Shown: piece after piece, positions 1 through 64,000 of the stretch
Numbering within the stretch: position 1 is the first letter of the stretch
Layout of the letters: every line of letters starts with the position of its first letter
Source of the DNA: Novosphingobium kunmingense
GTDB lineage: Bacteria; Pseudomonadota; Alphaproteobacteria; Sphingomonadales; Sphingomonadaceae
Reading direction: 5' to 3'
Assembly: GCF_002813245.1 (NCBI RefSeq)
Contig: NZ_PHUF01000007.1
Span: forward strand, 62,001 to 126,000
Length of the DNA stretch: 64,000 nucleotides
Made by a program: the position numbers and the translations under genes
Notes under the pieces: generated by a model
Told to the model about the DNA's origin: nothing
Seen by the model: the letters and a program-made list of their open reading frames with translations, nothing else
The model's database searches: none

Positions 1-1
1 C

Positions 2-1102
2 AGCAACACCATCCGCAACGCCTATTCGGTCGCCAACAACGTGCCCGACGACTACGTGACAAGCGCAGGCACCTCGGTTGCGATTCCGGGCGGGCTGAAC
101 CGCATTGCCGAGGATCGCCGCGATCTCTTCGCCCTGGTCGAAGGCGGCACCGGCGCGCTGCTGTTCGAGGCTGGCTTGCGCTGGGAAAACACCGACGTCT
201 CGATCACTGACCTGGCGGCGCCCGCGACGATCGACACCGACTACAATTACCTCCTGCCCTCCGCCTCGCTCAAGCTGCAGCTTGGCGATGGACGGATCAC
301 CGCTTCGGCGGCGCGCACGGTGCGCCGTCCGCGCCTCGACTACCTCGTTCCGGCAACGCTGGAAGAGGAGTACGGCGACAACGACTTCCTAGGAAATCCT
401 GCGCTCAAGCCCGAATCTGCCTGGGGCGGCGACCTCGGCTACGAATACCGCCTCGGCCGTACCGGCGTTATCGGGGTCAACCTGTTCTATCGCCGGGTCG
501 AAAACCTCATCGAACTGGCGACCGTGCTCGACGCGAGCGGCAATCCGGTACCGGGATCGGCCAACAGCGATCCGGCCGACGTCGACACTTTCGTCCTCCA
601 GCCGCGGAACGCCGGCACCGGCGAGGTATGGGGCGTCGAGTTCGACCTCTCGGCCAGCCTCGGCGCCTTCGGCCTCAGGAACACGGGCGTGTTCGGCAAC
701 CTCAGCCTGATCGACAGCAAGGTCGCCGACGTGTTCGGATCGCGGCGCTTCAACGGCCAATCGTCCTACGTCTACAACTTCGGTGTGATCCAGAATCTCC
801 CCTCGGTTGGTGCCAGCTTCGGTGCGACCTACCGCAAACAGGGCCCGGCCTATGATCGCATCGTCGGCGAAGAGATCCGCACCACCTATGGCGCCGATCT
901 TGAAGTGTTCATCGAAAAGCGCTTCGGCAAGAGCTTCACGATCCGCGGCGTCGGATCGAACCTGCTCAACGCCAGCAAGGACGAGGCCTTCAACAAATTC
1001 ACCACCATCCCCAGCCAGATCGCCCGCGATTTCGACGAATACGAGCTCGAAACCGAAACCGCCGGCCCGGTCTTCCAGGTCGTAGCGCGGTTCGCGTTCT
1101 GA
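2..1102 (+). CDS. TonB-dependent receptor, C-terminal part (start outside window)
   Basis: The reading frame is open from the first bases of the window, so the plug domain and signal peptide lie upstream. The visible part is outer-membrane beta-barrel: alternating aromatic/hydrophobic strands, repeated short turns, a phrase typical of TBDRs near residues 120-150 (YGDNDFLGNPALKPE) and a terminal phenylalanine (ARFAF), as expected for a BAM-assembled barrel. Its stop overlaps the ATG of the phytase gene by one base (TGATG), so the two are translationally coupled. TBDR-phytase pairs are a known arrangement in alphaproteobacteria and suggest uptake of phytate or its inositol-phosphate products; the substrate is inferred from the neighbour only. 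Confidence 0.93.
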   Translation, partial: SNTIRNAYSVANNVPDDYVTSAGTSVAIPGGLNRIAEDRRDLFALVEGGTGALLFEAGLRWENTDVSITDLAAPATIDTDYNYLLPSASLKLQLGDGRITASAARTVRRPRLDYLVPATLEEEYGDNDFLGNPALKPESAWGGDLGYEYRLGRTGVIGVNLFYRRVENLIELATVLDASGNPVPGSANSDPADVDTFVLQPRNAGTGEVWGVEFDLSASLGAFGLRNTGVFGNLSLIDSKVADVFGSRRFNGQSSYVYNFGVIQNLPSVGASFGATYRKQGPAYDRIVGEEIRTTYGADLEVFIEKRFGKSFTIRGVGSNLLNASKDEAFNKFTTIPSQIARDFDEYELETETAGPVFQVVARFAF

Positions 1103-2124
1103 TGCGCCGAGCGGCCATCATGGCGGCGGCCCTGCTGGCGGGATGCGCCAGTGTCCCGTCGCCGATCCGGCCGCCTGCCAGCACGGTGACGGCAGCCGCC
1201 GAAACCGCTCCGGTGGGCACCGACAAGGCCGACGCTGCCGACGATCCGGCGATCTGGCGCAATTCGGCGGATCCGGCGCGCAGCCTTATCGTCGCAACCG
1301 ACAAGAAGGCGGGCCTCTATGTCTACGGGCTCGACGGCGCGGTGCGCTCGTTCGAAGCGGCGGGCCGACTGAACAACGTCGACCTTATCGATCTGGGGCA
1401 GCAAGGCGTGATCGTCGTCGCGAGCGATCGCAATGATCCGGTCGAAGCGCGCCTGCGGCTCTACCGGCTCGACACCGGGACCGGCAGGCTGGCCTCGCTC
1501 GGCACGGTGAGCGGCGGGGCGGGTGAAGGCTATGGTGTGTGCCTGATGCACGGTGACGGCGGATTCTACGCCTTTTCCGTGCTCAAGGCCGGGGACGTCC
1601 ACCAGATCGCCATCAACCTCACGGGCACCGCGCCAACCGGCACGATCGTGCGCAGCCTCAAGCTCGCCACACAGACCGAAGGCTGCGTGGCCGACGTGCG
1701 CAGCGGCACGCTTTTCGTGGGCGAAGAAGATCGCGGCATCTGGGCCTTCGACGCAAGGCGGCAAGGATCGGCCGATGGCAGGCTGGTTGCCGCGGTCGAC
1801 GGCCGGCAACTGGTCGCCGACGTCGAAGGTCTCGCCCTGGCACCGGAAGGCTCTGACGGCGGCTGGCTGATCGCCTCGAGCCAGGGCGACAACGCCTACG
1901 CGCTGTTCCGTCTTCCGGGTCTGGAACCGGCCGGACGCTTTCGCATTGCGCCCGGCAGTGTAGGCGCAGCTGAGGAGACCGACGGAATCGACCTGGCACT
2001 CGGCAATTTCGGCCCTTTCTATCCCGAAGGTTTGTTCGTTGCACAGGATGGGCACAACCAGCCCGCCGCGCAGAACTTCAAGCTCGTATCCTGGCGCGAG
2101 ATTCGCGAGGCTGTGGCCCGCTAG
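1102..2124 (+). CDS. Beta-propeller phytase (3-phytase), lipoprotein
   Basis: A 340-residue protein with a lipoprotein signal (lipobox LLAGC, cysteine near residue 15). It carries marks of beta-propeller phytases: DDPAIW at about residues 47-52, NNVDLI, a GEGYG turn, and the late segments SSQGDNAYALF and EGLFVAQDGHN that supply calcium-binding acidic residues. These Ca-dependent enzymes remove phosphate stepwise from myo-inositol hexakisphosphate. The lipobox predicts attachment to a membrane on the periplasmic or outer face. Its start overlaps the receptor stop (TGATG), so receptor and enzyme should be made together for phytate scavenging. Length is close to the family norm of about 350-380 residues. 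Confidence 0.9.
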   Translation: MRRAAIMAAALLAGCASVPSPIRPPASTVTAAAETAPVGTDKADAADDPAIWRNSADPARSLIVATDKKAGLYVYGLDGAVRSFEAAGRLNNVDLIDLGQQGVIVVASDRNDPVEARLRLYRLDTGTGRLASLGTVSGGAGEGYGVCLMHGDGGFYAFSVLKAGDVHQIAINLTGTAPTGTIVRSLKLATQTEGCVADVRSGTLFVGEEDRGIWAFDARRQGSADGRLVAAVDGRQLVADVEGLALAPEGSDGGWLIASSQGDNAYALFRLPGLEPAGRFRIAPGSVGAAEETDGIDLALGNFGPFYPEGLFVAQDGHNQPAAQNFKLVSWREIREAVAR

Positions 2125-2135
2125 CCCGCGCCAGG

Positions 2136-2171
2136 CCCTGCCGCGTCAGTCCGGGCCGGAAAGCGGCAGGG
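2136..2171. terminator. Possible bidirectional hairpin between convergent genes
   Basis: CCCTGCCGC at 2136-2144 pairs perfectly with GCGGCAGGG at 2163-2171. The right arm lies inside the last codons of the minus-strand kinase. There is no T-tract, so intrinsic termination is uncertain. Confidence 0.3.
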
Positions 2172-3288
2172 TGACGCGGAAGGTGCTGCCCTTGCCGGGC
2201 GCGCTGGCCGCCAGTTCGATCGTGCCGCCGTGCAGTTCGACCAGTTGCCGCACCAGGGCAAGGCCGATCCCCAGCCCGTCGCGCGAATTGCCGCTGGCGG
2301 CCGGGCCTTGCGCGAACAGCGTGAAGATCGCGTCCTGCTGGTCGGCGGGAATGCCCACCCCGCTGTCGCTCACCTCAATCGTCACCGCATCGCCCTCTTG
2401 CCGCGCCGACAACGCGATCGTGCCCGGACTATCGGTATAGCGGGCCGCGTTGTTCAGCAGGTTGATCAGCACCTGCGCGAGGCGGGCGTGGTCGCCGGTC
2501 AGCTCGACCGGGTCATGCGGCAGGTCGACCGTCAGCCGGTGGCGGCGCGCCTCGATCGCCGGCGAAGCAGCCGAAACCGAAAAGTCGACCAGTTCGGCAA
2601 GAAGGATCGTGCCAAGGCGCAGGGAAATCTTGCCCTGGTCGATCCGCGCGATGTCGAGCAGATCGTCGACCAGCCGCGACAGATGATCGACGCTGCGTCG
2701 CATCTGGACGCGGATTTCTCGCGCGTCACCGGTACCTTCGCGCTTCTCGAGGAGGTTGAGCCCGGCCCCCAGGGCGGTTGCCGGGTTGCGCAATTCGTGG
2801 CCTAGAACCGCAAGGAAACGGTTCTTGTTGGCGTCGGCTTCCTTCAGCGCGCCGGTCAAACGGTCGAGCTCGTCGCGCTGGGCGACGATGCGGCGACGCT
2901 GTTCGAACATGTCGAAGAAAACGGCAGCCTTCGAGCGCAGGATATCGGCTTCAATCGGCTTCTGCAGGAAATCGACCGCGCCGGCCTCGTAGCCGCGAAA
3001 GCGGCGCTGGCGGTCGGCGCTGCCAGCAGTCAGGAAGATTATCGGCACGTGGCGCGTGCGATCGCTGCCGCGCATGAATTCGGCGAGCTGGAAGCCATCC
3101 ATTTCGGGCATCTGCACATCGAGCAAGGCCAGCGCGACATCGTGAACGAGGAGGAGTTCGAGCGCCTCTTCTCCCGACCGTGCCTTGAGACAGACGAGGC
3201 CCTCGCGTTGCAGGAGCGCCTCGAGCGCGAGCAGGTTCTCCTCAAGGTCGTCGACCAGCAGGAAATGGATCGGACCCTGCGCGATCAT
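2146..3288 (-). CDS. Receiver-histidine kinase (REC-HisKA-HATPase)
   Basis: A 380-residue soluble kinase. The N-terminal receiver (about 8-120) has the acidic pair DD at 13-14, phospho-acceptor Asp57 (LLDVQMPEMDG) and a KP motif. A short coiled coil leads to a HisKA domain with His164 in GHELRNP, then a HATPase_c domain with N-, G1- (SGVGIPADQ) and G2-type (GLGIGLALV) boxes. It has no membrane segment or sensor, so it probably receives a signal by phosphorylation of its own receiver, for instance from the large hybrid kinase of the same operon. Its ATG overlaps the CheB stop by 4 bases, making it the last gene of the four-gene operon. Confidence 0.9.
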   Translation of the reverse strand: MIAQGPIHFLLVDDLEENLLALEALLQREGLVCLKARSGEEALELLLVHDVALALLDVQMPEMDGFQLAEFMRGSDRTRHVPIIFLTAGSADRQRRFRGYEAGAVDFLQKPIEADILRSKAAVFFDMFEQRRRIVAQRDELDRLTGALKEADANKNRFLAVLGHELRNPATALGAGLNLLEKREGTGDAREIRVQMRRSVDHLSRLVDDLLDIARIDQGKISLRLGTILLAELVDFSVSAASPAIEARRHRLTVDLPHDPVELTGDHARLAQVLINLLNNAARYTDSPGTIALSARQEGDAVTIEVSDSGVGIPADQQDAIFTLFAQGPAASGNSRDGLGIGLALVRQLVELHGGTIELAASAPGKGSTFRVTLPLSGPD

Positions 3289-3863
3289 GCCGCCCCTCCC
3301 GCGGCACGCAGGGCCGCGACAATGCCATCCATGTCGGCAATTTGCGCCGAGGGACAGGCGCGCAGCGCGGCTTGGGGCATGGTCGCCGCCATCGCGCTGG
3401 CAGGATCCTGGACAAGCGCCGTTCCCCCGGCTTGGCAGACTGCCAGCAACCCTTCCGCGCCGTCCTCGTTGGCGCCCGTCAGGACGATGGCCAGAAGGTC
3501 GGGGCCGAAGGCGTGGGCGGCGCTTTCGAACAGGACGTCGATTGCCGGACGGCTGTAGTTGACAAGCTCGTCCGACGAGAGCGCGAGAGTCCCTTCGGTT
3601 TCGACCAGCAGGTGATAATCGGCCGGTGCGAAATAGACCGTACCAGGCTCTGCCAGCTCCTTGTCTTCGGCCTCTTTGACCCTCACCCGGCAGCGCGGAT
3701 CCATCAGCGCTACCAGCGCATGATCCCGATCCGGGGGCACATGAACGACAACCAAGACCGGCGCAGGATAGCCATCGGGCAGCTGCGGCAGGATCGTCAG
3801 CAACGCCTCGACCGCCCCCGCCGAGGCGCCGACGACCACCGCGCGGATCGGCCCCGGGATCAT
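3285..3863 (-). CDS. CheB-type methylesterase domain protein
   Basis: 192 residues consisting only of the CheB methylesterase domain, without the N-terminal receiver of chemotaxis CheB. The catalytic serine is in GASAGA (Ser14), with His41 (VVVHVPP) and Asp134 (TGANEDG) as the likely triad. Canonical CheB removes methyl groups from receptor glutamates. No methyl-accepting chemoreceptor or CheA/CheW lies nearby, so the target is unknown. It overlaps the CheR stop (4 bases) and the receiver-kinase start (4 bases), so all three should be translated in step. CheB/CheR pairs beside hybrid kinases occur in other proteobacteria in non-chemotaxis settings. Confidence 0.88.
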   Translation of the reverse strand: MIPGPIRAVVVGASAGAVEALLTILPQLPDGYPAPVLVVVHVPPDRDHALVALMDPRCRVRVKEAEDKELAEPGTVYFAPADYHLLVETEGTLALSSDELVNYSRPAIDVLFESAAHAFGPDLLAIVLTGANEDGAEGLLAVCQAGGTALVQDPASAMAATMPQAALRACPSAQIADMDGIVAALRAAGGAA

Positions 3864-4690
3864 GCGCCCTGCCTCAGATAGATCTTCTCGTCGCGAACGA
3901 ACTCCGTGAAAGCGGCAGAGTGGGCCGAAAAGCGCAGGCTCTCCTTCGATCCCAGCCCGAGAAAACCATGCCGGACTAGCGAATCCCGGAACAGACCCAC
4001 GGCGCGGTCCTGCAGGTCGCGATCGAAATAGATCAGTACGTTGCGGCAGGAAATAAGGTGCATTTCCGAAAAGACGGCATCGGTAACCAGGCTGTGATCG
4101 GAAAACACCACGCGTTCGCGCAGGGTCCGGTCGAAGACAGCGCGGCCATGATCGGCGCGGTAGTAGTCGGACAGCGAGGATCGCCCACCCGACTTCTGGT
4201 GGTTCTCGGTAAAGCGGCGGATCAGGTCGAGCGAATAGATCCCGGTTTCCGCCGCAACCAAGGCGTTGGGGTTGATGTCCGTGGCATAAAACAGGGTGCG
4301 ATCGTAAAGTCCTTCTTCGCGCAGCAGGATCGCCAGCGAATAGAGCTCCTCGCCATTGCTGCAGCCCGCCACCCAGACCTTGAGCGACGGATAGGTCTTG
4401 AGGTGGGGCACCACCTGTTCGCGCAGCGCCCGGAAATAACCGGGATCGCGAAACATTTCGCTGACCTGCACGGTCAGGTAATTGAGCAGCCGCGGCAACA
4501 GGGCCGCATCGTGGAGCAGCGCCTCCTGCATGGCCGACAGGCTGGCAAAGCCCAGCTGAATCCGCGCCTGGGTGAGCCGCCTCCGGATCGACGCACGCGC
4601 GTAGTGCCTGAAATCGTAGTGATAGCGCTGGTTCAAGGCCTCGAGCAGCAGCTCGATCTCGATATCCTCGACGGGTGCGGAGATGGTCAT
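3860..4690 (-). CDS. CheR-type protein-glutamate methyltransferase
   Basis: A 276-residue SAM-dependent methyltransferase of the CheR family, with an N-terminal helical CheR_N region and a catalytic domain including VWVAGCSNGEE (SAM-binding loop), ATDINPNAL and LISCRNVLIYF, which are hallmark CheR motifs. I chose the ATG at 4690, four bases after the stop of the upstream kinase, rather than in-frame ATGs that would overlap that kinase. There is no TPR or PAS extension. Its product should methylate glutamates on a partner not encoded here; the adjacent hybrid kinase is a candidate (inference). Confidence 0.9.
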   Translation of the reverse strand: MTISAPVEDIEIELLLEALNQRYHYDFRHYARASIRRRLTQARIQLGFASLSAMQEALLHDAALLPRLLNYLTVQVSEMFRDPGYFRALREQVVPHLKTYPSLKVWVAGCSNGEELYSLAILLREEGLYDRTLFYATDINPNALVAAETGIYSLDLIRRFTENHQKSGGRSSLSDYYRADHGRAVFDRTLRERVVFSDHSLVTDAVFSEMHLISCRNVLIYFDRDLQDRAVGLFRDSLVRHGFLGLGSKESLRFSAHSAAFTEFVRDEKIYLRQGA

Positions 4691-4694
4691 GGCC

Positions 4695-7600
4695 CTAACG
4701 CGGCATCCAGACGCGAACCAGTGACAACAACTTGTCGACATCGATCGGCTTGGCCATGTAATCGTTGGCACCGGCATCGAGGCACTTTTCCTGGTCGTCG
4801 GGCATGGCCTTGGCGGTCAGCATGACGATCGGCAGGTCGCGCCAGCGGGCGTCCTTGCGGATCGCGCGAGTAGCGGCAAGGCCGTCCATGATCGGCATCA
4901 TCACGTCCATCAGCACCAGGTCGATGGCCTTGCCCGGATCGTTCGCCGAAGCGGCAAGCGCTTCGATCGCCTCTTGACCGTTGCGGGCGATGGCGATGGC
5001 GGCACCGCGCGGCTCGAGAACACTGGTCAGCGAATACACGTTGCGCACGTCGTCTTCGACGATGAGGATGCGCCGGCCTTCGAGCACCGCGTCGCGGAAG
5101 CGTGCCTTCTGGATCATCTGTCGCTGTTCAGGCGGCAGATCGGCCACCACGCGGTGGAGGAACAGGGTCACTTCGTCGAGCAGACGTTCGGGCGATTTGG
5201 CACCCTTGATGATGATCGAGCTGGAATAGCGGCGCAGGCGCTGCTCGTCGTCGGGGCCAAGGTCATGGCCGGTGTAGACGATGACCGGCGGAAAACTCCG
5301 ATCCTCGCGGCTGCTCAGCGTCTCGAGCAAGTCGAATCCCGAAGCATCGGGCAGGTTCAGGTCGAGCACCATGCAGTCGAATGTCTGCTGACCGAGCTGG
5401 TCGAGGCATTCCGCGGCAGTCCCCACGGCGACGGTCTCGACTTCGTCCGAACCGAGCAGCTCGCGCACGGCTTCGCGCTGGACCTCGTTGTCCTCGACGA
5501 TCAGCACACGCCGCATCGTGGTCGAAAGCTGGTCCTGCAAATTGCCCAGCACCTGGGCCAGGTCGTCGTGCCGGATCGGCTTGATGTGATAACCGATCGC
5601 GCCGAGCGACAGCGCGGTCTGGCTGTAATCGCTTCCGGAAATGACGTGGACCGGAATGTGGCGAGTGGCTTCGTCATGCTTGAGCCGGTCGAGCACGGTC
5701 AGGCCGGATTGATCGGGCAGACCGAGATCGAGGACGATTGCGCTCGGCCGATGCTCACCGGCCAGCCGAACCGCTTCTTCGGCAGTGCTGGCGACGATGC
5801 ACTGGAAACCCATCTGCTGCGACAGGTCGGCAACGATCGACGCGAAGTCCGCGTCGTCCTCGATCACCAGCAGAATGCGGCGCGAGGGGTCGAGCGTGTT
5901 GCGATCGTCGCGAACGACCTTGCGCGGCTGGCGCGTGGTGGAAAGGTTTGCCGCGGCGGGCGGCCCCGCCGGAATGGCGACCGGCGCCACGGGCACGGCA
6001 GTACGGGCAGCCACCTTCGACGGATCGTAGTTGACCGGCACGGTAAGGGTGAAGGTGCTGCCTTTGCCCGGCGTGCTATCCAGCGTTATCGCACCGCCGA
6101 GGAGACGCGCCAGCTCGCGCGAAATCGACAGGCCCAGCCCGGTTCCGCCGAAGCGTCGGCTGATCGTCCCGTCGGCCTGCTGGAACGCCTCGAAAATGGA
6201 CTGCTGCTGCTCGCGCGAGATGCCGATGCCAGTGTCCTCCACCGCAAAGGCCAGCCTGCCCTCGTCCACCGTCGCAATCCGCAGTTTCACGCTGCCCTGC
6301 TCGGTGAACTTGAACGCGTTCGACAACAGGTTGCGCAGGATCTGCTCCAGCCGCAGACGGTCGGTCTCGACCGCGTCGGACAATCCGCCTTGCAGCTCGA
6401 CGGCAAACGCGACGCCGCGCTGGTCGGCCACCGGGGCGAAGACCTGTTCGAGATCTGCGGTCAGCCGCTGCAACGACACCACTTCGGGCTGGATCTGGAC
6501 ATGGCCGGCCTCGATCTTCGAGAGGTCGAGGATGTCGTTGATGAGGGTGAGGAGATCGTTGCCCGAGGATTCGATCGTCCGTGCGAACCTGACCTGGTCG
6601 TCGGACAGGTTGCCCTCGCCGTTGTCGCCCAGGAGCTTCGAGAGGATCAGCAGCGAATTGAGCGGGGTGCGCAATTCGTGGCTCATGTTGGCAAGGAAAT
6701 CGCTCTTGTACTGGCTCGCCTGTTCGAGTTCGCGCGCCTTGACGGCCAGGGCTCCTGCCCCCTTCTCCAGCTGGTCGCGCTGCGTTTCGAGAAGCTGGGC
6801 CTGCTCTTCGAGTTCGCTGTTGGTCTGTTCCAGTTCGGCCTGCTGCTGCTCGAGCCGCGCCTGCGATTCCTTGAGCGCGCGACCCTGCTCCTCGAGCTCC
6901 TCGTTCGAAACGCGGAGCTCCTCGCTCTGCGCCTGGAGCTCGGCCGCCTGGCGCTGCGTTTCCTCAAGTGCATCCTGCAACCGTGCGCGAAACCGCGCCG
7001 AACGAAGCGCGATGCCAAGGCTGTCCGACGCCTGTTCGAGCAAGGCCAGCGTGTCCTCCGGAACCGGCCTGAAAAAGCCAAGTTCGATCACCGCGTTGAC
7101 CGTCCCGTCGGCGGTTGCGGGGGCGATGACGATATGGCGCGGCTGCGCGCTGCCGAAGGCGGAGCCGACCGAAAGATAAGTCTCGGGCACATCGCTCAGC
7201 ACGACGGCCCGGTTGCTTTCGGCGACCTTGCCGAGCAGCCCGTCGCCGTATCCGAAGGCGTCGGGCATGACGACGCTGGCCGGCACGCCCAAGGTGGCAA
7301 TGCGGCGGAAGGTCCCGCCCTCGCCCTTGAACACGGCGCCGCCCTCGAACCCAAGATACTGTGCCAGGTAGACCAGGACGTCATGGCCGATCTGTTCGAT
7401 CGTCTTGTCGCCGCGTGTCGCCGTGACAAGGCCGACTAGGCCCGCACTGAGCCAGTCCTGCCGCCGCCGCTGGCCCATGGCGCGACGCACCAGGAGGAAG
7501 ATCGCGATCGTCAGCGCCGCACCGATCAGCGCCATGACCACGCTGCTGGTCAGCGCGCTGCGCGACGCGACGGACATCTCGGCGATGCGAAGCTGGCGCT

Positions 7601-8141
7601 GCCGCAGCTCCTCGCGACTCATGATGCTGATCTGGTTGCGGATCGCGTCCATTTCGATCTTGCCACGGTCGCCCAAGGCCAGGTTCTGATCGAGGCCGGA
7701 CGCCTCGTCCTGACGGACATCCAGCCCTTTCCGTAGCAGCTCCAACTTGGCCGCGATGCGCGGCTTGAGGTCGGTGAGGTTCGCGGTCTGGAAGGCATCG
7801 TCCGCAACCAGTTGCTCAACTTTCGCAAGCCGCGTCGGGACCAGCGCTGCGGCTGTCGTATAGGGTTCGAGGTAAGCCTCTCGCTTGGTCAGCAGATAGC
7901 CGCGCTGGCCGGTTTCCGCGTCCTTCAAGGTCGAGATCAGGCTGTCGAGGGCGATCAGCACCTCGTGCGTTTCGCGAACCTCCCGATCGGCGTTGCGAAG
8001 AAGCTGGATATTCGTCCACGACAGGGCACCGCTGACCAGAAAGAACGCCAGTCCGGTAACGAGACCCACGACCGTCCAGAAACGGCCCCCCAACTCTTGA
8101 CGCAATTGACTTTCCCCACTCACCCGAACCGGGCCGACCAA
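4695..8141 (-). CDS. CHASE3-GAF hybrid histidine kinase with three receivers
   Basis: 1148 residues. Membrane helices at about 22-44 and 198-218 flank a periplasmic CHASE3 domain (about 45-190, with GQRGYLLT). A GAF domain (250-385) and a long Glu/Gln-rich coiled coil (385-480) follow. HisKA has His488 (MSHELRTP) and the HATPase lies at about 595-705. Three receivers have acceptors Asp805, Asp927 and Asp1079. REC1 and REC2 lack a canonical spacing of the switch residues, while REC3 looks complete (MLTAKA, KP). It is the first gene of the operon with CheR, CheB and a receiver-kinase. It resembles the stress-sensing multi-receiver hybrids common in soil alphaproteobacteria; the signal is unknown. 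Confidence 0.92.
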
Positions 8142-8356
8142 ACGCTCGAACGGGCGAGATCTGCCCGCTTTTGCAGCGACGGAAATCCCGATACGGATTA
8201 CCGCTTATCGTGCAGATACGCAGGAGCAGGCAAAAGGTTCCTCGGACAGGACGATTTTCGGACTGGTCCGAATGCGACGGTCTGCCATCGCCACGCCGGT
8301 CGATTTCATGCCGCCGGAACGCAACAGTATTTACATGAGCGTCGTCCGCATGTTCA

Positions 8357-8387
8357 GTGTGGTTCCGATGTTGATCCAGAACCACAC
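8357..8387. promoter_or_regulatory. Inverted repeat upstream of lacI-type gene
   Basis: GTGTGGTTC (8357-8365) and GAACCACAC (8379-8387) are perfect 9-base arms separated by 13 bases. The right arm ends about 40 bases before the ATG of the LacI gene, in the 285-base divergent region with the hybrid kinase. It could be an autoregulatory operator or an RNA hairpin in the leader; the sequence alone does not decide. Confidence 0.45.
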
Positions 8388-8426
8388 CACGCTGCATGTC
8401 CAAACCCATCCTTGTCGCATGAAGCC

Positions 8427-9464
8427 ATGAGCAAGGACGAGCGCGTAGACGTCGAAGCAGAAAGCGGACCGGTCCGCACGATCACCGACCTTGCCCGGCT
8501 GGCGGGGGTTTCGGCGGGAACCGTGTCGCGGGCGCTGGCCGGCAATTCGCTGGTCAACGTGAAGACCCGCGAACGCATCCAGCACCTCGCCCGGTCACAT
8601 GGCTTCCAGCTGAACCAGGTAGCCAGCAACCTGCGCCGCCAGCGCACCGGCGTCATCGGTGTCGCCATTCCGCTGGGCCACGACCGTCGCCAGCAGATCT
8701 CCGACGTCTTCTTCATGACCCTGCTCGGCTATCTGGCCGACGAGCTGACCGAGCGCGGCTACGACCTGATGTTGCGACGCGTGCTGCCTGACCGGGACGT
8801 GGACTGGCTCGACCGCTTCATCGGTTCGGGCATGATCGACGGGGTCATCGTGATCGGACAGTCCGACCAGTTCGAGCGCATCGAGGACGTGGCCGACGGT
8901 TATCGCCCGATGGTCGTCTGGGGCAACCATAGCGAAGGTCAGCGCCATTGCGTGGTCGGCTCGGACAACAGGCTGGGCGGAAAGCTCGCCGCCGAGCGCC
9001 TGATCGCGGGTGGGGCGAAGCGTCTAGCCTTCTTCGGCGCGACCGAGCCGATCGAGTTTGCGGCTCGCTTTGCCGGGGCGAGCGACGTCGCGCGGCGAAT
9101 GGGCGTGTCGATCAAAGCCTATCCCACGCACCTGTCCGCCGATCGCACGGCAGAGGAAATTGCAGCGCATCTCGATCACCATCTGGGTGAATTCGACGCG
9201 ATCTTCGCCGCCACCGACTCGCTTGCCGTGGCCTGCCTCAAGGGACTGCACGAGCGGGGCGTGCGGGTTCCCGAACAGGTACGCCTGGTCGGCTTCGACG
9301 ACCTGCCGATCGCCGCCGAGACCATGCCGCCGCTGACCACGATCCGCCAGGACATCGCCGGCGGGGCCCGCGGCCTGGTCGACCTTCTGCTGCGCCGCCT
9401 GCAGGGCGAGGACACCGAAAGCCTGGTCCTACCGCCTCAGTTGATCGTCAGGGCCACCGCCTGA
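8427..9464 (+). CDS. LacI family transcriptional regulator (orphan)
   Basis: 345 residues: an N-terminal LacI helix-turn-helix (TDLARLAGVSAGTVSRAL, about 20-40) followed by a periplasmic-binding-protein-like effector domain ending in LVGFDDLPIA and TTIRQD. The chosen ATG at 8427 is followed immediately by a typical short leader; the frame runs open much further upstream, opposite the kinase gene, which I regard as meaningless. It is clearly a paralog of the LacI protein at 59629-60630, with shared phrases across the whole length such as RIIGSGM/RFIGSGM DGV and GYRPxVVWG. No sugar gene adjoins it, so its targets are not visible here. It is convergent with the TamAB operon. Confidence 0.9.
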   Translation: MSKDERVDVEAESGPVRTITDLARLAGVSAGTVSRALAGNSLVNVKTRERIQHLARSHGFQLNQVASNLRRQRTGVIGVAIPLGHDRRQQISDVFFMTLLGYLADELTERGYDLMLRRVLPDRDVDWLDRFIGSGMIDGVIVIGQSDQFERIEDVADGYRPMVVWGNHSEGQRHCVVGSDNRLGGKLAAERLIAGGAKRLAFFGATEPIEFAARFAGASDVARRMGVSIKAYPTHLSADRTAEEIAAHLDHHLGEFDAIFAATDSLAVACLKGLHERGVRVPEQVRLVGFDDLPIAAETMPPLTTIRQDIAGGARGLVDLLLRRLQGEDTESLVLPPQLIVRATA

Positions 9465-9479
9465 ACGATTGCGCGCGCG

Positions 9480-9500
9480 GGCCGGGCCATCATCCCGGCC
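9480..9500. terminator. GC hairpin between convergent genes
   Basis: GGCCGGG (9480-9486) and CCCGGCC (9494-9500) form a 7-bp stem with a 7-base loop between the stops of the LacI gene and the minus-strand lipoprotein gene. No T-tract is present on either side. Confidence 0.4.
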
Positions 9501-9511
9501 AGCGCGATGGT

Positions 9512-9709
9512 TCAATCGGCCGGCGCTTCGCCTGCCCCCGTCTCCTCGGCCATCGCCGCGTCGGACTGCGCGGCATCCAGTTCGGCATCGATGGCGGCGG
9601 CCTTGCTCGCTAGATCGGCCTCGTTGGCCTTGAAAGCCTCGTCGAACGTGGGCTCGCGCTGGCAGCCGCTGAGGGCGATGAGCGCGCCAAGGATGGCGTA
9701 GCGCAGCAT
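9512..9709 (-). CDS. Small lipoprotein coupled to TamB
   Basis: 65 residues: a signal peptide with lipobox LSGC (Cys16) followed by a highly acidic, Ala-rich helical tail. The ATG shares one base with the tamB stop (TGATG), making it the third gene of the tamA-tamB operon. I do not recognise a family. The position suggests an accessory or envelope lipoprotein related to TamAB or simply co-expressed with it. The coding call rests on the lipobox, the overlap and the absence of an alternative frame. Confidence 0.75.
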   Translation of the reverse strand: MLRYAILGALIALSGCQREPTFDEAFKANEADLASKAAAIDAELDAAQSDAAMAEETGAGEAPAD

Positions 9710-12700
9710 CAGTAGCGCTTCCGATAGCGCAGGTTGAAGTTGTTGGCGCCCGATCCGCCGGCCTGGCTGAGGATCGACAACGTGCGGCTGAGGCTGATGT
9801 CGAGCTGGGTCGCGGTAAACCCGCGCGCGTCGGTGATCAGTTCCACGTAGATGTTGTTGGTGATGTAGCGCCCGGCCGCGACGGCCGTACCGCGCCCGGT
9901 CGCTTCGTCAGGGGCCAGGATGCGCAGCCGCGCAACGCCGGTCGCGGCCCGCAGCTTGCCCAGCGGGTTGAGCCCGCCGCCCGTCGCGCTGAGCGAATTG
10001 AGCGAAGCGGCGAGCTGCACCGCCTGTAGCGGCGACAATTGGCCGACCGAATTGCCGAACAGGATGCGCGAGAGTACTTCGTCTGAGGGCAGGCTGGGGT
10101 TCGCGGTAAAGGCAATCTGCGGGTTCAGCGCGCGGCCGCTGGCCGTCACCGTCACTGCGACGTCGTCTATGTCCTCGGTCGCGCTCAGCTGGATCTGCGG
10201 GTCGGCGTTCGCCCCGCCGGTGAACAGAACGCGCCCTTCCTGCAATTCGAAGCGTCGACCGGCAAAGCCCAGCGAACCGCGCACCAGGTCGACCGCGCCG
10301 CTCAGCCGTGGATCGCGGCTGGTGCCGCCAACGCGCAGGTCCGCGCTCCATTCGCTGTCGAGGCCCATGCCGCCGACATAGAGCCGGTTGGGCGCGGTCA
10401 GCGCGATGTCGAGGCGCAGCGCATCGATCAAGCCGCCGCTGGGCACCGCCGGTTCGTTTCCGGTGATGCGCGGGCGACCTCGCGGCGGCTTGAATCGCAC
10501 GCCGGTCAATTCGGGCAGTTCGGCGCTGCCCTGGCGGACCAGTTCGTAGCGCGCTTCAGGCAAGCGCAGGGCGCCGGACAGTACGGCGTCGGCCCCCGCC
10601 GCCTTGCTCAGCCGCAATTGCCCGGTCGCCGAGGCGGACAGCGCATCGCTGCGCGCCAGCCGCGCGTCGTCGAGCGCGAAGGTCATGTCCATGGGATAGC
10701 CCGCGGCGCTCGACAGGCTGATGAAGCCCTGTCCGTCGATCTTGCCGGCACCGGCGGTCGCGGCCAGCCGCTCGACCTGGAGGCGATCCCCGGCGAAACG
10801 GCCCGAAAGCGTCATGCCGGTCAGCCGGGTGCCATAGGTCTGGTTGTCATAGGCGAGGCCTTCGCCGCGCACGATACCGCGCAGTTGCGGGTTCTGCAGC
10901 CGGCCTGAAAAGTCGGCGCCGACCGCGATCGGACCGGACAGGGTCTGTGTCGTCTGACCGACGAACGACCACAGCGTCTCGGCCGGGCCGTTGTAGCGGA
11001 TCCCGCCACCCAGCGGCGCGGCGCTGATCCGTTGCACCCACGATCCCGCACCCGGCCCCAATGGCTGGAGCGTGGCGACGAGCCGCCCGATTACCGCACC
11101 GCGACGGCGGATCACAGCGCGCGCATCGCCTCCGGTTGCAAAGAGCCGGCCGACCAGGTTCACGTCGACCGGCTGGCTGAGAGTGGCCGCCGTGGTGCGG
11201 GTGAAATCGTTGATCGAGAGACTGGCCTTGGCGGTCGGGAAGGCATTTGCGCTGGCCTGCGCGAAATCGAGACTGCCGGTCGCCCGCCCGCCGATGCCGT
11301 AGCCCGGGAGGAACGTGTTGACGATCGCCATGTCCATCCGGTCGAGCCGGCTCTGCACCGTCAAGCCCTCTCCATATTTGCCCGCCAGCCGCACGTTGCC
11401 CTGGCCGAAATCGAAGCGCGTGGGCAGCAGTTCGTAACCGTCCTGGCCCGGTACGATCCGCGCCGGACTGGCGGTCCTGAAGGCAATCCCGCGTACCCGT
11501 CCATCGAGCGCGGCGCGCCACAAGGTCGGCGTAAGCTGCGCGTTGCCGGCCACGCGGAAGGGCACGCCCGAAATGCCTTCGACAAGGAACTGCGCCGCAC
11601 CGCGCCCGTCGCGGTAGTCGACCCTGGCGCGCCCGGCGGTCAGGTTGAAATTCCGCAGCCTGGTCTGCGCCAGTTGCACGTCGGCGACGATCCAGGGCCG
11701 CTCGTACAGCACGACGCGCGCATCGACGATGGCGCTGCCGATGGCGAGCCTTGCCGGGCCTGGCAGGATGGTGTCGCTGGCGCGAAGGTTGACCAGCGCT
11801 TCCTGATATCGCCCGGCGCCATTGAGCCGCACGACGCCGGCAAGGCCCTGCCCCTCGGCATCGAGGCGCCCTGTGAACGGCCCGGCGGCAGACCGCTGCA
11901 ACCGCCCCCTGAAGCCGATCCCGGCAAGGTCGCCGCGATTGACCTGCAAGGTCATTCCCCGTCCCTGTACAAGCGTGACATCGGCGCTGAGCGGCCCGTA
12001 GTCGGTGTCGCCCTTCGCATCGAAGCGGTAGGAGCCCTGCGAACCGATGATCGTCGCACGCAGGTTGGCAAGGCCGATGCCGAAGCCCGGGTTCTTCGCC
12101 ACCAGCACCGCGCGCGGCGCTTCCAGCGTTCCGTTCAATTCGACCGCCAGGGCGCCGTACCTGGTCGAGCGGGCATTGGCGGTGATCGCGATCGCCCCGC
12201 CCGGCACATAGCTGCCGCGCCCGTCGGTCACGGTCAGCAGCGGCGCGGCAAGGCGCAGGTTCGAAAAGCGGATCACCCCGTCCGTGAAATAGGCGATCAC
12301 GCTCGACGCGGTGGCATTGCCGCCGAGGAAATCGCGCACCCCCGCATTGTCGAGCCGGAGCGAGCGGCCGCGGATCGTGCCGGTCAGGGCAAAACCGCTT
12401 CCCGATTGCCTGAGATCGGCCGTGGTGGTGAAGGCAAAGGTGCCGACGCCGTCGATGCGATAATTGTCCACCCGGCCTTCGAGCGCGCCGGTGTAGGAAC
12501 CCCTGGCCGTATCGGCGAGAAGCACCGCCTTGGCATCGATCCGGTCGGACCGGATGCGCAGGTTGTCCGACAGGATGCGCGCCCCCGATACCGCAAGATC
12601 GCCGTCGAGCCGCACATTGACCAGCGACCCGCCGGCCACCGTGTCGAGCCCGCCGATCCGCGCGACGCTGGCCTCGACCGGAATGACCAGGCGGTCGGGA

Positions 12701-13923
12701 TCGACCCGCACCGCGCCGCGCGCGCGCAGGCCTTCAAGCACGGTGTCGTCCAGTGCCAGCATGGCGGCGGTCAGCACGTAGTCGACCCGGGGCGCGGCAA
12801 AGGCGCCATCGAGCGTCAGGTCGGCCCGCAGCGTCCGGCCCGAAACGTTGGCCGCGATCGCACCGGGTCGGGTCAGGACCACGGCCAGCTTCAGATCGTC
12901 GAAGCGGTTGGCGGCCAGATCGACCGTGCCGTCGGGCATCACCGCCAGCGCATCCGAACGCAGCGCCCCGCTAAGCCTCGCGCGGCGGCCCGAAAGCACG
13001 GCGGTCATGTCGAGCAGGGTCGTCGCATCGAACAGCTGCGCGGGAACCCCGCGCAGCACGCGGCCCAGTTCGGCCGGTCCCCTGAGGCCGATCGTGCCAT
13101 TGCGCGCGGTGACCGCAAGCGCGGCTAGTCGCTGACCGGCAAGGCGGGCATCGATCCGCCCGTTCCAGGCCGCCCAGTCCCCTTTGCCCACGACCGACAG
13201 GCGCAGGGCGTCGGGCAGGCCGGCCAGTGCCGTGATCACGCCGCTCTTGGGTGCATCGACCTGAAGGTCAAGCGCCAGCCGGTTCTTGTCCGGCACGGCG
13301 TCGAGAACAAGGTCGAGCCGGTCGCCGCCCTGCCCGCCCGGCGCAGCGATCGTATCCACCCGCGCGGTCACTTGCGCGCGGCGGTCGGCAATGTGAGCCT
13401 TGCCGTCGACGCGTAGCACGCGCCGCTCGCCGCTCACCGCGGGCTCGGAAACCAGCCGGTCGATGGTCAGCCTTCCGACGTCGATGTCGAGATCGGGGAG
13501 CAGCGGCCCCTGATCCATGCTGGGCTTGAAAGCGGGCACGCGCTCCAGCGTCACCAGCGGAGCGGCGGCGCTGCGAAGGTCGATGTGGTTCCGGAAATAG
13601 GCCAGCGGCCGCCAGTCGACCCGCACTTCCGGGGCAACGAGGAAGCGCCCCTGGGTGTCGAACGCCTCCACCCCGACCAGCCTGGCCTTGCCATAGAGCG
13701 AGCCCTCGATCCGCGCGACCTTGATGCGCAGCCCGTTGGCGAAGGTCGTGTCGGACAACTGCCGGCCGAGGAAATCGCGACCCGGACCGCTGTTGAAGCC
13801 GATCACAAGGGCGACAAGCAGCGCCACCAGGCCCAGCAGCGTCAGCGCCGTCCACTTCGCCACGCGCGGCCACAAGCGCCGGCGCACGGGCAGCACGGCG
13901 GCCTCGGGCTCCTCGCCGGCCAT
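9709..13923 (-). CDS. tamB: TamB-like translocation and assembly module protein
   Basis: 1404 residues. An N-terminal membrane anchor (about 20-45) is followed by more than 1200 residues of repetitive beta-strand sequence (recurring SGAL, RLSGAV and LRGIV-type strand-turn units), ending with the conserved TamB/DUF490 domain (from about 1000) and a terminal aromatic residue. TamB spans the periplasm as a hydrophobic beta-groove and works with the BamA-like TamA in outer-membrane protein insertion and, as shown for TamB/YhdP relatives, phospholipid transport. It starts on the last base of the tamA stop (TGATG). Length is normal for the family (about 1250-1500). Confidence 0.93.
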   Translation of the reverse strand: MAGEEPEAAVLPVRRRLWPRVAKWTALTLLGLVALLVALVIGFNSGPGRDFLGRQLSDTTFANGLRIKVARIEGSLYGKARLVGVEAFDTQGRFLVAPEVRVDWRPLAYFRNHIDLRSAAAPLVTLERVPAFKPSMDQGPLLPDLDIDVGRLTIDRLVSEPAVSGERRVLRVDGKAHIADRRAQVTARVDTIAAPGGQGGDRLDLVLDAVPDKNRLALDLQVDAPKSGVITALAGLPDALRLSVVGKGDWAAWNGRIDARLAGQRLAALAVTARNGTIGLRGPAELGRVLRGVPAQLFDATTLLDMTAVLSGRRARLSGALRSDALAVMPDGTVDLAANRFDDLKLAVVLTRPGAIAANVSGRTLRADLTLDGAFAAPRVDYVLTAAMLALDDTVLEGLRARGAVRVDPDRLVIPVEASVARIGGLDTVAGGSLVNVRLDGDLAVSGARILSDNLRIRSDRIDAKAVLLADTARGSYTGALEGRVDNYRIDGVGTFAFTTTADLRQSGSGFALTGTIRGRSLRLDNAGVRDFLGGNATASSVIAYFTDGVIRFSNLRLAAPLLTVTDGRGSYVPGGAIAITANARSTRYGALAVELNGTLEAPRAVLVAKNPGFGIGLANLRATIIGSQGSYRFDAKGDTDYGPLSADVTLVQGRGMTLQVNRGDLAGIGFRGRLQRSAAGPFTGRLDAEGQGLAGVVRLNGAGRYQEALVNLRASDTILPGPARLAIGSAIVDARVVLYERPWIVADVQLAQTRLRNFNLTAGRARVDYRDGRGAAQFLVEGISGVPFRVAGNAQLTPTLWRAALDGRVRGIAFRTASPARIVPGQDGYELLPTRFDFGQGNVRLAGKYGEGLTVQSRLDRMDMAIVNTFLPGYGIGGRATGSLDFAQASANAFPTAKASLSINDFTRTTAATLSQPVDVNLVGRLFATGGDARAVIRRRGAVIGRLVATLQPLGPGAGSWVQRISAAPLGGGIRYNGPAETLWSFVGQTTQTLSGPIAVGADFSGRLQNPQLRGIVRGEGLAYDNQTYGTRLTGMTLSGRFAGDRLQVERLAATAGAGKIDGQGFISLSSAAGYPMDMTFALDDARLARSDALSASATGQLRLSKAAGADAVLSGALRLPEARYELVRQGSAELPELTGVRFKPPRGRPRITGNEPAVPSGGLIDALRLDIALTAPNRLYVGGMGLDSEWSADLRVGGTSRDPRLSGAVDLVRGSLGFAGRRFELQEGRVLFTGGANADPQIQLSATEDIDDVAVTVTASGRALNPQIAFTANPSLPSDEVLSRILFGNSVGQLSPLQAVQLAASLNSLSATGGGLNPLGKLRAATGVARLRILAPDEATGRGTAVAAGRYITNNIYVELITDARGFTATQLDISLSRTLSILSQAGGSGANNFNLRYRKRY

Positions 13924-16166
13924 CAGAACGCCTGCCCGATCGAAACATAGATGTTGAAGCGGCTCTCGCCCGGGCGGCGCCCAAGGGGGGTCGCGACGTC
14001 GAGCCGCATCGGTCCGAAGTTGGTATAGATCCGTGCGCCCAGCCCAACCCCGACGCGGAGGTCCGAAAGGCGCGGCACGTCGCTGCCATAGGACTGGCCA
14101 ACATCGGCAAAGGCCACGACGCCGTACTCGCCGAACCGGTAGCGCGCCTCGAACGAGGCTTCGTTCAAGCTGCGCCCACCGGTCGGATCGCCGGCGGGAT
14201 CGAGCGGTCCGAGTTTCTGATAGGCAAAGCCGCGGACCGACCCGCCGCCACCGGCATAGAGCCGGCGCGAAGGAGCCAGATCGTCAAGCGGCACGCCCTG
14301 GATCGTCCCCGCCCGCGCGCGCGCCGCCAGGACCAGACTCCTGCCCACCGGATAGTAGGCCGATCCGTCGATCCGGGCGCGGACATAGGGGGCAAAGCCC
14401 CGCCGCAGCGATCCTTCCGGCTCGATCAGCGCGGTAATGCGAAACCCGCTGGCCGGATCGAGCAGGTCTTCGGTCGTGTCGAAGCCGATCTGTCCGGTCA
14501 GACCGCCGATCGCATAGGTTCGCCGCTCGCGCGCAAGCGTAGCGAAGTTGAACACGCTTTCGTTGGTGCCGATGAACTGCGCGCCATAGGCATAGGTCAG
14601 CCGCTTCTGCCAGATCGGCGTCGAATCGTAGCTGACCCGTCCGGCGAGACGCCCGGTGTAGGCGGAGAACGCATCGTAAGTGGAATGGAACGCTTCGGCG
14701 GCCAGTTCGAAGGTGCGATCGCGCTTGCCCGCGTTGGAGCGGCGGAACACCACGCTGGCGCCTTGTTCCTGGGTGCCGGCAACCCCGCTGACGATCAGCG
14801 CGCCCTCGGGGGGAAATAGGTTGCGATGGGTCCAGCTCGCCTCGGCACGGAAACCCTCGCCCGTGCCATAGCCGCCGGTTGCCGCAAGAATGCGCGGCGG
14901 ACCTGCATCCTGCTGGACCGCCAGGATCACCTTTTCCGTTCCGTCGGGCCCTGCTTCTCCGCTGCGCCGAGGTTCCACGCCGACCGCCTTGAACAGGCCG
15001 GTCGCGATCAGCGCCTGGCGCAGATCGTCGACCTTGCGACTGTCGTAAGGCTCGCCTTCCTTGAAACGGGTAAGCTTGCCGACGTGGTCTGCGCCGAAGG
15101 CTTCGTGACCGTCGCTGACGATCGGGCCAAACGTGCCGCGCGGCCCGGTCTTGACGGGCAGGGTATAGTCCGCCGCGCCGCTGTCCTGATCGAGCAGCAC
15201 GTCGCGCTGGCCGATTTCGGCAAAGGGGTAGCCGTTCTCGGGCAACGCCAGCGCAACCTTGGCCTCGGCCCCCAGGACGTCGGCGGCGATCACCGGATCA
15301 CCCAGCGTCAGCGCCAGGTTGTCGCGGATCAGATCTTGCGGCACCGTCTCATCAGCGGCGATGGCAATCGCCGCAAAGGTGAAGCGCTTGCCCGGCGTCA
15401 CGTCGATCACGGCGGTAAGCGGCGCGGCGCCTTCGGCCGTGCCACGGTCGATCCGGGTGACGACCCGCGCATCGAACCAGCCTTCGGCAGCGAGAAGCTT
15501 CTTGATGAGGACGGTGTCCTCATTCACCCGGCTGGTCAACTGCGCGACGTTGGCCACCTTGCCCTTGCCCTGGCGCAGCGCAGACCTGTCCTCGTACTGG
15601 TCGAGCAGATCGGCAGGCGTAGCCTCGTCCGCCGGGGCCAGCCCGTTCAGCGAAATGGCATAGGCAACTTCGGTCGGTGCCTCGTCCTGCGCGTCCTCGG
15701 CAAAGGTTACCGGCATCACCTCGAAGCTTTCGAGAGGCGGCAACGGGGCGGCGATCTGCGCGTCGGTCGCCGGCATCGTGGTCAAGGCAGGCGGAACGCT
15801 GGAAACGCCGGCTGCCGAGGGAGCGACTGGCGCGGGTGCGGCACTGGCCACCTTGTCAGCGGCGAGACGCTGTTCGAACGCTTCGACCGTTTCGAGCGGA
15901 GCGGCCAGTTCGGGGTCATCTTCCGGCGCGATCGGCGGAATGGCGGCGTCGAACTCCTTGTCGGGAACGATCGGCTCGACCGCTGGCAGCACGGCATCGG
16001 CCGGAGGAGAAGGGACGGTCGGCGCCGACGTGGCCGATATCGCTGGCTGGCCTGTCCCCGCCTGCGAAGCGACGGCGACGGAAGGGACCAGGGACGCGCT
16101 GGCCAGTGACAGGACATGCAGCGCGATGCGCCCCCAGCCCTGCCCTGTCGCGCTTGCAGACTTCAC
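13923..16166 (-). CDS. tamA: TamA-like Omp85 family outer membrane protein
   Basis: 747 residues, starting at a GTG (16166) with a GGGG stretch upstream. After the signal peptide (about 1-34) comes an unusually long Ala/Pro-rich, low-complexity extension to about residue 190. POTRA domains (about 190-400, including VNEDTVLIKKLLAAEGWFDA) and a C-terminal 16-stranded Omp85 barrel with RRLYAGGGGSVRGF follow; this is the lid-loop VRGF/Y-type motif of the family. The last residue is phenylalanine. TamA of enterobacteria is about 577 residues, so the extra length is the extension. It is paired with tamB by a TGATG overlap. Confidence 0.92.
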   Translation of the reverse strand: MKSASATGQGWGRIALHVLSLASASLVPSVAVASQAGTGQPAISATSAPTVPSPPADAVLPAVEPIVPDKEFDAAIPPIAPEDDPELAAPLETVEAFEQRLAADKVASAAPAPVAPSAAGVSSVPPALTTMPATDAQIAAPLPPLESFEVMPVTFAEDAQDEAPTEVAYAISLNGLAPADEATPADLLDQYEDRSALRQGKGKVANVAQLTSRVNEDTVLIKKLLAAEGWFDARVVTRIDRGTAEGAAPLTAVIDVTPGKRFTFAAIAIAADETVPQDLIRDNLALTLGDPVIAADVLGAEAKVALALPENGYPFAEIGQRDVLLDQDSGAADYTLPVKTGPRGTFGPIVSDGHEAFGADHVGKLTRFKEGEPYDSRKVDDLRQALIATGLFKAVGVEPRRSGEAGPDGTEKVILAVQQDAGPPRILAATGGYGTGEGFRAEASWTHRNLFPPEGALIVSGVAGTQEQGASVVFRRSNAGKRDRTFELAAEAFHSTYDAFSAYTGRLAGRVSYDSTPIWQKRLTYAYGAQFIGTNESVFNFATLARERRTYAIGGLTGQIGFDTTEDLLDPASGFRITALIEPEGSLRRGFAPYVRARIDGSAYYPVGRSLVLAARARAGTIQGVPLDDLAPSRRLYAGGGGSVRGFAYQKLGPLDPAGDPTGGRSLNEASFEARYRFGEYGVVAFADVGQSYGSDVPRLSDLRVGVGLGARIYTNFGPMRLDVATPLGRRPGESRFNIYVSIGQAF

Positions 16167-16326
16167 GGCCGACCCCTGCGCTTATCGCTGGCAGGTCGTC
16201 GCTATGGCGACCTCAAGCCCTTGCAGAATAGCCATAAGCAAGGTCGCATCGCTTGCCAAGAGCGGTGCGGCGAGGTGCGGACGCTCGAACGGCGCCGTTC
16301 GATCAGGGATCGATCCGCCAACGAGA

Positions 16327-16358
16327 CGAGAGCGCGAAGGATCTCCCTCGCGCTCTCG
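16327..16358 (-). terminator. Hairpin after the minus-strand TonB receptor
   Basis: CGAGAGCGCGA (16327-16337) pairs perfectly with TCGCGCTCTCG (16348-16358), an 11-bp stem with a 10-base loop, just downstream of the receptor stop at 16365. It lacks a clear U-run. Confidence 0.5.
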
Positions 16359-16364
16359 CGATCG

Positions 16365-18710
16365 TCAGAACGAGCCGCGCAGCGTCACCCCGTAAGTGCG
16401 CGGGGCGCCCAGATAGGCGTTGATGTCACCGGTCTGCAGCGGGGTGTTGAAGTGCGACGTGACGTAGGTGGTGTTGAACAGGTTCTTCACGAAGCCTTCG
16501 ATGCGCCAATCGGCGTCGAGCGACTTTATCCCGATGTTCGCATCGACCAGCGCCAGCGGGCGCTCCTGGTGATCGGTCACCGGGTTGGTGTAGACCCGGC
16601 CGGTATACTGCATCGCGACGCGCGCCGTTACCGCCAGCTTGTCGGTGATCGGCGTCTCGCCGGTCAGCGCGACGTTGCCGGCCAGTTCCGGTGCGGTCGA
16701 GAAGCGGCGCCCGGCAAGGTTGCCGATGATCGCATCGTCGCCATAGTTCGCGGTCGGCAACCAGGTCAGTCCACCGTTCAAGGTGACGCCATCCGCCAGC
16801 TTGAAGGTCTGTTCGAGCTCCACGCCATAGACCTCGGCGCTCGGCGCATTGACGATGGCAAAGCGCAGGCCGAGGAACTGGGCGACCTGCAGGTCCTTGA
16901 TGCTGTTGTAGAACACCGCGACGTTGGTGCGGGCACGACGGTCGAGCCAGTCGAGCTTGAGCCCCGCCTCGATGCTGTTGATCGTCTCGGGCTTGTAGAT
17001 CGCGGTCGCATCGGCGCCGACATTGCCGAGAACGCCGAACGCGTTGACGTCAAGGTTGACGCCGCCCGCCTTGAAGCCGCGGTTGAAGGTGGCATAGATC
17101 ATCGCACCGTCGGCCGGGCGGAACTGGACGCCTGCGGTCCCGCTCAGCGCCTCGTTGGTCGTGACCTGGCTGTAGGGCGCACCGGGCATCACGCCCAGCA
17201 GCGCCAGCGGATCGGCGGGGTTCATCGCGTGGAACACGGCCGTCCCGGTCTTGCGTTCGTTGGTGTAACGCGCGCCAAGGATGACGTTGAAGGAATCGCC
17301 AAGCGCGAAGTCCCAGTGGGTGAAGGCGGCAAGCGAGCGGGCTGTCCCGTTGAAGCGTTCCGATCCGAAGAAGCCGTTCCCGTCGAAGCCGCTGGCGTCA
17401 GGATCGCCCAGCACGTCGCGCAGCAGGACCGCCGGGGTCGTGCCGCTGGCGGGGACGACCACCGTATCGAACACCAGGTCCCAATAGGACTGCGCCTGCG
17501 ACCCATGCCACAAGTCGCGGTCCATGCTCAGCTTTTCGTCCGAATAGAATCCGCCGAGCACATACTTGGCGCTGAGCCCGCCTTCGAATTCGCCCGAATA
17601 GGTCAATTCCTGCGAGAAGAACTTGGAATTGAACGTTTCCAGGTTGTTCATGATAGTCGCGCCAGAGAAGTCGGCGTCCTGTTCGTTCGACACATTGTAG
17701 CGACGCAGCGCGGTGACCGAGCGCAGCGTTCCGTTGCCGATGTCGAGATCGGCGTGGAGCGTGCCGCCATAGTCCTTGATCAGGTTGGCGGTGTACGGAT
17801 TGACCACCGCTTCGCGACGCGAAATGTCGCGCGACGGCGGGGTCAGGCCGTTCTGCAGCGACAGGAAGTCGATGTAGCCCTGCGTCGGCGCTTCGTTGGC
17901 GTTGTAATCGACCGTGCCATAGCAGCAGTCGCCGGTCGACTTGGCATAGTCGGCGATGAGGCGCAGCGAGAAGGTGTCGGTCGGCTCGAGCAGCAACTGT
18001 CCCTTCACCCCCCAGTCATCGTTGGCATTGGTCCAGCCGCTGTTGGGGTTCCGGATGTTGCCCTTGGTACCCGAACCGACGGCCGCGATGCGCAGCGCAG
18101 CCTTGTCCGACAGCGGCGTGTTGAAGGCGCCGCGCACCAGGTAGGTGCCATAGTTGCCGTAGGACGCCTCGAAGTTGACGCGGGTTTCGTCGATGTCGGG
18201 CTTGACGCTGGTGACCAGCACCGCGCCGGCGGCGGTGTTCTTGCCAAACAGCGTACCCTGCGGCCCGCGCAGGATCTGCAGGCTGTCGACATCGAGAAAG
18301 TTCGACAGCGCCTGGCCCGAACGCGTCCGGTAGACGCCGTCGATGAACACTCCGACCGCGCCCTCGAAAGTGCGCGCGTTGCCCGTAGTCCCGATCCCGC
18401 GAATCTGGATGTTCGACGTGCTCGACGCCATGTTTGTGGCGCGGAACGAGATGCTCGGCGACAGCGCGTTGAGGTTGGTGACATTGTTGACGCCCGCTGC
18501 AGCCAGGCTCTCGGCGTTGGCGACGGTGATCGCCACCGGCACGTCCTGCATGTTCTCTTCGCGGCGCTGCGCGGTGACGACGATGTCCTCGATCCCGCCG
18601 GACTGGTCGGCCTGCTCGTCCTGCGTTTGCGCCGCCACCGGAACGGCGGTCAGGGCGCCGAACGACATGGCCAGCATGGACGTCGCATATCGCATTGTTT
18701 CGAAACGCAT
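16365..18710 (-). CDS. TonB-dependent receptor
   Basis: 781 residues: signal peptide to about residue 27 (VPVAAQ), a TonB box/plug start EDIVVTAQRREENMQDVPVAI in the usual position, plug motifs IQIRGIG and LQILRGPQGTLFGKNTAAGAV, then a barrel ending in YGVTLRGSF. The RBS is GGGAGAAG before the ATG. It is divergent from a TetR regulator, with an operator-like palindrome between them, and across from an SDR/cupin/alcohol dehydrogenase set, so it probably imports the substrate of those enzymes. Receptors of this class in sphingomonads often serve aromatic, terpenoid or steroid-like compounds, but nothing here fixes the ligand. Confidence 0.93.
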   Translation of the reverse strand: MRFETMRYATSMLAMSFGALTAVPVAAQTQDEQADQSGGIEDIVVTAQRREENMQDVPVAITVANAESLAAAGVNNVTNLNALSPSISFRATNMASSTSNIQIRGIGTTGNARTFEGAVGVFIDGVYRTRSGQALSNFLDVDSLQILRGPQGTLFGKNTAAGAVLVTSVKPDIDETRVNFEASYGNYGTYLVRGAFNTPLSDKAALRIAAVGSGTKGNIRNPNSGWTNANDDWGVKGQLLLEPTDTFSLRLIADYAKSTGDCCYGTVDYNANEAPTQGYIDFLSLQNGLTPPSRDISRREAVVNPYTANLIKDYGGTLHADLDIGNGTLRSVTALRRYNVSNEQDADFSGATIMNNLETFNSKFFSQELTYSGEFEGGLSAKYVLGGFYSDEKLSMDRDLWHGSQAQSYWDLVFDTVVVPASGTTPAVLLRDVLGDPDASGFDGNGFFGSERFNGTARSLAAFTHWDFALGDSFNVILGARYTNERKTGTAVFHAMNPADPLALLGVMPGAPYSQVTTNEALSGTAGVQFRPADGAMIYATFNRGFKAGGVNLDVNAFGVLGNVGADATAIYKPETINSIEAGLKLDWLDRRARTNVAVFYNSIKDLQVAQFLGLRFAIVNAPSAEVYGVELEQTFKLADGVTLNGGLTWLPTANYGDDAIIGNLAGRRFSTAPELAGNVALTGETPITDKLAVTARVAMQYTGRVYTNPVTDHQERPLALVDANIGIKSLDADWRIEGFVKNLFNTTYVTSHFNTPLQTGDINAYLGAPRTYGVTLRGSF

Positions 18711-18732
18711 TTTCTTCTCCCACGGTTATTTT

Positions 18733-18760
18733 TAGTCAATTATGACTAGTTATTCTTGCC
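18733..18760. promoter_or_regulatory. TetR operator candidate A (receptor/TetR intergenic region)
   Basis: TAGTCAATTATGACTA (18733-18748) is a perfect inverted repeat (TAGTCA/TGACTA, 4-base spacer). It is followed by GTTATTCTTGCC, which is nearly repeated after site B at 19500. In all 22 of 28 positions agree between the two sites. It lies between the divergent TonB receptor and the TetR gene. Confidence 0.65.
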
Positions 18761-18815
18761 TATCATGTCAACAGGGGCGGCGATGGCGCAAGCAAACAGA
18801 CCGGGAGGTGCAACG

Positions 18816-19502
18816 ATGCTGACTGTTGACGCGGACGAAGTTCCTGACGATGCAAGGCGCATGTCGGTCGCCCTGTCACCGCCGCCCCGGCTTCGACCGC
18901 GCAAGCTGACCCAGCGCGGGGCCAACGCGCGCGAACGGATCGTCACCGCGATGATCGCCTGTATCGTGCGGTCCGGCTTTGCGGCGACGACGGTCGAGCA
19001 CGTGATGGCCGAAGCCGGCCTCAGCCGCGGGTCGGTGCTGCATCAGTTCCCGACCCGGCTGGAGCTTGTCGTCGCCAGCGCCGAACATGCCATGCGCCGG
19101 ATGATGGACGCCGGCCGCGCCTTTGCCGCGGCGATCGACGATCCTTACGATCGCCTCGCCTGCTATGCCGACAACCTCTGGGCCAATCACAGCCATCCGC
19201 ACGGCCTGGCGGTTACCGACATCCTGCTGGCCACCCGGTGGGATGCCGATCTTGCCCAGGCCCTGCTGCCGGTCACCAGCGAGATCGAGTTGCAGATCCA
19301 GGACGAGTTCCTGAAGCTCGCCCGTGAAGCCGGGGTCGCCGATCCCCAGGCGTTCGTTCCCTATGGCTGGCTTCTTCTGGCCAGCGTGCGCGGACTCATC
19401 ATCGAACACAAGCTCAACCCGGAACGCCCCATGATTCTCGAGGCGATCGAGGTGATGAAGGCGCAGCACCGGCAGGTTTGCGAGGATCTCTGCAAAAAGT
19501 AG
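18816..19502 (+). CDS. TetR/AcrR family regulator
   Basis: 228 residues. I chose ATG 18816 because GGGAGGTG sits five bases upstream; earlier in-frame ATGs lack such a site and overlap the operator region. The N-terminal helix-turn-helix is clear (TTVEHVMAEAGLSRGSVLHQFPTR, residues about 50-73), and the rest is the helical ligand/dimerisation domain. It is divergent from the TBDR and directly upstream of the SDR gene. Its TAG stop forms the first three bases of operator candidate B, so the repressor may control the receptor, itself and the downstream enzymes. Confidence 0.88.
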   Translation: MLTVDADEVPDDARRMSVALSPPPRLRPRKLTQRGANARERIVTAMIACIVRSGFAATTVEHVMAEAGLSRGSVLHQFPTRLELVVASAEHAMRRMMDAGRAFAAAIDDPYDRLACYADNLWANHSHPHGLAVTDILLATRWDADLAQALLPVTSEIELQIQDEFLKLAREAGVADPQAFVPYGWLLLASVRGLIIEHKLNPERPMILEAIEVMKAQHRQVCEDLCKK

Positions 19503-19527
19503 TCAAGCTTGATTAGTTTTTCTTGAC
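19500..19527. promoter_or_regulatory. TetR operator candidate B (upstream of SDR operon)
   Basis: TAGTCAAGCTTGATTA (19500-19515) is an imperfect palindrome sharing its left half and flanking GTTTTTCTTGAC with site A. It lies between the TetR stop and the SDR start at 19643. TTGAC at its right end could serve as a -35 element. Confidence 0.6.
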
Positions 19528-19642
19528 CTTCGCTGCGAAGTCTGTCCTGATAGGCTGACAACGACCCGGCCAAGTCGGGCGGCAACGGATGGGACGAGAA
19601 CGCGCAAGGCGCCTTGTCCGGCAATCCTCGGGAGAGTGGACA

Positions 19643-20443
19643 ATGGCGCAAAACGCGCGTTTCGAAGGAAAAGTCGGCATCGTGACGGGCGGGGCGTCGG
19701 GCATCGGCGCCGCCTTCGTGCGCCGCATCCATGGCGAAGGCGCCAGCGTGATGATCGCCGACCTCGACGCGCACAAGGGTGAGTCGCTGGCGGCGGAACT
19801 TGGCGAACGGGTCGCGTTCCGCGTTGTCGACGTCTCGGACGCAGCCCAGGTCAGCGCACTTGTCGAGGCCTGCGTGGAGCGCTTCGGCGGGCTCGACATT
19901 CTGTTCAACAACGCCGGGATCGGCTGTTTCGGACTGACCCCCGATCTTTCGATCGAAGAGTGGCACCGGGTCATCGCGGTCAACCTCGACGCCGTGTTCT
20001 ATGGCTGCCGCGCCGCGATCCCCCATATGCGCAAGCGAGGTGGCGGCGCGATCGTCAGCACGGCGTCGGCATCGGGCATGGCCGGCGACTTCGGCTTCAC
20101 CGCCTACAACGCGAGCAAGGCCGCCGTGATCAACTACACCCGCAGCCTTGCCATCGATCACGCCCAGGACAACATCCGCGCCAACGCGGTCTGCCCCGGC
20201 CCCGTCGAGACGCCGATACTGATGGACGGCGTAAGCGCGATCCCCGGCCTCAAGCAGGAATGGGAAGCGATCGTTCCGGCCAAGCGCTTTGCCCGCCCCG
20301 AAGAGATCGCCGCCGTCGCCGCCTTCCTCTGTTCGGACGACGCCAGTTACGTCACCGGTGTTTCCGTTCCCGTCGATGGCGGCCTGACCGCCCACACCGG
20401 CCAGCCCGACCTTCGTTCCCGCCTCGCCGCCGCTACCGCCTGA
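19643..20443 (+). CDS. Short-chain dehydrogenase/reductase (classical SDR)
   Basis: 266 residues; ATG 19643 is preceded by GGGAGAGTG. It carries the Rossmann motif TGGASGIG (15-22), NNAG (about 88-91), the catalytic Ser in STASAS and the YNASK active site, with a C-terminal PVDGG. Asp at the end of the second beta strand (IADLDAH) points to NAD(H) rather than NADP(H). It should oxidise or reduce a hydroxyl/carbonyl group of the compound imported by the neighbouring receptor. It is followed after 16 bases by a cupin gene and then by a zinc alcohol dehydrogenase, forming a small catabolic operon. Confidence 0.9.
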   Translation: MAQNARFEGKVGIVTGGASGIGAAFVRRIHGEGASVMIADLDAHKGESLAAELGERVAFRVVDVSDAAQVSALVEACVERFGGLDILFNNAGIGCFGLTPDLSIEEWHRVIAVNLDAVFYGCRAAIPHMRKRGGGAIVSTASASGMAGDFGFTAYNASKAAVINYTRSLAIDHAQDNIRANAVCPGPVETPILMDGVSAIPGLKQEWEAIVPAKRFARPEEIAAVAAFLCSDDASYVTGVSVPVDGGLTAHTGQPDLRSRLAAATA

Positions 20444-20459
20444 CCAAGGAGAAGAGATC

Positions 20460-20990
20460 ATGGCCACGTCTGCTGAAACGACTGCAACTCCGCCCAAGTT
20501 CGCGATCTATCGCGCGGCCGAGGCGCCCGACATCGACGAGCTCAACTGCATGGAAGCCGTTGGCGTCAGCGACATCATCGCCGAGGGGATCGAGCGGGCG
20601 ACCGCAGCCGGCGCCAACGAGGGCAACCTCGTCAAGGTACTGTTCTCGATGCCGGGGATGAGCCTGACCTACGCCTGGTTCAAGAGCGGGTTCCCCCTGC
20701 CCCTCCATAGCCACAACGCCGACTGCCTCTATTACATCGTGGCCGGCTCGCTGAAGATCGGCACCGAGGAGCTTGGCGCGGGCGACGGCTTCTTTGTCGG
20801 CAGCGATGTGCCCTATTTCTACACGCCCGGACCGCAAGGGGTCGAAGTGCTGGAATTCCGCACCGCCGACACGTTCGACATCCGCTTCCTCGGAAAGACC
20901 AAGGCGTTCTGGGACAAGACCGTCAAGTCGCTGGAAGACGTCCGGCCGAACTGGGCCGACGAACGTCGCCCGTTCGAGATGCCTCGGTAA
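20460..20990 (+). CDS. Cupin-fold protein
   Basis: 176 residues with AAGGAGAAG before the ATG. The cupin core shows motif 1 (PLHSHNADCLYYIVAGSLKIG, residues about 82-102) with two histidines, and a weaker motif 2 around FVGSDVPYFYTPGPQGVEVLEF. Cupins of this size may be sensors, isomerases or metal-dependent dioxygenase-like proteins; I cannot assign a reaction. It sits between SDR and alcohol dehydrogenase genes in the same direction with short gaps (16 and 13 bases), so it probably works on the same pathway. Confidence 0.82.
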   Translation: MATSAETTATPPKFAIYRAAEAPDIDELNCMEAVGVSDIIAEGIERATAAGANEGNLVKVLFSMPGMSLTYAWFKSGFPLPLHSHNADCLYYIVAGSLKIGTEELGAGDGFFVGSDVPYFYTPGPQGVEVLEFRTADTFDIRFLGKTKAFWDKTVKSLEDVRPNWADERRPFEMPR

Positions 20991-21003
20991 AGGTCGGCAG
21001 ACG

Positions 21004-22080
21004 ATGAAGGCAGTTGTCAGGCGCGGCCCCCGGCTACACGTGGCCGATGTTCCCGAAGCCGTGCCACAGGCGGGACAGGTCGTGGCGAAGACCCTTGCCT
21101 GCGGGATCTGCGGGTCGGACCTGCATGCCGTCCACCATCTCGAACACAGCATCGAGATGGGCCTGCGCTCGGGCGCGGCCAATACCCTGGATCCGGCACG
21201 GGACCTGGTCCTTGGGCACGAGTTCTGCGCCGAGATCCTCGATTACGGGCCGGAAACCGACAAGCGCCTCAAGCCCGGCACCCAGGTCGTCTCGACGCCC
21301 TTTGCCTTCGGACCGCTTGGCCCCGAACTGATCGGCTTTTCGACCCGGTACCGCGGCGCCTTTGCCGAACGCCTGGTGCTGACCGAAGCGCTGCTCCTCC
21401 CGGTCCCGAACGGCCTTGCTCCGGAAGCCGCCGCGCTGACCGAGCCGCTGGCCGTCGGCACGCACGCGGTTTCAGTCGGCGATCCCGGGCCTCGCTCGGT
21501 TGCCCTGGTGATCGGCTGCGGGCCGATCGGCCTTGCCGTGATCGTCGCGCTCAAACGCCGCGGCGTCGGGCCGATCATCGCCGCTGATTTTTCGCCCACG
21601 CGGCGCGCCAGGGCCGAACGGCTTGGTGCGGATATCGTGGTCGATCCCGCCGAAACGTCGCCCCACGCGGCCTGGTCGTCGTTCGACGTCCCGGCTACGC
21701 TCGCCGAAATGGGCCTCGCCCAGATGGCCGGACGTACGCTGCGCGATGCCATCATCTTCGAATGCGTCGGCGTGCCCGGCATGCTGCAATCGCTGATGGA
21801 AGGCGCGCCTCCGGGCGCGCACGTGGTGGTCGTCGGCGCCTGTGCGGAAGATGATACGATCCTGCCGGTCCTCGCCATCAACAAGCAACTGCGCTTCAGT
21901 TTCGTTTTCGCCTATTCGCCAGACGAGTTCGCGGAAACCCTCCACGCACTGGGTGAAGGCGAAATCGACCCCGAAGTCTTCCTGACCGGCAAGGTAAGCC
22001 TCGATGAGACCGCGGCGGCCTTCGAACGGCTGGCCTCGCCTGGCAACGACGTCAAGATCGTGGTCCAGCCCTGGCGCTGA
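21004..22080 (+). CDS. Zinc-type medium-chain alcohol dehydrogenase
   Basis: 358 residues. The catalytic zinc site is visible as CGICGSD (Cys36) and GHE (His72-Glu73); the Rossmann loop is VIGCGPIGLAV. The four-cysteine structural-zinc loop expected after GHE is absent (RLKPGTQVVSTPFAFG contains none), as in some MDR subfamilies. I chose ATG 21004 (MKAVV), a standard start for the family, rather than the long upstream extension that runs through the cupin gene. It probably oxidises an alcohol intermediate alongside the SDR. This is the last gene of the TetR-linked operon. Confidence 0.88.
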   Translation: MKAVVRRGPRLHVADVPEAVPQAGQVVAKTLACGICGSDLHAVHHLEHSIEMGLRSGAANTLDPARDLVLGHEFCAEILDYGPETDKRLKPGTQVVSTPFAFGPLGPELIGFSTRYRGAFAERLVLTEALLLPVPNGLAPEAAALTEPLAVGTHAVSVGDPGPRSVALVIGCGPIGLAVIVALKRRGVGPIIAADFSPTRRARAERLGADIVVDPAETSPHAAWSSFDVPATLAEMGLAQMAGRTLRDAIIFECVGVPGMLQSLMEGAPPGAHVVVVGACAEDDTILPVLAINKQLRFSFVFAYSPDEFAETLHALGEGEIDPEVFLTGKVSLDETAAAFERLASPGNDVKIVVQPWR

Positions 22081-22389
22081 CGCCAGTCGATTGCGAAGCC
22101 TGACCCGTCCGAGCGCGAGCCTGCGTGAGGTGTCCCATAATTGGCCCCTCCGGTCAGGCCCTGGGGAACATCCCTTTACGCCGTAACACAGAGATGGTAT
22201 CGCCAGGGTTCGGGAAGCCCATAAGCGGTTTTCGCGCGCGCCCTCTCGATTTCCGCGCCGCGCCGAAACGAAAAGCCAGACAATCCAATCGTCCATGACA
22301 CAGGCGTCAGCCACTGTGGTCATGCGCGCAATTTCGACGCGCAGTTTCGACATGGCGAGGCAGAAAACACATATCGAGGAGGACGTCCG
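22081..22389. other. Intergenic region, 309 bases
   Basis: No coding sequence, RNA gene or repeat recognised. Its right end carries the AGGAGG ribosome-binding site of the haloperoxidase-like gene (about 22376-22381). Confidence 0.6.
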
Positions 22390-23832
22390 ATGATGATCTC
22401 GAAATTCGGCAGCATATTGAATTCGTTCAATTCTTCGAAGGGCACGAGCAGCTCGGACAGTCGCCAGCGACGTAAGAGTTCGATCAGGTGGAGCAGCGGA
22501 TCCTTGGCGATCGCGCTTTTCGCCGCCGTGACGTTCGCTCCGGGCCAGGCCGATGCCAACGAGAACGAAGCGGTGCGCCTCTGGAACGCAAGGGCGGTCG
22601 AAACCCTCACCAATGGCCCTGCCGCGGCAACGCCTGGCACCCAATTTTCCCCTCCGGTTGCGTTCATTAATCTCGCGATAGTCCAGGGCGCCGTCTATGA
22701 CGCCGTCAACGCCATCAAGGGAGGGCATGACCCGTATCTTAAGGGGCTAAAGGCAGCGACCAGTGCATCCAAAGGCGCTGCTGCTGCGACGGCGGCGCAT
22801 CATGTCCTGATCGCGCTCGTCGATCAGGCACCGGTGACGGCTACTCTCACCACCACCGTCAAGTCGGCCATCAAGGGCCGCCTCGATACGCAGTATGATG
22901 CCTCGCTAGCGGAAATTGCGTCAGGCCAGGCAAAGGCCAAGGGGATCGCGGTCGGCGCCGCCGCGGCAGCCGCGATGCTGGCCAATCGCCAGGGCGACGG
23001 GCGCTTCGGCGCGCCGGGCTTTCCGGTCCCCGCCGTGCCCGGGCCGGGAGAATGGCGCCCCGCCCCTGTCAATGATCCCAATGGATGGGTCCGCAGCGTG
23101 CGGCCCTTCACTCTGCCCAGCTCGGAATATTTCCACACGTCGGGACCGGCAGCCCTGACAAGCGCCCAGTACACGGCCGAGTTCAACGAAGTGAAGTCGC
23201 TGGGCGCGGCAAGCGGATCCACGCGAACGTCAGCTCAGACCGAACTGGCCTATTGGGCGGCTGCCCATCCGGTTCCGATGACCTACACGGCACTGCGGCA
23301 GGTCGCGGCTTCAAAGGGACTGACGATCTCTGAAGAGGCACGCTTCTATGCCATGACCACCATGACCGCGGCGGACAGCCTGATCAATTGCTTCGCGGAA
23401 AAGGCCCATTGGAACTTCTGGCGACCGACGACGGCAATCCAGCTCGCCGGCACCGATGGCAACCCGGCTACCGAACCCGATCCGACCTGGTCCGCCCTCA
23501 TCGGCGTGCCGCCGTACCCTGACGAACCCTCTGGGGCGAACTGCGTCTTCAGCGGACTGATGCACAGCGCAAAGGCGTTCTTCGGCAGCGACCAGGCGTC
23601 GTTCTCGATAACGAGCCCGGGCACCGGTCCCGGGACGGGCTCGACCCGGTACTACAGCCGATTCACCGATGTGATCGACGACATGATCGAGGCGCGGATT
23701 CTGGGCGGCCTGCACTTCCGCAGGGCCGACGTAAACGGGGCCTTGCTTGGTCAATCGGTGGCGAACTACGTCGACAGGAACTTCTTCAACTGCGGCCCGC
23801 CCGGCCAATGCCGGCAGGAAGGTCGCGAGTAG
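22390..23832 (+). CDS. Vanadium-haloperoxidase/PAP2-like protein with altered active site
   Basis: 480 residues with an atypical, long basic N-terminus before a hydrophobic segment (about 37-52, cleavage near QADA), so probably exported. The fold family is shown by INLAIVQGAVYDAVNAI and by the anion-site motifs: Lys338 to Arg345-Pro346 (KX6RP), PSG at 380-382, and Arg436 to His442. In vanadium haloperoxidases and PAP2 phosphatases the second motif is PSGH; here it reads PSGAN, so the acid-base histidine is missing. The protein may still bind vanadate or phosphate but may lack haloperoxidase chemistry. It could be a phosphate-ester hydrolase or a non-catalytic relative; the neighbouring PstS-like genes make a phosphate link attractive but unproven. 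Confidence 0.8.
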   Translation: MMISKFGSILNSFNSSKGTSSSDSRQRRKSSIRWSSGSLAIALFAAVTFAPGQADANENEAVRLWNARAVETLTNGPAAATPGTQFSPPVAFINLAIVQGAVYDAVNAIKGGHDPYLKGLKAATSASKGAAAATAAHHVLIALVDQAPVTATLTTTVKSAIKGRLDTQYDASLAEIASGQAKAKGIAVGAAAAAAMLANRQGDGRFGAPGFPVPAVPGPGEWRPAPVNDPNGWVRSVRPFTLPSSEYFHTSGPAALTSAQYTAEFNEVKSLGAASGSTRTSAQTELAYWAAAHPVPMTYTALRQVAASKGLTISEEARFYAMTTMTAADSLINCFAEKAHWNFWRPTTAIQLAGTDGNPATEPDPTWSALIGVPPYPDEPSGANCVFSGLMHSAKAFFGSDQASFSITSPGTGPGTGSTRYYSRFTDVIDDMIEARILGGLHFRRADVNGALLGQSVANYVDRNFFNCGPPGQCRQEGRE

Positions 23833-23948
23833 GCGCACTTCGTTCGAGCTGCAGGCTCTGTCACTCGGCCAGGGCGGCTGAGCGGCAGAGCGGCGCTCTG
23901 TGAATGCGCTTGCCGAAGAATTGACGCCGTTGAGCAGAAAGCAGGAGA

Positions 23949-24386
23949 ATGACCATGTGGCACGCGCGACGAGCGCCTTTTCGCCGGTTCCTTCGGGCAG
24001 GGAGCATGGCGTTTGGCCTCATTGTTCTTGGCGCCGCCCCGGTTGCGTTTGCCCAAGTGACGAAAAGTGCGGGTCCCGCCTCCCCGACCGGCACTGCGAT
24101 CGAGACGGGGCAAGGTCAGACAGATCCGGCGCGGCCGGATCGACCGAGATCGGATGCACTGGATACACCGCGCATCACTATTGCCGTGCCCGTAGGCCAT
24201 GTCCGTGTGGGTCCCGAATTCGTGGAAGGCGAGCAGGGCTATATGCGGCGGACGGCTGCGCGCGATGGCATGACGGTCCTCGAATTTTCTACGACACCAT
24301 TCGTGCCCATGCTGCAGTTGGCAGGGCAATCGACCGGCCTTGGCGGATCGGGCGGACGCCCCGAAGAACTGCCTGCCTCCTGGTAG
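23949..24386 (+). CDS. Secreted protein of unknown function
   Basis: 145 residues with CAGGAGAATG before the ATG. The signal peptide runs to about residue 36 (VAFA|QVTK) and is followed by a Pro/Gly/Thr-rich linker and a more conserved-looking block around RITIAVPVGHVRVGPEFVEGEQ. No family recognised. It follows the haloperoxidase-like gene by 116 bases in the same direction and may be co-transcribed. Confidence 0.65.
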   Translation: MTMWHARRAPFRRFLRAGSMAFGLIVLGAAPVAFAQVTKSAGPASPTGTAIETGQGQTDPARPDRPRSDALDTPRITIAVPVGHVRVGPEFVEGEQGYMRRTAARDGMTVLEFSTTPFVPMLQLAGQSTGLGGSGGRPEELPASW

Positions 24387-24557
24387 CCTCGAGACATGAC
24401 CTGCCTGGAGACGCGCGGATAAGCCGTGTCAGGCGCTGCTGCCGGGCACGCCAGTCGCCGGAGTCCCCGTCCGCGACAGCATCCTGACAGGTCGGAAGGC
24501 CATGGGCAGGCGATCAGCCCGCTGGGTCGATGGCCCCCGGATCGAAAAGGTCAGTTC

Positions 24558-25379
24558 ATGAGCGATGCTTCTTCCCCTCGGCTGGCCCGCACTATCGGCA
24601 GATCGGTCTTTGGCGCAGACGCACAGGGCTACGAGGCCGGCCGCATCGGCTATCCTCCCGAACTTTACGAGGCCATCAAAGGCAGTATCCGGTTTCCGCT
24701 CGGGACGGCGCTCGAGATCGGACCCGGAACCGGCCTTGCGACACGCGAGATCCTGGCAACCCTGGCGCCCCAGCGCTTGATCCTTGTCGAAGCGGATGCC
24801 GCGCTTGCCCGGCATCTCGAGGTTACGATCGCGGATCCGCGCGTGACGGTAACCTGTGGCGACTTCGTCAACGCGCCGGTCGATACGCAAGTGGAACTGG
24901 CGTGTTCGGCCGCATCGTTCCACTGGTTGGAGCCCAGCGCCGCCTTCGCTCGCCTGCGCACTTTGCTTGTCCCGAACGGAACGCTCGCATTGTGGTGGAA
25001 CGCCTATCGCGTAACGGGAATCGGGGATCTGTTCTCCGATGCCGTCACGCCGCTCCTGGCCGGGATCGAGCTGCCGCCGTCCGAAGGCGTGGACCAGCAT
25101 TATTCGCTCGATGTGGATCACCATCGGCAAGCGATCGAGAGTGCCGGGTTCGAAAGGTTCGAACCGTTTCTCTTCCGCCGCGAGCGTGTTCTCACCACGG
25201 ACCAGATTCACGCACTCTACGCCAGCTATTCGTACATTCGCGCGCTGCCGCCAGCGCGCCGCCAAGCGCTGATGGACCAAATTGTCCGCATCGCCGAGCG
25301 CGATTTCGGCGGAAACGTGCCCAACGTAACGCTATCCGCGCTCTACCTGGCCAAGGCTCCGGCGAAACCTGCACCCTAG
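24558..25379 (+). CDS. Class I SAM-dependent methyltransferase
   Basis: 273 residues. SAM motif I is ALEIGPGTGLATREIL (about 51-66), followed by an acidic post-motif (LVEADAALARHL). CGDFVNAPV and a C-terminal lid domain rich in aromatic residues follow, resembling the UbiE/trans-aconitate-like small-molecule methyltransferases. The start at 24558 gives a typical N-terminus (SVFGADAQGYEAGRIGYP). It overlaps the stop of the convergent PstS-like gene by 4 bases. The substrate is unknown. Confidence 0.82.
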   Translation: MSDASSPRLARTIGRSVFGADAQGYEAGRIGYPPELYEAIKGSIRFPLGTALEIGPGTGLATREILATLAPQRLILVEADAALARHLEVTIADPRVTVTCGDFVNAPVDTQVELACSAASFHWLEPSAAFARLRTLLVPNGTLALWWNAYRVTGIGDLFSDAVTPLLAGIELPPSEGVDQHYSLDVDHHRQAIESAGFERFEPFLFRRERVLTTDQIHALYASYSYIRALPPARRQALMDQIVRIAERDFGGNVPNVTLSALYLAKAPAKPAP

Positions 25380-26854
25380 GGCACGGCTTCGAGGGCTGTC
25401 AGCTTGGCAAGTTCCTGCGCAGCTTCCCCAGCCGTGAGGGGGAAATATCCCGAATAGCGAACGCGTTCCTGGCCTTCGCGGCTAAGCACATAGCGCAGGA
25501 ACTGAAGGGTCGCGGCCGATGGCTTGCCGTTGGCCAGCCTGATGTACATGAAGCGCGTCAGGGGATACCGGCCACTTGCCGCATTGTCCGCGTTCATCGC
25601 CACCGGAGGCTGAGCGCCATCCCTGGCGACGTCCAGCGCGCGCAGACCGGGAAGGCCTTCCTCAAGGCCGCCGAAGGCGATCGCGCCCGGGTCGCCCAGC
25701 ACGGCTTGTGCGGTGGGCTGGATCGGTGCTTCCCGGGCAGCGGCGTTCCATCCGGCCATGCCCAGCAGCATCTGGAACGACACCGCATTGGGTGCGACCC
25801 GGGGCGGCATGCGCACGACGATCGGCCGTTCTGCCCAATCTCCCGTCAGGCCGAGCTGTCCCCAGCGCGTGATAGTCGGGTTTGCCCCGAAAACCCCGCG
25901 AAGCTGAGCAAGAGTGACCGCCCGGAGCGGGTTGTCGGGGTGGACGAAGATTGCCTGCGCCGTGGTGCGTTGCGGCGTGTTGAATCCGCCGCGCGCGACC
26001 CTGATTTCGACGGGCGATGGCGAGGCGAAGACCGACCGCCAGGCTGCGGCCTCTTGCGGCCACAATTCGCGGCCCATTGGGGCCAGGTCGGCCTCCTCCG
26101 CCAGCATGGCATGGAAACCGTTCAAGGTTCCGAAGTGCTCCCACCGTTCGCCCTTGGAGACGCCGGGCTGAAGCACCGCAAAGCGGCATTCCCACCCATC
26201 GACAAGATCTTTCATTCCGTCGCTGCCGACGCTGCGGATCACGCCGCTCAGCCCCGCTACCGGACGGTAGGCCGGCAGCCCGGGATCCAGCGGAGCGACG
26301 AACCCTTGGAGCTTGGCGCGCTCGGCAAGGCGTTCGCTGGCGCCTAGAAGCTTGAGGCCAGGCAGGCCCGCCAGTGCGTCCTGACCCTTGTCCGACAAGG
26401 CGAAATCGAGGAACTTCCGGACACGCTCGGGCAGCGGCGCGTCGGGCCGCTTGTTTACGGCAATCGTTGCGGACCGATCCGCCAGGCGACCGATCGTGAC
26501 TACAAACGGCGCCTTCATCATGTCGCCGCGGTACTGGTGGTCGTAGGGCGCCAGTTCGGCGGGACTGAACGCGCGGGTAATTGGCCCCATGTCGGCCTTT
26601 GCGAACATCAGGCTGGGCATGGCGCTGTCCGCGCTCTTGTGCGTCCATACGTCCGGCCGGCGCAGCTTGGGATTGGCCTTGGCGTAGGCGGACAGAAGGC
26701 GGTCCATGGCTGGGCCCATCGCGGGATCGCCGATGCTCGACGGAACGCGGCTTTCCAGCCAGTCGGTTGCGCAAGTGGAAGCCTGGGCGGCGGCCGGTGC
26801 CAAAAGCAGGGCGAAGGAAATGGCTTTGGAGATCATGGTATGGCTCTGGCGCAT
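25376..26854 (-). CDS. Two-module PstS-like periplasmic binding protein (half module + full module)
   Basis: 492 residues; ATG 26854 has GAGGGGAG five bases upstream. After a signal peptide (cleavage near AQA at 25) there is a compact half-size binding module (about 40-185). A linker LDPGLPAYRP (190-198) leads to a full PstS-like module (about 200-492) with the shared phrase WGQLGLTGDWAERPI at 331-345 and C-terminal YPLTRFMYI and LSREGQERV. The half module lines up with the separate 193-residue protein at 30231-30812, and the linker matches the N-terminus of the next protein there. It probably binds phosphate or another oxyanion or ligand in the periplasm; no ABC permease is nearby. A Pho-box-like repeat lies about 260 bases upstream. 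Confidence 0.85.
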   Translation of the reverse strand: MRQSHTMISKAISFALLLAPAAAQASTCATDWLESRVPSSIGDPAMGPAMDRLLSAYAKANPKLRRPDVWTHKSADSAMPSLMFAKADMGPITRAFSPAELAPYDHQYRGDMMKAPFVVTIGRLADRSATIAVNKRPDAPLPERVRKFLDFALSDKGQDALAGLPGLKLLGASERLAERAKLQGFVAPLDPGLPAYRPVAGLSGVIRSVGSDGMKDLVDGWECRFAVLQPGVSKGERWEHFGTLNGFHAMLAEEADLAPMGRELWPQEAAAWRSVFASPSPVEIRVARGGFNTPQRTTAQAIFVHPDNPLRAVTLAQLRGVFGANPTITRWGQLGLTGDWAERPIVVRMPPRVAPNAVSFQMLLGMAGWNAAAREAPIQPTAQAVLGDPGAIAFGGLEEGLPGLRALDVARDGAQPPVAMNADNAASGRYPLTRFMYIRLANGKPSAATLQFLRYVLSREGQERVRYSGYFPLTAGEAAQELAKLTALEAVP

Positions 26855-27322
26855 CGAGGCTCCCCTCGCCAATCGGTCGGATGACGCAGTGGGGCGCTAC
26901 GGCGTGTGACGGCCCGGTCCATTGCGCCTTCCCGCCTCGAGTTCAGACTTCCACTGGCGCGTGGAATGATCCCGGCTGAGCACCTTGAGGTATTTTGCCC
27001 GGAATTGGGCGGGCAGCTCACCGACCTGGGCGCGGTCCGTCGACGACCATATCCCGCAACGCGACCCTTAGCACGATTGAGCCTTTTCATCGCAAGCCCA
27101 ACCCGATCCGGCACGACAGCAAAGTGACAGCTAGGCCCGCTAGTCGTGCTGAAATTCCCGGTACCAGTGTCCGGGGGGAGGATGGAAGACTTCGGTGGCC
27201 GCAGCGGCGAGCAGGTCGTGGCTGTCGGTTCGGTCAGGAACACGCATTAGGATCCTTGGGGCGCAAGATCGGCGAAGCCAGCGTCGTGAACAAGAAGGAT
27301 CCGATGGATTGGGAGTAGGACT
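26855..27322. other. Divergent intergenic region, 468 bases
   Basis: Lies between the two-module PstS-like gene (minus) and the CitMHS operon (plus). It holds a Pho-box-like repeat (27115-27130) and the CitMHS ribosome-binding site (GGGAGTAGGA before 27323). No coding sequence is recognised. Confidence 0.6.
27115..27130 (-). promoter_or_regulatory. Pho-box-like direct repeat
   Basis: GACAG at 27115-27119 and 27126-27130 repeat with 11-base spacing. Read on the minus strand this is CTGTCAC-TTTG-CTGTCGT, close to the PhoB consensus of two CTGTCA(T/C) units 11 bases apart. It lies between the two PstS-related transcription units. Confidence 0.55.
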
Positions 27323-28657
27323 ATGTTGTCAGTGCTAGCGTTCGCCATGGTCGCGACATTCATGACGCTCATTATGATGAAGCGGCTATCCGCGATCGTC
27401 GCGCTGATCCTCGTGCCGATCATCTTTGCGGTCGTTGCCGCGGCGCTTGTTGGCGGCTTCGGCATCGGGGACCTCGGTTCGATGATGATGGACGGCGTCA
27501 AGGAACTGGCACCGACCGGGGTCATGCTCGTCTTCGCGATTCTCTACTTCGGCCTGATGATCGACGTCGGTCTGTTCGATCCGATGATCGGCAGCATCGT
27601 GCGCCTGGTTCATGGTGACCCGGTGCGCGTTCTCGTCGGCACCGCGGTCCTTGCACTTATCGTCTCGCTCGACGGTGACGGCGCCACAACCTACATGATC
27701 ACGACAGCTGCGATGCTACCGCTCTATCGCCATCTCAAGATGGACGTTCGCATGCTGGCCTGTGTGGTCATCATGGCCGGCGCCGTGATGAATATCCTGC
27801 CCTGGGGCGGTCCGACGGCGCGCGTGATGAGCGCCCTCAAGCTCGAAGCGGGCGAAGTTTTCGTACCGCTGATCCCGGCCATGGGCGCGACGGCGCTCTG
27901 GGTTCTGTTCGTCGCCTATCGCTTTGGCCTCAAGGAACGCGCGCGGCTTGCCAGGCTACCCGCCGAAGCGATCGACGAGGACGCGAGCGCAGACGAGATC
28001 ATCGCCGAAGACAGCCACAGTCACGTCGAAGCACGCCGCCCCGGCCTCTTCTGGTTCAACTTTGCCCTGACCGCCGGCCTGCTCATGGCGCTGATCCTCG
28101 GTGCCATGCCTCTCGCGGTGCTGTTCATGATTAGCTTCGCCATTGCCATTACCGTGAATTATCCGAACCTCAGCCAGCAGCGCGACCGGCTTGCCGCCCA
28201 TGCCGGCAATGCCCTTGCCGTCGCCGGGCTGGTCTTCGCCGCGGGCATCTTCACCGGCATCCTGTCGGGTACCAAGATGGTCGACGCGATGTCGGCGTCG
28301 GTGATCGCGGCCATTCCGGCCTCGTGGGGTCCGTACATGGCGCCGATCACGGCGGTGATCAGCGCACCCTTCACGTTCTTCATTTCGAACGATGCGTTTT
28401 ATTTCGGAATGCTGCCGATCCTGGCAGAGGCCGGCGCGCACTATGGCGTCACCGCGGCGGAAATCGGCCGTGCGTCGCTGGTTGGCCAGCAAGTGCACCT
28501 GCTCAGCCCGCTAGTCGCCTCGACCTACCTTCTGGTCGGTTTCGTCGGGATCGAATTCGGTGAGCACCAGAAGTTCACGCTCAAGTGGGCTATCGGCTCG
28601 TTTGTCGTTTTCTTCCTGGTCTGCCTCGCGACGGCGGTATTCCCATTCGTCGCCTAA
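27323..28657 (+). CDS. CitMHS family citrate transporter
   Basis: 444 residues, about 12 predicted membrane helices, with the CitMHS phrases SLDGDGATTYMITTAAMLP and NILPWGGPTARV that form the re-entrant substrate region. CitMHS proteins (for example Bacillus CitM and CitH) are secondary transporters that take up citrate, usually as a complex with a divalent metal ion, with proton symport. A cytoplasmic His/Asp/Glu-rich loop (SADEIIAEDSHSHVE, about 220-235) could bind metal. It is the first gene of an operon leading into the TctC-LuxR fusion (95-base gap) and two PstS-like proteins. Confidence 0.9.
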   Translation: MLSVLAFAMVATFMTLIMMKRLSAIVALILVPIIFAVVAAALVGGFGIGDLGSMMMDGVKELAPTGVMLVFAILYFGLMIDVGLFDPMIGSIVRLVHGDPVRVLVGTAVLALIVSLDGDGATTYMITTAAMLPLYRHLKMDVRMLACVVIMAGAVMNILPWGGPTARVMSALKLEAGEVFVPLIPAMGATALWVLFVAYRFGLKERARLARLPAEAIDEDASADEIIAEDSHSHVEARRPGLFWFNFALTAGLLMALILGAMPLAVLFMISFAIAITVNYPNLSQQRDRLAAHAGNALAVAGLVFAAGIFTGILSGTKMVDAMSASVIAAIPASWGPYMAPITAVISAPFTFFISNDAFYFGMLPILAEAGAHYGVTAAEIGRASLVGQQVHLLSPLVASTYLLVGFVGIEFGEHQKFTLKWAIGSFVVFFLVCLATAVFPFVA

Positions 28658-28752
28658 CGGGACCCGACGACAGCTTGTTGTCAGGTTCATTTCGTAACCT
28701 TCAGGAATTGCGAAAGACGCTCAGAAGGAGCGCAAACCGCAGGGAGAGAGTC

Positions 28753-30171
28753 ATGTCGTACTTTGCGAGAGGCCTCGCCATTTCCAGCCGATTGCAGCGC
28801 GCCTTGGCCGCACTGGTCTTGGCGTGGTCGCTTCTGGCCTCCCCGGCCCACGCCGGTGCCCCCCAGGAACGCCTGACTCTGGTGGTCCCGGGAGCCGTCG
28901 GCGGAGGTTGGGATCTGACCGCCAAGGCCATGAAGGACTCGCTCGAGCGCGAAGGCATCGTACGCTCGGTCGAAATCGTCCGTTATCCGGGAACGGGCGG
29001 GCTTGTCGGCCTCGCCCAGTTCGTCGCGCATCACCGCGGTCAGGACGATGTCCTTCTGGTGGGCGGTCTCACCATGCTGGGCGCGGCCCTGACCGATAGC
29101 GCAGCAATCTCCCTTCGCGACGTGACGCCGGTCGCGCGGCTGGCAGGCGACTGGGGCCTGATCGCGGTGCCCGCGAACTCCCCCATCAAGGACATCGAAG
29201 ATCTCAAGCGCACGATGCGATCGGGACCGGGCGGTCTGCGCTGGTCGGGCGGCGCGCTGGGCAGCTCGGACCAGGCGCTGGTCTGGAGCATGGCCAGTCA
29301 GCTTGGCGTGCCGCTCGACAACGTACTCTATTATGGCAAGGTCGGCGGGCGGAACGCTGCGGAAATGCTCATGTCGAACCGGGCCGATGTCGCGGTGAGC
29401 GGGTTTGCGGAATTTGCCCCCCATCTCAAAAGCGGCCGGCTTCGCGCAATCGCCATCGACGCCCCAAGGCGTTTTGCCGAAGTGGATGTGCCCACGCTGC
29501 GTGAAAGCGGGATCGACGTTTCGATGATGAACTGGCGCGGCGTCTTCGGCGCGCCGGGCCTCACTATCGCGCAGCAGGACCGGCTGTCAGCCCTGATCGT
29601 TGCAATGGAACGGTCATCGACCTGGCGTGCGCGGATTGCCCAGTCGCACTGGACTCCGGCCTATCTCGATCCCGCCGCGTTCTCGCGGTTTATCGACCGC
29701 GAATCGTCGCGGTGGCCGGCCCTGGTCAATCCGCCGATGCGGACCGGGAACGAAGTCTTCGTCGCTGAGGCGCAGCTGCCGCAAGGCCTGCTGTGGTCAC
29801 TCGCCGGGTTGGCGATGGCCCTGGCGACCGCCGCCGGCAAGCTGCTGATCCGACTGCGCGAACGCCAGCGGATCGAGCAGGACCTCAAGTTGCGCTGCGG
29901 CGAATTGTCGAGCAAGCTCGAAGAGGCCAAATCGGCGCGCTCGGCGGTGGTCCTCGAAGGCATCAAGGACGATTTCGGCGAGTGGAACCTTTCGTTCGCC
30001 GAGCGCGACGTGGCCTGGTTCATGCTGCGCGGCCTGCCGCTCAAGCAGATCGCCACGCTTCGCGGCACCAGCGAGCGGACCGTTCGCCAGCAGGCGCAGG
30101 CCATCTACCGTAAGGCCGGGCTCGAAAGCCGGTCCGACCTTGCCGGCCGCGTGCTCGAGCGCTTCATCTGA
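28753..30171 (+). CDS. TctC-type periplasmic binding domain fused to LuxR-type HTH through a membrane helix
   Basis: 472 residues. The chosen ATG 28753 follows GGGAGAGAG. Layout: signal/anchor helix about 16-34; TctC (Bug-type tricarboxylate-binding) domain about 38-325 with LVVPGAVGGGWDLTAKAM, RYPGTGG and LSALIVAM; membrane helix about 345-366; charged coiled coil 367-400; and a LuxR/GerE-type helix-turn-helix about 412-472 (LSFAERDVAWFMLRGLPL, SERTVRQQAQAIYRKAGLESRSDLAGRVL). TctC proteins normally deliver citrate-like ligands to TctAB permeases, absent here. The fusion should place a ligand sensor outside and a DNA-binding domain inside: a ToxR-like one-component regulator. The neighbouring citrate transporter suggests a tricarboxylate ligand and that transporter as target. 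Confidence 0.85.
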   Translation: MSYFARGLAISSRLQRALAALVLAWSLLASPAHAGAPQERLTLVVPGAVGGGWDLTAKAMKDSLEREGIVRSVEIVRYPGTGGLVGLAQFVAHHRGQDDVLLVGGLTMLGAALTDSAAISLRDVTPVARLAGDWGLIAVPANSPIKDIEDLKRTMRSGPGGLRWSGGALGSSDQALVWSMASQLGVPLDNVLYYGKVGGRNAAEMLMSNRADVAVSGFAEFAPHLKSGRLRAIAIDAPRRFAEVDVPTLRESGIDVSMMNWRGVFGAPGLTIAQQDRLSALIVAMERSSTWRARIAQSHWTPAYLDPAAFSRFIDRESSRWPALVNPPMRTGNEVFVAEAQLPQGLLWSLAGLAMALATAAGKLLIRLRERQRIEQDLKLRCGELSSKLEEAKSARSAVVLEGIKDDFGEWNLSFAERDVAWFMLRGLPLKQIATLRGTSERTVRQQAQAIYRKAGLESRSDLAGRVLERFI

Positions 30172-30230
30172 GGGCTGCATGAGCCATCCGACGCATGGAC
30201 CGGACCGCCATTCGCACCTCACAAGGGGGC

Positions 30231-30812
30231 ATGGCCGGTCCGTGGTCCCTCCCTGTACAGCGCAATGCTGCAGCCCGCGCGCTCAACACCGTGCTGGCAG
30301 TGGCCATCCATGTCTTCCTGAGCGGTGGCCCGACGCCGACGCAACAGACCGGCGATCTCCGCATCGTCGGTTCGCGGGCGATGACGGCTGCGATCGGAAA
30401 CTGGACGGCGCTGTTCCACAAGAAGCATCCACATGTTCACGTGCGACAGGTCCTGATTGGGGACGGCGCAGCAGCGAGCGCGCTTGCCAGCCGGCGGGCC
30501 GATCTTGCGCCGCTGTCCCGGCCCCTTGCGCCGCAGGAACGTTCGCTGATCGGACCAGCGGCGCAGCCCGTGGGCATTCCCGTCGGAGCAACGATCAGCA
30601 GGCGAGGCGGCGGCAACTGGGTCTATCTCTATGTCGCCTCGCCCGGCGACGGGCCCGCCCGGTCGCTGGCCCTGGACTTCGTTCGCACGGCGCTCAGCCC
30701 GGCCGGACAGGCCCGCATGACCGGCTCTTTCGCGCCGCTTCCGGATGGGCAACGCAGCGCCTCACTTTCGCAGCTGGCAACGCTCAACCGCACGGCAATG
30801 CCGCACCCCTAA
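30231..30812 (+). CDS. Half-size PstS-like binding-module protein
   Basis: 193 residues. ATG 30231 has AAGGGGG directly upstream, better than the in-frame ATG at 30195. An N-terminal hydrophobic segment (about 15-33) exports or anchors it. The remainder follows a periplasmic-binding-protein lobe: IVGSRAMTAAIGNWTALF, LASRRADLAPLSRPL, then directly ALDFVRTALSPAGQARMTG. The middle part that full PstS-like proteins have (the WGxLGxxGxW-RP segment) is missing. It matches the N-terminal module of the protein at 25376-26854. It starts 59 bases after the TctC-LuxR gene and ends 19 bases before the full-length protein. It may pair with that protein as a two-subunit receptor. Confidence 0.75.
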   Translation: MAGPWSLPVQRNAAARALNTVLAVAIHVFLSGGPTPTQQTGDLRIVGSRAMTAAIGNWTALFHKKHPHVHVRQVLIGDGAAASALASRRADLAPLSRPLAPQERSLIGPAAQPVGIPVGATISRRGGGNWVYLYVASPGDGPARSLALDFVRTALSPAGQARMTGSFAPLPDGQRSASLSQLATLNRTAMPHP

Positions 30813-30831
30813 CCGCCACTGGAGTAAATTG

Positions 30832-32010
30832 ATGCGGAACATATTCCTCCTTGGTGCTTGCCTCTCACTGACCGTTTCCGGCGCGAGCCTCGCGTCCGAT
30901 GGCCCTTCGAAGCCGGCCCCGCCGGTGCGGCCGGGCCAAACGACCTGGCTCGAGCCGACCCCTGGCGAGGTCTTCGCTCCGTCCGATGAACAGAAAGCCG
31001 CGGCACAGCAGTCCGGCCGTCCGCTGCCGACGCCCGAGCTTCTTCGGCCGTCGCTTGATCCTGCCCTGCCTCACTACACGCCGACGCCGGGCTTGACGGT
31101 CAGGGCCACGTTCCGTGCAGGCTCGTCCGACATCCTGCCCACGCTCGTCACGGCCTGGGTGAAGGCGTTCCGGGCATATCATCCCGGATTCCAGCTGGAG
31201 ATCGATCGGCCCATGGCCGGAAGTCTCGGCGCACTCGAGCTGATCAAGGGCAACCTCGATCTCGTCTTCGTCTCGCGCGAACTCAAGCCGACCGACATTT
31301 CGGGCTTTCGCGACAAGTTCGGCTACGACCCGTTTTCCGTGCCGGTCTCGGGTGGAAGCTGGCGCCACTTCGGCTTTCTCGATGCCCTTGGGATCATGGT
31401 TCATCCCAGCAACCCGGCAAAGCAACTGACCTTCGCCCAGCTGGACGCGGCATTCTCTTCAACGCGCCATCGCGGCGGAAAGGAAGTGAAGACTTGGGGA
31501 GACCTCGGTCTGGGCGGCAAATGGGCCAAGAGACCGGTCCACTTGTACGGGATCGCGCCGTGGAACGGTTTCGAAGAGTTCGTTCGCCAGCGCGTCATGT
31601 CGACCAAGGGCAAACGCGGCGAGTGGAGCAAGCACGTCACCTTCGACCCGACGTTCTTCAACGTCGCGCGCCGTGTTGCCAACGATCCAAACGCGCTGGG
31701 CTACACCGGACTTTCGGCGATCGATTCCGAGGTCAAGATCGTGCCGGTGAAGGTTTCGGACACGGCGCCTGCGCTTTCGCCGACCTACGAGAACGTCGCG
31801 AGCGCGGCCTATCCGCTGAGCCGTGTGATCTACCTCAACACCAACCCCCGCTCCCCCGCGGCGGCCAATCCGGCGATGAGCGAACTGATCAAGTTCATCC
31901 TCAGCGCCGAAGGCCAGGCCGTCGTGCAGCAGCACGGCATCTATCTGCCGTTGCGGGGATCCCAGGTCGAGGAAAGCCGCGATCTCGCTCTCTCGCTGAC
32001 CGGTCATTGA
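30832..32010 (+). CDS. PstS-like periplasmic binding protein
   Basis: 392 residues; GGAG precedes ATG 30832. Signal peptide to about 22, then a Pro-rich extension (25-84) ending in LDPALPHYTP, a phrase also found in the linker of the fused protein at 25376-26854. The binding domain follows: FRAGSSDIL, MAGSLGALELIKGNLDLVFVSREL, WGDLGLGGKWAKRPVHLYG (about 222-240), YPLSRVIYLN and a C-terminal FILSAEGQAVVQQHGIYLPL. The family binds phosphate or related oxyanions, but the ligand here is not proven, and no pstCAB genes are near. It is the last gene of the CitMHS-led operon. Confidence 0.87.
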   Translation: MRNIFLLGACLSLTVSGASLASDGPSKPAPPVRPGQTTWLEPTPGEVFAPSDEQKAAAQQSGRPLPTPELLRPSLDPALPHYTPTPGLTVRATFRAGSSDILPTLVTAWVKAFRAYHPGFQLEIDRPMAGSLGALELIKGNLDLVFVSRELKPTDISGFRDKFGYDPFSVPVSGGSWRHFGFLDALGIMVHPSNPAKQLTFAQLDAAFSSTRHRGGKEVKTWGDLGLGGKWAKRPVHLYGIAPWNGFEEFVRQRVMSTKGKRGEWSKHVTFDPTFFNVARRVANDPNALGYTGLSAIDSEVKIVPVKVSDTAPALSPTYENVASAAYPLSRVIYLNTNPRSPAAANPAMSELIKFILSAEGQAVVQQHGIYLPLRGSQVEESRDLALSLTGH

Positions 32011-32175
32011 GCCTAAAGACCATATAAAATAACAATAAAAATAGAGACTTAGTTGCATGTAGCCCCTTCCGTCATTTGGCCGATGGACCAGCCAAGGCCA
32101 GAGGCGGAAGACACCAACGATCAAGAACGGAGCGACTCGCCTGTGCGGGTTCGGGAAACATGAGGAGGGAAGACG

Positions 32176-34533
32176 ATGTCATTTGAAAAGCCCAACCTGA
32201 CGGGATTGCGCACGGGAGCATCGACAACCGCGCTCGCCCTGCTCCTGCTGGCCACGCCGGGAATGAGCTGGGCGCAATCGGCCGATCAGGCGTCCGAGGA
32301 GGAAGCGCCGGCAGAGAGCGAGATCGTCGTGACCGGCCAGCTGCTCGACACGGGCGCATCGTCCGCCACCAAGCTAGACCTGCCGGTTCTCGACACGCCG
32401 TTCAGCGTGGCGAGCTACAACAACAATTTTCTCAAGGCGATCGAGACCTCGAGCGTTTCGGACCTCTATCGCTACATGACCGGAATCCAGCGGGCCGGAA
32501 ACACCGGCTACGACATCACCTTCCGCGGGTTCAAGACATCCGGGAACGATCGCAACGCGATCCTGACCGATGGCCTCCCCGGCCTTTCGGTCCGCTTCGG
32601 GTCGCCGCCGACCGTCGGCGTCGATCACATCGAACTGGTCAAGGGTCCGACCTCGGTCCTGTACGGACAGGCCCAGCCCGGCGGCTTCATCAACATCATT
32701 ACCAAGAAGCCGAGCGAGCGCTCAGGCTTCGAGATAACGCTCAAGGGCAACCATGGCGCCGGAACGTTCGATCGCGCGCAAGGCGGCCTGATCCAGCTCG
32801 ACTTCACCGGGCCGGTCACCGAGGACGGTGCGCTGTCCGCGCGCTTTGTCGGCGAAGGCGGGTACAATCAGGGCTTCCGCGATTTCTCCTACGAGAAGCC
32901 GATCTACGCGGCACCCAGCCTGACCTGGCGCGTGGGTCCGGACACCAGCCTGACCGTGCAGGGCGAATACCGCTGGATCAAGACGCATGTCGATACCTAT
33001 CTGGTCGCGCCGAACCGCGACGCCACCCGCGTGGCGGCGATCAACACCACCTATCAGGAAGAAGGCGACTATCTGGTCGAGCGCGGCACGATCGGTAACG
33101 TATATCTGAGCCACAGCTTCAGCCCAGACCTCAAGCTCAACCTGGGCTACCGCTACGTCGATCACATCGACACCCAGCGCAACTTCGACGTAGTCGGCTT
33201 CCGCGATACCGCCAACACGATCATCACGCGCCGGGCCCGCGGCCAGGAGAACAAGCGAACCTACAGCTTCGGCGACGCGAACCTCACCGCAAAGTTCGAC
33301 ACTTTCGGGTTCGCGCACACGCTGCTCGTCGGCGTGGCCGGTGGCCGGGAGACGGCGAGCCTCAATCGCCTGCAGTTCTACAACTGCACGGGCAGCGGGG
33401 CGACGGGATGCAACCGGCTCGACATTGCGCTCAACAACCCGGTGCATGGCACCTATCCCGGGCCGCAGACGTTTCCTCTGTTCAACCCGGGCCAGGCCTC
33501 GAACCTCAACTGGCGCTACACCACCCAGGAATCGCTCGGTGTCTACGGATCCGACTTCATCGAGTTCTCGGACATGTTCAAGGCCATGTTCGGCTTGCGC
33601 TACTCGAAGGAACGGCAGACGCTAGCCGATCTGCGTCTGACGACATTCGTGCCGTCGACCAAGAAGGACAGCAAGGTGCTGCCTTTCGGCGGCCTGCTGT
33701 TCCAGCCGATGCGGAACGTGTCGTTCTACACGAGCTACTCGACCTCGTTCGTGCCGGTCCCGGCCGCGCAGCAGGACGTGTTCGGCCTGAATCCGTTCAC
33801 GCCGACCAAGGCGAGCTCGATCGAAGGCGGGATCAAGGCCGAGCTGTTCGACAGGCGGCTCAATCTCACCGCCGCCTATTTCGACATCAAAAAGAAGGAC
33901 ACGATCAACACTTTCAGCTGTCCACTTACCCTGGCGGCGCTCAACGCGTTCATCACGGCCAACAACATCACGGTGCCCGCCAACGCGCCCCGCGATGCGG
34001 CCGGCAACCTGATACCAGGCAGCGGCACCTGCTCGAACCAGCTCGGGGGCGAACGCTCCAAGGGCTTTGAAATCGAAGGTAGCGCCTCGCCGCTGCCGAA
34101 CTGGCAGATCACCGCCGGCTATTCGCACATCGACGCCCGGGTGACCGCGTCGAATGTGCCGGGACAGACGGGCGCACGCTTGACCAACGCACCGGGCGAT
34201 GCCTTCAACCTGTGGACCCGCTACGATGTCGAGGAAGGCGGCCTCAAGGGTCTCGGCCTCGGCTTCGGCGTCTCGTATATCGGCAAGCGCGCCGGCCTTC
34301 TGCCGACGGCTGCAGTCGATGCGCGTCCCAAAGGCGGCACGCTTCCGCTCGACGCCTACACCACTGTCGACCTCGCGATGTACTACCAGGCATCCGAGAA
34401 CATCAACGTGACGCTGAAGGCGACCAACCTTCTCGACGAGCGCTATATCGAAAGCGCCGGCTTTACCGGCGATATCCAGCTGGTTCCGGGCGCTCCCCGC
34501 CTGCTCACGCTGACGGTTCGCGCCAAGTACTGA
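32176..34533 (+). CDS. TonB-dependent receptor, siderophore type
   Basis: 785 residues with GAGGAGGGA before the ATG. Signal peptide to about 34 (SWAQS), TonB box region EIVVTG, plug motifs ITFRGFKTSG, VDHIELVKGPTSVLYGQAQPGGFINIITKKPSE, then a barrel with a cysteine pair in an external loop (YNCTGSGATGCN) and a second pair in FSCPL...GTCSNQ, ending in LTVRAKY. The plug sequence is of the ferric-siderophore (FhuA/FpvA/FecA-like) class. It lies 165 bases after the PstS-like operon in the same direction, with an AT-rich stretch between (about 32020-32055), and is closed by a strong terminator. Ferric- or metal-citrate would fit the neighbours, by inference. Confidence 0.9.
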   Translation: MSFEKPNLTGLRTGASTTALALLLLATPGMSWAQSADQASEEEAPAESEIVVTGQLLDTGASSATKLDLPVLDTPFSVASYNNNFLKAIETSSVSDLYRYMTGIQRAGNTGYDITFRGFKTSGNDRNAILTDGLPGLSVRFGSPPTVGVDHIELVKGPTSVLYGQAQPGGFINIITKKPSERSGFEITLKGNHGAGTFDRAQGGLIQLDFTGPVTEDGALSARFVGEGGYNQGFRDFSYEKPIYAAPSLTWRVGPDTSLTVQGEYRWIKTHVDTYLVAPNRDATRVAAINTTYQEEGDYLVERGTIGNVYLSHSFSPDLKLNLGYRYVDHIDTQRNFDVVGFRDTANTIITRRARGQENKRTYSFGDANLTAKFDTFGFAHTLLVGVAGGRETASLNRLQFYNCTGSGATGCNRLDIALNNPVHGTYPGPQTFPLFNPGQASNLNWRYTTQESLGVYGSDFIEFSDMFKAMFGLRYSKERQTLADLRLTTFVPSTKKDSKVLPFGGLLFQPMRNVSFYTSYSTSFVPVPAAQQDVFGLNPFTPTKASSIEGGIKAELFDRRLNLTAAYFDIKKKDTINTFSCPLTLAALNAFITANNITVPANAPRDAAGNLIPGSGTCSNQLGGERSKGFEIEGSASPLPNWQITAGYSHIDARVTASNVPGQTGARLTNAPGDAFNLWTRYDVEEGGLKGLGLGFGVSYIGKRAGLLPTAAVDARPKGGTLPLDAYTTVDLAMYYQASENINVTLKATNLLDERYIESAGFTGDIQLVPGAPRLLTLTVRAKY

Positions 34534-34560
34534 GTTCGGCACTCCCTGCTGAGCCTTTAA

Positions 34561-34591
34561 GGGCGCCGCGCGGCGGCGCCCTTCTTTTTTT
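34561..34591 (+). terminator. Rho-independent terminator after siderophore-type receptor
   Basis: GGGCGCCG (34561-34568) and CGGCGCCC (34574-34581) form a perfect 8-bp stem with a 5-base loop, followed by TTCTTTTTTT. It starts 27 bases after the receptor stop. Confidence 0.9.
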
Positions 34592-35004
34592 CAGGGGTTT
34601 GCCGCGCCGAACGAGCCACACCCTCGCCGCCGCCGGGGTGGCGCCGGAATAGATCCTTCATCATTTCACGGACAATGAGATGGCTGAGGACTGCTCAGGG
34701 GCGTGCCTGTGGATGCTGTCGCAAAGCGGCATGTTGACTAGTGCGAGTTACGCGAGACCCGATGGCATGGCCCTCGCCAGGATACCTGTCAGACGTGACG
34801 AGTGCCCTCACCCTCCGACGCCTCTCGCTTGGACAATCCCTTGCGCACCTCGGCAAGGATCGACGACGGGAAGGCCAGTCCTCGGTCCTTGCCCGACCCA
34901 TCGGATCGCCTGCGCGGTCGCGAGCGCGCCGGTGATCGGCAAAAGAAATGGGCGCGACGCACAATGGCGCCGCGCCCGAGGTGGGTGGGATCCGGATCGG
35001 ACGC
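34592..35004. other. Intergenic region between convergent genes, 413 bases
   Basis: Apart from the terminator of the minus-strand PstS-like gene at its right end, nothing is recognised: short open frames exist on both strands but none has a convincing start site or recognisable sequence. Confidence 0.5.
34942..34977 (-). terminator. Rho-independent terminator of the minus-strand PstS-like gene
   Basis: Read on the minus strand, GGGCGCG (34977-34971) pairs with CGCGCCC (34956-34950) and is followed by ATTTCTTTT. It lies 28 bases after the stop at 35005. Confidence 0.7.
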
Positions 35005-36090
35005 TTACATCGTTGCCAGCTTGGCGAGCTCTTCCTGCACCACGTGCGGCTGAAGCGGGAGATAGACGCCGTCCGACGCGGCAGCTTCCTGACCCTCGCG
35101 GCTGAGGATCGCGCGGAGGAACTCCTTGGTCTTCGGCTCCAGCTTCGTGCCGGGCTTGTGGTTCACATAGACATAGACGTAGCGGCTAAGCGGGTAGGTG
35201 TGGTCATAGACCGACTGGGTCGTCGGCAGGACGCACTTGCCGCCGGGCTTTTCGCTCAGCGCGAGCACCTTGGTGTTGGGCTGCAGGTTGGCGAGCAGAG
35301 CGTAGGTCAGCCCGCCGGGCTTCTTCGCCATGTCATCGGCGGCCACGTTGAACGCGTGACTGAAGCCGATGCCCTTCACGAACTGGATGTCGTTCTTGTA
35401 CGCGCCCATCTCCATGACCTTGATCTTGAAGTACCATTCGATGCCGTTGGGCGAACGCAGGCCGTACTTGTGGATCGGGCGGTTGGCCCATTCGCCGGTC
35501 GCGCCGACCTGACCCCAGGTAGTGATGTCCGGGCCGCCGCGGTTGCGGGTCGTCGAGTACATCGAGTCGAGCTGCTGCAGGCTGAGGCAGCTCACCGGGT
35601 TGGCCTTGTCGACCATGATGATCGACGCCGCCGTCTTGCCCAGCGAACCGACGCTGCCGGTCGCCACGCGGAACGGCGTGGCATCATAGCCGAACTTGTT
35701 GCGGAATGCCTCGGCCTCGGCCGGCAGCAATTCGCGGCCGACCGGCGCGGCGTGGGCGATGCCATTGGTCAGGGCCGGACCGCCGGAACCGGACGCGCGG
35801 GCTTCCATGGTGACGCTGAGGCGCGGGTAGGCCTTGCGCATGAGCTTGACCCAGCCCAGCGTCATCTCGTCCATGACATCGGCGCCCACGACGTTGAACT
35901 CTTCCTCGGGTTCGGTAACGAGTGCGCCCGGCACCCACATCGGGATACGCTTGTCGGCATGGATGTTGTGCTCGCGCTTTGCGTATTTGAGCGCCGACGC
36001 CGGCACGCTCGCAAGCCCCCCGATGACGCCGACGATGGCGGCACTGGCGAGGATCGTCCGGACTTTTCTGGTCTTCCGTTTGTGGGTCAT
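35005..36090 (-). CDS. PstS-like periplasmic binding protein
   Basis: 361 residues. ATG 36090 has GGAGAGGAAG upstream. The basic N-terminus (MTHKRKTRKVRTI) and hydrophobic segment to about 30 (VPASA) make a signal peptide. The family core is present: FNVVGADVMDEM, EARASGSGGPALTNGIAHAAPVGREL, WGQVGATGEWANRPIHKYG, HTYPLSRYVYVYV and AILSREGQEAAASDGVYLPL. It is the only gene on its strand here and has its own terminator, so it is expressed as a single-gene unit. A Pho-box-like repeat lies about 63-80 bases upstream. A phosphate or phosphate-like ligand is likely from the family and promoter, not demonstrated. Confidence 0.88.
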   Translation of the reverse strand: MTHKRKTRKVRTILASAAIVGVIGGLASVPASALKYAKREHNIHADKRIPMWVPGALVTEPEEEFNVVGADVMDEMTLGWVKLMRKAYPRLSVTMEARASGSGGPALTNGIAHAAPVGRELLPAEAEAFRNKFGYDATPFRVATGSVGSLGKTAASIIMVDKANPVSCLSLQQLDSMYSTTRNRGGPDITTWGQVGATGEWANRPIHKYGLRSPNGIEWYFKIKVMEMGAYKNDIQFVKGIGFSHAFNVAADDMAKKPGGLTYALLANLQPNTKVLALSEKPGGKCVLPTTQSVYDHTYPLSRYVYVYVNHKPGTKLEPKTKEFLRAILSREGQEAAASDGVYLPLQPHVVQEELAKLATM

Positions 36091-36152
36091 GCTTCCTCTC
36101 CGTGTGTTTGCAAAGGCAATCTTTGTTGCGCCGCCACACCGGCGGTACGGGC

Positions 36153-36170
36153 AGACAGTAGATCGACAGC
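36153..36170 (-). promoter_or_regulatory. Pho-box-like direct repeat
   Basis: GACAG at 36154-36158 and 36165-36169, again 11 bases apart. On the minus strand this reads CTGTCGA-TCTA-CTGTCTG. It is placed upstream of the minus-strand PstS-like gene (start 36090) and in the region shared with the divergent PstS-like gene (start 36284). Confidence 0.5.
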
Positions 36171-36283
36171 GGGGCGAGGCGCTATGCGCCGAATGCTCGG
36201 GGGCATAGGTCATATGACTCAAAACCCCCTTGCGGACAGATGACGAATTGTTGCGGGGGCCGCTTCAGTGCCAGACGGCGCCC

Positions 36284-37339
36284 ATGGACCGCACCAAGCT
36301 GCATCAAGCCATGGGGACGTCGATCAGGGCGGCAGTCTTTGCGCTTTCCGCGCTGGCGGCGGAAACGGGCGCGCAACCCGCCGTGAATGAGGCCGTGACG
36401 GGCAGTGCTCCAACCATCATGAGCGGACTGGCTCCAGCATGGGCCGACGCCTTCGCCCGGCAGGGTGGAGATGTCCGGATCGCCGCCCCGTTCGGACCAC
36501 CGCAGGGAGCACTGGACCTCAACTTCGGCGCGTTCCTCGACGGCCGGCTTGCCTTCGCCTTCCTGACCCGCGAGATCGCCGAGGCCGACCTCGCGCGCTA
36601 TCGGGCCGGACACGACGGCCGCGAACCCTGCATCGTTCCCGTAGCGGGCGGCAACTGGAAGCGCTTTGGCTATGCCGACGCCGTGGCATTCATCGTAAAC
36701 CGACAGAATCCCCTGCGTCGGCTGTCCTTTCGGCAGATCGATTCGATCTACGCATCGCCCCCGCTGCATGGCGGCCCCAATGCGCGAACCTGGGGCGAAC
36801 TCGGGCTTGGCGGCAGCTGGCGACATCGCCCGATCCGCATCAAAGGCGGCGATGCATGGTCAAAGGAGGAATCCGCAAGGGCCCTCACCGTCCGGCGCCA
36901 GGTCCTGTCGCGCGAAGGTCGCACCGGGCTCTGGACCTTGGCGCCCGGTACAGGGGACGATCAGGATGTGGTGGCCCGCGTGGCGGCCGATCCCGAGGCG
37001 ATCGGCTTCACCGGACTGGGCCACGTCGAAGGGGCCGTAAGGGTCGTCGCGATCAACCGCGACGGGGAGCCCGCGATCCTGCCGACGGCCGATACTGCGC
37101 GCAGCGGTCGCTATCCGCTGCTGCGTACCATCGACATGCTGGTCGATCCCCATGCAACGGCATCCGCGTTTCCGTTTGCGCATTTCCTTCTGTCGAGAAG
37201 GGGGCAGTCCGTCATCGCGCAACAGGGCGATTTCATGAAGTTGCCGCCCGGAACGCTCCAGAAAGCGCTGCGCCGCCTTGATTGCCTGAAGCAACGCCGG
37301 CGCAGCGGTTCGAGCACTCCGGAAAGGTTGCAGGAATGA
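36284..37339 (+). CDS. PstS-like periplasmic binding protein
   Basis: 351 residues from ATG 36284; another in-frame ATG at 36311 is possible, and neither has a strong ribosome-binding site. A weak signal peptide ends near ETGAQ. The core is recognisable: SAPTIMSGLAPAWADAF, LAFAFLTREI, VPVAGGNWKRFGYADAVAFIV, WGELGLGGSWRHRPIRIKG and a C-terminal FLLSRRGQSVIAQQGDF. It has the extra basic tail LKQRRRSGSSTPERLQE. It is divergent from the other PstS-like gene across a 193-base region containing a Pho-box-like repeat. It is followed by a broken response-regulator gene. Confidence 0.82.
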   Translation: MDRTKLHQAMGTSIRAAVFALSALAAETGAQPAVNEAVTGSAPTIMSGLAPAWADAFARQGGDVRIAAPFGPPQGALDLNFGAFLDGRLAFAFLTREIAEADLARYRAGHDGREPCIVPVAGGNWKRFGYADAVAFIVNRQNPLRRLSFRQIDSIYASPPLHGGPNARTWGELGLGGSWRHRPIRIKGGDAWSKEESARALTVRRQVLSREGRTGLWTLAPGTGDDQDVVARVAADPEAIGFTGLGHVEGAVRVVAINRDGEPAILPTADTARSGRYPLLRTIDMLVDPHATASAFPFAHFLLSRRGQSVIAQQGDFMKLPPGTLQKALRRLDCLKQRRRSGSSTPERLQE

Positions 37340-37376
37340 TCTGGACATATTCGCATCCGAAGGCGCAGGAACAGCC

Positions 37377-37850
37377 ATGGCCCGTCTCCGTCTGATCGAA
37401 GACAATCCGTCGCTGGCGCGCGGTGTGGCGGCGCTCCTGAGCAACGCCGGGTAAAGTGTCGATATCGCTGAAGATGGTGAAAGCAGGTTGATGATGGCCG
37501 AGCTTGAACCGTTCGCGCTGATCATTCTAGATCTGGTCCTGCCCGACATCTCCGGCTTTGAGGTCTTGCGCCGCCTGCGGCGAAGAGGTGCCCGGACCCC
37601 AGTTCTCGTGCTGACCGCGCGCGACGCTCTCGAGGACCGGGTTGTCGGCCTCGACGAAGGCGCCGACGACTATCTGCTCAAGCCATTCGAACACATCGAG
37701 CTTGAGGCGCGTATCCGCGCGCTGTTGCGCCGCGCTTCCGGTGAGGCCTCGCCGGTTATCGAAATCGGTTCGATGCGGATGGATCCGGCGCACGGAACTG
37801 TGACCGTCAACGGCCGGCCGATCGATTTGCGACGGCGGGAGCGGGCCGTT
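37377..37850 (+). pseudogene. OmpR-type response regulator, broken
   Basis: From ATG 37377 the frame reads a standard receiver start (LIEDNPSLARGVAALLSNAG), then a TAA at 37452-37454 where this family usually has the tyrosine of GYSV. The same frame then continues with an otherwise complete receiver: LIILDLVLPDISGFEVLRRL with the acceptor Asp, LTARDALEDRVVGLDEGADDYLLKPF. The winged-helix domain begins (MRMDPAHGTVTVNGRPIDLRRRE) but is cut off around 37850 and runs into unrelated sequence. A restart at an ATG near 37491 would lack the acidic pocket. Two separate lesions and no partner kinase point to a pseudogene of a QseB/TctD-like regulator. Confidence 0.85.
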
Positions 37851-37907
37851 CTAGTACGAACTCAAGATCGTTTCGCCAGAAGCCGAACAAAGCCGATTGG
37901 AGGGCAT

Positions 37908-38048
37908 ATGACCGCCGCCAAAACCACCCAACTCGACAAGTTCAAGCAAGCCGCCGGCGAGCACGAAGCGGACGCGGACGAGGTGCGCTGGGATGAGCGG
38001 TTGAAGAAGATCGCGAAGGCCAAGCCAGCGCCGGAGAAGCCGGAGTAA
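37908..38048 (+). CDS. Small charged protein of unknown function
   Basis: 46 residues with GGAGGG five to ten bases before ATG 37908. The protein is highly charged (LDKFKQAAGEHEADADEVRWDERLKKIAKAK) and looks like the short KFKQAA-type proteins often annotated as hypothetical in sphingomonads. It continues in the frame of the broken regulator by chance, since a good ribosome-binding site marks its own start. The next gene begins 4 bases after its stop. Confidence 0.65.
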   Translation: MTAAKTTQLDKFKQAAGEHEADADEVRWDERLKKIAKAKPAPEKPE

Positions 38049-38052
38049 GGAA

Positions 38053-38265
38053 ATGTCACGTCGCAGACTGGAAATGATCCGCTGGGCGACGACCGCCGGT
38101 GCCCTTGCTTGCGTGTTGGTTGGGCTGCTGAGACCCGGCTACAGGGAAGGTGGTTGGGGCGTGCTCCTATTTTTCGCGTTCACCATTCTTGGTTTACCAG
38201 CCGCGATGCTCTCATTGCACCTGCACCCGCCGAAATGGCTAGGCGGCAAACCGCGCGCCAACTAG
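38053..38265 (+). CDS. Small membrane protein of unknown function
   Basis: 70 residues, starting 4 bases after the preceding small gene (AAGGAA before the ATG). Two hydrophobic segments (about 11-25 and 34-53) suggest two membrane helices with a short Gly-rich turn and a basic C-terminus. No family recognised. Probably co-translated with the small charged protein. Confidence 0.55.
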   Translation: MSRRRLEMIRWATTAGALACVLVGLLRPGYREGGWGVLLFFAFTILGLPAAMLSLHLHPPKWLGGKPRAN

Positions 38266-38277
38266 CGTGTTTGCAAT

Positions 38278-38538
38278 CTATACAATCGCCAAAGAGAAAG
38301 GCGCGCACCTTGCAGCGCACGCCCGCGCAGTGTCACGCCAAAGGAGCGCGGTTCTCCCGGCGGCCAGCCCGGCCCGAACCAGCCCGAGCATCGAATGGAT
38401 CTGCGTCACGTGCTGCACGTATTGGGGTGTCACGCCTGCTTCATCGAACAGGCGCAGCAGAATGTGGTAGAAATATCCCGCGCCCTGCCGCGAATACATG
38501 ATCAGCGGCTGGCCGTCGAAGTCGCGCGGCTCCAGCGC
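38278..38538 (-). pseudogene. LysR-type regulator fragment
   Basis: On the minus strand, residues reading [20 protein letters not shown] and then FDEAGVTPQYVQHVTQIHSM, LGLVRAGL match the effector-binding domain of LysR regulators of the BenM/CatM type. Upstream the frame is closed by TAG (near 38548), and downstream of GL it loses the expected GVALVP continuation, which reappears in degraded form in another frame. The DNA-binding domain is absent. This is a remnant, not a gene. Confidence 0.7.
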
Positions 38539-38542
38539 CGAC

Positions 38543-38641
38543 TACGGCATCGACACCCGCTCGATACTCGTGGAACTGGGCCGCAGAAAGATGGTCGGCG
38601 GCCAGGAGGACATGATTGTCGACGTCGCACTGGACATGCAG
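38543..38641 (+). pseudogene. 4-hydroxy-2-oxovalerate aldolase C-terminal fragment
   Basis: The plus-strand frame reads [16 protein letters not shown] then [16 protein letters not shown], which I recognise as the C-terminal end of 4-hydroxy-2-oxovalerate aldolases (DmpG/MhpE/TodI class) of aromatic meta-cleavage pathways. Nothing of the catalytic TIM barrel precedes it; the LysR fragment ends a few bases to the left on the other strand. The recognition is from memory of the family and rests on about 33 residues. Confidence 0.6.
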
Positions 38642-38890
38642 CCAATCCGTTCCCCAAGTTCCGTTGCTCACCACGAGCCGAGTGACCGCGGATGAAGAGT
38701 TGAGCCTGACGAATGGGCCCGGCGGCTTGGCTTGGATTTTCAGGGGGCATCCGGTGCCGGTGTCCCCTGCCCCGCTTTTCCTATAGTTACCTTCGGGCAA
38801 CTACGCGTCTCATCAACGCCTTTGCCGGGGCAATCCCAGTAAAAGGTCGGAACGGAATTTTGCCGGACGTGCTCGGTGCCCTTTGCCTTG
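38642..38890. other. Unassigned stretch after gene remnants
   Basis: No recognisable gene. Together with the two fragments to its left it makes a 625-base region without an intact gene, between the small membrane protein and the amidohydrolase operon. Confidence 0.5.
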
Positions 38891-39541
38891 TTAAGCTGTC
38901 ATTTCGCGACGGCGCGTCGCGGCAATGATGGACAAGGCGGTCTCTCCGTCGACGACTTCAGCGTATTTGGCCTGCATGTCGAACAGGTTGGCCCTGTGCG
39001 GTTCTTCGTGCCGGTCGCCGCACGCGTCGGACACGACGAATGGCAGGAAGCCGTTCTGACAGGCATCGACTGTGGTCGCTCGCACGCAGCCGGAGGTCGA
39101 GAAGCCGCCGATGAGAAGTCCGTCGATGCCCATGGCGTTCAAGTTGGCCGCGAGTTGCGTGCCGAAGAACGCCGATGCGTATTGCTTCGTAATGACCAAC
39201 TCCCCTTCTTTCGGAAGCAGGCTGGGAGGAAAGGCGCCCAGTGGCGAACCGCGGTCAAACACCCTGAGCACGGGAATCTTGCGGTAGAACACGCCGCCAT
39301 CCAAGCCACCGGGTTCGTACTCGACATTGGTGAAAATCACCGGCACCCCTGCCTCGCGCGCGGCGGCAACGAGCCGCTTGCAGCTGGACAGCGCGCCCTC
39401 GACACCGGCGTATAGCGGAGAAGCGGGATCGAGATAGGCCATCGCAACGTCGATGATCAGCAGAGCGGGGCGCTTGGGAGCCGGCAGGTGCGCGTTGAAC
39501 ACCCGGTAATTTTCGGTAAGGTCGGACCGATCCCCGGCCAT
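38891..39541 (-). CDS. Isochorismatase-family amidohydrolase (N-carbamoylsarcosine amidase-like)
   Basis: 216 residues with the cysteine-hydrolase triad Asp31 (LLIIDVAMAYLD), Lys119 (VITKQYASAF) and Cys152 (GGFSTSGCVRATTVDA) and the usual cis-peptide region before the cysteine. Relatives hydrolyse N-carbamoylsarcosine, other N-carbamoyl acids, nicotinamide or ureidoacrylate. Its ATG shares one base with the CoA-transferase stop (TGATG), so it is the last gene of the GntR-led operon. With the ATP-dependent hydantoinase-type enzyme in the same operon, removal of a carbamoyl or amide group after ring opening is a reasonable inference. Confidence 0.87.
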   Translation of the reverse strand: MAGDRSDLTENYRVFNAHLPAPKRPALLIIDVAMAYLDPASPLYAGVEGALSSCKRLVAAAREAGVPVIFTNVEYEPGGLDGGVFYRKIPVLRVFDRGSPLGAFPPSLLPKEGELVITKQYASAFFGTQLAANLNAMGIDGLLIGGFSTSGCVRATTVDACQNGFLPFVVSDACGDRHEEPHRANLFDMQAKYAEVVDGETALSIIAATRRREMTA

Positions 39542-40758
39542 CAGATGGTCCCGCTGGCCGCAAGCCGCTCCAGCTCGGCCGCATCAAGGCCAAGCAGTTC
39601 GCCATACACTTCGGCGTTGTGTTGGCCCGGGATCGCCGGAGCCGGGCGCCGCACCGAACCGGGCGTGACCGACAGCTTGGGAAAAGCTCCCTGCATCTTG
39701 AGCGGACCGAACCGCTGAGTCTCTACCTCGATGATCGCCTCGCGCGCCTTGAAGTGCGGATCGGCCAACATCTCGGGCGCACGATAGACGCGCCCCCCGG
39801 GGATAGAATGCTCGGTCATCAAGGCATCGACATCGTCGACCGTCAGTGTTGCGGTCCAAGCGCTGATCAGCGCGTCCAATTCCGATTGATTTGCCCCGCG
39901 CGCCAGATGCGTTGCATAGCGCGGATCGTCGGCCAGTTCTGGTCGGCCCATGGCGCTCGACAGACGCTTCCACAGCGAGTCCTTGTTAGCCCCGATCATG
40001 TATTCGCCGTCCTTGCAGATGTAGACGTTGGACGGCGCAATCCCCGGCAGGATCGAACCAGACCGCTCGCGAATGAAGTCGTTATGGTCGTATTCGGGGA
40101 CGAGCCCTTCCATGACCTGTAGCACGCTTTCGTAGAGCGCAGCGTCGATTACCTGGCCCTGGCCGGTGCGGTCGCGGTGGTGTAGCGCAGCCAGCACGCC
40201 CGTGCAGCCGAAGGTCGCGGTCAAGGTATCTCCGATCGACACGCCCATGCGGCTGGGCGCACGGTCCGGTTCGCCCACGATGTAGCGCCAGCCGCCCATC
40301 GCCTCACCGATTCCGCCAAAGCCGGGCCGCTGTGAATAAGGCCCCGTCTGGCCATAGCCGCTCATCCGCGCAATGATCAGGCCAGGTTGCTCTTCCAGTA
40401 GCCGGGCGGGATCAAGGCCCCACTTCTCCATCGTGCCGGGCTTGAAGTTCTCGATCAATACGTCAGCATGTCGGATCAGTTGGCGCACCAGCGCCTGGCC
40501 TTCGGGTACGCGCATGTTGGCCGAAACCGAGCGCTTGTTGCGCGCGACGACCTCCCACTGCACCTTGACCTCGCCTTGACCCCATTCGCGCATTGGATCG
40601 CCCGCACCCGGCGGCTCGACCTTGATGACGTCGGCGCCCATGTCGCCCAGCAACTGACCGCAGAACGGACCGGCCAGCAGCTGACCCAGTTCGATCACGC
40701 GGATGTCGGCCAGGGGTCCCCTGTTCTCCACGCCGCCTACTCCGCTGCTTGGGCCCAA
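39541..40758 (-). CDS. Family III CoA-transferase (CaiB/BaiF type)
   Basis: 405 residues from ATG 40758; a GTG at 40731 with GGAG upstream is an equally good start and would avoid most of the 22-base overlap with the hydantoinase B gene. Family marks are VIELGQLLAGPFCGQLLGDMGADVIKVEPP, NKRSVSAN, DVLIENFKPGTMEKWGL and the IGDT segment carrying the nucleophilic aspartate. Such enzymes move CoA between carboxylic acids (formyl-CoA:oxalate, carnitine, succinyl-CoA:citramalate or itaconate and similar). Here it should activate the acid formed by ring opening before the lyase acts. Translation is coupled to both neighbours. Confidence 0.88.
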   Translation of the reverse strand: MGPSSGVGGVENRGPLADIRVIELGQLLAGPFCGQLLGDMGADVIKVEPPGAGDPMREWGQGEVKVQWEVVARNKRSVSANMRVPEGQALVRQLIRHADVLIENFKPGTMEKWGLDPARLLEEQPGLIIARMSGYGQTGPYSQRPGFGGIGEAMGGWRYIVGEPDRAPSRMGVSIGDTLTATFGCTGVLAALHHRDRTGQGQVIDAALYESVLQVMEGLVPEYDHNDFIRERSGSILPGIAPSNVYICKDGEYMIGANKDSLWKRLSSAMGRPELADDPRYATHLARGANQSELDALISAWTATLTVDDVDALMTEHSIPGGRVYRAPEMLADPHFKAREAIIEVETQRFGPLKMQGAFPKLSVTPGSVRRPAPAIPGQHNAEVYGELLGLDAAELERLAASGTI

Positions 40759-42623
40759 GCCCAGACCGGCTGGATCGGGGCAGGCAGACCGGTCTCGGAC
40801 GTGCTGCGGACGCGCAGGTCATCGATCGATGGCCCATAGTCGAACAGCTTGAGCTCGCCCCGGCCGGCGCGCATCTCGGCGCGTAGCGTCTCGGTTGCGT
40901 CCGCGTCGATCACACCGCGTTCGTCCGCCACGACGCCATAGGCGCGCGCGCCCGCTGGTGTGACGAGGCCATGGGTGATTTCCTTGCCGACGAGCGCCGG
41001 ATCGCGAGCCAGAGGGTCGCCCCAGCCGCCGCCGCCCCAGGTGATGAAGTGCAACTGATCGCCGATCTCCACCGCGACATCCTCGACCTTGTTGCCGACG
41101 ATGTGCTGCGTTCCATCGGGCTTTTCCAGCACCTTTCGGGCGCGCTGGCCGGGCAGGCCGCCGTTGACCCCCCACGGCGGCACAAACCAGCGATCGTCGT
41201 GGATCGAGATCGTGCCGGGAGCGAGAAAGCGGTATGTCATGTGTATGCCGTTGCCGCCGCGGTGCAGCCCCGCGCCGCCGCTGTCGGGCTCGGTCTCGTA
41301 GCGCTCGATCAGCATCGGGAAATAACGTTCGAGGAACTCGTTCGGCACATTGGTGAAGCCTGGCCACAGCGAATGGCCGTCGGGACCGTCACCCAGCGGC
41401 CGCCCGGGAATGCCGCCGAAGCCGATCTGGAACAGCTGGAACCATTCCCCGTTCTTGCCCGGCCGCGTGTCGTTGCCCGAATAGAACAGGTGCGGTGAGG
41501 AACTGAAGCCTGCTGCGTTGAGAAACTCGGGCGTCTTCTGGCCCAGCAGGCCGCCGAGGATGTCGAAAATCCGACCCAGCGCATGAGTGCGGCCCGAAAG
41601 CGCCGCGGGAAATTTCGGCTTGAGCAGCGACCCTTCGGGGATCCGCACATCGATCAGGTCGTAGAACCCGTCATTGAACAGGATTTGCGGGTCGAAGACC
41701 ATGATCATGTAGATGCCGAAGAACATCTTGAACATGTTCTCATTGAGATAGAAGTTGATCGAGGCAGCGCTCTGCGGATCGGTCCCGGCGAAATCGAGCA
41801 CGACTTTCTCGCCTTCGCGCCACATCGTGCAGCGGATCTTGTAAGGGCCGTAACCGACCCCATCGTCGCAGATGTAATCTTCGAAACTGACGGGTTCCTC
41901 GGCTATGGCCAGGCCAATCAGCGCAGCCATGGCGCGGTGGTTGCGGGCCAGCAGCTCCTGCGTTGCCGAAACGTAGACGTCGTCGCCGAAACGCTCGGCC
42001 ATCTCGATCACCCGTCGCGCCGCGACCCGGCACGAAGCGATCAGCGCGTTGAGGTCGGCCTGGCACCAGTCGGGCTTGCGCGTCTGGTGCATGACCAGCT
42101 TGATCAGGTCCGCGTTGTATTCGCCCTTCTTCCAGATCTTGACCGGCGGGATCCTCACCCCTTCCTCGAAGATCGAACGCGCGTTGATCGGCATCGATCC
42201 GACGACCTTGCCGCCAATGTCGCTCTGGTGGCCGAACATGGCGGTAAAGGCCAAAAGTCGCCCGTCCTTGAACACCGGGAGCAGCACCAGCCAGTCGTTC
42301 GAATGGCTGATCGCGCCTTCGCAGGAATAGGGATCCGACAGAAAAATCATGTCGCCGTCTTCCAGCGTCCCGTCGAAGCTTTGCAGAAAGCCGCCAATAA
42401 AGCTGCCGAACTGGCCGACGATCATTTTGCCCGTGTGATCGGCGATCAGCGGAAAGGCATCGCCCTGTTCCCGAATGCCAGGCGACATGGCGGTGCGCAC
42501 GAGAGTGGCGTCCATTTCGATCCGTGCGTTGCGTAGCGCGTTCTCGATGATGTCGAGGGTGACCGGATCAATCGCGATCTTCGCGAAGGGAGCGGGTCTG
42601 GTTTCGACGATGGTAGCAGGCAT
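40737..42623 (-). CDS. hyuB: Hydantoinase B/oxoprolinase family protein
   Basis: 628 residues with a good site (GGAGACGAGAG) before ATG 42623. Family marks: DPVTLDIIENALRNARIEMDATLVRTAMSP near the N-terminus, PYSCEGAISHSNDW, and GGWGDPLARDP near the C-terminus. The B subunit works with HyuA in ATP-dependent opening of cyclic amides: hydantoins, N-methylhydantoin, 5-oxoproline, caprolactam; related pairs carboxylate ketones. Gene spacing to hyuA is 16 bases. Substrate cannot be told from sequence alone. Confidence 0.9.
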   Translation of the reverse strand: MPATIVETRPAPFAKIAIDPVTLDIIENALRNARIEMDATLVRTAMSPGIREQGDAFPLIADHTGKMIVGQFGSFIGGFLQSFDGTLEDGDMIFLSDPYSCEGAISHSNDWLVLLPVFKDGRLLAFTAMFGHQSDIGGKVVGSMPINARSIFEEGVRIPPVKIWKKGEYNADLIKLVMHQTRKPDWCQADLNALIASCRVAARRVIEMAERFGDDVYVSATQELLARNHRAMAALIGLAIAEEPVSFEDYICDDGVGYGPYKIRCTMWREGEKVVLDFAGTDPQSAASINFYLNENMFKMFFGIYMIMVFDPQILFNDGFYDLIDVRIPEGSLLKPKFPAALSGRTHALGRIFDILGGLLGQKTPEFLNAAGFSSSPHLFYSGNDTRPGKNGEWFQLFQIGFGGIPGRPLGDGPDGHSLWPGFTNVPNEFLERYFPMLIERYETEPDSGGAGLHRGGNGIHMTYRFLAPGTISIHDDRWFVPPWGVNGGLPGQRARKVLEKPDGTQHIVGNKVEDVAVEIGDQLHFITWGGGGWGDPLARDPALVGKEITHGLVTPAGARAYGVVADERGVIDADATETLRAEMRAGRGELKLFDYGPSIDDLRVRSTSETGLPAPIQPVWAWAQAAE

Positions 42624-42639
42624 GTCTCTCGTCTCCGCT

Positions 42640-44688
42640 TCAGGCCAGGTTGATGAGGATGTTGCCGACGGCGTCGACCGTGGCGACGCAGCCGCTTTCG
42701 ATCAGCGTGGTAGAATCCATTTCGACGACGATCGCGGGGCCGCGGATGACATCACCCTGGCGCAGCTTGGTACGGTCGTAGATCGTCGCCGCCTGTTCGC
42801 GCCCGTCCATCCACAACGTATGGTCGCGCATCTTGGCTGCGATGGGGTTGCCATCGCCTCTGGGCAGTTCGGCGGCCGGCAAGTCGAGCGAGCGACCCAG
42901 CGCCACCGCGCGGAGGTTCACGATTTCGTGGGGGGTATCCATGTTGAAGGTGAAGAGCCGGTGGTGCTCCTCGTCGAAGCGCTTCAGGATGCCCTCCACA
43001 CCGTCGGCGCGCAGCTGGTCTGCGGTGATCGTCAGGGGCACTTCGAAGGCTTGTCCGGAGTAGCGCACGTCCACTTCGAATTCGCTGGATATATCGCCGT
43101 CCGGCACGCCGTCGGACAACAGTTCGGCGCGCGTCTGGGCAGCCATCTCATCGAGAATGACGAGCAGTTCCCCGGCTTCGGTTGTCGAGGCAAGTCGCGA
43201 GAAACTGCGCGCGGTTTCGGTCCGCATCCGCGTAGTCGCATCGCCCAGCGCACAGAGTACGCCGGGGCTGACCGGGGAGATCGCCGGCCAGGATCCCATC
43301 AGCCGCGCGACCGCGTTGACGTGCAGCGGCCCCGCCCCGCCGAACCCCATCAACGCGAAGTGCCGCGGATCGTAGCCCTGCTGGACCGAGATCATGCGCA
43401 GCGCGCCGAACATGTTTTCGTTGACGATGTCGATGATCCCGCGCGCCGCCGCCATCAGGTCGATTCCAAGCGCATCGGCGATCGTCTGCACGGCCTTCCT
43501 CGCACCCTTGCGATCGAGCCGGAAGCTGCCGCCAAGGAGGTTCTCGGGCAGATAGCCAAGCACCACGTTGGCGTCGGTCACCGTCGGCGCCTCGCCGCCC
43601 TTGCCGTAGGCCACGGGGCCGGGCACCGCGCCCGCGGACTGTGGTCCGACTCGCAGCGCCTTGGTCAGGTCCGGCACATAGGCGATCGAGCCGCCACCCG
43701 CGCCGACCGTCTTGACGTCCAGTGCCGACGCGCGAACCGACAGGTGGCCGACTTCGGTGGTGCGCTGGCGCCGCGGCTCGAGGTTCTCGATCAGGGCCAC
43801 ATCGGTGCTGGTGCCACCCACGTCGAGGGTCAGGATGTTGCGGATGCCCGCGTTGCGGCCGACCCAAAGCGCGCCGGTGACCCCACCAGCCGGGCCCGAC
43901 ATCAGGATGTTGACCGGGTGCTCTTCGGCCTTGAGCGCACTCATCAGCCCGCCGTCGGAGCGAAGCAGCGACAGTTTGCCCGCCATGCCGGCGTCGGCTA
44001 GCTTGGCGCGCAAGTTCGACACGTACTTTCCCACCACCGGGCGTACGGCGGCGTTGGCCACGGTGGTCAGGGTCCGTTCGTATTCCTGCATTTCGGGCAG
44101 GACCTCGTGGCTAAGCGACACCGGAATGCCAGGCAGCACATCGGCGGCAATCTGGCCCACGCGCGCCTCGTGCGTGCCGCTCGCATAGGCATTTATGAGA
44201 CTGACGGTCACCGCCTCGACGCCCTGGGCCTTGAGAACGCCGAGTTGGGTGCGCACGTCGTTTTCGTCTAGCGGGCGCACTTCCTCGCCTTTGGCATTCA
44301 TCCGGCCCTTGATCGTGACGGTATCTTCCAGCGCAGCGAGCGGCGTCGGCTTCGGCCAGATGATCCAGGCCGCCAGACCGCCAGGCACGAAGCTGCGTGC
44401 GATCTGCATGATGTGGCGGTAGCCTTCGGTCGTGACCAGGCCCACTCGCGCGCCCTTGCCCTCCAGAACGGCATTCGTGGCAACGGTCGTGCCATGCAGG
44501 AACGTGTCGATCGCGTTTGGCGCAATGCCCGCCTCGGCGCAGATCGCCGTGACTCCGTTCAGGATCCCTTCGGAACTGTCGTGCGGCGTCGAAGGCGTCT
44601 TATGCCGCCAAAACGCGCTGCTGTCGGTGTCGAACAGCAGGAGGTCGGTGAAGGTCCCGCCAACGTCGACGCCAAGGCGATATCGCAT
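42640..44688 (-). CDS. hyuA: Hydantoinase A/oxoprolinase family protein
   Basis: 682 residues. The ATP-binding signature of the sugar kinase/actin-like fold is at the very start (LGVDVGGTFTDLLLFD), with a second phosphate loop at LTLDVGGTSTDVALI and GAGGGSIAYV. It is the ATP-using subunit of hydantoinase/5-oxoprolinase-type enzymes, partner of the adjacent B subunit. It starts 12 bases after the stop of the lyase gene, inside the GntR-led operon. Full length for the family (about 680-720). Confidence 0.9.
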   Translation of the reverse strand: MRYRLGVDVGGTFTDLLLFDTDSSAFWRHKTPSTPHDSSEGILNGVTAICAEAGIAPNAIDTFLHGTTVATNAVLEGKGARVGLVTTEGYRHIMQIARSFVPGGLAAWIIWPKPTPLAALEDTVTIKGRMNAKGEEVRPLDENDVRTQLGVLKAQGVEAVTVSLINAYASGTHEARVGQIAADVLPGIPVSLSHEVLPEMQEYERTLTTVANAAVRPVVGKYVSNLRAKLADAGMAGKLSLLRSDGGLMSALKAEEHPVNILMSGPAGGVTGALWVGRNAGIRNILTLDVGGTSTDVALIENLEPRRQRTTEVGHLSVRASALDVKTVGAGGGSIAYVPDLTKALRVGPQSAGAVPGPVAYGKGGEAPTVTDANVVLGYLPENLLGGSFRLDRKGARKAVQTIADALGIDLMAAARGIIDIVNENMFGALRMISVQQGYDPRHFALMGFGGAGPLHVNAVARLMGSWPAISPVSPGVLCALGDATTRMRTETARSFSRLASTTEAGELLVILDEMAAQTRAELLSDGVPDGDISSEFEVDVRYSGQAFEVPLTITADQLRADGVEGILKRFDEEHHRLFTFNMDTPHEIVNLRAVALGRSLDLPAAELPRGDGNPIAAKMRDHTLWMDGREQAATIYDRTKLRQGDVIRGPAIVVEMDSTTLIESGCVATVDAVGNILINLA

Positions 44689-44700
44689 GTCTAAAGTCTC

Positions 44701-45618
44701 CTAAGCGCTGGCGGGAAAGGCGGGGGTGTGGGCAACCATGGCCGGAAGGCGCCGATCCATCACGCCGGCCAGCCAGTGGTTGGTCTCAACTAGTCGCGAA
44801 AGATCAAGGCCGGTTGCGATCCCCGCCCGCTCGAGCATGTAGGTGACGTCCTCGGTCGCGACATTTCCGGCGGCTCCCGGAGCGAAGGGACAGCCGCCGA
44901 GCCCGCCGATCGCGGCATCAACGATGGTCGCACCGGCTCCCAGCGCCGCCCAGACGTTGGCTAGACCAGTTCCGCGGGTGTTGTGGAAATGAACCCGCAC
45001 CGGCAGCGGCGCGACGGCATCGCGCACCTGCGCGACCAGCCGCGCGACATGGGCGGGATTGGCCACGCCGATGGTGTCGGCAAGGCCGATCTCGACCGGC
45101 CCTGCCGCGGCGATCGCGCTGGCCATGGCCACCACGCGAGCCTCATCCACCTCGCCCTCGAAGGGGCAGCCGAAGCTCGCGGCGATGGTAACCTGGCCGG
45201 TGCGGCCCGCTTTGCGCGCGGCTGTGATGATCGCCTTTGCTGCTTCGACCGATCCGTCGCTGGTCTGGCCCTGGTTCGCCATGGCGAAGGTGTCGGTCGC
45301 GACCGCCACGGCGCCCAGTTGGTCGATCCGTCCGGTCGCCAGCGCGCGGTCGGCGCCGCGCTGGTTCATGACGAGACCGATATAGGTCACTTCGTTCCGT
45401 TCGGGCAGGCCGGCGCAGACCGCTTCGGCATCGGCCATCTGCGGCACCGCGCGCGGATTGACGAAGCTGGTCACCTCGATACGCCGCGATCCCGCCGCAA
45501 TGGCGCGGCCGATCAGTTCGAGCTTGTCAGCGGTCGCGATCTCGCGCTTCTCGTTCTGCAATCCGTCGCGCGGCGAGACCTCGACCATTTCCACTTTGGA
45601 TGTATACAAATCAGTCAT
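44701..45618 (-). CDS. HMG-CoA lyase-type enzyme (DRE-TIM family)
   Basis: 305 residues. ATG 45618 shares bases with the GntR stop (ATGA overlap), a better choice than the open upstream frame. Motifs: VEVSPRDGLQNE (metal-binding Asp and substrate Arg), EVTSFVNP, VRVHFHNTRG (metal histidines) and GLGGCPFAPGAAGNVATED with the catalytic cysteine. 3-Hydroxy-3-methylglutaryl-CoA lyases split HMG-CoA into acetoacetate and acetyl-CoA. Relatives split other 3-hydroxy-3-methylacyl-CoAs. Together with a CoA-transferase in the operon, it probably cleaves the CoA ester produced at the end of the pathway. Confidence 0.9.
   Translation of the reverse strand: MTDLYTSKVEMVEVSPRDGLQNEKREIATADKLELIGRAIAAGSRRIEVTSFVNPRAVPQMADAEAVCAGLPERNEVTYIGLVMNQRGADRALATGRIDQLGAVAVATDTFAMANQGQTSDGSVEAAKAIITAARKAGRTGQVTIAASFGCPFEGEVDEARVVAMASAIAAAGPVEIGLADTIGVANPAHVARLVAQVRDAVAPLPVRVHFHNTRGTGLANVWAALGAGATIVDAAIGGLGGCPFAPGAAGNVATEDVTYMLERAGIATGLDLSRLVETNHWLAGVMDRRLPAMVAHTPAFPASA
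45600..45609. promoter_or_regulatory. GntR-type site inside start of lyase gene
   Basis: ATGTATACAA at 45600-45609 differs in one base from the palindrome TTGTATACAA at 46318-46327. It overlaps codons 4-7 of the lyase gene. It could be a second operator or chance. Confidence 0.35.
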
Positions 45619-46286
45619 GAACCACTTCCCGCGTCGATGGCGGCCAGACCCTGATGGGCGTCGGCGTAAGCGTGAAAGGCACGGCGAATGTGCGAAGTCA
45701 TCACGGACTGCGCCCAATCCCCGTCGTGGCGGGCAAACGCGGCCAGCAACTCTTCATGCTCCCCGTGCGACCGGCGCAAGGCTTCCCGACCGTACTGCTG
45801 AGCGGTGCGCCACACCACCGGCTGCTCGATCAGCGCCCCGAGCATAGCCGCCAGCCGGGGCGACTTTGCGGCTTCGAGGATGACCGCGTGAAACTCGCGG
45901 TTGCCATCCAGAAAACCGGTAACGTCGGGCGGGTTGGTCTGAATGGCCGCGAGGATCTCGATATTGCAGCGCCGGAGTCGCTGTAGCGTCTCATCGTCGA
46001 TCCGCTCGGCAGCGCGGCGTGCGGCGTGACCTTCAAGCATGGCGCGAAGCTCGAACCCATCGGCAATATCGTCCAGCGACCAGTCCGCAACGAAGCTGCG
46101 CTGCGCCTCGTTCCGCTTTACCAGCAGCTCGCTTTCCAGGCGGCGCAGGGCATCGCGCACAGGCGTGCGGGACACGCCGCAACGTTCGGCCAGCGCCTCT
46201 TCCCCGATCTGCGATCCGGCGGGCAGTTCGCCCGACAGGATCATGCTGCGGATTCCGGAGTAGGCACGATCACTCGCGCGTGACAT
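45615..46286 (-). CDS. GntR family regulator (FadR/FCD type)
   Basis: 223 residues; ATG 46286 follows GGGAGCGCCC. Winged helix-turn-helix at about 5-70 (GEEALAERCGVSRTPVRDALRRLESELLV) and an all-helical FCD effector domain (FELRAMLEGHAARRAAERI, EFHAVILEAAKSPRLAAML). It is the first gene of the six-gene catabolic operon and is divergent from a TonB receptor; a palindromic site sits between. It should repress both units until the substrate or a CoA-linked intermediate binds the FCD domain (inference from family). Confidence 0.9.
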   Translation of the reverse strand: MSRASDRAYSGIRSMILSGELPAGSQIGEEALAERCGVSRTPVRDALRRLESELLVKRNEAQRSFVADWSLDDIADGFELRAMLEGHAARRAAERIDDETLQRLRRCNIEILAAIQTNPPDVTGFLDGNREFHAVILEAAKSPRLAAMLGALIEQPVVWRTAQQYGREALRRSHGEHEELLAAFARHDGDWAQSVMTSHIRRAFHAYADAHQGLAAIDAGSGS

Positions 46287-46317
46287 GGGCGCTCCCAAAC
46301 TGCTTGACCTGAACCAT

Positions 46318-46327
46318 TTGTATACAA
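46318..46327. promoter_or_regulatory. GntR operator candidate
   Basis: TTGTATACAA is a perfect 10-base palindrome of the type bound by FadR-subfamily GntR regulators (TNGT...ACNA). It lies 31 bases before the GntR start and 81 bases before the divergent TonB receptor. Confidence 0.7.
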
Positions 46328-46408
46328 TAAGGTGGGCACCTAGCAAGCCGCGAAGGTTGTGAGGGCATATTTTTTTCGCGGCCCTGCACTCAACAGGGAG
46401 TCACCAGA

Positions 46409-48943
46409 ATGCGCGCCACGTACTGGATGGTATCAGCCTCGATCGCCGGCCTTGTCATAGCGACTCCCGCCCTGGCGCAGGACGGAACGAGCGGCGCCGC
46501 GACCCCCACCGATGGCGATGAAGGGGCAATCATCGTCACGGCGCGCCGCCAGAACGAGCGTTTGCAGGACGTTCCCGCTTCGGTGGCGGTGTTGACCTCG
46601 GCGGCGCTCGAACGGACCGGGGCAACGCGCGCAGAAGATTTCGTCCAGCTTACCCCCGGGGTAACCATCGTGACCGGCACGGCGGAAGCCGGCGACACGC
46701 AGATCAACATCCGTGGCATGAACGGGGCGCGCGATGCAGAAAGCTCGGTCGCGCTGGTGGTCGACGGTATTCTCAAGACCAATACCGCGCAGTTGAACCA
46801 GGATCAGGGCACTTTGCGCCAGGTCGAAATCTTGAAAGGACCGCAAGGCGCGATCTATGGCCGCAACGCCGCGGCCGGCGCAATTGTTGTCCAGACGCTC
46901 AAACCCACGGATATGCTGTCGGGCGGGGTCAAGGCGTCCTATGGCGAACACGACACCTGGGGCGGGTCGGCCTATCTTGCCGGGCCGCTGATGCCCGGAT
47001 CGGGCTTCGTCCTGTCGGGCAGCTATGATCGCAGCGACGGTTTCTACAAGAACGCGTTCCTCGATGACGCCAGCGTGGTCGACGACTACCGGCGCTGGTC
47101 GGTCGATGGCCGGGTCATTCTTGGCATGAACAGCGACACAATGCTCGACCTCAAGGCACGCTATGGCGAACACCACGGCGCCTCGCTGCCGTTCAACGCG
47201 GCCTTCGCGCTGCCGCTGTTCGCGGGCGTCAACCCAGCCTTCTACGAGGACGTCAACCGCCATCCGTTCAACTTCTACAGCAACGTCCGCCCTACCAACG
47301 ACCAGACGAGCTTCGACGTATCGGCCAAGCTTGAGCATGACTTCGGGGGGATGAAGCTGACCGCCTGGGCGCTCTTTTCCGATATCAAGCAGGACCTTGT
47401 GGCTGACGGCACCTCGGCCGATTTCGCGCGCTACATCAGCGCGGCGAATCCGGCGGCGCAATCGTCGGTCGACGCCTGCTTCGCCTCCACCGCTGCGCTC
47501 ACCGGATATCCGGTCAACCAGCCGGGCTTCATCGGCGCGATCCCCGTGCCCTTCATCTTTGCGCCAGCGAGCGGCTCGACCTTCGGACCCTACAGCCCTA
47601 CGACCTGCGACGGCATCCAGTACCAACTCCGCAACCAGAAGGACATCAGCGGCGAAGTGCGCCTGGCGTCCAGCGGCAACGGCCCGTTCAACTGGCAGCT
47701 TGGTGCGTACTACCTTCACATCGACCGCACGGTCGGCGTCAGCCTGGGCGCGGACGAGGGTCAGGGCGTGATCAAGCAGCTCTACAATGCTCCCGATACC
47801 GTCAACCCGACCTCGCTGCTGCTGGCCGACGATTTCAACACCAACGTCTATGCCGCCTTCGGTTCGGTCGACTGGAAGCCGGTCGAACAGTTCAGCGTCG
47901 GGCTCGCCCTGCGCTACGACAGCGAGCATCGCACATCGAGTTCGCTCGTGCCGACGGCAAGCGATCCGTTTACCGGCGGACCGATCAATCCGGGCCAGGC
48001 CTTCGGGCCGCTGGTCCCGCAGTCGGGCACCTATGACCAACTCCAACCCAAGGTATCGTTGAGCTGGCGTCCGTCCAACACCTTCAACCTCTATGCCGCC
48101 TGGGGCATCGGGTTCAAATCGGGCGGGTTCAACAACCAGGGCTCGGCCGCGCTGATCAATCAGAACTTCAACGACGGGGTCACCCTGGGCACTATCAATG
48201 CGGGCGTGTCCGTCCAGGATCAGTACCGCAAGGAGAAATCGAGCGCGTTCGAGGTGGGCATGAAGGGCAGCGTGTTTGAAGACCGACTGACTTTCGATCT
48301 CGCCGGGTACTACACCCGCGTTACCGACATGCAGTTCTTCGAATTCTTCGTCGGTGGTTTCGGTCTGCTGCGCGTGGTCTCCAACATCGACCAGGTCGAT
48401 ATCAAGGGCGCCGAGCTCAACCTTGGCCTCAAGGTGATCGACGGCTGGCGGTTCTTCGCCTCGGGCAACCTGACCGACAGCGAGATCAAGAAAAATGCCT
48501 CGCGCCCCTACACCATCGGCAACAAGTCGCCTTATACCGCCGACTACACCATCAACCTGGGAACCGAGATCACCGCACCGCTCAGCGAAGCGACGAAGCT
48601 TCTGGTGCGGGCCGATTACCGCGTCACCGGACCGACGTGGTTCAGCACGGTGCAGTGCCAGACAAGGCCCTCGCTCTTTTCGGGCCTCCTGCCGATCTCG
48701 GCACTGGCGCTGCCCGGCTTCGTGGGCGATGCCAACTACTGCCAGTCGCGGCGCGAAGCCTTCGGCGTACTCAATCTGCGCGCCGGGATTCAGACCGACC
48801 GGTTCTCGATCGCGGCATTCGCCAACAACATGATGGATCGCAAGTATCTGGCCGAAGTGATCCCGGCGATCGAGTTCGGCGGATCGTTCATTTCTCCTGG
48901 CGCTCGCCGACTGTTCGGTGTCGAGGCTTCGGCGAAGTTCTAA
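46409..48943 (+). CDS. TonB-dependent receptor
   Basis: 844 residues; AGGGAG precedes the ATG. Signal peptide to about residue 23 (TPALAQ), TonB box region AIIVTARRQNERLQDVPASV, plug motifs INIRGMNGARDAE and VEILKGPQGAIYGRNAAAGAIVVQT, then a barrel with a terminal FGVEASAKF. It is divergent from the GntR-led operon over a 122-base region with the TTGTATACAA palindrome, so it is the probable outer-membrane entry for that operon's substrate. Two cysteine-containing loops (VDACF...TTCDG and VQCQ...NYCQS) may be disulfide-bonded. Confidence 0.92.
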   Translation: MRATYWMVSASIAGLVIATPALAQDGTSGAATPTDGDEGAIIVTARRQNERLQDVPASVAVLTSAALERTGATRAEDFVQLTPGVTIVTGTAEAGDTQINIRGMNGARDAESSVALVVDGILKTNTAQLNQDQGTLRQVEILKGPQGAIYGRNAAAGAIVVQTLKPTDMLSGGVKASYGEHDTWGGSAYLAGPLMPGSGFVLSGSYDRSDGFYKNAFLDDASVVDDYRRWSVDGRVILGMNSDTMLDLKARYGEHHGASLPFNAAFALPLFAGVNPAFYEDVNRHPFNFYSNVRPTNDQTSFDVSAKLEHDFGGMKLTAWALFSDIKQDLVADGTSADFARYISAANPAAQSSVDACFASTAALTGYPVNQPGFIGAIPVPFIFAPASGSTFGPYSPTTCDGIQYQLRNQKDISGEVRLASSGNGPFNWQLGAYYLHIDRTVGVSLGADEGQGVIKQLYNAPDTVNPTSLLLADDFNTNVYAAFGSVDWKPVEQFSVGLALRYDSEHRTSSSLVPTASDPFTGGPINPGQAFGPLVPQSGTYDQLQPKVSLSWRPSNTFNLYAAWGIGFKSGGFNNQGSAALINQNFNDGVTLGTINAGVSVQDQYRKEKSSAFEVGMKGSVFEDRLTFDLAGYYTRVTDMQFFEFFVGGFGLLRVVSNIDQVDIKGAELNLGLKVIDGWRFFASGNLTDSEIKKNASRPYTIGNKSPYTADYTINLGTEITAPLSEATKLLVRADYRVTGPTWFSTVQCQTRPSLFSGLLPISALALPGFVGDANYCQSRREAFGVLNLRAGIQTDRFSIAAFANNMMDRKYLAEVIPAIEFGGSFISPGARRLFGVEASAKF

Positions 48944-49072
48944 GCGCCTAGCGCTCGCGGTCATCGCAGGAATCCATGCCGCGTTCGACTGGAGCGCGTC
49001 GGCATCGTGCAGGCGCGGCAAACTGTTCGCCTGGAGTCGCAGCACCGACGCGGCGTTTCGACTAAATACGTG

Positions 49073-49086
49073 TGCAAAGGATTGCA
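49073..49086. promoter_or_regulatory. LacI-type operator candidate 1 (before fructokinase)
   Basis: TGCAAAGGATTGCA: inverted arms TGCAA/TTGCA with a 4-base centre, 53 bases upstream of the fructokinase GTG. It shares the TGCAA-N4-TTG pattern with the other sites in this locus but has AGGA rather than a CG centre. Confidence 0.45.
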
Positions 49087-49138
49087 TTCCTGAGCAACGC
49101 TGTGCAATCGGGTCGAGAAGATTGGGCGAGGTAAGACG

Positions 49139-50032
49139 GTGGCACAGCTGATCGGAGCGATCGAGGCAGGCGGGACCAAGTTCGTCCTGGCACTTGCGCG
49201 CACGGACGGAGCGGTCCTGGCCGAGGCGCGGATCGCGACGCGCACTCCTGCCGAATGCTTTCCCGATATCGTCGCATTCTTCGAACAGGCGAGCGCGTAC
49301 CATGGAGCGATCGACGCGTTCGGCGTGGCGAGCTTCGGACCGATCGACATCGACCCGGCCTCCAAGCACTACGGCACGTTCACCACCACGCCGAAGCCCG
49401 GCTGGTCGGGCGCCCGGTATCACGATGTCCTCGGCCGGTTCGGCGCGCCGATCGTGGTCGATACCGACGTCAACGGCGCGGCGCTAGGCGAATGGCAACA
49501 GGGCGCAGGACAGGATTGCCGCACCCTTGCCTATACCACTATCGGAACGGGGATCGGCTCGGGCGTGCTGCACGACGGCCGTTCGCTCGCGGGCTTTTCG
49601 CATTTCGAGAGCGGCCACATTCCGGTTCCGCACGATCTTGCACGCGATCCCTTCCAGGGCTCGTGCCCGTTTCATGGCGACTGTCTGGAAGGGCTGGCAT
49701 CGGGCCCGGCCATCGAGCGACGTTGGGGGCAAAGTCTGTCGGAGCTTGCCGACGGCGCAGACAGGGTCGATCTGATCGCAGGCTATCTCGCGCAGCTCGC
49801 GACGAGCCTCGTGCTGCTCCACATGCCCGATCGACTGATTTTCGGTGGTGGCGTCATCAAGACGCCGGGCCTGATCCCGGCCCTGCGCAAGGCAACCGAA
49901 TCCAGGCTTGCCGGCTATGTTCAATCACCCAGGCTGGATCCAGGCCTTGAACAGTACATCGTTCCGCCCGGACTGGGGGACGGATCGGGCCTGATCGGTG
50001 CCATTGCCCTGGGGCGAAGTGCGCTGACGTAG
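49139..50032 (+). CDS. ROK family fructokinase
   Basis: 297 residues from a GTG at 49139 (GAGGTAAG upstream). ATP-binding loop near the N-terminus (GAIEAGGTKFVLAL), TTIGTGIGSG, and a zinc-binding segment His-x-Cys-x2-His-x2-Cys style (GSCPFHGDCLEG, with HFESGHIPV before it) that is typical of bacterial ROK fructokinases/mannokinases. The reaction is fructose + ATP to fructose 6-phosphate. It handles the fructose released by the GH32/GH68 enzymes of the same locus. It is convergent with galE, with the two stops 1 base apart. Confidence 0.88.
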   Translation: MAQLIGAIEAGGTKFVLALARTDGAVLAEARIATRTPAECFPDIVAFFEQASAYHGAIDAFGVASFGPIDIDPASKHYGTFTTTPKPGWSGARYHDVLGRFGAPIVVDTDVNGAALGEWQQGAGQDCRTLAYTTIGTGIGSGVLHDGRSLAGFSHFESGHIPVPHDLARDPFQGSCPFHGDCLEGLASGPAIERRWGQSLSELADGADRVDLIAGYLAQLATSLVLLHMPDRLIFGGGVIKTPGLIPALRKATESRLAGYVQSPRLDPGLEQYIVPPGLGDGSGLIGAIALGRSALT

Positions 50033-50033
50033 T

Positions 50034-51050
50034 TTACCGGGCTTCTGACGTCCCGCGGCCGTTTTCGAAGTGGGCGGCCGATCGGCACATCTCTTCCAGT
50101 CCGAACGCCGCGCGCCATCCCAGCTCGTTTTCGGCCTTTGCCACGCTGGCATAGCAGGATGCGACGTCGCCAGGGCGCCTGCCCACGATCCTATAAGGCA
50201 CCTGGACACCGTTCACGCGCTCGAACGTGCTGATCAATCCAAGCACGGAGAAACCCCGGCCTGTCCCCAGGTTCCAGGTCGACACGCCACCAGCCCTCTG
50301 ATCGATGGTTTCGAGTGCCGCGAGGTGGCCGGCAGCTAGGTCCATAACGTGGATGTAGTCGCGCACGCCAGTTCCATCGGCCGTGTCGTAGTCGCCGCCG
50401 AAAACCGATAGCTCGCCAAGCCGGCCGGCCGCGACCCGCGTGATGTAGGGCAGCAGGTTGTTGGGCGTGCCGCTGGGATCCTCCCCGATCAGGCCGCTGT
50501 CATGCGCGCCTGCCGGATTGAAATAGCGCAGGAGCGCGACGCGCCAGGTCGGATCGGCCGCCGCGATATCCGACAGCATGTCCTCGATCATCAGCTTCGT
50601 CCGACCATAGGGATTGCTTGCCGCCCGAGGATGCTGTTCATCGAGCGGGAGGTATTGCGGCTGTCCATAAACCGTTGCGCTCGACGAAAAGACTAGCCTC
50701 TTCACCGAACACGCCTCCATCGCTTCAACCAGGGTCAGGGTGCCCCCGAAATTGTTGTCGTAATAGACCCGCGGATGGGCCGCCGATTCACCAACGGCCT
50801 TGAGCCCGGCGAAATGGATCACGGCATCCGGGAGGTGCTCTGTCAGCGCGGAATGCAGGTCGGCCCGGTTTCGTATGTCGCCAATGACAAGCGGGACTGG
50901 CCGACCGGTGATGGCCTCAAGCCGCGTGGCGACTTCGGCCCGGCTGTTGGACAGATTGTCGAAGCACACGACCTCATGCCCGGCAGCGACCAGCGCGACC
51001 GCCGTATGGCTGCCGATGAACCCGGTTCCTCCAGTCAACAGGATGCGCAT
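50034..51050 (-). CDS. galE: UDP-glucose 4-epimerase
   Basis: 338 residues from ATG 51050 (MRILLTGGTGFIGSHTA), the standard start; GGGAGGATC lies upstream. NAD-binding GGTGFIGSH, FAGLKAVGES, catalytic SSSATVYG and YGRTK, and NPYGRTKLMIE fit galE; length equals the 338 residues of E. coli GalE. It interconverts UDP-galactose and UDP-glucose, completing the Leloir pathway with galT and galK further on. It is divergent from the sugar transporter, and a LacI-type palindrome lies between. Confidence 0.93.
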   Translation of the reverse strand: MRILLTGGTGFIGSHTAVALVAAGHEVVCFDNLSNSRAEVATRLEAITGRPVPLVIGDIRNRADLHSALTEHLPDAVIHFAGLKAVGESAAHPRVYYDNNFGGTLTLVEAMEACSVKRLVFSSSATVYGQPQYLPLDEQHPRAASNPYGRTKLMIEDMLSDIAAADPTWRVALLRYFNPAGAHDSGLIGEDPSGTPNNLLPYITRVAAGRLGELSVFGGDYDTADGTGVRDYIHVMDLAAGHLAALETIDQRAGGVSTWNLGTGRGFSVLGLISTFERVNGVQVPYRIVGRRPGDVASCYASVAKAENELGWRAAFGLEEMCRSAAHFENGRGTSEAR

Positions 51051-51153
51051 CTTGGCCTTGATCCTCCCGTTCGGCCAGCGAGCCCGCCTTCTCGCCTGAA
51101 CGTCGCGGGAAGCCACACTGGTCGAGGTAAGGCGTAACTCATGAAATCGCGCA

Positions 51154-51169
51154 TTGCAATCGATTGTAA
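51154..51169. promoter_or_regulatory. LacI-type operator candidate 2 (galE/transporter divergent region)
   Basis: TTGCAATCGATTGTAA, a near-perfect palindrome with central CAATCGATTG. It lies 104 bases before galE and 33 bases before the transporter start. Confidence 0.6.
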
Positions 51170-51202
51170 ATCGATATAGCCTTGGCACTGGAGAGGCAAA
51201 AC

Positions 51203-52579
51203 ATGACCGGAAACAGAAAGCCGCACCTGACGCTTCGGCAAATTTTCAGCATGAATCTCGGTTTCCTGGGCCTGCAGTTCAGCTTCGGCCTGCAGCAAGG
51301 CAACATGGGGCCGATCTACTCGTTCCTCGGCGCCGAGGAGAGCCAGTTGCCGTTGCTGCAACTGGCCGGGCCGATAACGGGACTGGTCATCCAGCCCATC
51401 GTCGGCGCGTTGAGCGATCGAACGCTGTCGCGCTTCGGACGGCGAACGCCCTATTTCCTTGTGGGCGCGATTATGTGCGCTGTCGGCTTGCTGTTCATGC
51501 CACTTTCCGCGTCGATCACCGCCGCCGTTGCCTGGCTCTGGATCCTCGACGCCGGCAACAACACGACGATGGAACCCTATCGCGCCTATGTCGCCGACCG
51601 CCTCAATCCCGAGCAGAGACAGACTGGCTTCCTGACGCAGAGCGCGTTCACGGGACTGGCCCAGATGCTCGCCTTCCTGACCCCGTCGGTACTGGTGCTG
51701 ATGGGGATGGACCGCGACTGGGTCGACGAGAACAACATACCATACACCGTGCGCACGGTATTCTGGGTCGGCGCGGCCTTGTCGCTCGCCACCATCGTTT
51801 GGTCCGTGCTGCGGGTCCCCGAGCTGCCGCTCAGCGCGAAGGAGCGCGAGTGGATCCAGGGTCAGCCAAAGGGCGCTGGCGCGACGTTTCGCGAAATCGG
51901 ATCGGCGATCCGGGAAATGCCGGCGCCAATGCGCAAGCTGGGAATCATGATGATGTTCCAGTGGTTCGCGATGTCCGGCTACTGGGGCTACGTCATCTAC
52001 GCTATCGGTCGAAGCGTCTATGCGACGTCGGACCCGACCAGCGCGGGCTTTCGTCAAGCCGTCCTGACAAATGGCGAAATGGCAGCGTTCTACAACGGCA
52101 TCGCCTTTGTTGCGGCCTTTGCGATGGTGCCGATTGCCAAACGGATCGGCGCCGGGCCGCTCCATGCAATTGCCTTGGTGGCGGGGGGTATCAGCATGCT
52201 GATACTTCCGTCCATCACCGACAAGGCGACGCTGTTCGTTGCCGTGATCGGCATTGGAATCGCATGGGGCAGCATCATGGGCAATCCCTACGTTATCCTT
52301 TCCAACGCCATCCCGCCCGAACGGGTGGGGGTCTACATGGGCATCTTCAACATGATGATCGTGATCCCCATGCTGGTGTTTGCCTTCATCATGAGTTCCA
52401 TCAACTTCGGCTTCGTCCACGTCGGCCTTGGCTCCTACAACGAAGTGCTCGGCGGCGATCCGCGGAACGTGTTGCGTGTTTCGGGAGTGTGCATGTTCCT
52501 TGCTGCCGGAGCTGTTCTCTGGGTTCGCGAGGGCTGGAAGACGAGCGACGCCTTGCGGCAGGAGCCGGTAAGCGCATGA
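51203..52579 (+). CDS. MFS sugar transporter (sucrose/oligosaccharide type)
   Basis: 458 residues from ATG 51203 (GGAGAGG upstream). About 12 membrane helices. MFS signature between helices 2 and 3: GALSDRTLSRFGRRTPYFLVG, and PYRAYVADRLNPEQRQTGF, which resembles the sucrose/maltose transporter branch (SUC/SLC45-like, as in Xanthomonas SuxC). It should carry intact disaccharide or trisaccharide into the cytoplasm, since the hydrolases downstream have no signal peptides. Confidence 0.88.
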   Translation: MTGNRKPHLTLRQIFSMNLGFLGLQFSFGLQQGNMGPIYSFLGAEESQLPLLQLAGPITGLVIQPIVGALSDRTLSRFGRRTPYFLVGAIMCAVGLLFMPLSASITAAVAWLWILDAGNNTTMEPYRAYVADRLNPEQRQTGFLTQSAFTGLAQMLAFLTPSVLVLMGMDRDWVDENNIPYTVRTVFWVGAALSLATIVWSVLRVPELPLSAKEREWIQGQPKGAGATFREIGSAIREMPAPMRKLGIMMMFQWFAMSGYWGYVIYAIGRSVYATSDPTSAGFRQAVLTNGEMAAFYNGIAFVAAFAMVPIAKRIGAGPLHAIALVAGGISMLILPSITDKATLFVAVIGIGIAWGSIMGNPYVILSNAIPPERVGVYMGIFNMMIVIPMLVFAFIMSSINFGFVHVGLGSYNEVLGGDPRNVLRVSGVCMFLAAGAVLWVREGWKTSDALRQEPVSA

Positions 52580-52935
52580 TCTGCGCAATCGCGCGGGCGG
52601 GAAGCGCTCTGGGACCGCCGCACGACTGTCCAATCGTCGCGTAACGCCTGATTTCCCGTGCCTTGGCGCCTGGGTATAGACGGTTTCGAGGCATCGACTG
52701 TGAAAATTGCAAACGATTGTTGTCAGGTCCCTCGGGTTGTGGCATGGACGGTCAAGACAAGGCTGACGACCTGTTGGGAGATGTCGATGGCGTCTTGTGA
52801 GCTCCTCTCGCTTTCTTGCAGGCGGCAGACGAATCTGGGTGTTTGGGCGCCTGAGGCGTTTGTTTGCCTGCGCCGGGCCACTGTCTTCCGGATGCGGGCT
52901 TTCGGCACAGCAATGACGATGAAATTGGCCTGATC
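52580..52935. other. Intergenic region before alpha-galactosidase, 356 bases
   Basis: Holds LacI-type operator candidate 3 (52707-52722). No coding sequence is supported; the alpha-galactosidase frame is open back to 52864 but the extension lacks family sequence. Confidence 0.55.
52707..52722. promoter_or_regulatory. LacI-type operator candidate 3 (before alpha-galactosidase operon)
   Basis: TTGCAAACGATTGTTG: the left half equals that of site 4b near 60793 and the centre matches other LacI-type sites. Confidence 0.6.
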
Positions 52936-55035
52936 ATGCCGCGCGTCGTGTCCCTGCACAGCGAAGAGGCAAGCCTCGTTCTCGAGTTGCGCGAGCATGG
53001 TGCCCCGTTCATTCGGCACCTGGGCGCCCGGGTCGATCCGCATGCTCTCACAACGCTCGATATGGCGCGAACGGCGGCGAGCTTTTCGCTCGACGAGGAT
53101 CATCCACTGTGCACGGCTCCAGTCGCCGGGCTTGGATGGTTTGGACCAGCCGCCTTTATGGTGCGCCGCGACGGCAGGGCGCTGATTGTCGAATTCGGCC
53201 GGGCCGACGTGACAGTGGACGACTGCGCGATAAGGATCCGGCTGGCCGACGATGAGTCGGGCGTGATGCTCGAGCAGAGCTTCGTCCGCGATCCCGGCGG
53301 GGCCTTTCTGATCGACGCCCGGCTGACGAACACCGGCTCCCAACCTCTCGCGGTGGACTGGCTGGCGAGCGCGCTCCTCCCTCTGGCTGACAATTCTGCC
53401 GCGCTCGTTTCATGGCGCGGGCGCCATAACGCCGAACTTGTCGAATGCATCGAGGCCTTGCCGGACCATGCATGGCGGCGCGAAGGCCGGCGGGGCATTT
53501 CCGGACACGGCGGCCCGCCCGGGGTGGTCGTCCTGAGCGAGGGTGCCTCACGCCATCGTGGCTTGGCGCTCTCGCTGCAACTGGCCTGGTCGGGCGACAG
53601 CCGCCTCGCAGTGGAACGCGATGACGAGGGGTACTGGTTGCTGAGCGCGGGCGCCGTGCTGCAGGCCGGCGAAGTGGTGCTCGAAGAGGGCCAGTCACAT
53701 GGGGCGCCGCAGGCCGTTCTCGCCGTGTCAACGCAGGGCCGCAACGGCGCGGCGGCGCAGCATCACGCCGCTGTCCGCGCCAGTCTTGGCTGGCACGGCG
53801 GAACAATGCGCCCGCGGCCGGTCCATCTGAACAGCTGGGAAGCTTGCTATTTCGACCATGACGAAGCGCGGATCGCCGAGTTGGCCGAGGCGGCCGCTGC
53901 GATCGGGATCGAACGGTTCGTGCTGGACGACGGTTGGTTCAAGGGCCGGAGCGATGACACCCGCGCGCTGGGCGATTGGACCTGCGACCCGATCAAATAC
54001 CCTCACGGCCTCCGTCCGCTCGCCGACAAGATCCGCGCAATGGGCATGGAGTTCGGACTGTGGGTCGAACCGGAAATGGTCAACCCCGACAGCGATCTGT
54101 GCCGCGCCCATCCGGACTGGCCCCTCCACGCACCCGGCCGGAGCCGGCCCACGGCGCGCAACCAGCTCGTCCTCAACATGGCGCTTCCGGAGGTGCGCGA
54201 CCACCTGTTCGCAGCGATCGACGCGCTGCTGCTCGAGGTGCCGATTTCATATCTCAAATGGGATCACAACCGTGACCTCGCACCGGCCGGCGGGGCGGCA
54301 CAAGTCGCCGGAACCTATGAGCTTCTCTCGCGGCTGCGAGCGGCGCATCCGGCCGTCGAGATCGAGGGCTGCGCAGGCGGCGGCGGGCGCAGCGACGCTG
54401 GAATGGCCAGGTTCGTCCATCGGTTCTGGACCAGCGACAACATCGATGCTGCCAGCCGGGTGCCGATGCAACGCAGCTTCCTGGCTTTCCTGCCCCCCGA
54501 GGTGATGGGTTCGCACATCGGGGCAAGCCCGGCCCATGCCACGGGACGCACACAATCGCTGGGCTTTCGCGCTGGCGTCGCGATCGCCGGCCACCTCGGC
54601 GTCGAACTCGATCCGCGTACGCTGGAAGAGGACGAGAGGGCCGAACTGGCAGACTGGATCGCGTTCTACAAACAATGGCGTCACGTGCTGCACGGCGGAC
54701 AGACCTGGCTGGGTGAAGCGGCCGATGGCCTTGTCTGGCAGGCCGCAGGCAGCACGGCCGAATTCTTGTTGATCGCCGCCCGCGTTGCCCCGCCGATGAA
54801 TCGCCGTCCCCAGCCCCTCCGCCTTCCATTCCTGGCCGAAAATGACGCGGTAACGTTGCAGTTACTGCGCATGGGCGGCGGCGCAGGCGGGCACGCCATG
54901 GCCCATGCGCCGCTCTTCGATGCCATGCGGACCATCCCCCAGGCGTTCACCGGATCCTGGCTGGCGCACGCAGGACTGCCCCTGCCGCCGCTGAAAGCTG
55001 AAACCGTCGCCGTGTTTCACGGAGTTGCGCGATGA
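52936..55035 (+). CDS. Alpha-galactosidase, GH36
   Basis: 699 residues from ATG 52936; no strong ribosome-binding site is seen. No signal peptide, so cytoplasmic. GH36 marks: LNSWEACYFD, FVLDDGWFKGR, FGLWVEPEMVNPDSDL, nucleophile Asp443 in YLKWDHNRD, and acid/base Asp501 in FWTSDNIDA. Length is normal for the ~700-residue bacterial raffinose/melibiose enzymes. The reaction releases alpha-1,6-linked galactose from raffinose, stachyose or melibiose. First gene of the operon galactosidase-galT-galK-GH68-GH32, joined to galT by an ATGA overlap. Confidence 0.93.
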   Translation: MPRVVSLHSEEASLVLELREHGAPFIRHLGARVDPHALTTLDMARTAASFSLDEDHPLCTAPVAGLGWFGPAAFMVRRDGRALIVEFGRADVTVDDCAIRIRLADDESGVMLEQSFVRDPGGAFLIDARLTNTGSQPLAVDWLASALLPLADNSAALVSWRGRHNAELVECIEALPDHAWRREGRRGISGHGGPPGVVVLSEGASRHRGLALSLQLAWSGDSRLAVERDDEGYWLLSAGAVLQAGEVVLEEGQSHGAPQAVLAVSTQGRNGAAAQHHAAVRASLGWHGGTMRPRPVHLNSWEACYFDHDEARIAELAEAAAAIGIERFVLDDGWFKGRSDDTRALGDWTCDPIKYPHGLRPLADKIRAMGMEFGLWVEPEMVNPDSDLCRAHPDWPLHAPGRSRPTARNQLVLNMALPEVRDHLFAAIDALLLEVPISYLKWDHNRDLAPAGGAAQVAGTYELLSRLRAAHPAVEIEGCAGGGGRSDAGMARFVHRFWTSDNIDAASRVPMQRSFLAFLPPEVMGSHIGASPAHATGRTQSLGFRAGVAIAGHLGVELDPRTLEEDERAELADWIAFYKQWRHVLHGGQTWLGEAADGLVWQAAGSTAEFLLIAARVAPPMNRRPQPLRLPFLAENDAVTLQLLRMGGGAGGHAMAHAPLFDAMRTIPQAFTGSWLAHAGLPLPPLKAETVAVFHGVAR

Positions 55036-56045
55036 GCCAGTCCGATCTGCCGCACCGGCGCCGCAACCTGTTGACGGGACAATGGCTGCTCGTTTCACCG
55101 CACCGCGCCAAGCGGCCGTGGCAAGGCGAAGCTGCACCGCCGCCCGCACCGCCGGCGCCTGCGCACGATCCGGACTGCCACCTGTGTGCGGGGAACATCC
55201 GGGCTAACGGAACGCAGAATCCCGATTACGCGGGCACTTTCGTCTTTGCGAACGATTTCGCTGCACTGCTTGGCGAAGGCGGTTCGGGCGACGACGATCC
55301 ACTCTTCGAGAGTGCGCCGGCCTGCGGAGAAGCGCGTGTTATCTGCTTCAGTCCCGATCACGGGGCGACCCTCGCTCGTCTTTCGGCACCGGAATTGGGC
55401 GCGGTGATCGATTGCTGGTGCGACCAGTCGGCAGAGCTTGGAGCCCGCTGGGCGCATGTCCAGCTGTTCGAAAACAAGGGCGCGATGATGGGTGCGTCCA
55501 GCCCTCATCCGCATGGGCAGGTCTGGGCAAGCGACTTCGTGCCCCAGGTGGTCAGCCGCGAGGATGGCGCCCAGCGCGCGTTCTACGACCGGACCGCGAC
55601 TGTCCTGCTGGATGCCGTGGCCAGGGCAGAACTGGAAGCAGGCACGCGCGTTGTCGAAGAAAGCGCCAGCTGGCTTGCAGTGGTGCCGCACTGGGCAGCT
55701 TGGCCGTTCGAGGTCCTTCTGATTGCCCGTGAACCCGTTGTGCGGCTCGAGGATCTGTCGGCCGCCATGCGCAGTGATCTCAGCCTGATCCTGTCGCGTC
55801 TGCTACGCCGGTATGACGGGCTGTTCGGCTGCGATTTCCCTTATTCCATGGGCTGGCACGGCGCGCCGCATGCGCTGGACGGCGACACAGCGCATTGGCG
55901 GCTCCATGCCCATTTCCTGCCGCCGCTGCTTCGCTCGGCCAGCGTACGCAAGCACATGGTCGGGTTCGAGTTGCTCGGCGAAACGCAGCGCGACCTGACC
56001 CCGGAAGCGGCCGCGCAGCGGCTGCGCGAGGTGACGATCGACTGA
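55032..56045 (+). CDS. galT: Galactose-1-phosphate uridylyltransferase
   Basis: 337 residues starting in the ATGA overlap with the alpha-galactosidase gene. N-terminal RRRNLLTGQWLLVSPHRAKRPW, zinc-binding CHLCAGN, and the active-site HPH motif with nucleophilic His161 (SSPHPHGQVWAS). It converts galactose 1-phosphate and UDP-glucose to UDP-galactose and glucose 1-phosphate. Close to the normal length of about 348. Confidence 0.94.
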   Translation: MSQSDLPHRRRNLLTGQWLLVSPHRAKRPWQGEAAPPPAPPAPAHDPDCHLCAGNIRANGTQNPDYAGTFVFANDFAALLGEGGSGDDDPLFESAPACGEARVICFSPDHGATLARLSAPELGAVIDCWCDQSAELGARWAHVQLFENKGAMMGASSPHPHGQVWASDFVPQVVSREDGAQRAFYDRTATVLLDAVARAELEAGTRVVEESASWLAVVPHWAAWPFEVLLIAREPVVRLEDLSAAMRSDLSLILSRLLRRYDGLFGCDFPYSMGWHGAPHALDGDTAHWRLHAHFLPPLLRSASVRKHMVGFELLGETQRDLTPEAAAQRLREVTID

Positions 56046-57178
56046 TGTCCTTGATCGAACGCACCCGCACCGGTTTTTCCAAAGCCTACGGCCATTCGCC
56101 GAGCGGCGTGGCTTTTGCGCCCGGCCGGGTCAACCTGATCGGCGAACATGTCGACTACAACGACGGCCTGGTCCTGCCCATGCCGATCGCTGCAGGGACG
56201 GCGGTTGCGTGGAGCTTGACGGACGACGCAGACGTCGAGGCTCTTGCCCTGGACTACGGCCTGGCACGCGACCGGTTCGATCCCAAGACCGCCGAAAAGC
56301 CCGCGCTGCCCGGTTGGCAATCCTACGTTCGCGGCATGGCCCAGTTGTCAGGCCACGCCGGGGTCAAGCTGGCGATCGCAGGATCGATCCCACGCGGATC
56401 GGGCTTGTCATCTTCCGCATCGCTGTGCGTCGCGGTGGGGCAGGCGCTAGCCGCCGCGCGAGGTCCGTCCGCCTGTGATCCCTTGCAAATCGCGCGCGCG
56501 GCGCAACACGTCGAGCATCGCTGGGCTGGCGTCAACTGCGGCATCATGGACCAGATGGCTATCGCAGCGGGTCAGCCCGGCGCTGCCCTTCTTCTGGACT
56601 GCCGATCGCTGGAAACCCGCCGGATCGACCTGCCCGAGGACTGGGACGTGATGATCGTCCAATCCGGAGTGGTACGCGGCCTAGTCGAAGGTCACTACAA
56701 CGCGCGCCGACGCGATTGCGAAGCCGCAGCCGCTGCTCTGGGCGTTGCATCGTTGCGCGATGCCGATGCGGCCATGGTCGGAGCCGCCGATCTGGACCCT
56801 GTGGTTCGCCGCCGCGCCATCCACGTGGTTGAAGAAATCGCCCGCGTGCGAACCGCAGTCGACGCGATCGAGGCACGCGACCTGACCGGTCTTGGCGCCA
56901 CGCTGCGCGCCAGCCACGCATCGCTCAGGGATCTTTTCGCGGTAAGCGTGCCGGCGGTCGATACACTGGTCGATCAGCTCAACAAGGCGATCGGACAGGA
57001 CGGCGGCGCACGGATGACGGGCGGCGGATTTGGCGGGGCGGTCGTCGCCATCCTTCCTTCCGACGCCGCGGTCCGAGTGCGCGCTCAGCTCGAACGAGAC
57101 TATCGCTCGCCAGATGGTGCCGCGATCCAGATCATGATTGAAAGGGCAGGAACCCTGCCTGCGGGAACGATGCGATGA
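56045..57178 (+). CDS. galK: Galactokinase
   Basis: 377 residues; the ATG shares one base with the galT stop (TGATG). GHMP-kinase motifs: APGRVNLIGEHVDYNDG (galactokinase signature), PRGSGLSSSASL (ATP loop) and GGGFGGAVVA near the C-terminus. It phosphorylates galactose released by the alpha-galactosidase. Followed by an ATGA overlap with the GH68 gene. Confidence 0.94.
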   Translation: MSLIERTRTGFSKAYGHSPSGVAFAPGRVNLIGEHVDYNDGLVLPMPIAAGTAVAWSLTDDADVEALALDYGLARDRFDPKTAEKPALPGWQSYVRGMAQLSGHAGVKLAIAGSIPRGSGLSSSASLCVAVGQALAAARGPSACDPLQIARAAQHVEHRWAGVNCGIMDQMAIAAGQPGAALLLDCRSLETRRIDLPEDWDVMIVQSGVVRGLVEGHYNARRRDCEAAAAALGVASLRDADAAMVGAADLDPVVRRRAIHVVEEIARVRTAVDAIEARDLTGLGATLRASHASLRDLFAVSVPAVDTLVDQLNKAIGQDGGARMTGGGFGGAVVAILPSDAAVRVRAQLERDYRSPDGAAIQIMIERAGTLPAGTMR

Positions 57179-58305
57179 ACAAGCCAGACCTCCGCCGCAC
57201 GGGCGCGGCACCCTCCGCCACCAGCCGCTGGCAACCGGCTGCGCTTTCGGGCGCAAGCATCGCCTTGATCGGCGCCGATCACGTCACGCCGATCTTGCCC
57301 GGCCTGGACCTATGGGACAGCTGGCCCCTTGCGCATGAAGATGGGCGGACGGTTGAGGTTGAGGGACGCCAATATTGGTTCTTCCTCAGCGCGGCGTGTT
57401 TTGACGATCCCGGCGACCGTCACAACGCCGCGAAAATACGACTGGCATCGCTCGGCGCGGATGGCTGGCAGGACCATGGCAATTGCCTGCCCGATGCCCT
57501 CAGCCCCGGATCGCGCGAATGGGCCGGCAGCGCCGTGCTGCATGACGATGGCAATTCGGCAACCCTGTTCTTCACCGCCGCCGGACGTCGCGGCGAAGCG
57601 CACAGTTTCGAACAGCGGCTTTTTGCCGCACGCGGAGTCATGAGCGCAACGGGCCCGTCGAATTGGTCAAGCTGCGAAGAATTGCTGCGTCCGGACGGCC
57701 ACCGTTACTTTGTCGCCAACGAAGGCGCAGGAACGCCCGGCATGATCAAGGCTTTCCGCGATCCGGCCTGGCTGCGCGATCCGGCGACCGGCCAGGCGCA
57801 TCTGCTTTTCACCGGCAGCGCAGGATGGGATGACGCCGCGTTCAACGGGGTGATCGGCCTTGCCACCCTGTCGGCGGGGGGGAACTGGAAGCTGGAAGAC
57901 CCCCTGGTCGAAGCGGTCGGCGTCAACAACGAGCTGGAACGTCCCCACGTGCTCGTGCGCGATGGCCGATATTACCTGTTCTGGTCGACCCAGCGCCGCA
58001 CCTTCGATCCCGCCAGCGTCAATGGCCCCAACGGGCTGTACGCGATGGTCGCAGACCGACTTGCCGGCCCCTATCGGCCGGTCAACGGCAACGGGCTGGT
58101 CGCCGGAAACCCCGAGAGCGAACCGACCCAGGGGTACAGTTGGTGGGTCACAGGCGAGGGCAACGTTTGGAGCTTCATCGACCATTGGGGAATGCGCGGC
58201 CGGAGCTTTTCCGAGCACCCCGACTTGCTGCGCAGCCACTTCGGCGGGACGCCTGCGCCGATATTTCGGCTGGCGTTTGCCGGCGACCTTGTGACCATCG
58301 CCTGA
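57175..58305 (+). CDS. Cytoplasmic GH68 fructosidase/fructansucrase-family enzyme
   Basis: 376 residues, start in an ATGA overlap with galK. GH68 catalytic signatures are all present: nucleophile Asp48 in LWDSWPL, Asp196 in the RDP motif (FRDPAWL) and acid/base Glu255 in NNELERPHV. There is no signal peptide, whereas most GH68 levansucrases are secreted. Length is short for the family (typically above 410). In this operon it most likely hydrolyses sucrose, or transfers fructose, after galactose has been removed from raffinose. A levan-forming role inside the cell seems unlikely but is not excluded. Confidence 0.88.
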   Translation: MNKPDLRRTGAAPSATSRWQPAALSGASIALIGADHVTPILPGLDLWDSWPLAHEDGRTVEVEGRQYWFFLSAACFDDPGDRHNAAKIRLASLGADGWQDHGNCLPDALSPGSREWAGSAVLHDDGNSATLFFTAAGRRGEAHSFEQRLFAARGVMSATGPSNWSSCEELLRPDGHRYFVANEGAGTPGMIKAFRDPAWLRDPATGQAHLLFTGSAGWDDAAFNGVIGLATLSAGGNWKLEDPLVEAVGVNNELERPHVLVRDGRYYLFWSTQRRTFDPASVNGPNGLYAMVADRLAGPYRPVNGNGLVAGNPESEPTQGYSWWVTGEGNVWSFIDHWGMRGRSFSEHPDLLRSHFGGTPAPIFRLAFAGDLVTIA

Positions 58306-58318
58306 CTGGAAGACATTC

Positions 58319-59632
58319 GTGCGACCGCAATACCATTATGCTGCCGCAGCCAACTGGCTGAGCGATCCCAATGGCCTTGTGTTCCACAAAGGCGAATGGC
58401 ACCTGTTCTACCAATATAATCCTTACGGCGAAGACTGGGGGCATATGTCCTGGGGCCACGCCGTCAGCACCGACCTTGTCCAGTGGACCGAATTGCCGGT
58501 CGCAATAGCCGAAACATCCACTGACCTGATATTCTCGGGCTCTGCGGTCAGCGACCCGGAAAACGCCGCCGGTTTTGGCGGTGACGCGCTGATCGCGCTC
58601 TACACGGCGTCGGCGGCAAGCGGCCCTCCCCGGCAAACCCAGGCCATGGCCTTCAGCACCGACGATGGTCGGACCTGGCTGCAATTCGCCGGCAATCCGG
58701 TCATCGATTGCGATTTGGCCGATTTCCGCGATCCCAACGTCTTCTGGCACGAGCCGACCCGCCGCTGGATCATGGCCGTCGCGCTGTCCGCCGAAAATCG
58801 CGCTTTGCTCTACGCGTCGCGAGACCTGAAGGAATGGACGGAACTGTCGGTGATCGACGGCGTCGATGCGCCGGGTCGTGTCTGGGAGTGCCCCCTGCTT
58901 ATCGAGTTGCCCGTCGACGGATCCAGCGAAACCCGTTGGCTTTTCAAGGTTGACGCGCTGCACGATGGCCCCGGTTCGGGCGCGATCTACCAGACCGGCA
59001 CCTTCGATGGGCACTGCTTCAAGCCGGATGAATCGCCTTCAGCCGACAGGTGGCAAGTTGCCGATCACGGCAGCGACTTCTACGCCGCGATTGCCTGGCA
59101 CGAGCCGCGCGATGCAGCCGGTCGCCCGGCCTGGATCGGGTGGATGGGCAATCACGCCTACCAAGGCCGCCTTCCCCGCATCGGCTGGCGCGGCGCCATG
59201 AGCCTGCCGCGGCGGCTTTCCTTCAAGCGAACCGGAACGAGCTATTGCTTGCGCCAGGAAATCGAGCCCGCCGCACGCGCAGCCGTTCCGGCAGGAGTCT
59301 TGCAGTCCGCTGCCATTTCCCAGGCCGCGGCCCTCGAACTGGACCTGGCGACGGATTTTGCTTTGACCATCAGCGATGGCGATGGCCGGTACTTGCGGAT
59401 CGAGCGCAAGGCCGGTTTCTTGTCTGTTGTCCGCCGCGATCCTTCAGCGCCATTTCTGGACGCCGATCGGACCGCGACCCTGCCAGCCGATGGGTTGCTG
59501 CTTCTTCTGCTCGATTTCGGAAGCCTCGAATTGCTGACGGGCGACGGTTGTACCGCCTTGACCTTGCAGCACCGCCTCATCGGCGACCCCCTGGCAATGC
59601 AATTCGAGCAACTGGCGACGACTACTGTCTAG
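58319..59632 (+). CDS. GH32 beta-fructofuranosidase/levanase-type enzyme
   Basis: 437 residues from a GTG at 58319 with GGAAGAC upstream. Nucleophile Asp16 in NWLSDPNG, RDP in ADFRDPNVFWHE and acid/base Glu in VWECPLLIEL. A C-terminal beta-sandwich follows. No signal peptide. It releases fructose from sucrose or short fructans (inulin/levan oligosaccharides). It is the second fructosidase of the operon next to the GH68 enzyme. Its stop overlaps the stop of the convergent LacI gene by 4 bases. Confidence 0.92.
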   Translation: MRPQYHYAAAANWLSDPNGLVFHKGEWHLFYQYNPYGEDWGHMSWGHAVSTDLVQWTELPVAIAETSTDLIFSGSAVSDPENAAGFGGDALIALYTASAASGPPRQTQAMAFSTDDGRTWLQFAGNPVIDCDLADFRDPNVFWHEPTRRWIMAVALSAENRALLYASRDLKEWTELSVIDGVDAPGRVWECPLLIELPVDGSSETRWLFKVDALHDGPGSGAIYQTGTFDGHCFKPDESPSADRWQVADHGSDFYAAIAWHEPRDAAGRPAWIGWMGNHAYQGRLPRIGWRGAMSLPRRLSFKRTGTSYCLRQEIEPAARAAVPAGVLQSAAISQAAALELDLATDFALTISDGDGRYLRIERKAGFLSVVRRDPSAPFLDADRTATLPADGLLLLLLDFGSLELLTGDGCTALTLQHRLIGDPLAMQFEQLATTTV

Positions 59633-60630
59633 ACAGTATCCCTTCTGACGAGAAAAGGCTGCATCTCGACCGATTGCGCTTCACGGCCGGCGATACGATC
59701 GCAAAGCAGGTTGACCATCGTGCGCGCTCCGGTCGTAATGCTTTGGCTGATGGTGGTCAGCCGCGGCACCGTCTGCTCGGCAAGGGGAACGTCGTCGAAG
59801 CCGATGACTGAAACGTCGCGTGGAACGACCAGTCTTCGATCGGCCAGTGCCGCAACGCAATGCATGGCGATCAAATCCGACCCGGCGGCAATGCCATCGA
59901 CCTGCTCTCTGACCCGATCGATATGCGCGGCCACTTCGTCAGCCATCCCGTCGATCGCAAGATGGGCACCCAATTCCAGCGGAGCGGCAAGTCCGGCCGC
60001 TTGCGCGGCTTCGCATAGTCCGAGAAAGCGTTCGCGCAATTCCGGAGCGGACGAGTCGCCCATGAATGCCAACCGCTTGCGTCCCGCTGCGATCAGGCAT
60101 TCGCCCGCCAGCCGTCCGCCCATGCGATTGTCAACGCCAACCGAACAATGACGTTGCAAGGGTGTATGAGCACCCCAGACCACCAACGGCCGATACCCGG
60201 CGGCGACTCTCTCGATCGTGTCGAACTGGTTCGACTGGCCGATGATCAGAACGCCATCAAGCATGCCAGAACCGATGATCCGATCCAACCAGTCCTCGTC
60301 GTCGGGGATCACGCGGCTGAGCATGACATCGTACCCTTTCTCCGACAGGGCACCCGCCAGACAACCGACGATTGTCATGAAGAACGGGTCGGACAGATAC
60401 TGCCGTTCTTCGTGCCCCAACGGCACGACGATGCCGATAACGCCTGTCTCCTGAACGCGCAGGCGCCGCGCCATCAGATTGGGACGATAGCCGTGGTCGC
60501 GCGCCAGCCCCTGAATTCGCTCTCGCGTTTCCCTTTTCACCAAGGGACTGTCGGCAAGCGCACGCGAGACGGTGCCGGGGTTCACCCCGGCAAGGGCCGC
60601 AAGCTGCGTAAGGTTGCGCACGCGTTTCAT
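59629..60630 (-). CDS. LacI family regulator of the sugar locus
   Basis: 333 residues: N-terminal LacI HTH (LTQLAALAGVNPGTVSRAL, about 6-24) and an effector domain ending in VIGFDDVPLAEQTVPRLTTISQS. It lies between the sugar operon and the divergent TonB receptor, whose shared upstream region carries two palindromic sites matching others in the locus. It probably represses the locus until a sugar or sugar phosphate binds. It is a clear paralog of the LacI protein at 8427-9464. Confidence 0.92.
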   Translation of the reverse strand: MKRVRNLTQLAALAGVNPGTVSRALADSPLVKRETRERIQGLARDHGYRPNLMARRLRVQETGVIGIVVPLGHEERQYLSDPFFMTIVGCLAGALSEKGYDVMLSRVIPDDEDWLDRIIGSGMLDGVLIIGQSNQFDTIERVAAGYRPLVVWGAHTPLQRHCSVGVDNRMGGRLAGECLIAAGRKRLAFMGDSSAPELRERFLGLCEAAQAAGLAAPLELGAHLAIDGMADEVAAHIDRVREQVDGIAAGSDLIAMHCVAALADRRLVVPRDVSVIGFDDVPLAEQTVPRLTTISQSITTGARTMVNLLCDRIAGREAQSVEMQPFLVRRDTV

Positions 60631-60768
60631 CGACTGGGCCGCCGTCTGACTGATCGGGACGGACTTGCGGGCATTGGATGACTCCCTGAGAATCGGCGTC
60701 GGATACGGACTGCGCTGGGTGTTGGATGGTCACCGCTCGGCTCCGCTATAAGCCATGTTCCCGAACAC

Positions 60769-60784
60769 AAACAAACGATTGCGA
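60769..60784. promoter_or_regulatory. LacI-type operator candidate 4a
   Basis: AAACAAACGATTGCGA; its reverse complement contains CGCAATCGTTTGT, matching the TGCAA-NCG-TTTG pattern. It lies 9 bases to the left of site 4b, before the TonB receptor and the LacI gene. Confidence 0.5.
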
Positions 60785-60792
60785 AAAATTGA

Positions 60793-60808
60793 TTGCAAAC
60801 GTTTGTTA
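60793..60808. promoter_or_regulatory. LacI-type operator candidate 4b
   Basis: TTGCAAACGTTTGTTA: near-perfect palindrome around AAACGTTT, the classic LacI/GalR-family form, 65 bases before the TonB receptor start. Confidence 0.65.
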
Positions 60809-60872
60809 TGCGTGTCAATGAGACGCTCGACTTGCCTCAGGTGAGCACGATCCTGAACGAAGGGGAGAGGGT

Positions 60873-63392
60873 ATGAAGAAATCCATTCTGCGCGCTTGCG
60901 CGTCTGCCGTAGCACTGGCGGCCGCAGCATCGATCGCCGCGCCGACTTTCGCACAAGACGCGGCGGCGCCGGCTGACAGTGAGGAAACCGGTCTCGACGA
61001 GATCGTCGTCACCGCATCGGGACGCGACAAGAGCCGGCTCGACAGCTCCGTTTCCGTAACCAGCGTCGATGCTGAACTGGTCGACGCGTTCAAGCCGAGC
61101 TCCGAAGCCGAAGTGTTCCGCATGATTCCCGGCATCCAGGTGCCCGGTACGTCCGGTCCGGGCGGCAACTCGAACATCGCGGTGCGCGGCCTCCCCGTCG
61201 CAACCGGGGGCTCGCCGTTCGTCCAGATCCAGGAGGACGGGCTGCCGGTCGTGCTGTTCGGCGATATCCAGTTCGGCAACAACGACTACTGGACGCGCTT
61301 CGACGCCAGCGTCGAGCGGGTTGAATCGGTTCGCGGCGGCGGCTCGACGACCTTCGCCTCGCAGGCTCCGGGTGCCGTCATCAACTACATCAGCCATACC
61401 GGAAAGAAGGAAGGGGGCTTTGTCTCGCTTTCCAAGGGCGTGAACTACGATGAAACGAAGGTCGATTTCCGCTACGGCGGTCCGATCAACGACACGTTGC
61501 GCTTCCACCTCGGCGGTCAGTTCAAGACCGGTCGCGGTCCCCTTGGCGCCGATTTCAACGTCTCCGATTCGATCCAGGTCAAGGGCAACGTGACCCAGGA
61601 CATCGCCGACGGCAATGGCTACTTCCGCCTGCTGTTCAAGGTCGCCGACACGCAGGAGCCGAACTACACCGGAGCACCGGCGCTCGCGACCCTTAGCGGC
61701 AACAAGATCAGCAATGTCCAGCCCTTCCCCGGCTTCGATGGTCGAAACAGCTCGAACTATTCGATCTACAACCGGGACTTCCTGATCTACAATCGGACCG
61801 GGCAGCTTGAGCGCGTCGAGATGAGCGGGATCAGCACCAAGCAGACCCAGCTCGGCGGCCAGCTTCATTACGAGTTCGACGGCGGCGTCACGGTCGACAA
61901 CAATTTCCGCTGGTCGAAGCTCAGCGGCAGCTTCGCATCCCCCTTCCTCAACGTGCGTCGCGCAGCCGGAATCGTCGGTTCGACCGTCAACGGCCAGGTG
62001 GTCGGCTCCATCCGCTATGCCAGCGGGCCCAACGCGGGCCAGGTTTTCACCGGGACCTATGTCGACGACAACGTCAACGTGCGCACCAATATCCGCGACC
62101 TTGGCAGCCTTGCCAACGACCTGACGATCGCCGGCAAGTTCGCACTGGGTGCGTTCGACCTGACGGCGCGTGGCGGCTTCTTCTACATGAACCAGGACAT
62201 CGCGATGGATTGGCACGTGAACAAGTCCTTGCGCGAGGTCAGCGGCAACAATCCCTCGCAACTCGACCTGTACAACACCGCTGGCGCGCGGATGACGGTC
62301 GAAGGCATCTCGGGCTACAACAACAACTGGGGCAACTGCTGCGCCCGCGACTATGACCTGTCCTACACCAACACCGCGCCTTACGCGGCGCTCGAACTGG
62401 ATTCGGACGATTTCGCGATTGACGGTTCGGTCCGCTTCGAGAACATCAAGGCATCGGGTGGCGGCCGTACCGGCGGGGCGGAATTCAACGTCAACTCGAA
62501 CGGCGTGCTGATCCCGACCATGACGGCGAACGGCGCAAGCGAAGTGCTCGATTACAGCCGCAACTACGTCAGCTGGACGGCTGGCGCGCTGTGGAAGGCC
62601 AATTCGAATACGAGCCTCTTCGTCCGAGCATCGCGCGGCGGGCGCTTTAACGGGGACCGTCAGACCTTCGGCGGAAAGATCGCCAGCAACGGCGCGCTCT
62701 GCACCGGGGCGATGGCGGCGGCCGGCACGATGGGCTGTTCGGCCGATGGGGTCACGCCGTCGGTCGACTTCGTCAAGCAGTACGAGCTTGGCCTGAAGAA
62801 CCGCGGCGATCTTGCTGGCGGGCGCTACACCGTCGAAATCACCGCTCTGAAGGGCAACTTCAAGCAATCGACCTTCGAACTTTCGGCAACCCGCTGCCCC
62901 GGCGGATCGGGTGGCTGCGTGATCGACGCGCGGTACAAGTCGTATGGCGCCGAATTCTACGGCACCTACAACAATGGCGGATTTACGCTGGTCGGCAACG
63001 CCACCTGGACCAAGGCGACCCGTTCGGGCGTCGGCTCCGGCGGTACTCCGACGCCGTTCACCCGCGCGCCCTACATGCCTGATCTGGTCTACACGGTGCA
63101 GGCCAATTACGACATTCTCGATGCCGCGACACTGGGTCTCAATGTCACCGGCCAGACGAGCATCATCGACGATGCCGGCCGGCAATACCCCGGCGGCGCA
63201 GTGGTCGGCGTGAACCTGCGCGTCATGCCGCTGAGCAACATCGAACTGGGCATCCAAGGCTACAACGTGTTCAACCGCTACGACCTGCGCGGAAGCGGAA
63301 ACATCGCGGACGGATCGACCAGTCCGATCGTGTTGGGCACTGGCCCGGCGCTTGGTCGCACGTGGACCGCATCGGTCAAGTACAGCTTCTGA
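60873..63392 (+). CDS. TonB-dependent receptor of the oligosaccharide locus
   Basis: 839 residues; GGGGAGAGGG precedes the ATG. Signal peptide to about 27 (APTFAQ), TonB-box region DEIVVTASGRDKSRLDSSVSV, plug motifs IAVRGLPVATGGSPFVQI and VESVRGGGSTTFASQAPGAVINYIS, then the barrel, ending in TASVKYSF. Two cysteine pairs occur in loops (GNCCARDYD; ATRCPGGSGGCV). It is divergent from the LacI gene and probably imports the raffinose- or sucrose-type substrate, like SuxA-type receptors of Xanthomonas. Substrate is inferred from the neighbours. Confidence 0.92.
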   Translation: MKKSILRACASAVALAAAASIAAPTFAQDAAAPADSEETGLDEIVVTASGRDKSRLDSSVSVTSVDAELVDAFKPSSEAEVFRMIPGIQVPGTSGPGGNSNIAVRGLPVATGGSPFVQIQEDGLPVVLFGDIQFGNNDYWTRFDASVERVESVRGGGSTTFASQAPGAVINYISHTGKKEGGFVSLSKGVNYDETKVDFRYGGPINDTLRFHLGGQFKTGRGPLGADFNVSDSIQVKGNVTQDIADGNGYFRLLFKVADTQEPNYTGAPALATLSGNKISNVQPFPGFDGRNSSNYSIYNRDFLIYNRTGQLERVEMSGISTKQTQLGGQLHYEFDGGVTVDNNFRWSKLSGSFASPFLNVRRAAGIVGSTVNGQVVGSIRYASGPNAGQVFTGTYVDDNVNVRTNIRDLGSLANDLTIAGKFALGAFDLTARGGFFYMNQDIAMDWHVNKSLREVSGNNPSQLDLYNTAGARMTVEGISGYNNNWGNCCARDYDLSYTNTAPYAALELDSDDFAIDGSVRFENIKASGGGRTGGAEFNVNSNGVLIPTMTANGASEVLDYSRNYVSWTAGALWKANSNTSLFVRASRGGRFNGDRQTFGGKIASNGALCTGAMAAAGTMGCSADGVTPSVDFVKQYELGLKNRGDLAGGRYTVEITALKGNFKQSTFELSATRCPGGSGGCVIDARYKSYGAEFYGTYNNGGFTLVGNATWTKATRSGVGSGGTPTPFTRAPYMPDLVYTVQANYDILDAATLGLNVTGQTSIIDDAGRQYPGGAVVGVNLRVMPLSNIELGIQGYNVFNRYDLRGSGNIADGSTSPIVLGTGPALGRTWTASVKYSF

Positions 63393-63431
63393 TCGGGTCG
63401 CAATGCTCCGTCGAAGGGCATGCGCAAGGAA

Positions 63432-63458
63432 GGAGAGGCAGCCGTTGGCTGCCTCTCC
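63432..63458 (+). terminator. Strong hairpin after TonB receptor
   Basis: GGAGAGGCAGCC (63432-63443) and GGCTGCCTCTCC (63447-63458) form a perfect 12-bp stem with a GTT loop, 40 bases after the receptor stop. It is not followed by a T-tract. Confidence 0.6.
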
Positions 63459-63497
63459 GCACTTGTCCGGAAGGGAGCGTAACGACTAGAATCAGAT

Positions 63498-64000
63498 ATG
63501 TCCGCGAGCCGTTCCCTCGATGGTGCCAGCCTCCGCGCGAGCGCTTTCGCTCTGCGCGAGGGCCAGGACTACGTCGCGGCAGAGAGACTGTTTGCCGCTG
63601 GGTCCGCTGCCTTGCCCAACGACGCCGCGCTGGCCTTCGGCTTGGCGCAGACCCGGTACGAACTGGGCCATGACGCCGCGGATCTGTTTGCGCGGGCCGA
63701 AAGCCTCGTGCCGAACCACCCCGACATCGTGCGCAACCACGCGCTGGCGCTGATCTCGGAAGGCCGCCAGGCCGAAGCAAGGGACCTGCTGGAATCCCGG
63801 CTGGCCCGCCATCCCGACTGGCTCGACGGTCACAAGGCGCTTGCCACGTTGAACTGGACCAGCGGTGACAAGACCGGCTTCACCGACCATCTGGCCGCAG
63901 CGTGCCGCGCCATGCCGCACGCGCAACCGCTGTGGATGGCCTGGTTCGGCAATCTTGCCCAGGCCCGTGCCTGGCTGGCCGCCGAACAGGTGCTGGACGA
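63498..64000 (+). CDS. TPR-repeat protein, N-terminal part (runs off window)
   Basis: From ATG 63498 the frame stays open to the window end (about 167 residues). The sequence is helical with tetratricopeptide-like repeats: REGQDYVAAERLFAAGSAALPNDAALAFGLA, ELGHDAADLFARAESLVPNHPD, EGRQAEARDLLESRLARHPDW. Proteins with such TPR starts next to sphingomonad TonB receptors often continue into another domain (for example an oxygenase), which cannot be seen here. The hairpin at 63432-63458 separates it from the receptor. Confidence 0.75.
   Translation, partial: MSASRSLDGASLRASAFALREGQDYVAAERLFAAGSAALPNDAALAFGLAQTRYELGHDAADLFARAESLVPNHPDIVRNHALALISEGRQAEARDLLESRLARHPDWLDGHKALATLNWTSGDKTGFTDHLAAACRAMPHAQPLWMAWFGNLAQARAWLAAEQVLD

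Follow-up and report, generated by a model that had tools for sequence, protein, structure and literature searches.

Solved and reviewed solute-binding proteins of the TctC/Bug family are soluble transport receptors, whereas the window analysed here, a 64,000-nucleotide stretch of Novosphingobium kunmingense DNA, encodes a protein of the same family and fold that is predicted to be membrane-bound and ends in a helix-turn-helix (HTH). The question raised by this locus is what such a fusion does. The reading we prefer, to which we assign a probability of about three in four in the absence of any experiment, is that it is a transmembrane one-component regulator, in which the TctC domain would sense a periplasmic tricarboxylate and a pair of HTH domains would bind the sequence ATccGtCAtaTGaCggAT and thereby set the transcription of uptake genes. 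The fusion gene and the gene directly before it are:

28753..30171, + strand: TctC, predicted membrane helix, coiled coil and NarL/LuxR-type HTH regulator, 472 aa (the fusion)
27323..28657, + strand: CitMHS citrate:proton symporter (TIGR00784, 558.9 bits; PF03600)

The single unbroken 472-residue frame and the CitMHS gene directly upstream were both described in the initial annotation; the coordinates of the former proved exact, and the latter scores far above the TIGR00784 cut-off of 259.7 bits. The sequence upstream of the ATG at 28753 includes a plausible ribosome-binding stretch, and the N terminus, a signal/anchor helix, resembles a signal sequence that may be cleaved after SPAHA, as judged by eye and without a predictor. 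The claimed TctC domain was confirmed by PF03401 (62.1 bits, E = 7.9e-17), which exceeds the curated Pfam cut-off of 27, with an extent of about residues 36–330. An AlphaFold2 model of the fusion, built from an alignment of 14 members (mean pLDDT 82.9, pTM 0.61), shows a binding-protein fold of strands and helices at 38–325, one helix at 342–410, read as running through the membrane into the coiled coil, and four helices at 415–471. TctC structures align to this model over residues 34–330 with Z scores of 28.9–33.8, followed by other binding proteins at 16.2, in agreement with the family assignment. The LuxR/GerE-type HTH had been called canonical, which is too strong: the match at about residues 413–471 is real, but PF00196 (GerE) scores 20.2 bits at 413–464, below the Pfam cut-off of 23.5, so that the curated threshold is not met. 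A profile built from 13 relatives retrieves NarL and GerE in the PDB with E values of 3.9e-4 to 8.7e-4. When modelled alone (mean pLDDT 87.5), the C-terminal part resembles the isolated DNA-binding domains of NarL, DosR, GerE, VraR and LiaR (TM-score 0.74–0.84), with nothing found among structures at E <= 0.001 and a best E value of 2.0e-3. The DNA-binding domain that defines a transmembrane one-component regulator is therefore present by both HTH profile and fold. No histidine kinase or receiver domain was detected in the protein (Pfam scan, E <= 1), and an N-terminal winged HTH of the CadC type is absent, the HTH being C-terminal and of the NarL/LuxR type.

The topology of the fusion is inferred from hydropathy only, without a dedicated topology predictor. 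The second hydrophobic helix of the window protein has a hydropathy peak of 1.58, the weakest of the 15 proteins scored, and the same helix in the other 14 fusion proteins peaks at 1.71 to 2.96. Because the window member has the weakest helix, the case for a membrane helix rests on its relatives.

The domain architecture and its neighbourhoods were searched as the initial annotation had proposed, yielding 16 distinct fusion loci in alpha- and gammaproteobacteria (the window, L031 to L041, L043, L079, L087 and L187; L042 and L032, the latter from genome G023, are identical DNA and were counted as one). A search of 118 related genomes returned three full-length copies, the window's among them; a scan of one genome per species gave at least 13 full-length loci among the 80 matches listed, and 396 genomes of the order added one further locus (G940). 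The carriers are recorded as Sphingomonadales, Phenylobacterium, Parvularculaceae, Woeseiaceae, Lysobacterales, Colwellia and an unplaced gammaproteobacterium, and most are metagenome bins, Colwellia maritima MSW7 (L087) not being marked as such. In an alignment of 15 proteins, the others are 28 to 57% identical to that of the window, and L187 is 35% identical to it by blastp. The segment SERTVRQQA in the region of the recognition helix is invariant in the 15 aligned proteins and is also present in L187. An assembly or frame artefact that joins two separate genes would have made the fusion spurious, and a frameshift splitting the domains in relatives had been named in advance as refuting it. 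None was found, as the fusion is a single frame in 16/16 loci of different assemblies (in G023, one flagged TAA lies upstream of the called frame start) and each half forms a single group in phylogenetic trees; the relatives thus refute this explanation, and we give it practically no weight. The fusion is rare in the genome samples searched. Matches to the C-terminal profile of more than 100 bits within an open frame of more than 400 residues were limited to the window's own among 385 genomes of the class, and again among 398 genomes of the phylum, with 3/396 in genomes of the order and 1/246 in those of one gammaproteobacterial family (G1261). These counts are lower bounds, as only the first candidates per genome were scored. 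Spread by plasmids was also considered and rejected: a tblastn search of 72,556 plasmid records gave 539 that matched, none covering 80% of the query, and the matches listed involve only its TctC part.

As computed from these loci, a tricarboxylate transporter lies near the fusion in 15/16, which supports, by computation only, the claim that the protein regulates tricarboxylate uptake. The transporter is CitMHS in two loci (the window and L033), the tricarballylate symporter TcuC in five (L032, L039, L040, L041 and L079) and TctA in eight (L031, L034, L036, L037, L038, L043, L087 and L187); families were set by family profiles in the window, L031 and L032, and elsewhere by blastp to those. CitMHS, TcuC and TctA are unrelated transporter families, and the substrates common to them are tricarboxylates. 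The L033 CitMHS frame (L033:444-1484) is 346 residues long and aligns over 258 residues to the 444-residue CitMHS of the window, as if it were interrupted or mis-assembled. No tricarboxylate transporter was identified near the fusion in L035, where the Phenylobacterium member (L035:7998-9422) adjoins a response regulator and may sense something other than a tricarboxylate. Two open frames of that locus, 4249-6879 and 6943-7797, were considered as genes and set aside, as no family was found for them and they are probably antisense. A TonB-dependent receptor is found near the fusion in 14/16 loci, the exceptions being L034 and L035.

The whole genome from which the window derives was found to contain no TctA and no second TctC, the TctC domain of the fusion being the only one, and this domain therefore cannot serve a TctA transporter there. 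It does not qualify as the TctC of a tripartite tricarboxylate transporter (TTT) working with TctA and TctB (there is no TctA; TctB was outside the search). The proposal that a receptor has been turned into a sensor is supported on these grounds, again by computation only. The accompanying statement that TctAB is lacking holds for TctA in this genome but does not extend to the family, other members of which adjoin TctA and TctB. It remains conceivable, if very improbable, that the protein is a tethered transport receptor with a relic HTH, since its TctC part retains the fold; against this, conservation along the fusion alignment is highest in the HTH region, this genome has no TctA, and a separate TctC adjoins the fusion in L034, L036 and L037. 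A protein combining TctC and TctB was observed in five loci (L031:5332-6750, L038:10151-11557, L043:5642-7003, L087:9324-10694 and L187:3969-5354), with both domains identified by Pfam in L031 and by blastp over most of the length in the others. Relatives of this combination occur in 2/196 genomes of the order, both of them fusion carriers, and a corresponding search for TcuC gave 0/196 genomes at E <= 1e-150, a result that carries no weight without a positive control. The only fusion named in the accessible part of a review of these systems is TctA-TctB.

In the window, the fusion lies within a cluster of uptake genes, four of which are predicted targets:

25376..26872, - strand: PstS-like binding protein (PF12849, 42.9 bits)
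30195..30812, + strand: short gene with a weak PstS-like match (PF12849, 21.5 bits, under the cut-off of 27); predicted target
30745..32010, + strand: PstS-like binding protein (PF12849, 57.7 bits; TIGR02136, 106.8 bits, under the cut-off of 206.6)
32176..34533, + strand: TonB-dependent receptor of the siderophore type (TIGR01783, 257.9 bits, cut-off 223.5); predicted target
35005..36222, - strand: PstS-like binding protein (PF12849, 49.5 bits); predicted target
36230..37339, + strand: PstS-like binding protein (PF12849, 37.8 bits); predicted target

Five PstS-like genes, including the short one under the Pfam cut-off, thus ring the fusion between 25376 and 37339, and their role beside the TonB receptor is unexplained. 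A relative of one of them precedes tctC in L036. Just beyond the cluster, the short frame at 37488-38048 matches a receiver domain at positions 40-111 only, and its start has perhaps been called too late.

Because the recognition segment is invariant, a shared DNA site was expected, and a palindrome search of 23 regions from 14 loci recovered the 18-bp dyad ATccGtCAtaTGaCggAT with a score of 102.0, as compared to 31.7–47.7 in eight first-order shuffles searched with equal effort. The dyad persists when three near-copy TcuC regions are removed (74.0 vs 32.7–46.1) and when the window and L033 are removed as well (68.3 vs 32.2–47.6). For scanning, the sites of each locus group were omitted from the matrix in turn. 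With the sites of the window and L033 left out, the three top matches in the 64 kb are those at 36205, 32067 and 30179; these hold their rank in both matrix versions, fall outside both window regions used for motif discovery, and all belong to the cluster of genes surrounding the fusion. The predicted operators of the window are:

36205..36222, no strand assigned: ATAGGTCATATGACTCAA, 22.9 bits, the top match of the 64 kb
32067..32084, no strand assigned: TTCCGTCATTTGGCCGAT, 92 bp upstream of the TonB receptor, 19.6 bits, second in the 64 kb
30179..30196, no strand assigned: ATGAGCCATCCGACGCAT, right after the fusion at the called start of 30195-30812, 15.3 bits, third in the 64 kb
26872..26889, no strand assigned: ATCGGTCGGATGACGCAG, weak candidate, 13.7 bits and fourth or 12.0 bits and fifth, depending on the matrix version

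The 36205 dyad lies between divergent PstS-like genes and overlaps the called start of the one on the minus strand. The 26872 dyad is located at the start of a divergent minus-strand PstS-like gene, about 430 bp upstream of CitMHS; at 12.0 bits, about two such matches per window are expected by chance, and alone it is not significant. No strong dyad precedes CitMHS in the window scan. Region 26855-27322, which the initial annotation had put forward as the binding region, accordingly contains a weak site only, the strong sites being found instead at the TonB receptor and PstS-like genes.

Dyads near uptake genes are found in other loci too. L033 has the layout of the window, with dyads downstream of the fusion (3260), upstream of a PstS-like gene (6280) and upstream of the TonB receptor (7320). 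Each of the five TcuC loci carries one dyad between tcuC and the fusion and another upstream of the TonB receptor, and in L031 and L043 two dyads lie in the interval from tctCB to the TonB receptor. At 15 bits or more, 34 dyads were counted in the 246.6 kb of the 16 fusion loci (20 kb of the window included), with 15/16 loci represented, as against 2 in 1,068 kb of TctC-only controls (2/67 loci); at 17 bits or more, there were 24 dyads in 14/16 fusion loci and none in the controls. These controls are mostly actinobacterial and address chance, with base composition taken into account, but not descent, and dyads within one locus group share descent. By reading of the loci, 31/34 dyads are located upstream of a gene for a fusion, transporter, TonB receptor, porin or PstS-like protein, or inside the called start of one, if the short gene that opens the pair following the fusion is classed as PstS-like; the other three are 5768 in L032, 5956 in L034 and 10290 in L035. 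In L038 nothing exceeds 11.4 bits with its own group left out, and in L034 the only match to reach 15 bits falls within a frame at some distance from tctC, the sites before tctC scoring 12.6–13.6 bits. Taken together, the conserved dyad near uptake genes supports action of the fusion on DNA, by computation only and without binding data, and bears only indirectly on control of transcription from the membrane.

In 400 kb of the window's own genome, the matrix finds three matches of at least 13 bits, two of them of at least 15 bits, compared with four and three in the 64-kb window. A near-perfect dyad, TTCCGTCACATGACGGAT, was observed at C2:418160 (L213:18160; 20.5 bits), well away from the fusion in an interval between frames, and is possibly a further target or a chance occurrence. 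The pattern WTNNGNCATHYGRCNNAW occurs at three places in this genome, all of them in this locus, and misses the 20.5-bit site; it was not counted, as it was written with knowledge of the window sites.

The placement of the strong window dyads, at the TonB receptor and PstS-like genes and not at CitMHS, leaves open a regulator of the same type whose ligand is not a simple tricarboxylate but, for example, a ferric complex or citrate-type siderophore entering through the TonB receptor, with outer-membrane and periplasmic uptake genes as its direct targets and CitMHS as a mere neighbour. The siderophore type of the receptor, above the TIGR01783 cut-off, is in keeping with this, as are structure chains and the available part of PMC5812351, according to which TctC proteins also bind aspartate, nicotinate and terephthalate. 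Such a ligand would not explain why three unrelated tricarboxylate transporter families lie near the fusion in nearly all loci, and a bystander role of the transporter is opposed by the dyads that separate tcuC from the fusion and those that precede tctCB. We regard this alternative as unlikely, though the strongest of those weighed here, and retain a tricarboxylate as the inferred ligand.

In the proposed mechanism, the periplasmic TctC domain would bind a free or metal-complexed tricarboxylate (citrate, tricarballylate or aconitate), and closure of its two lobes would move the single membrane helix and the coiled coil; both this transmembrane signalling and the dimerisation, in which the coiled coil would pair two cytoplasmic HTH domains, are inferred. 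The identity of the fusion as the dyad binder is likewise inferred. The HTH pair would bind the 18-bp dyad at the TonB receptor, at periplasmic binding proteins and mostly also at the tricarboxylate transporter, and the bound pair would set transcription of these targets from the membrane, probably switching it on. The preference for activation over repression is an inference from the spacing of the dyads, which lie 0 to about 240 bp upstream of the called TonB, tcuC and tctCB starts, many at 50–115 bp, and would suit an activator. Release of the DNA-binding part by regulated proteolysis, or a need for a partner protein, could take the place of action by the intact chain. Nothing here excludes this, and membrane regulators with partners, ToxR/ToxS and VtrA/VtrC, are known from the part of PMC9214523 that was available; no conserved partner gene besides the TonB receptor and transporter was found in the 16 loci, which speaks against a partner, protease genes having been outside the search. 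We consider it improbable, slightly more so than a different ligand, and keep to an intact one-component regulator.

Membrane transcription regulators are a known class (PMC10269533, accessible part), and those of the ToxR/CadC type share with the fusion a DNA-binding domain, the lack of a kinase and, on its predicted topology, a membrane helix in the same protein and a periplasmic sensor (PMC10269533, same part). In ToxR and CadC a CadC-type HTH lies at the N terminus and the sensor at the C terminus (PMC9214523, in the available part), whereas the fusion has the reverse order, an HTH of the NarL/LuxR type, and a TctC binding protein as its sensor. The use of solute-binding domains as sensors of kinases and regulators is known generally (PMC9602780, as far as available). 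In the BctC-BctE/BctD system of Bordetella, as in our proposal, a member of the TctC family signals the presence of citrate in the periplasm to transporter genes, and citrate-loaded BctC, which docks on a histidine kinase, shows that transmembrane signalling by such a protein is possible (PMC5812351 and PMC9602780, both in their accessible parts). There the receptor is a separate protein, whereas in the fusion receptor and DNA-binding domain form one chain with no kinase or receiver. The portion of the PMC10269533 survey at hand reports that about 57% of membrane transcription regulators have no recognisable domain besides the DNA-binding one. Searches of the open-access literature found no description of a TctC-HTH fusion, although the supplementary tables of PMC10269533, which cover the domains of 50,302 regulators, may hold one unremarked. 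Within that scope, the joining of TctC to a predicted membrane helix and a NarL/LuxR-type HTH at the C terminus appears to be new, as do its association with three transporter families and its operator.

The nearest kin of the C-terminal part of the fusion are short proteins of about 160–250 residues (as open frames) that have a coiled coil and the same HTH type and, by eye, two hydrophobic stretches. By prediction, these two-helix regulators of about 160–210 residues share with the fusion the C-terminal membrane helix, the coiled coil and the HTH, but they lack the binding domain. They resemble the NCBIfam family LIC13292 (NF047608), with scores under its cut-off; the fusion itself scores 55.6 bits against a cut-off of 200 and is not a member by that threshold. 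Among nine short-protein loci examined, the regulator of L192 (7165-7656) lies beside a CusA/CzcA-type efflux pump (1781-4852; 922 bits, cut-off 701.45), frames of 1,021–1,043 residues occupy similar places in L189, L190, L191, L193 and L195 (judged by length only), and L194, L196 and L197 have no such long frame near the short regulator. In a tree of the TctC part, the 16 fusions form one group with support of 100/99; in a tree of the HTH part they group more weakly (89/43; 88% of 200 bootstrap trees). Long branches drew a warning from the program (L043, L038 and L087 in the former tree), as did the few columns of the latter. As each half groups the fusions together, a single fusion event is favoured, and the simplest account suggested by these sequences is that a TctC domain once replaced the short periplasmic loop of a two-helix regulator. 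We lean, with less assurance than for the mechanism, towards regarding the fusions as a distinct class of membrane transcription factor that arose once in this way and retained a single DNA address as it spread alongside tricarboxylate transporters of three unrelated kinds, linking periplasmic ligand capture to outer-membrane, periplasmic and inner-membrane genes; in some genomes the receptor would be without a transporter and serve as a sensor only.

Membrane-bound transcription factors are common, and few have known ligands or targets. The fusion has as its sensor a fold with a known ligand class, together with a predicted operator and predicted target genes. It is thus a ready test case for how the closure of a binding protein may be transmitted through the membrane by a single chain with no kinase, and might act as a chassis on which binding proteins could be swapped to make sensors. 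It would also provide one explanation for TctC-type proteins that occur without a transporter.
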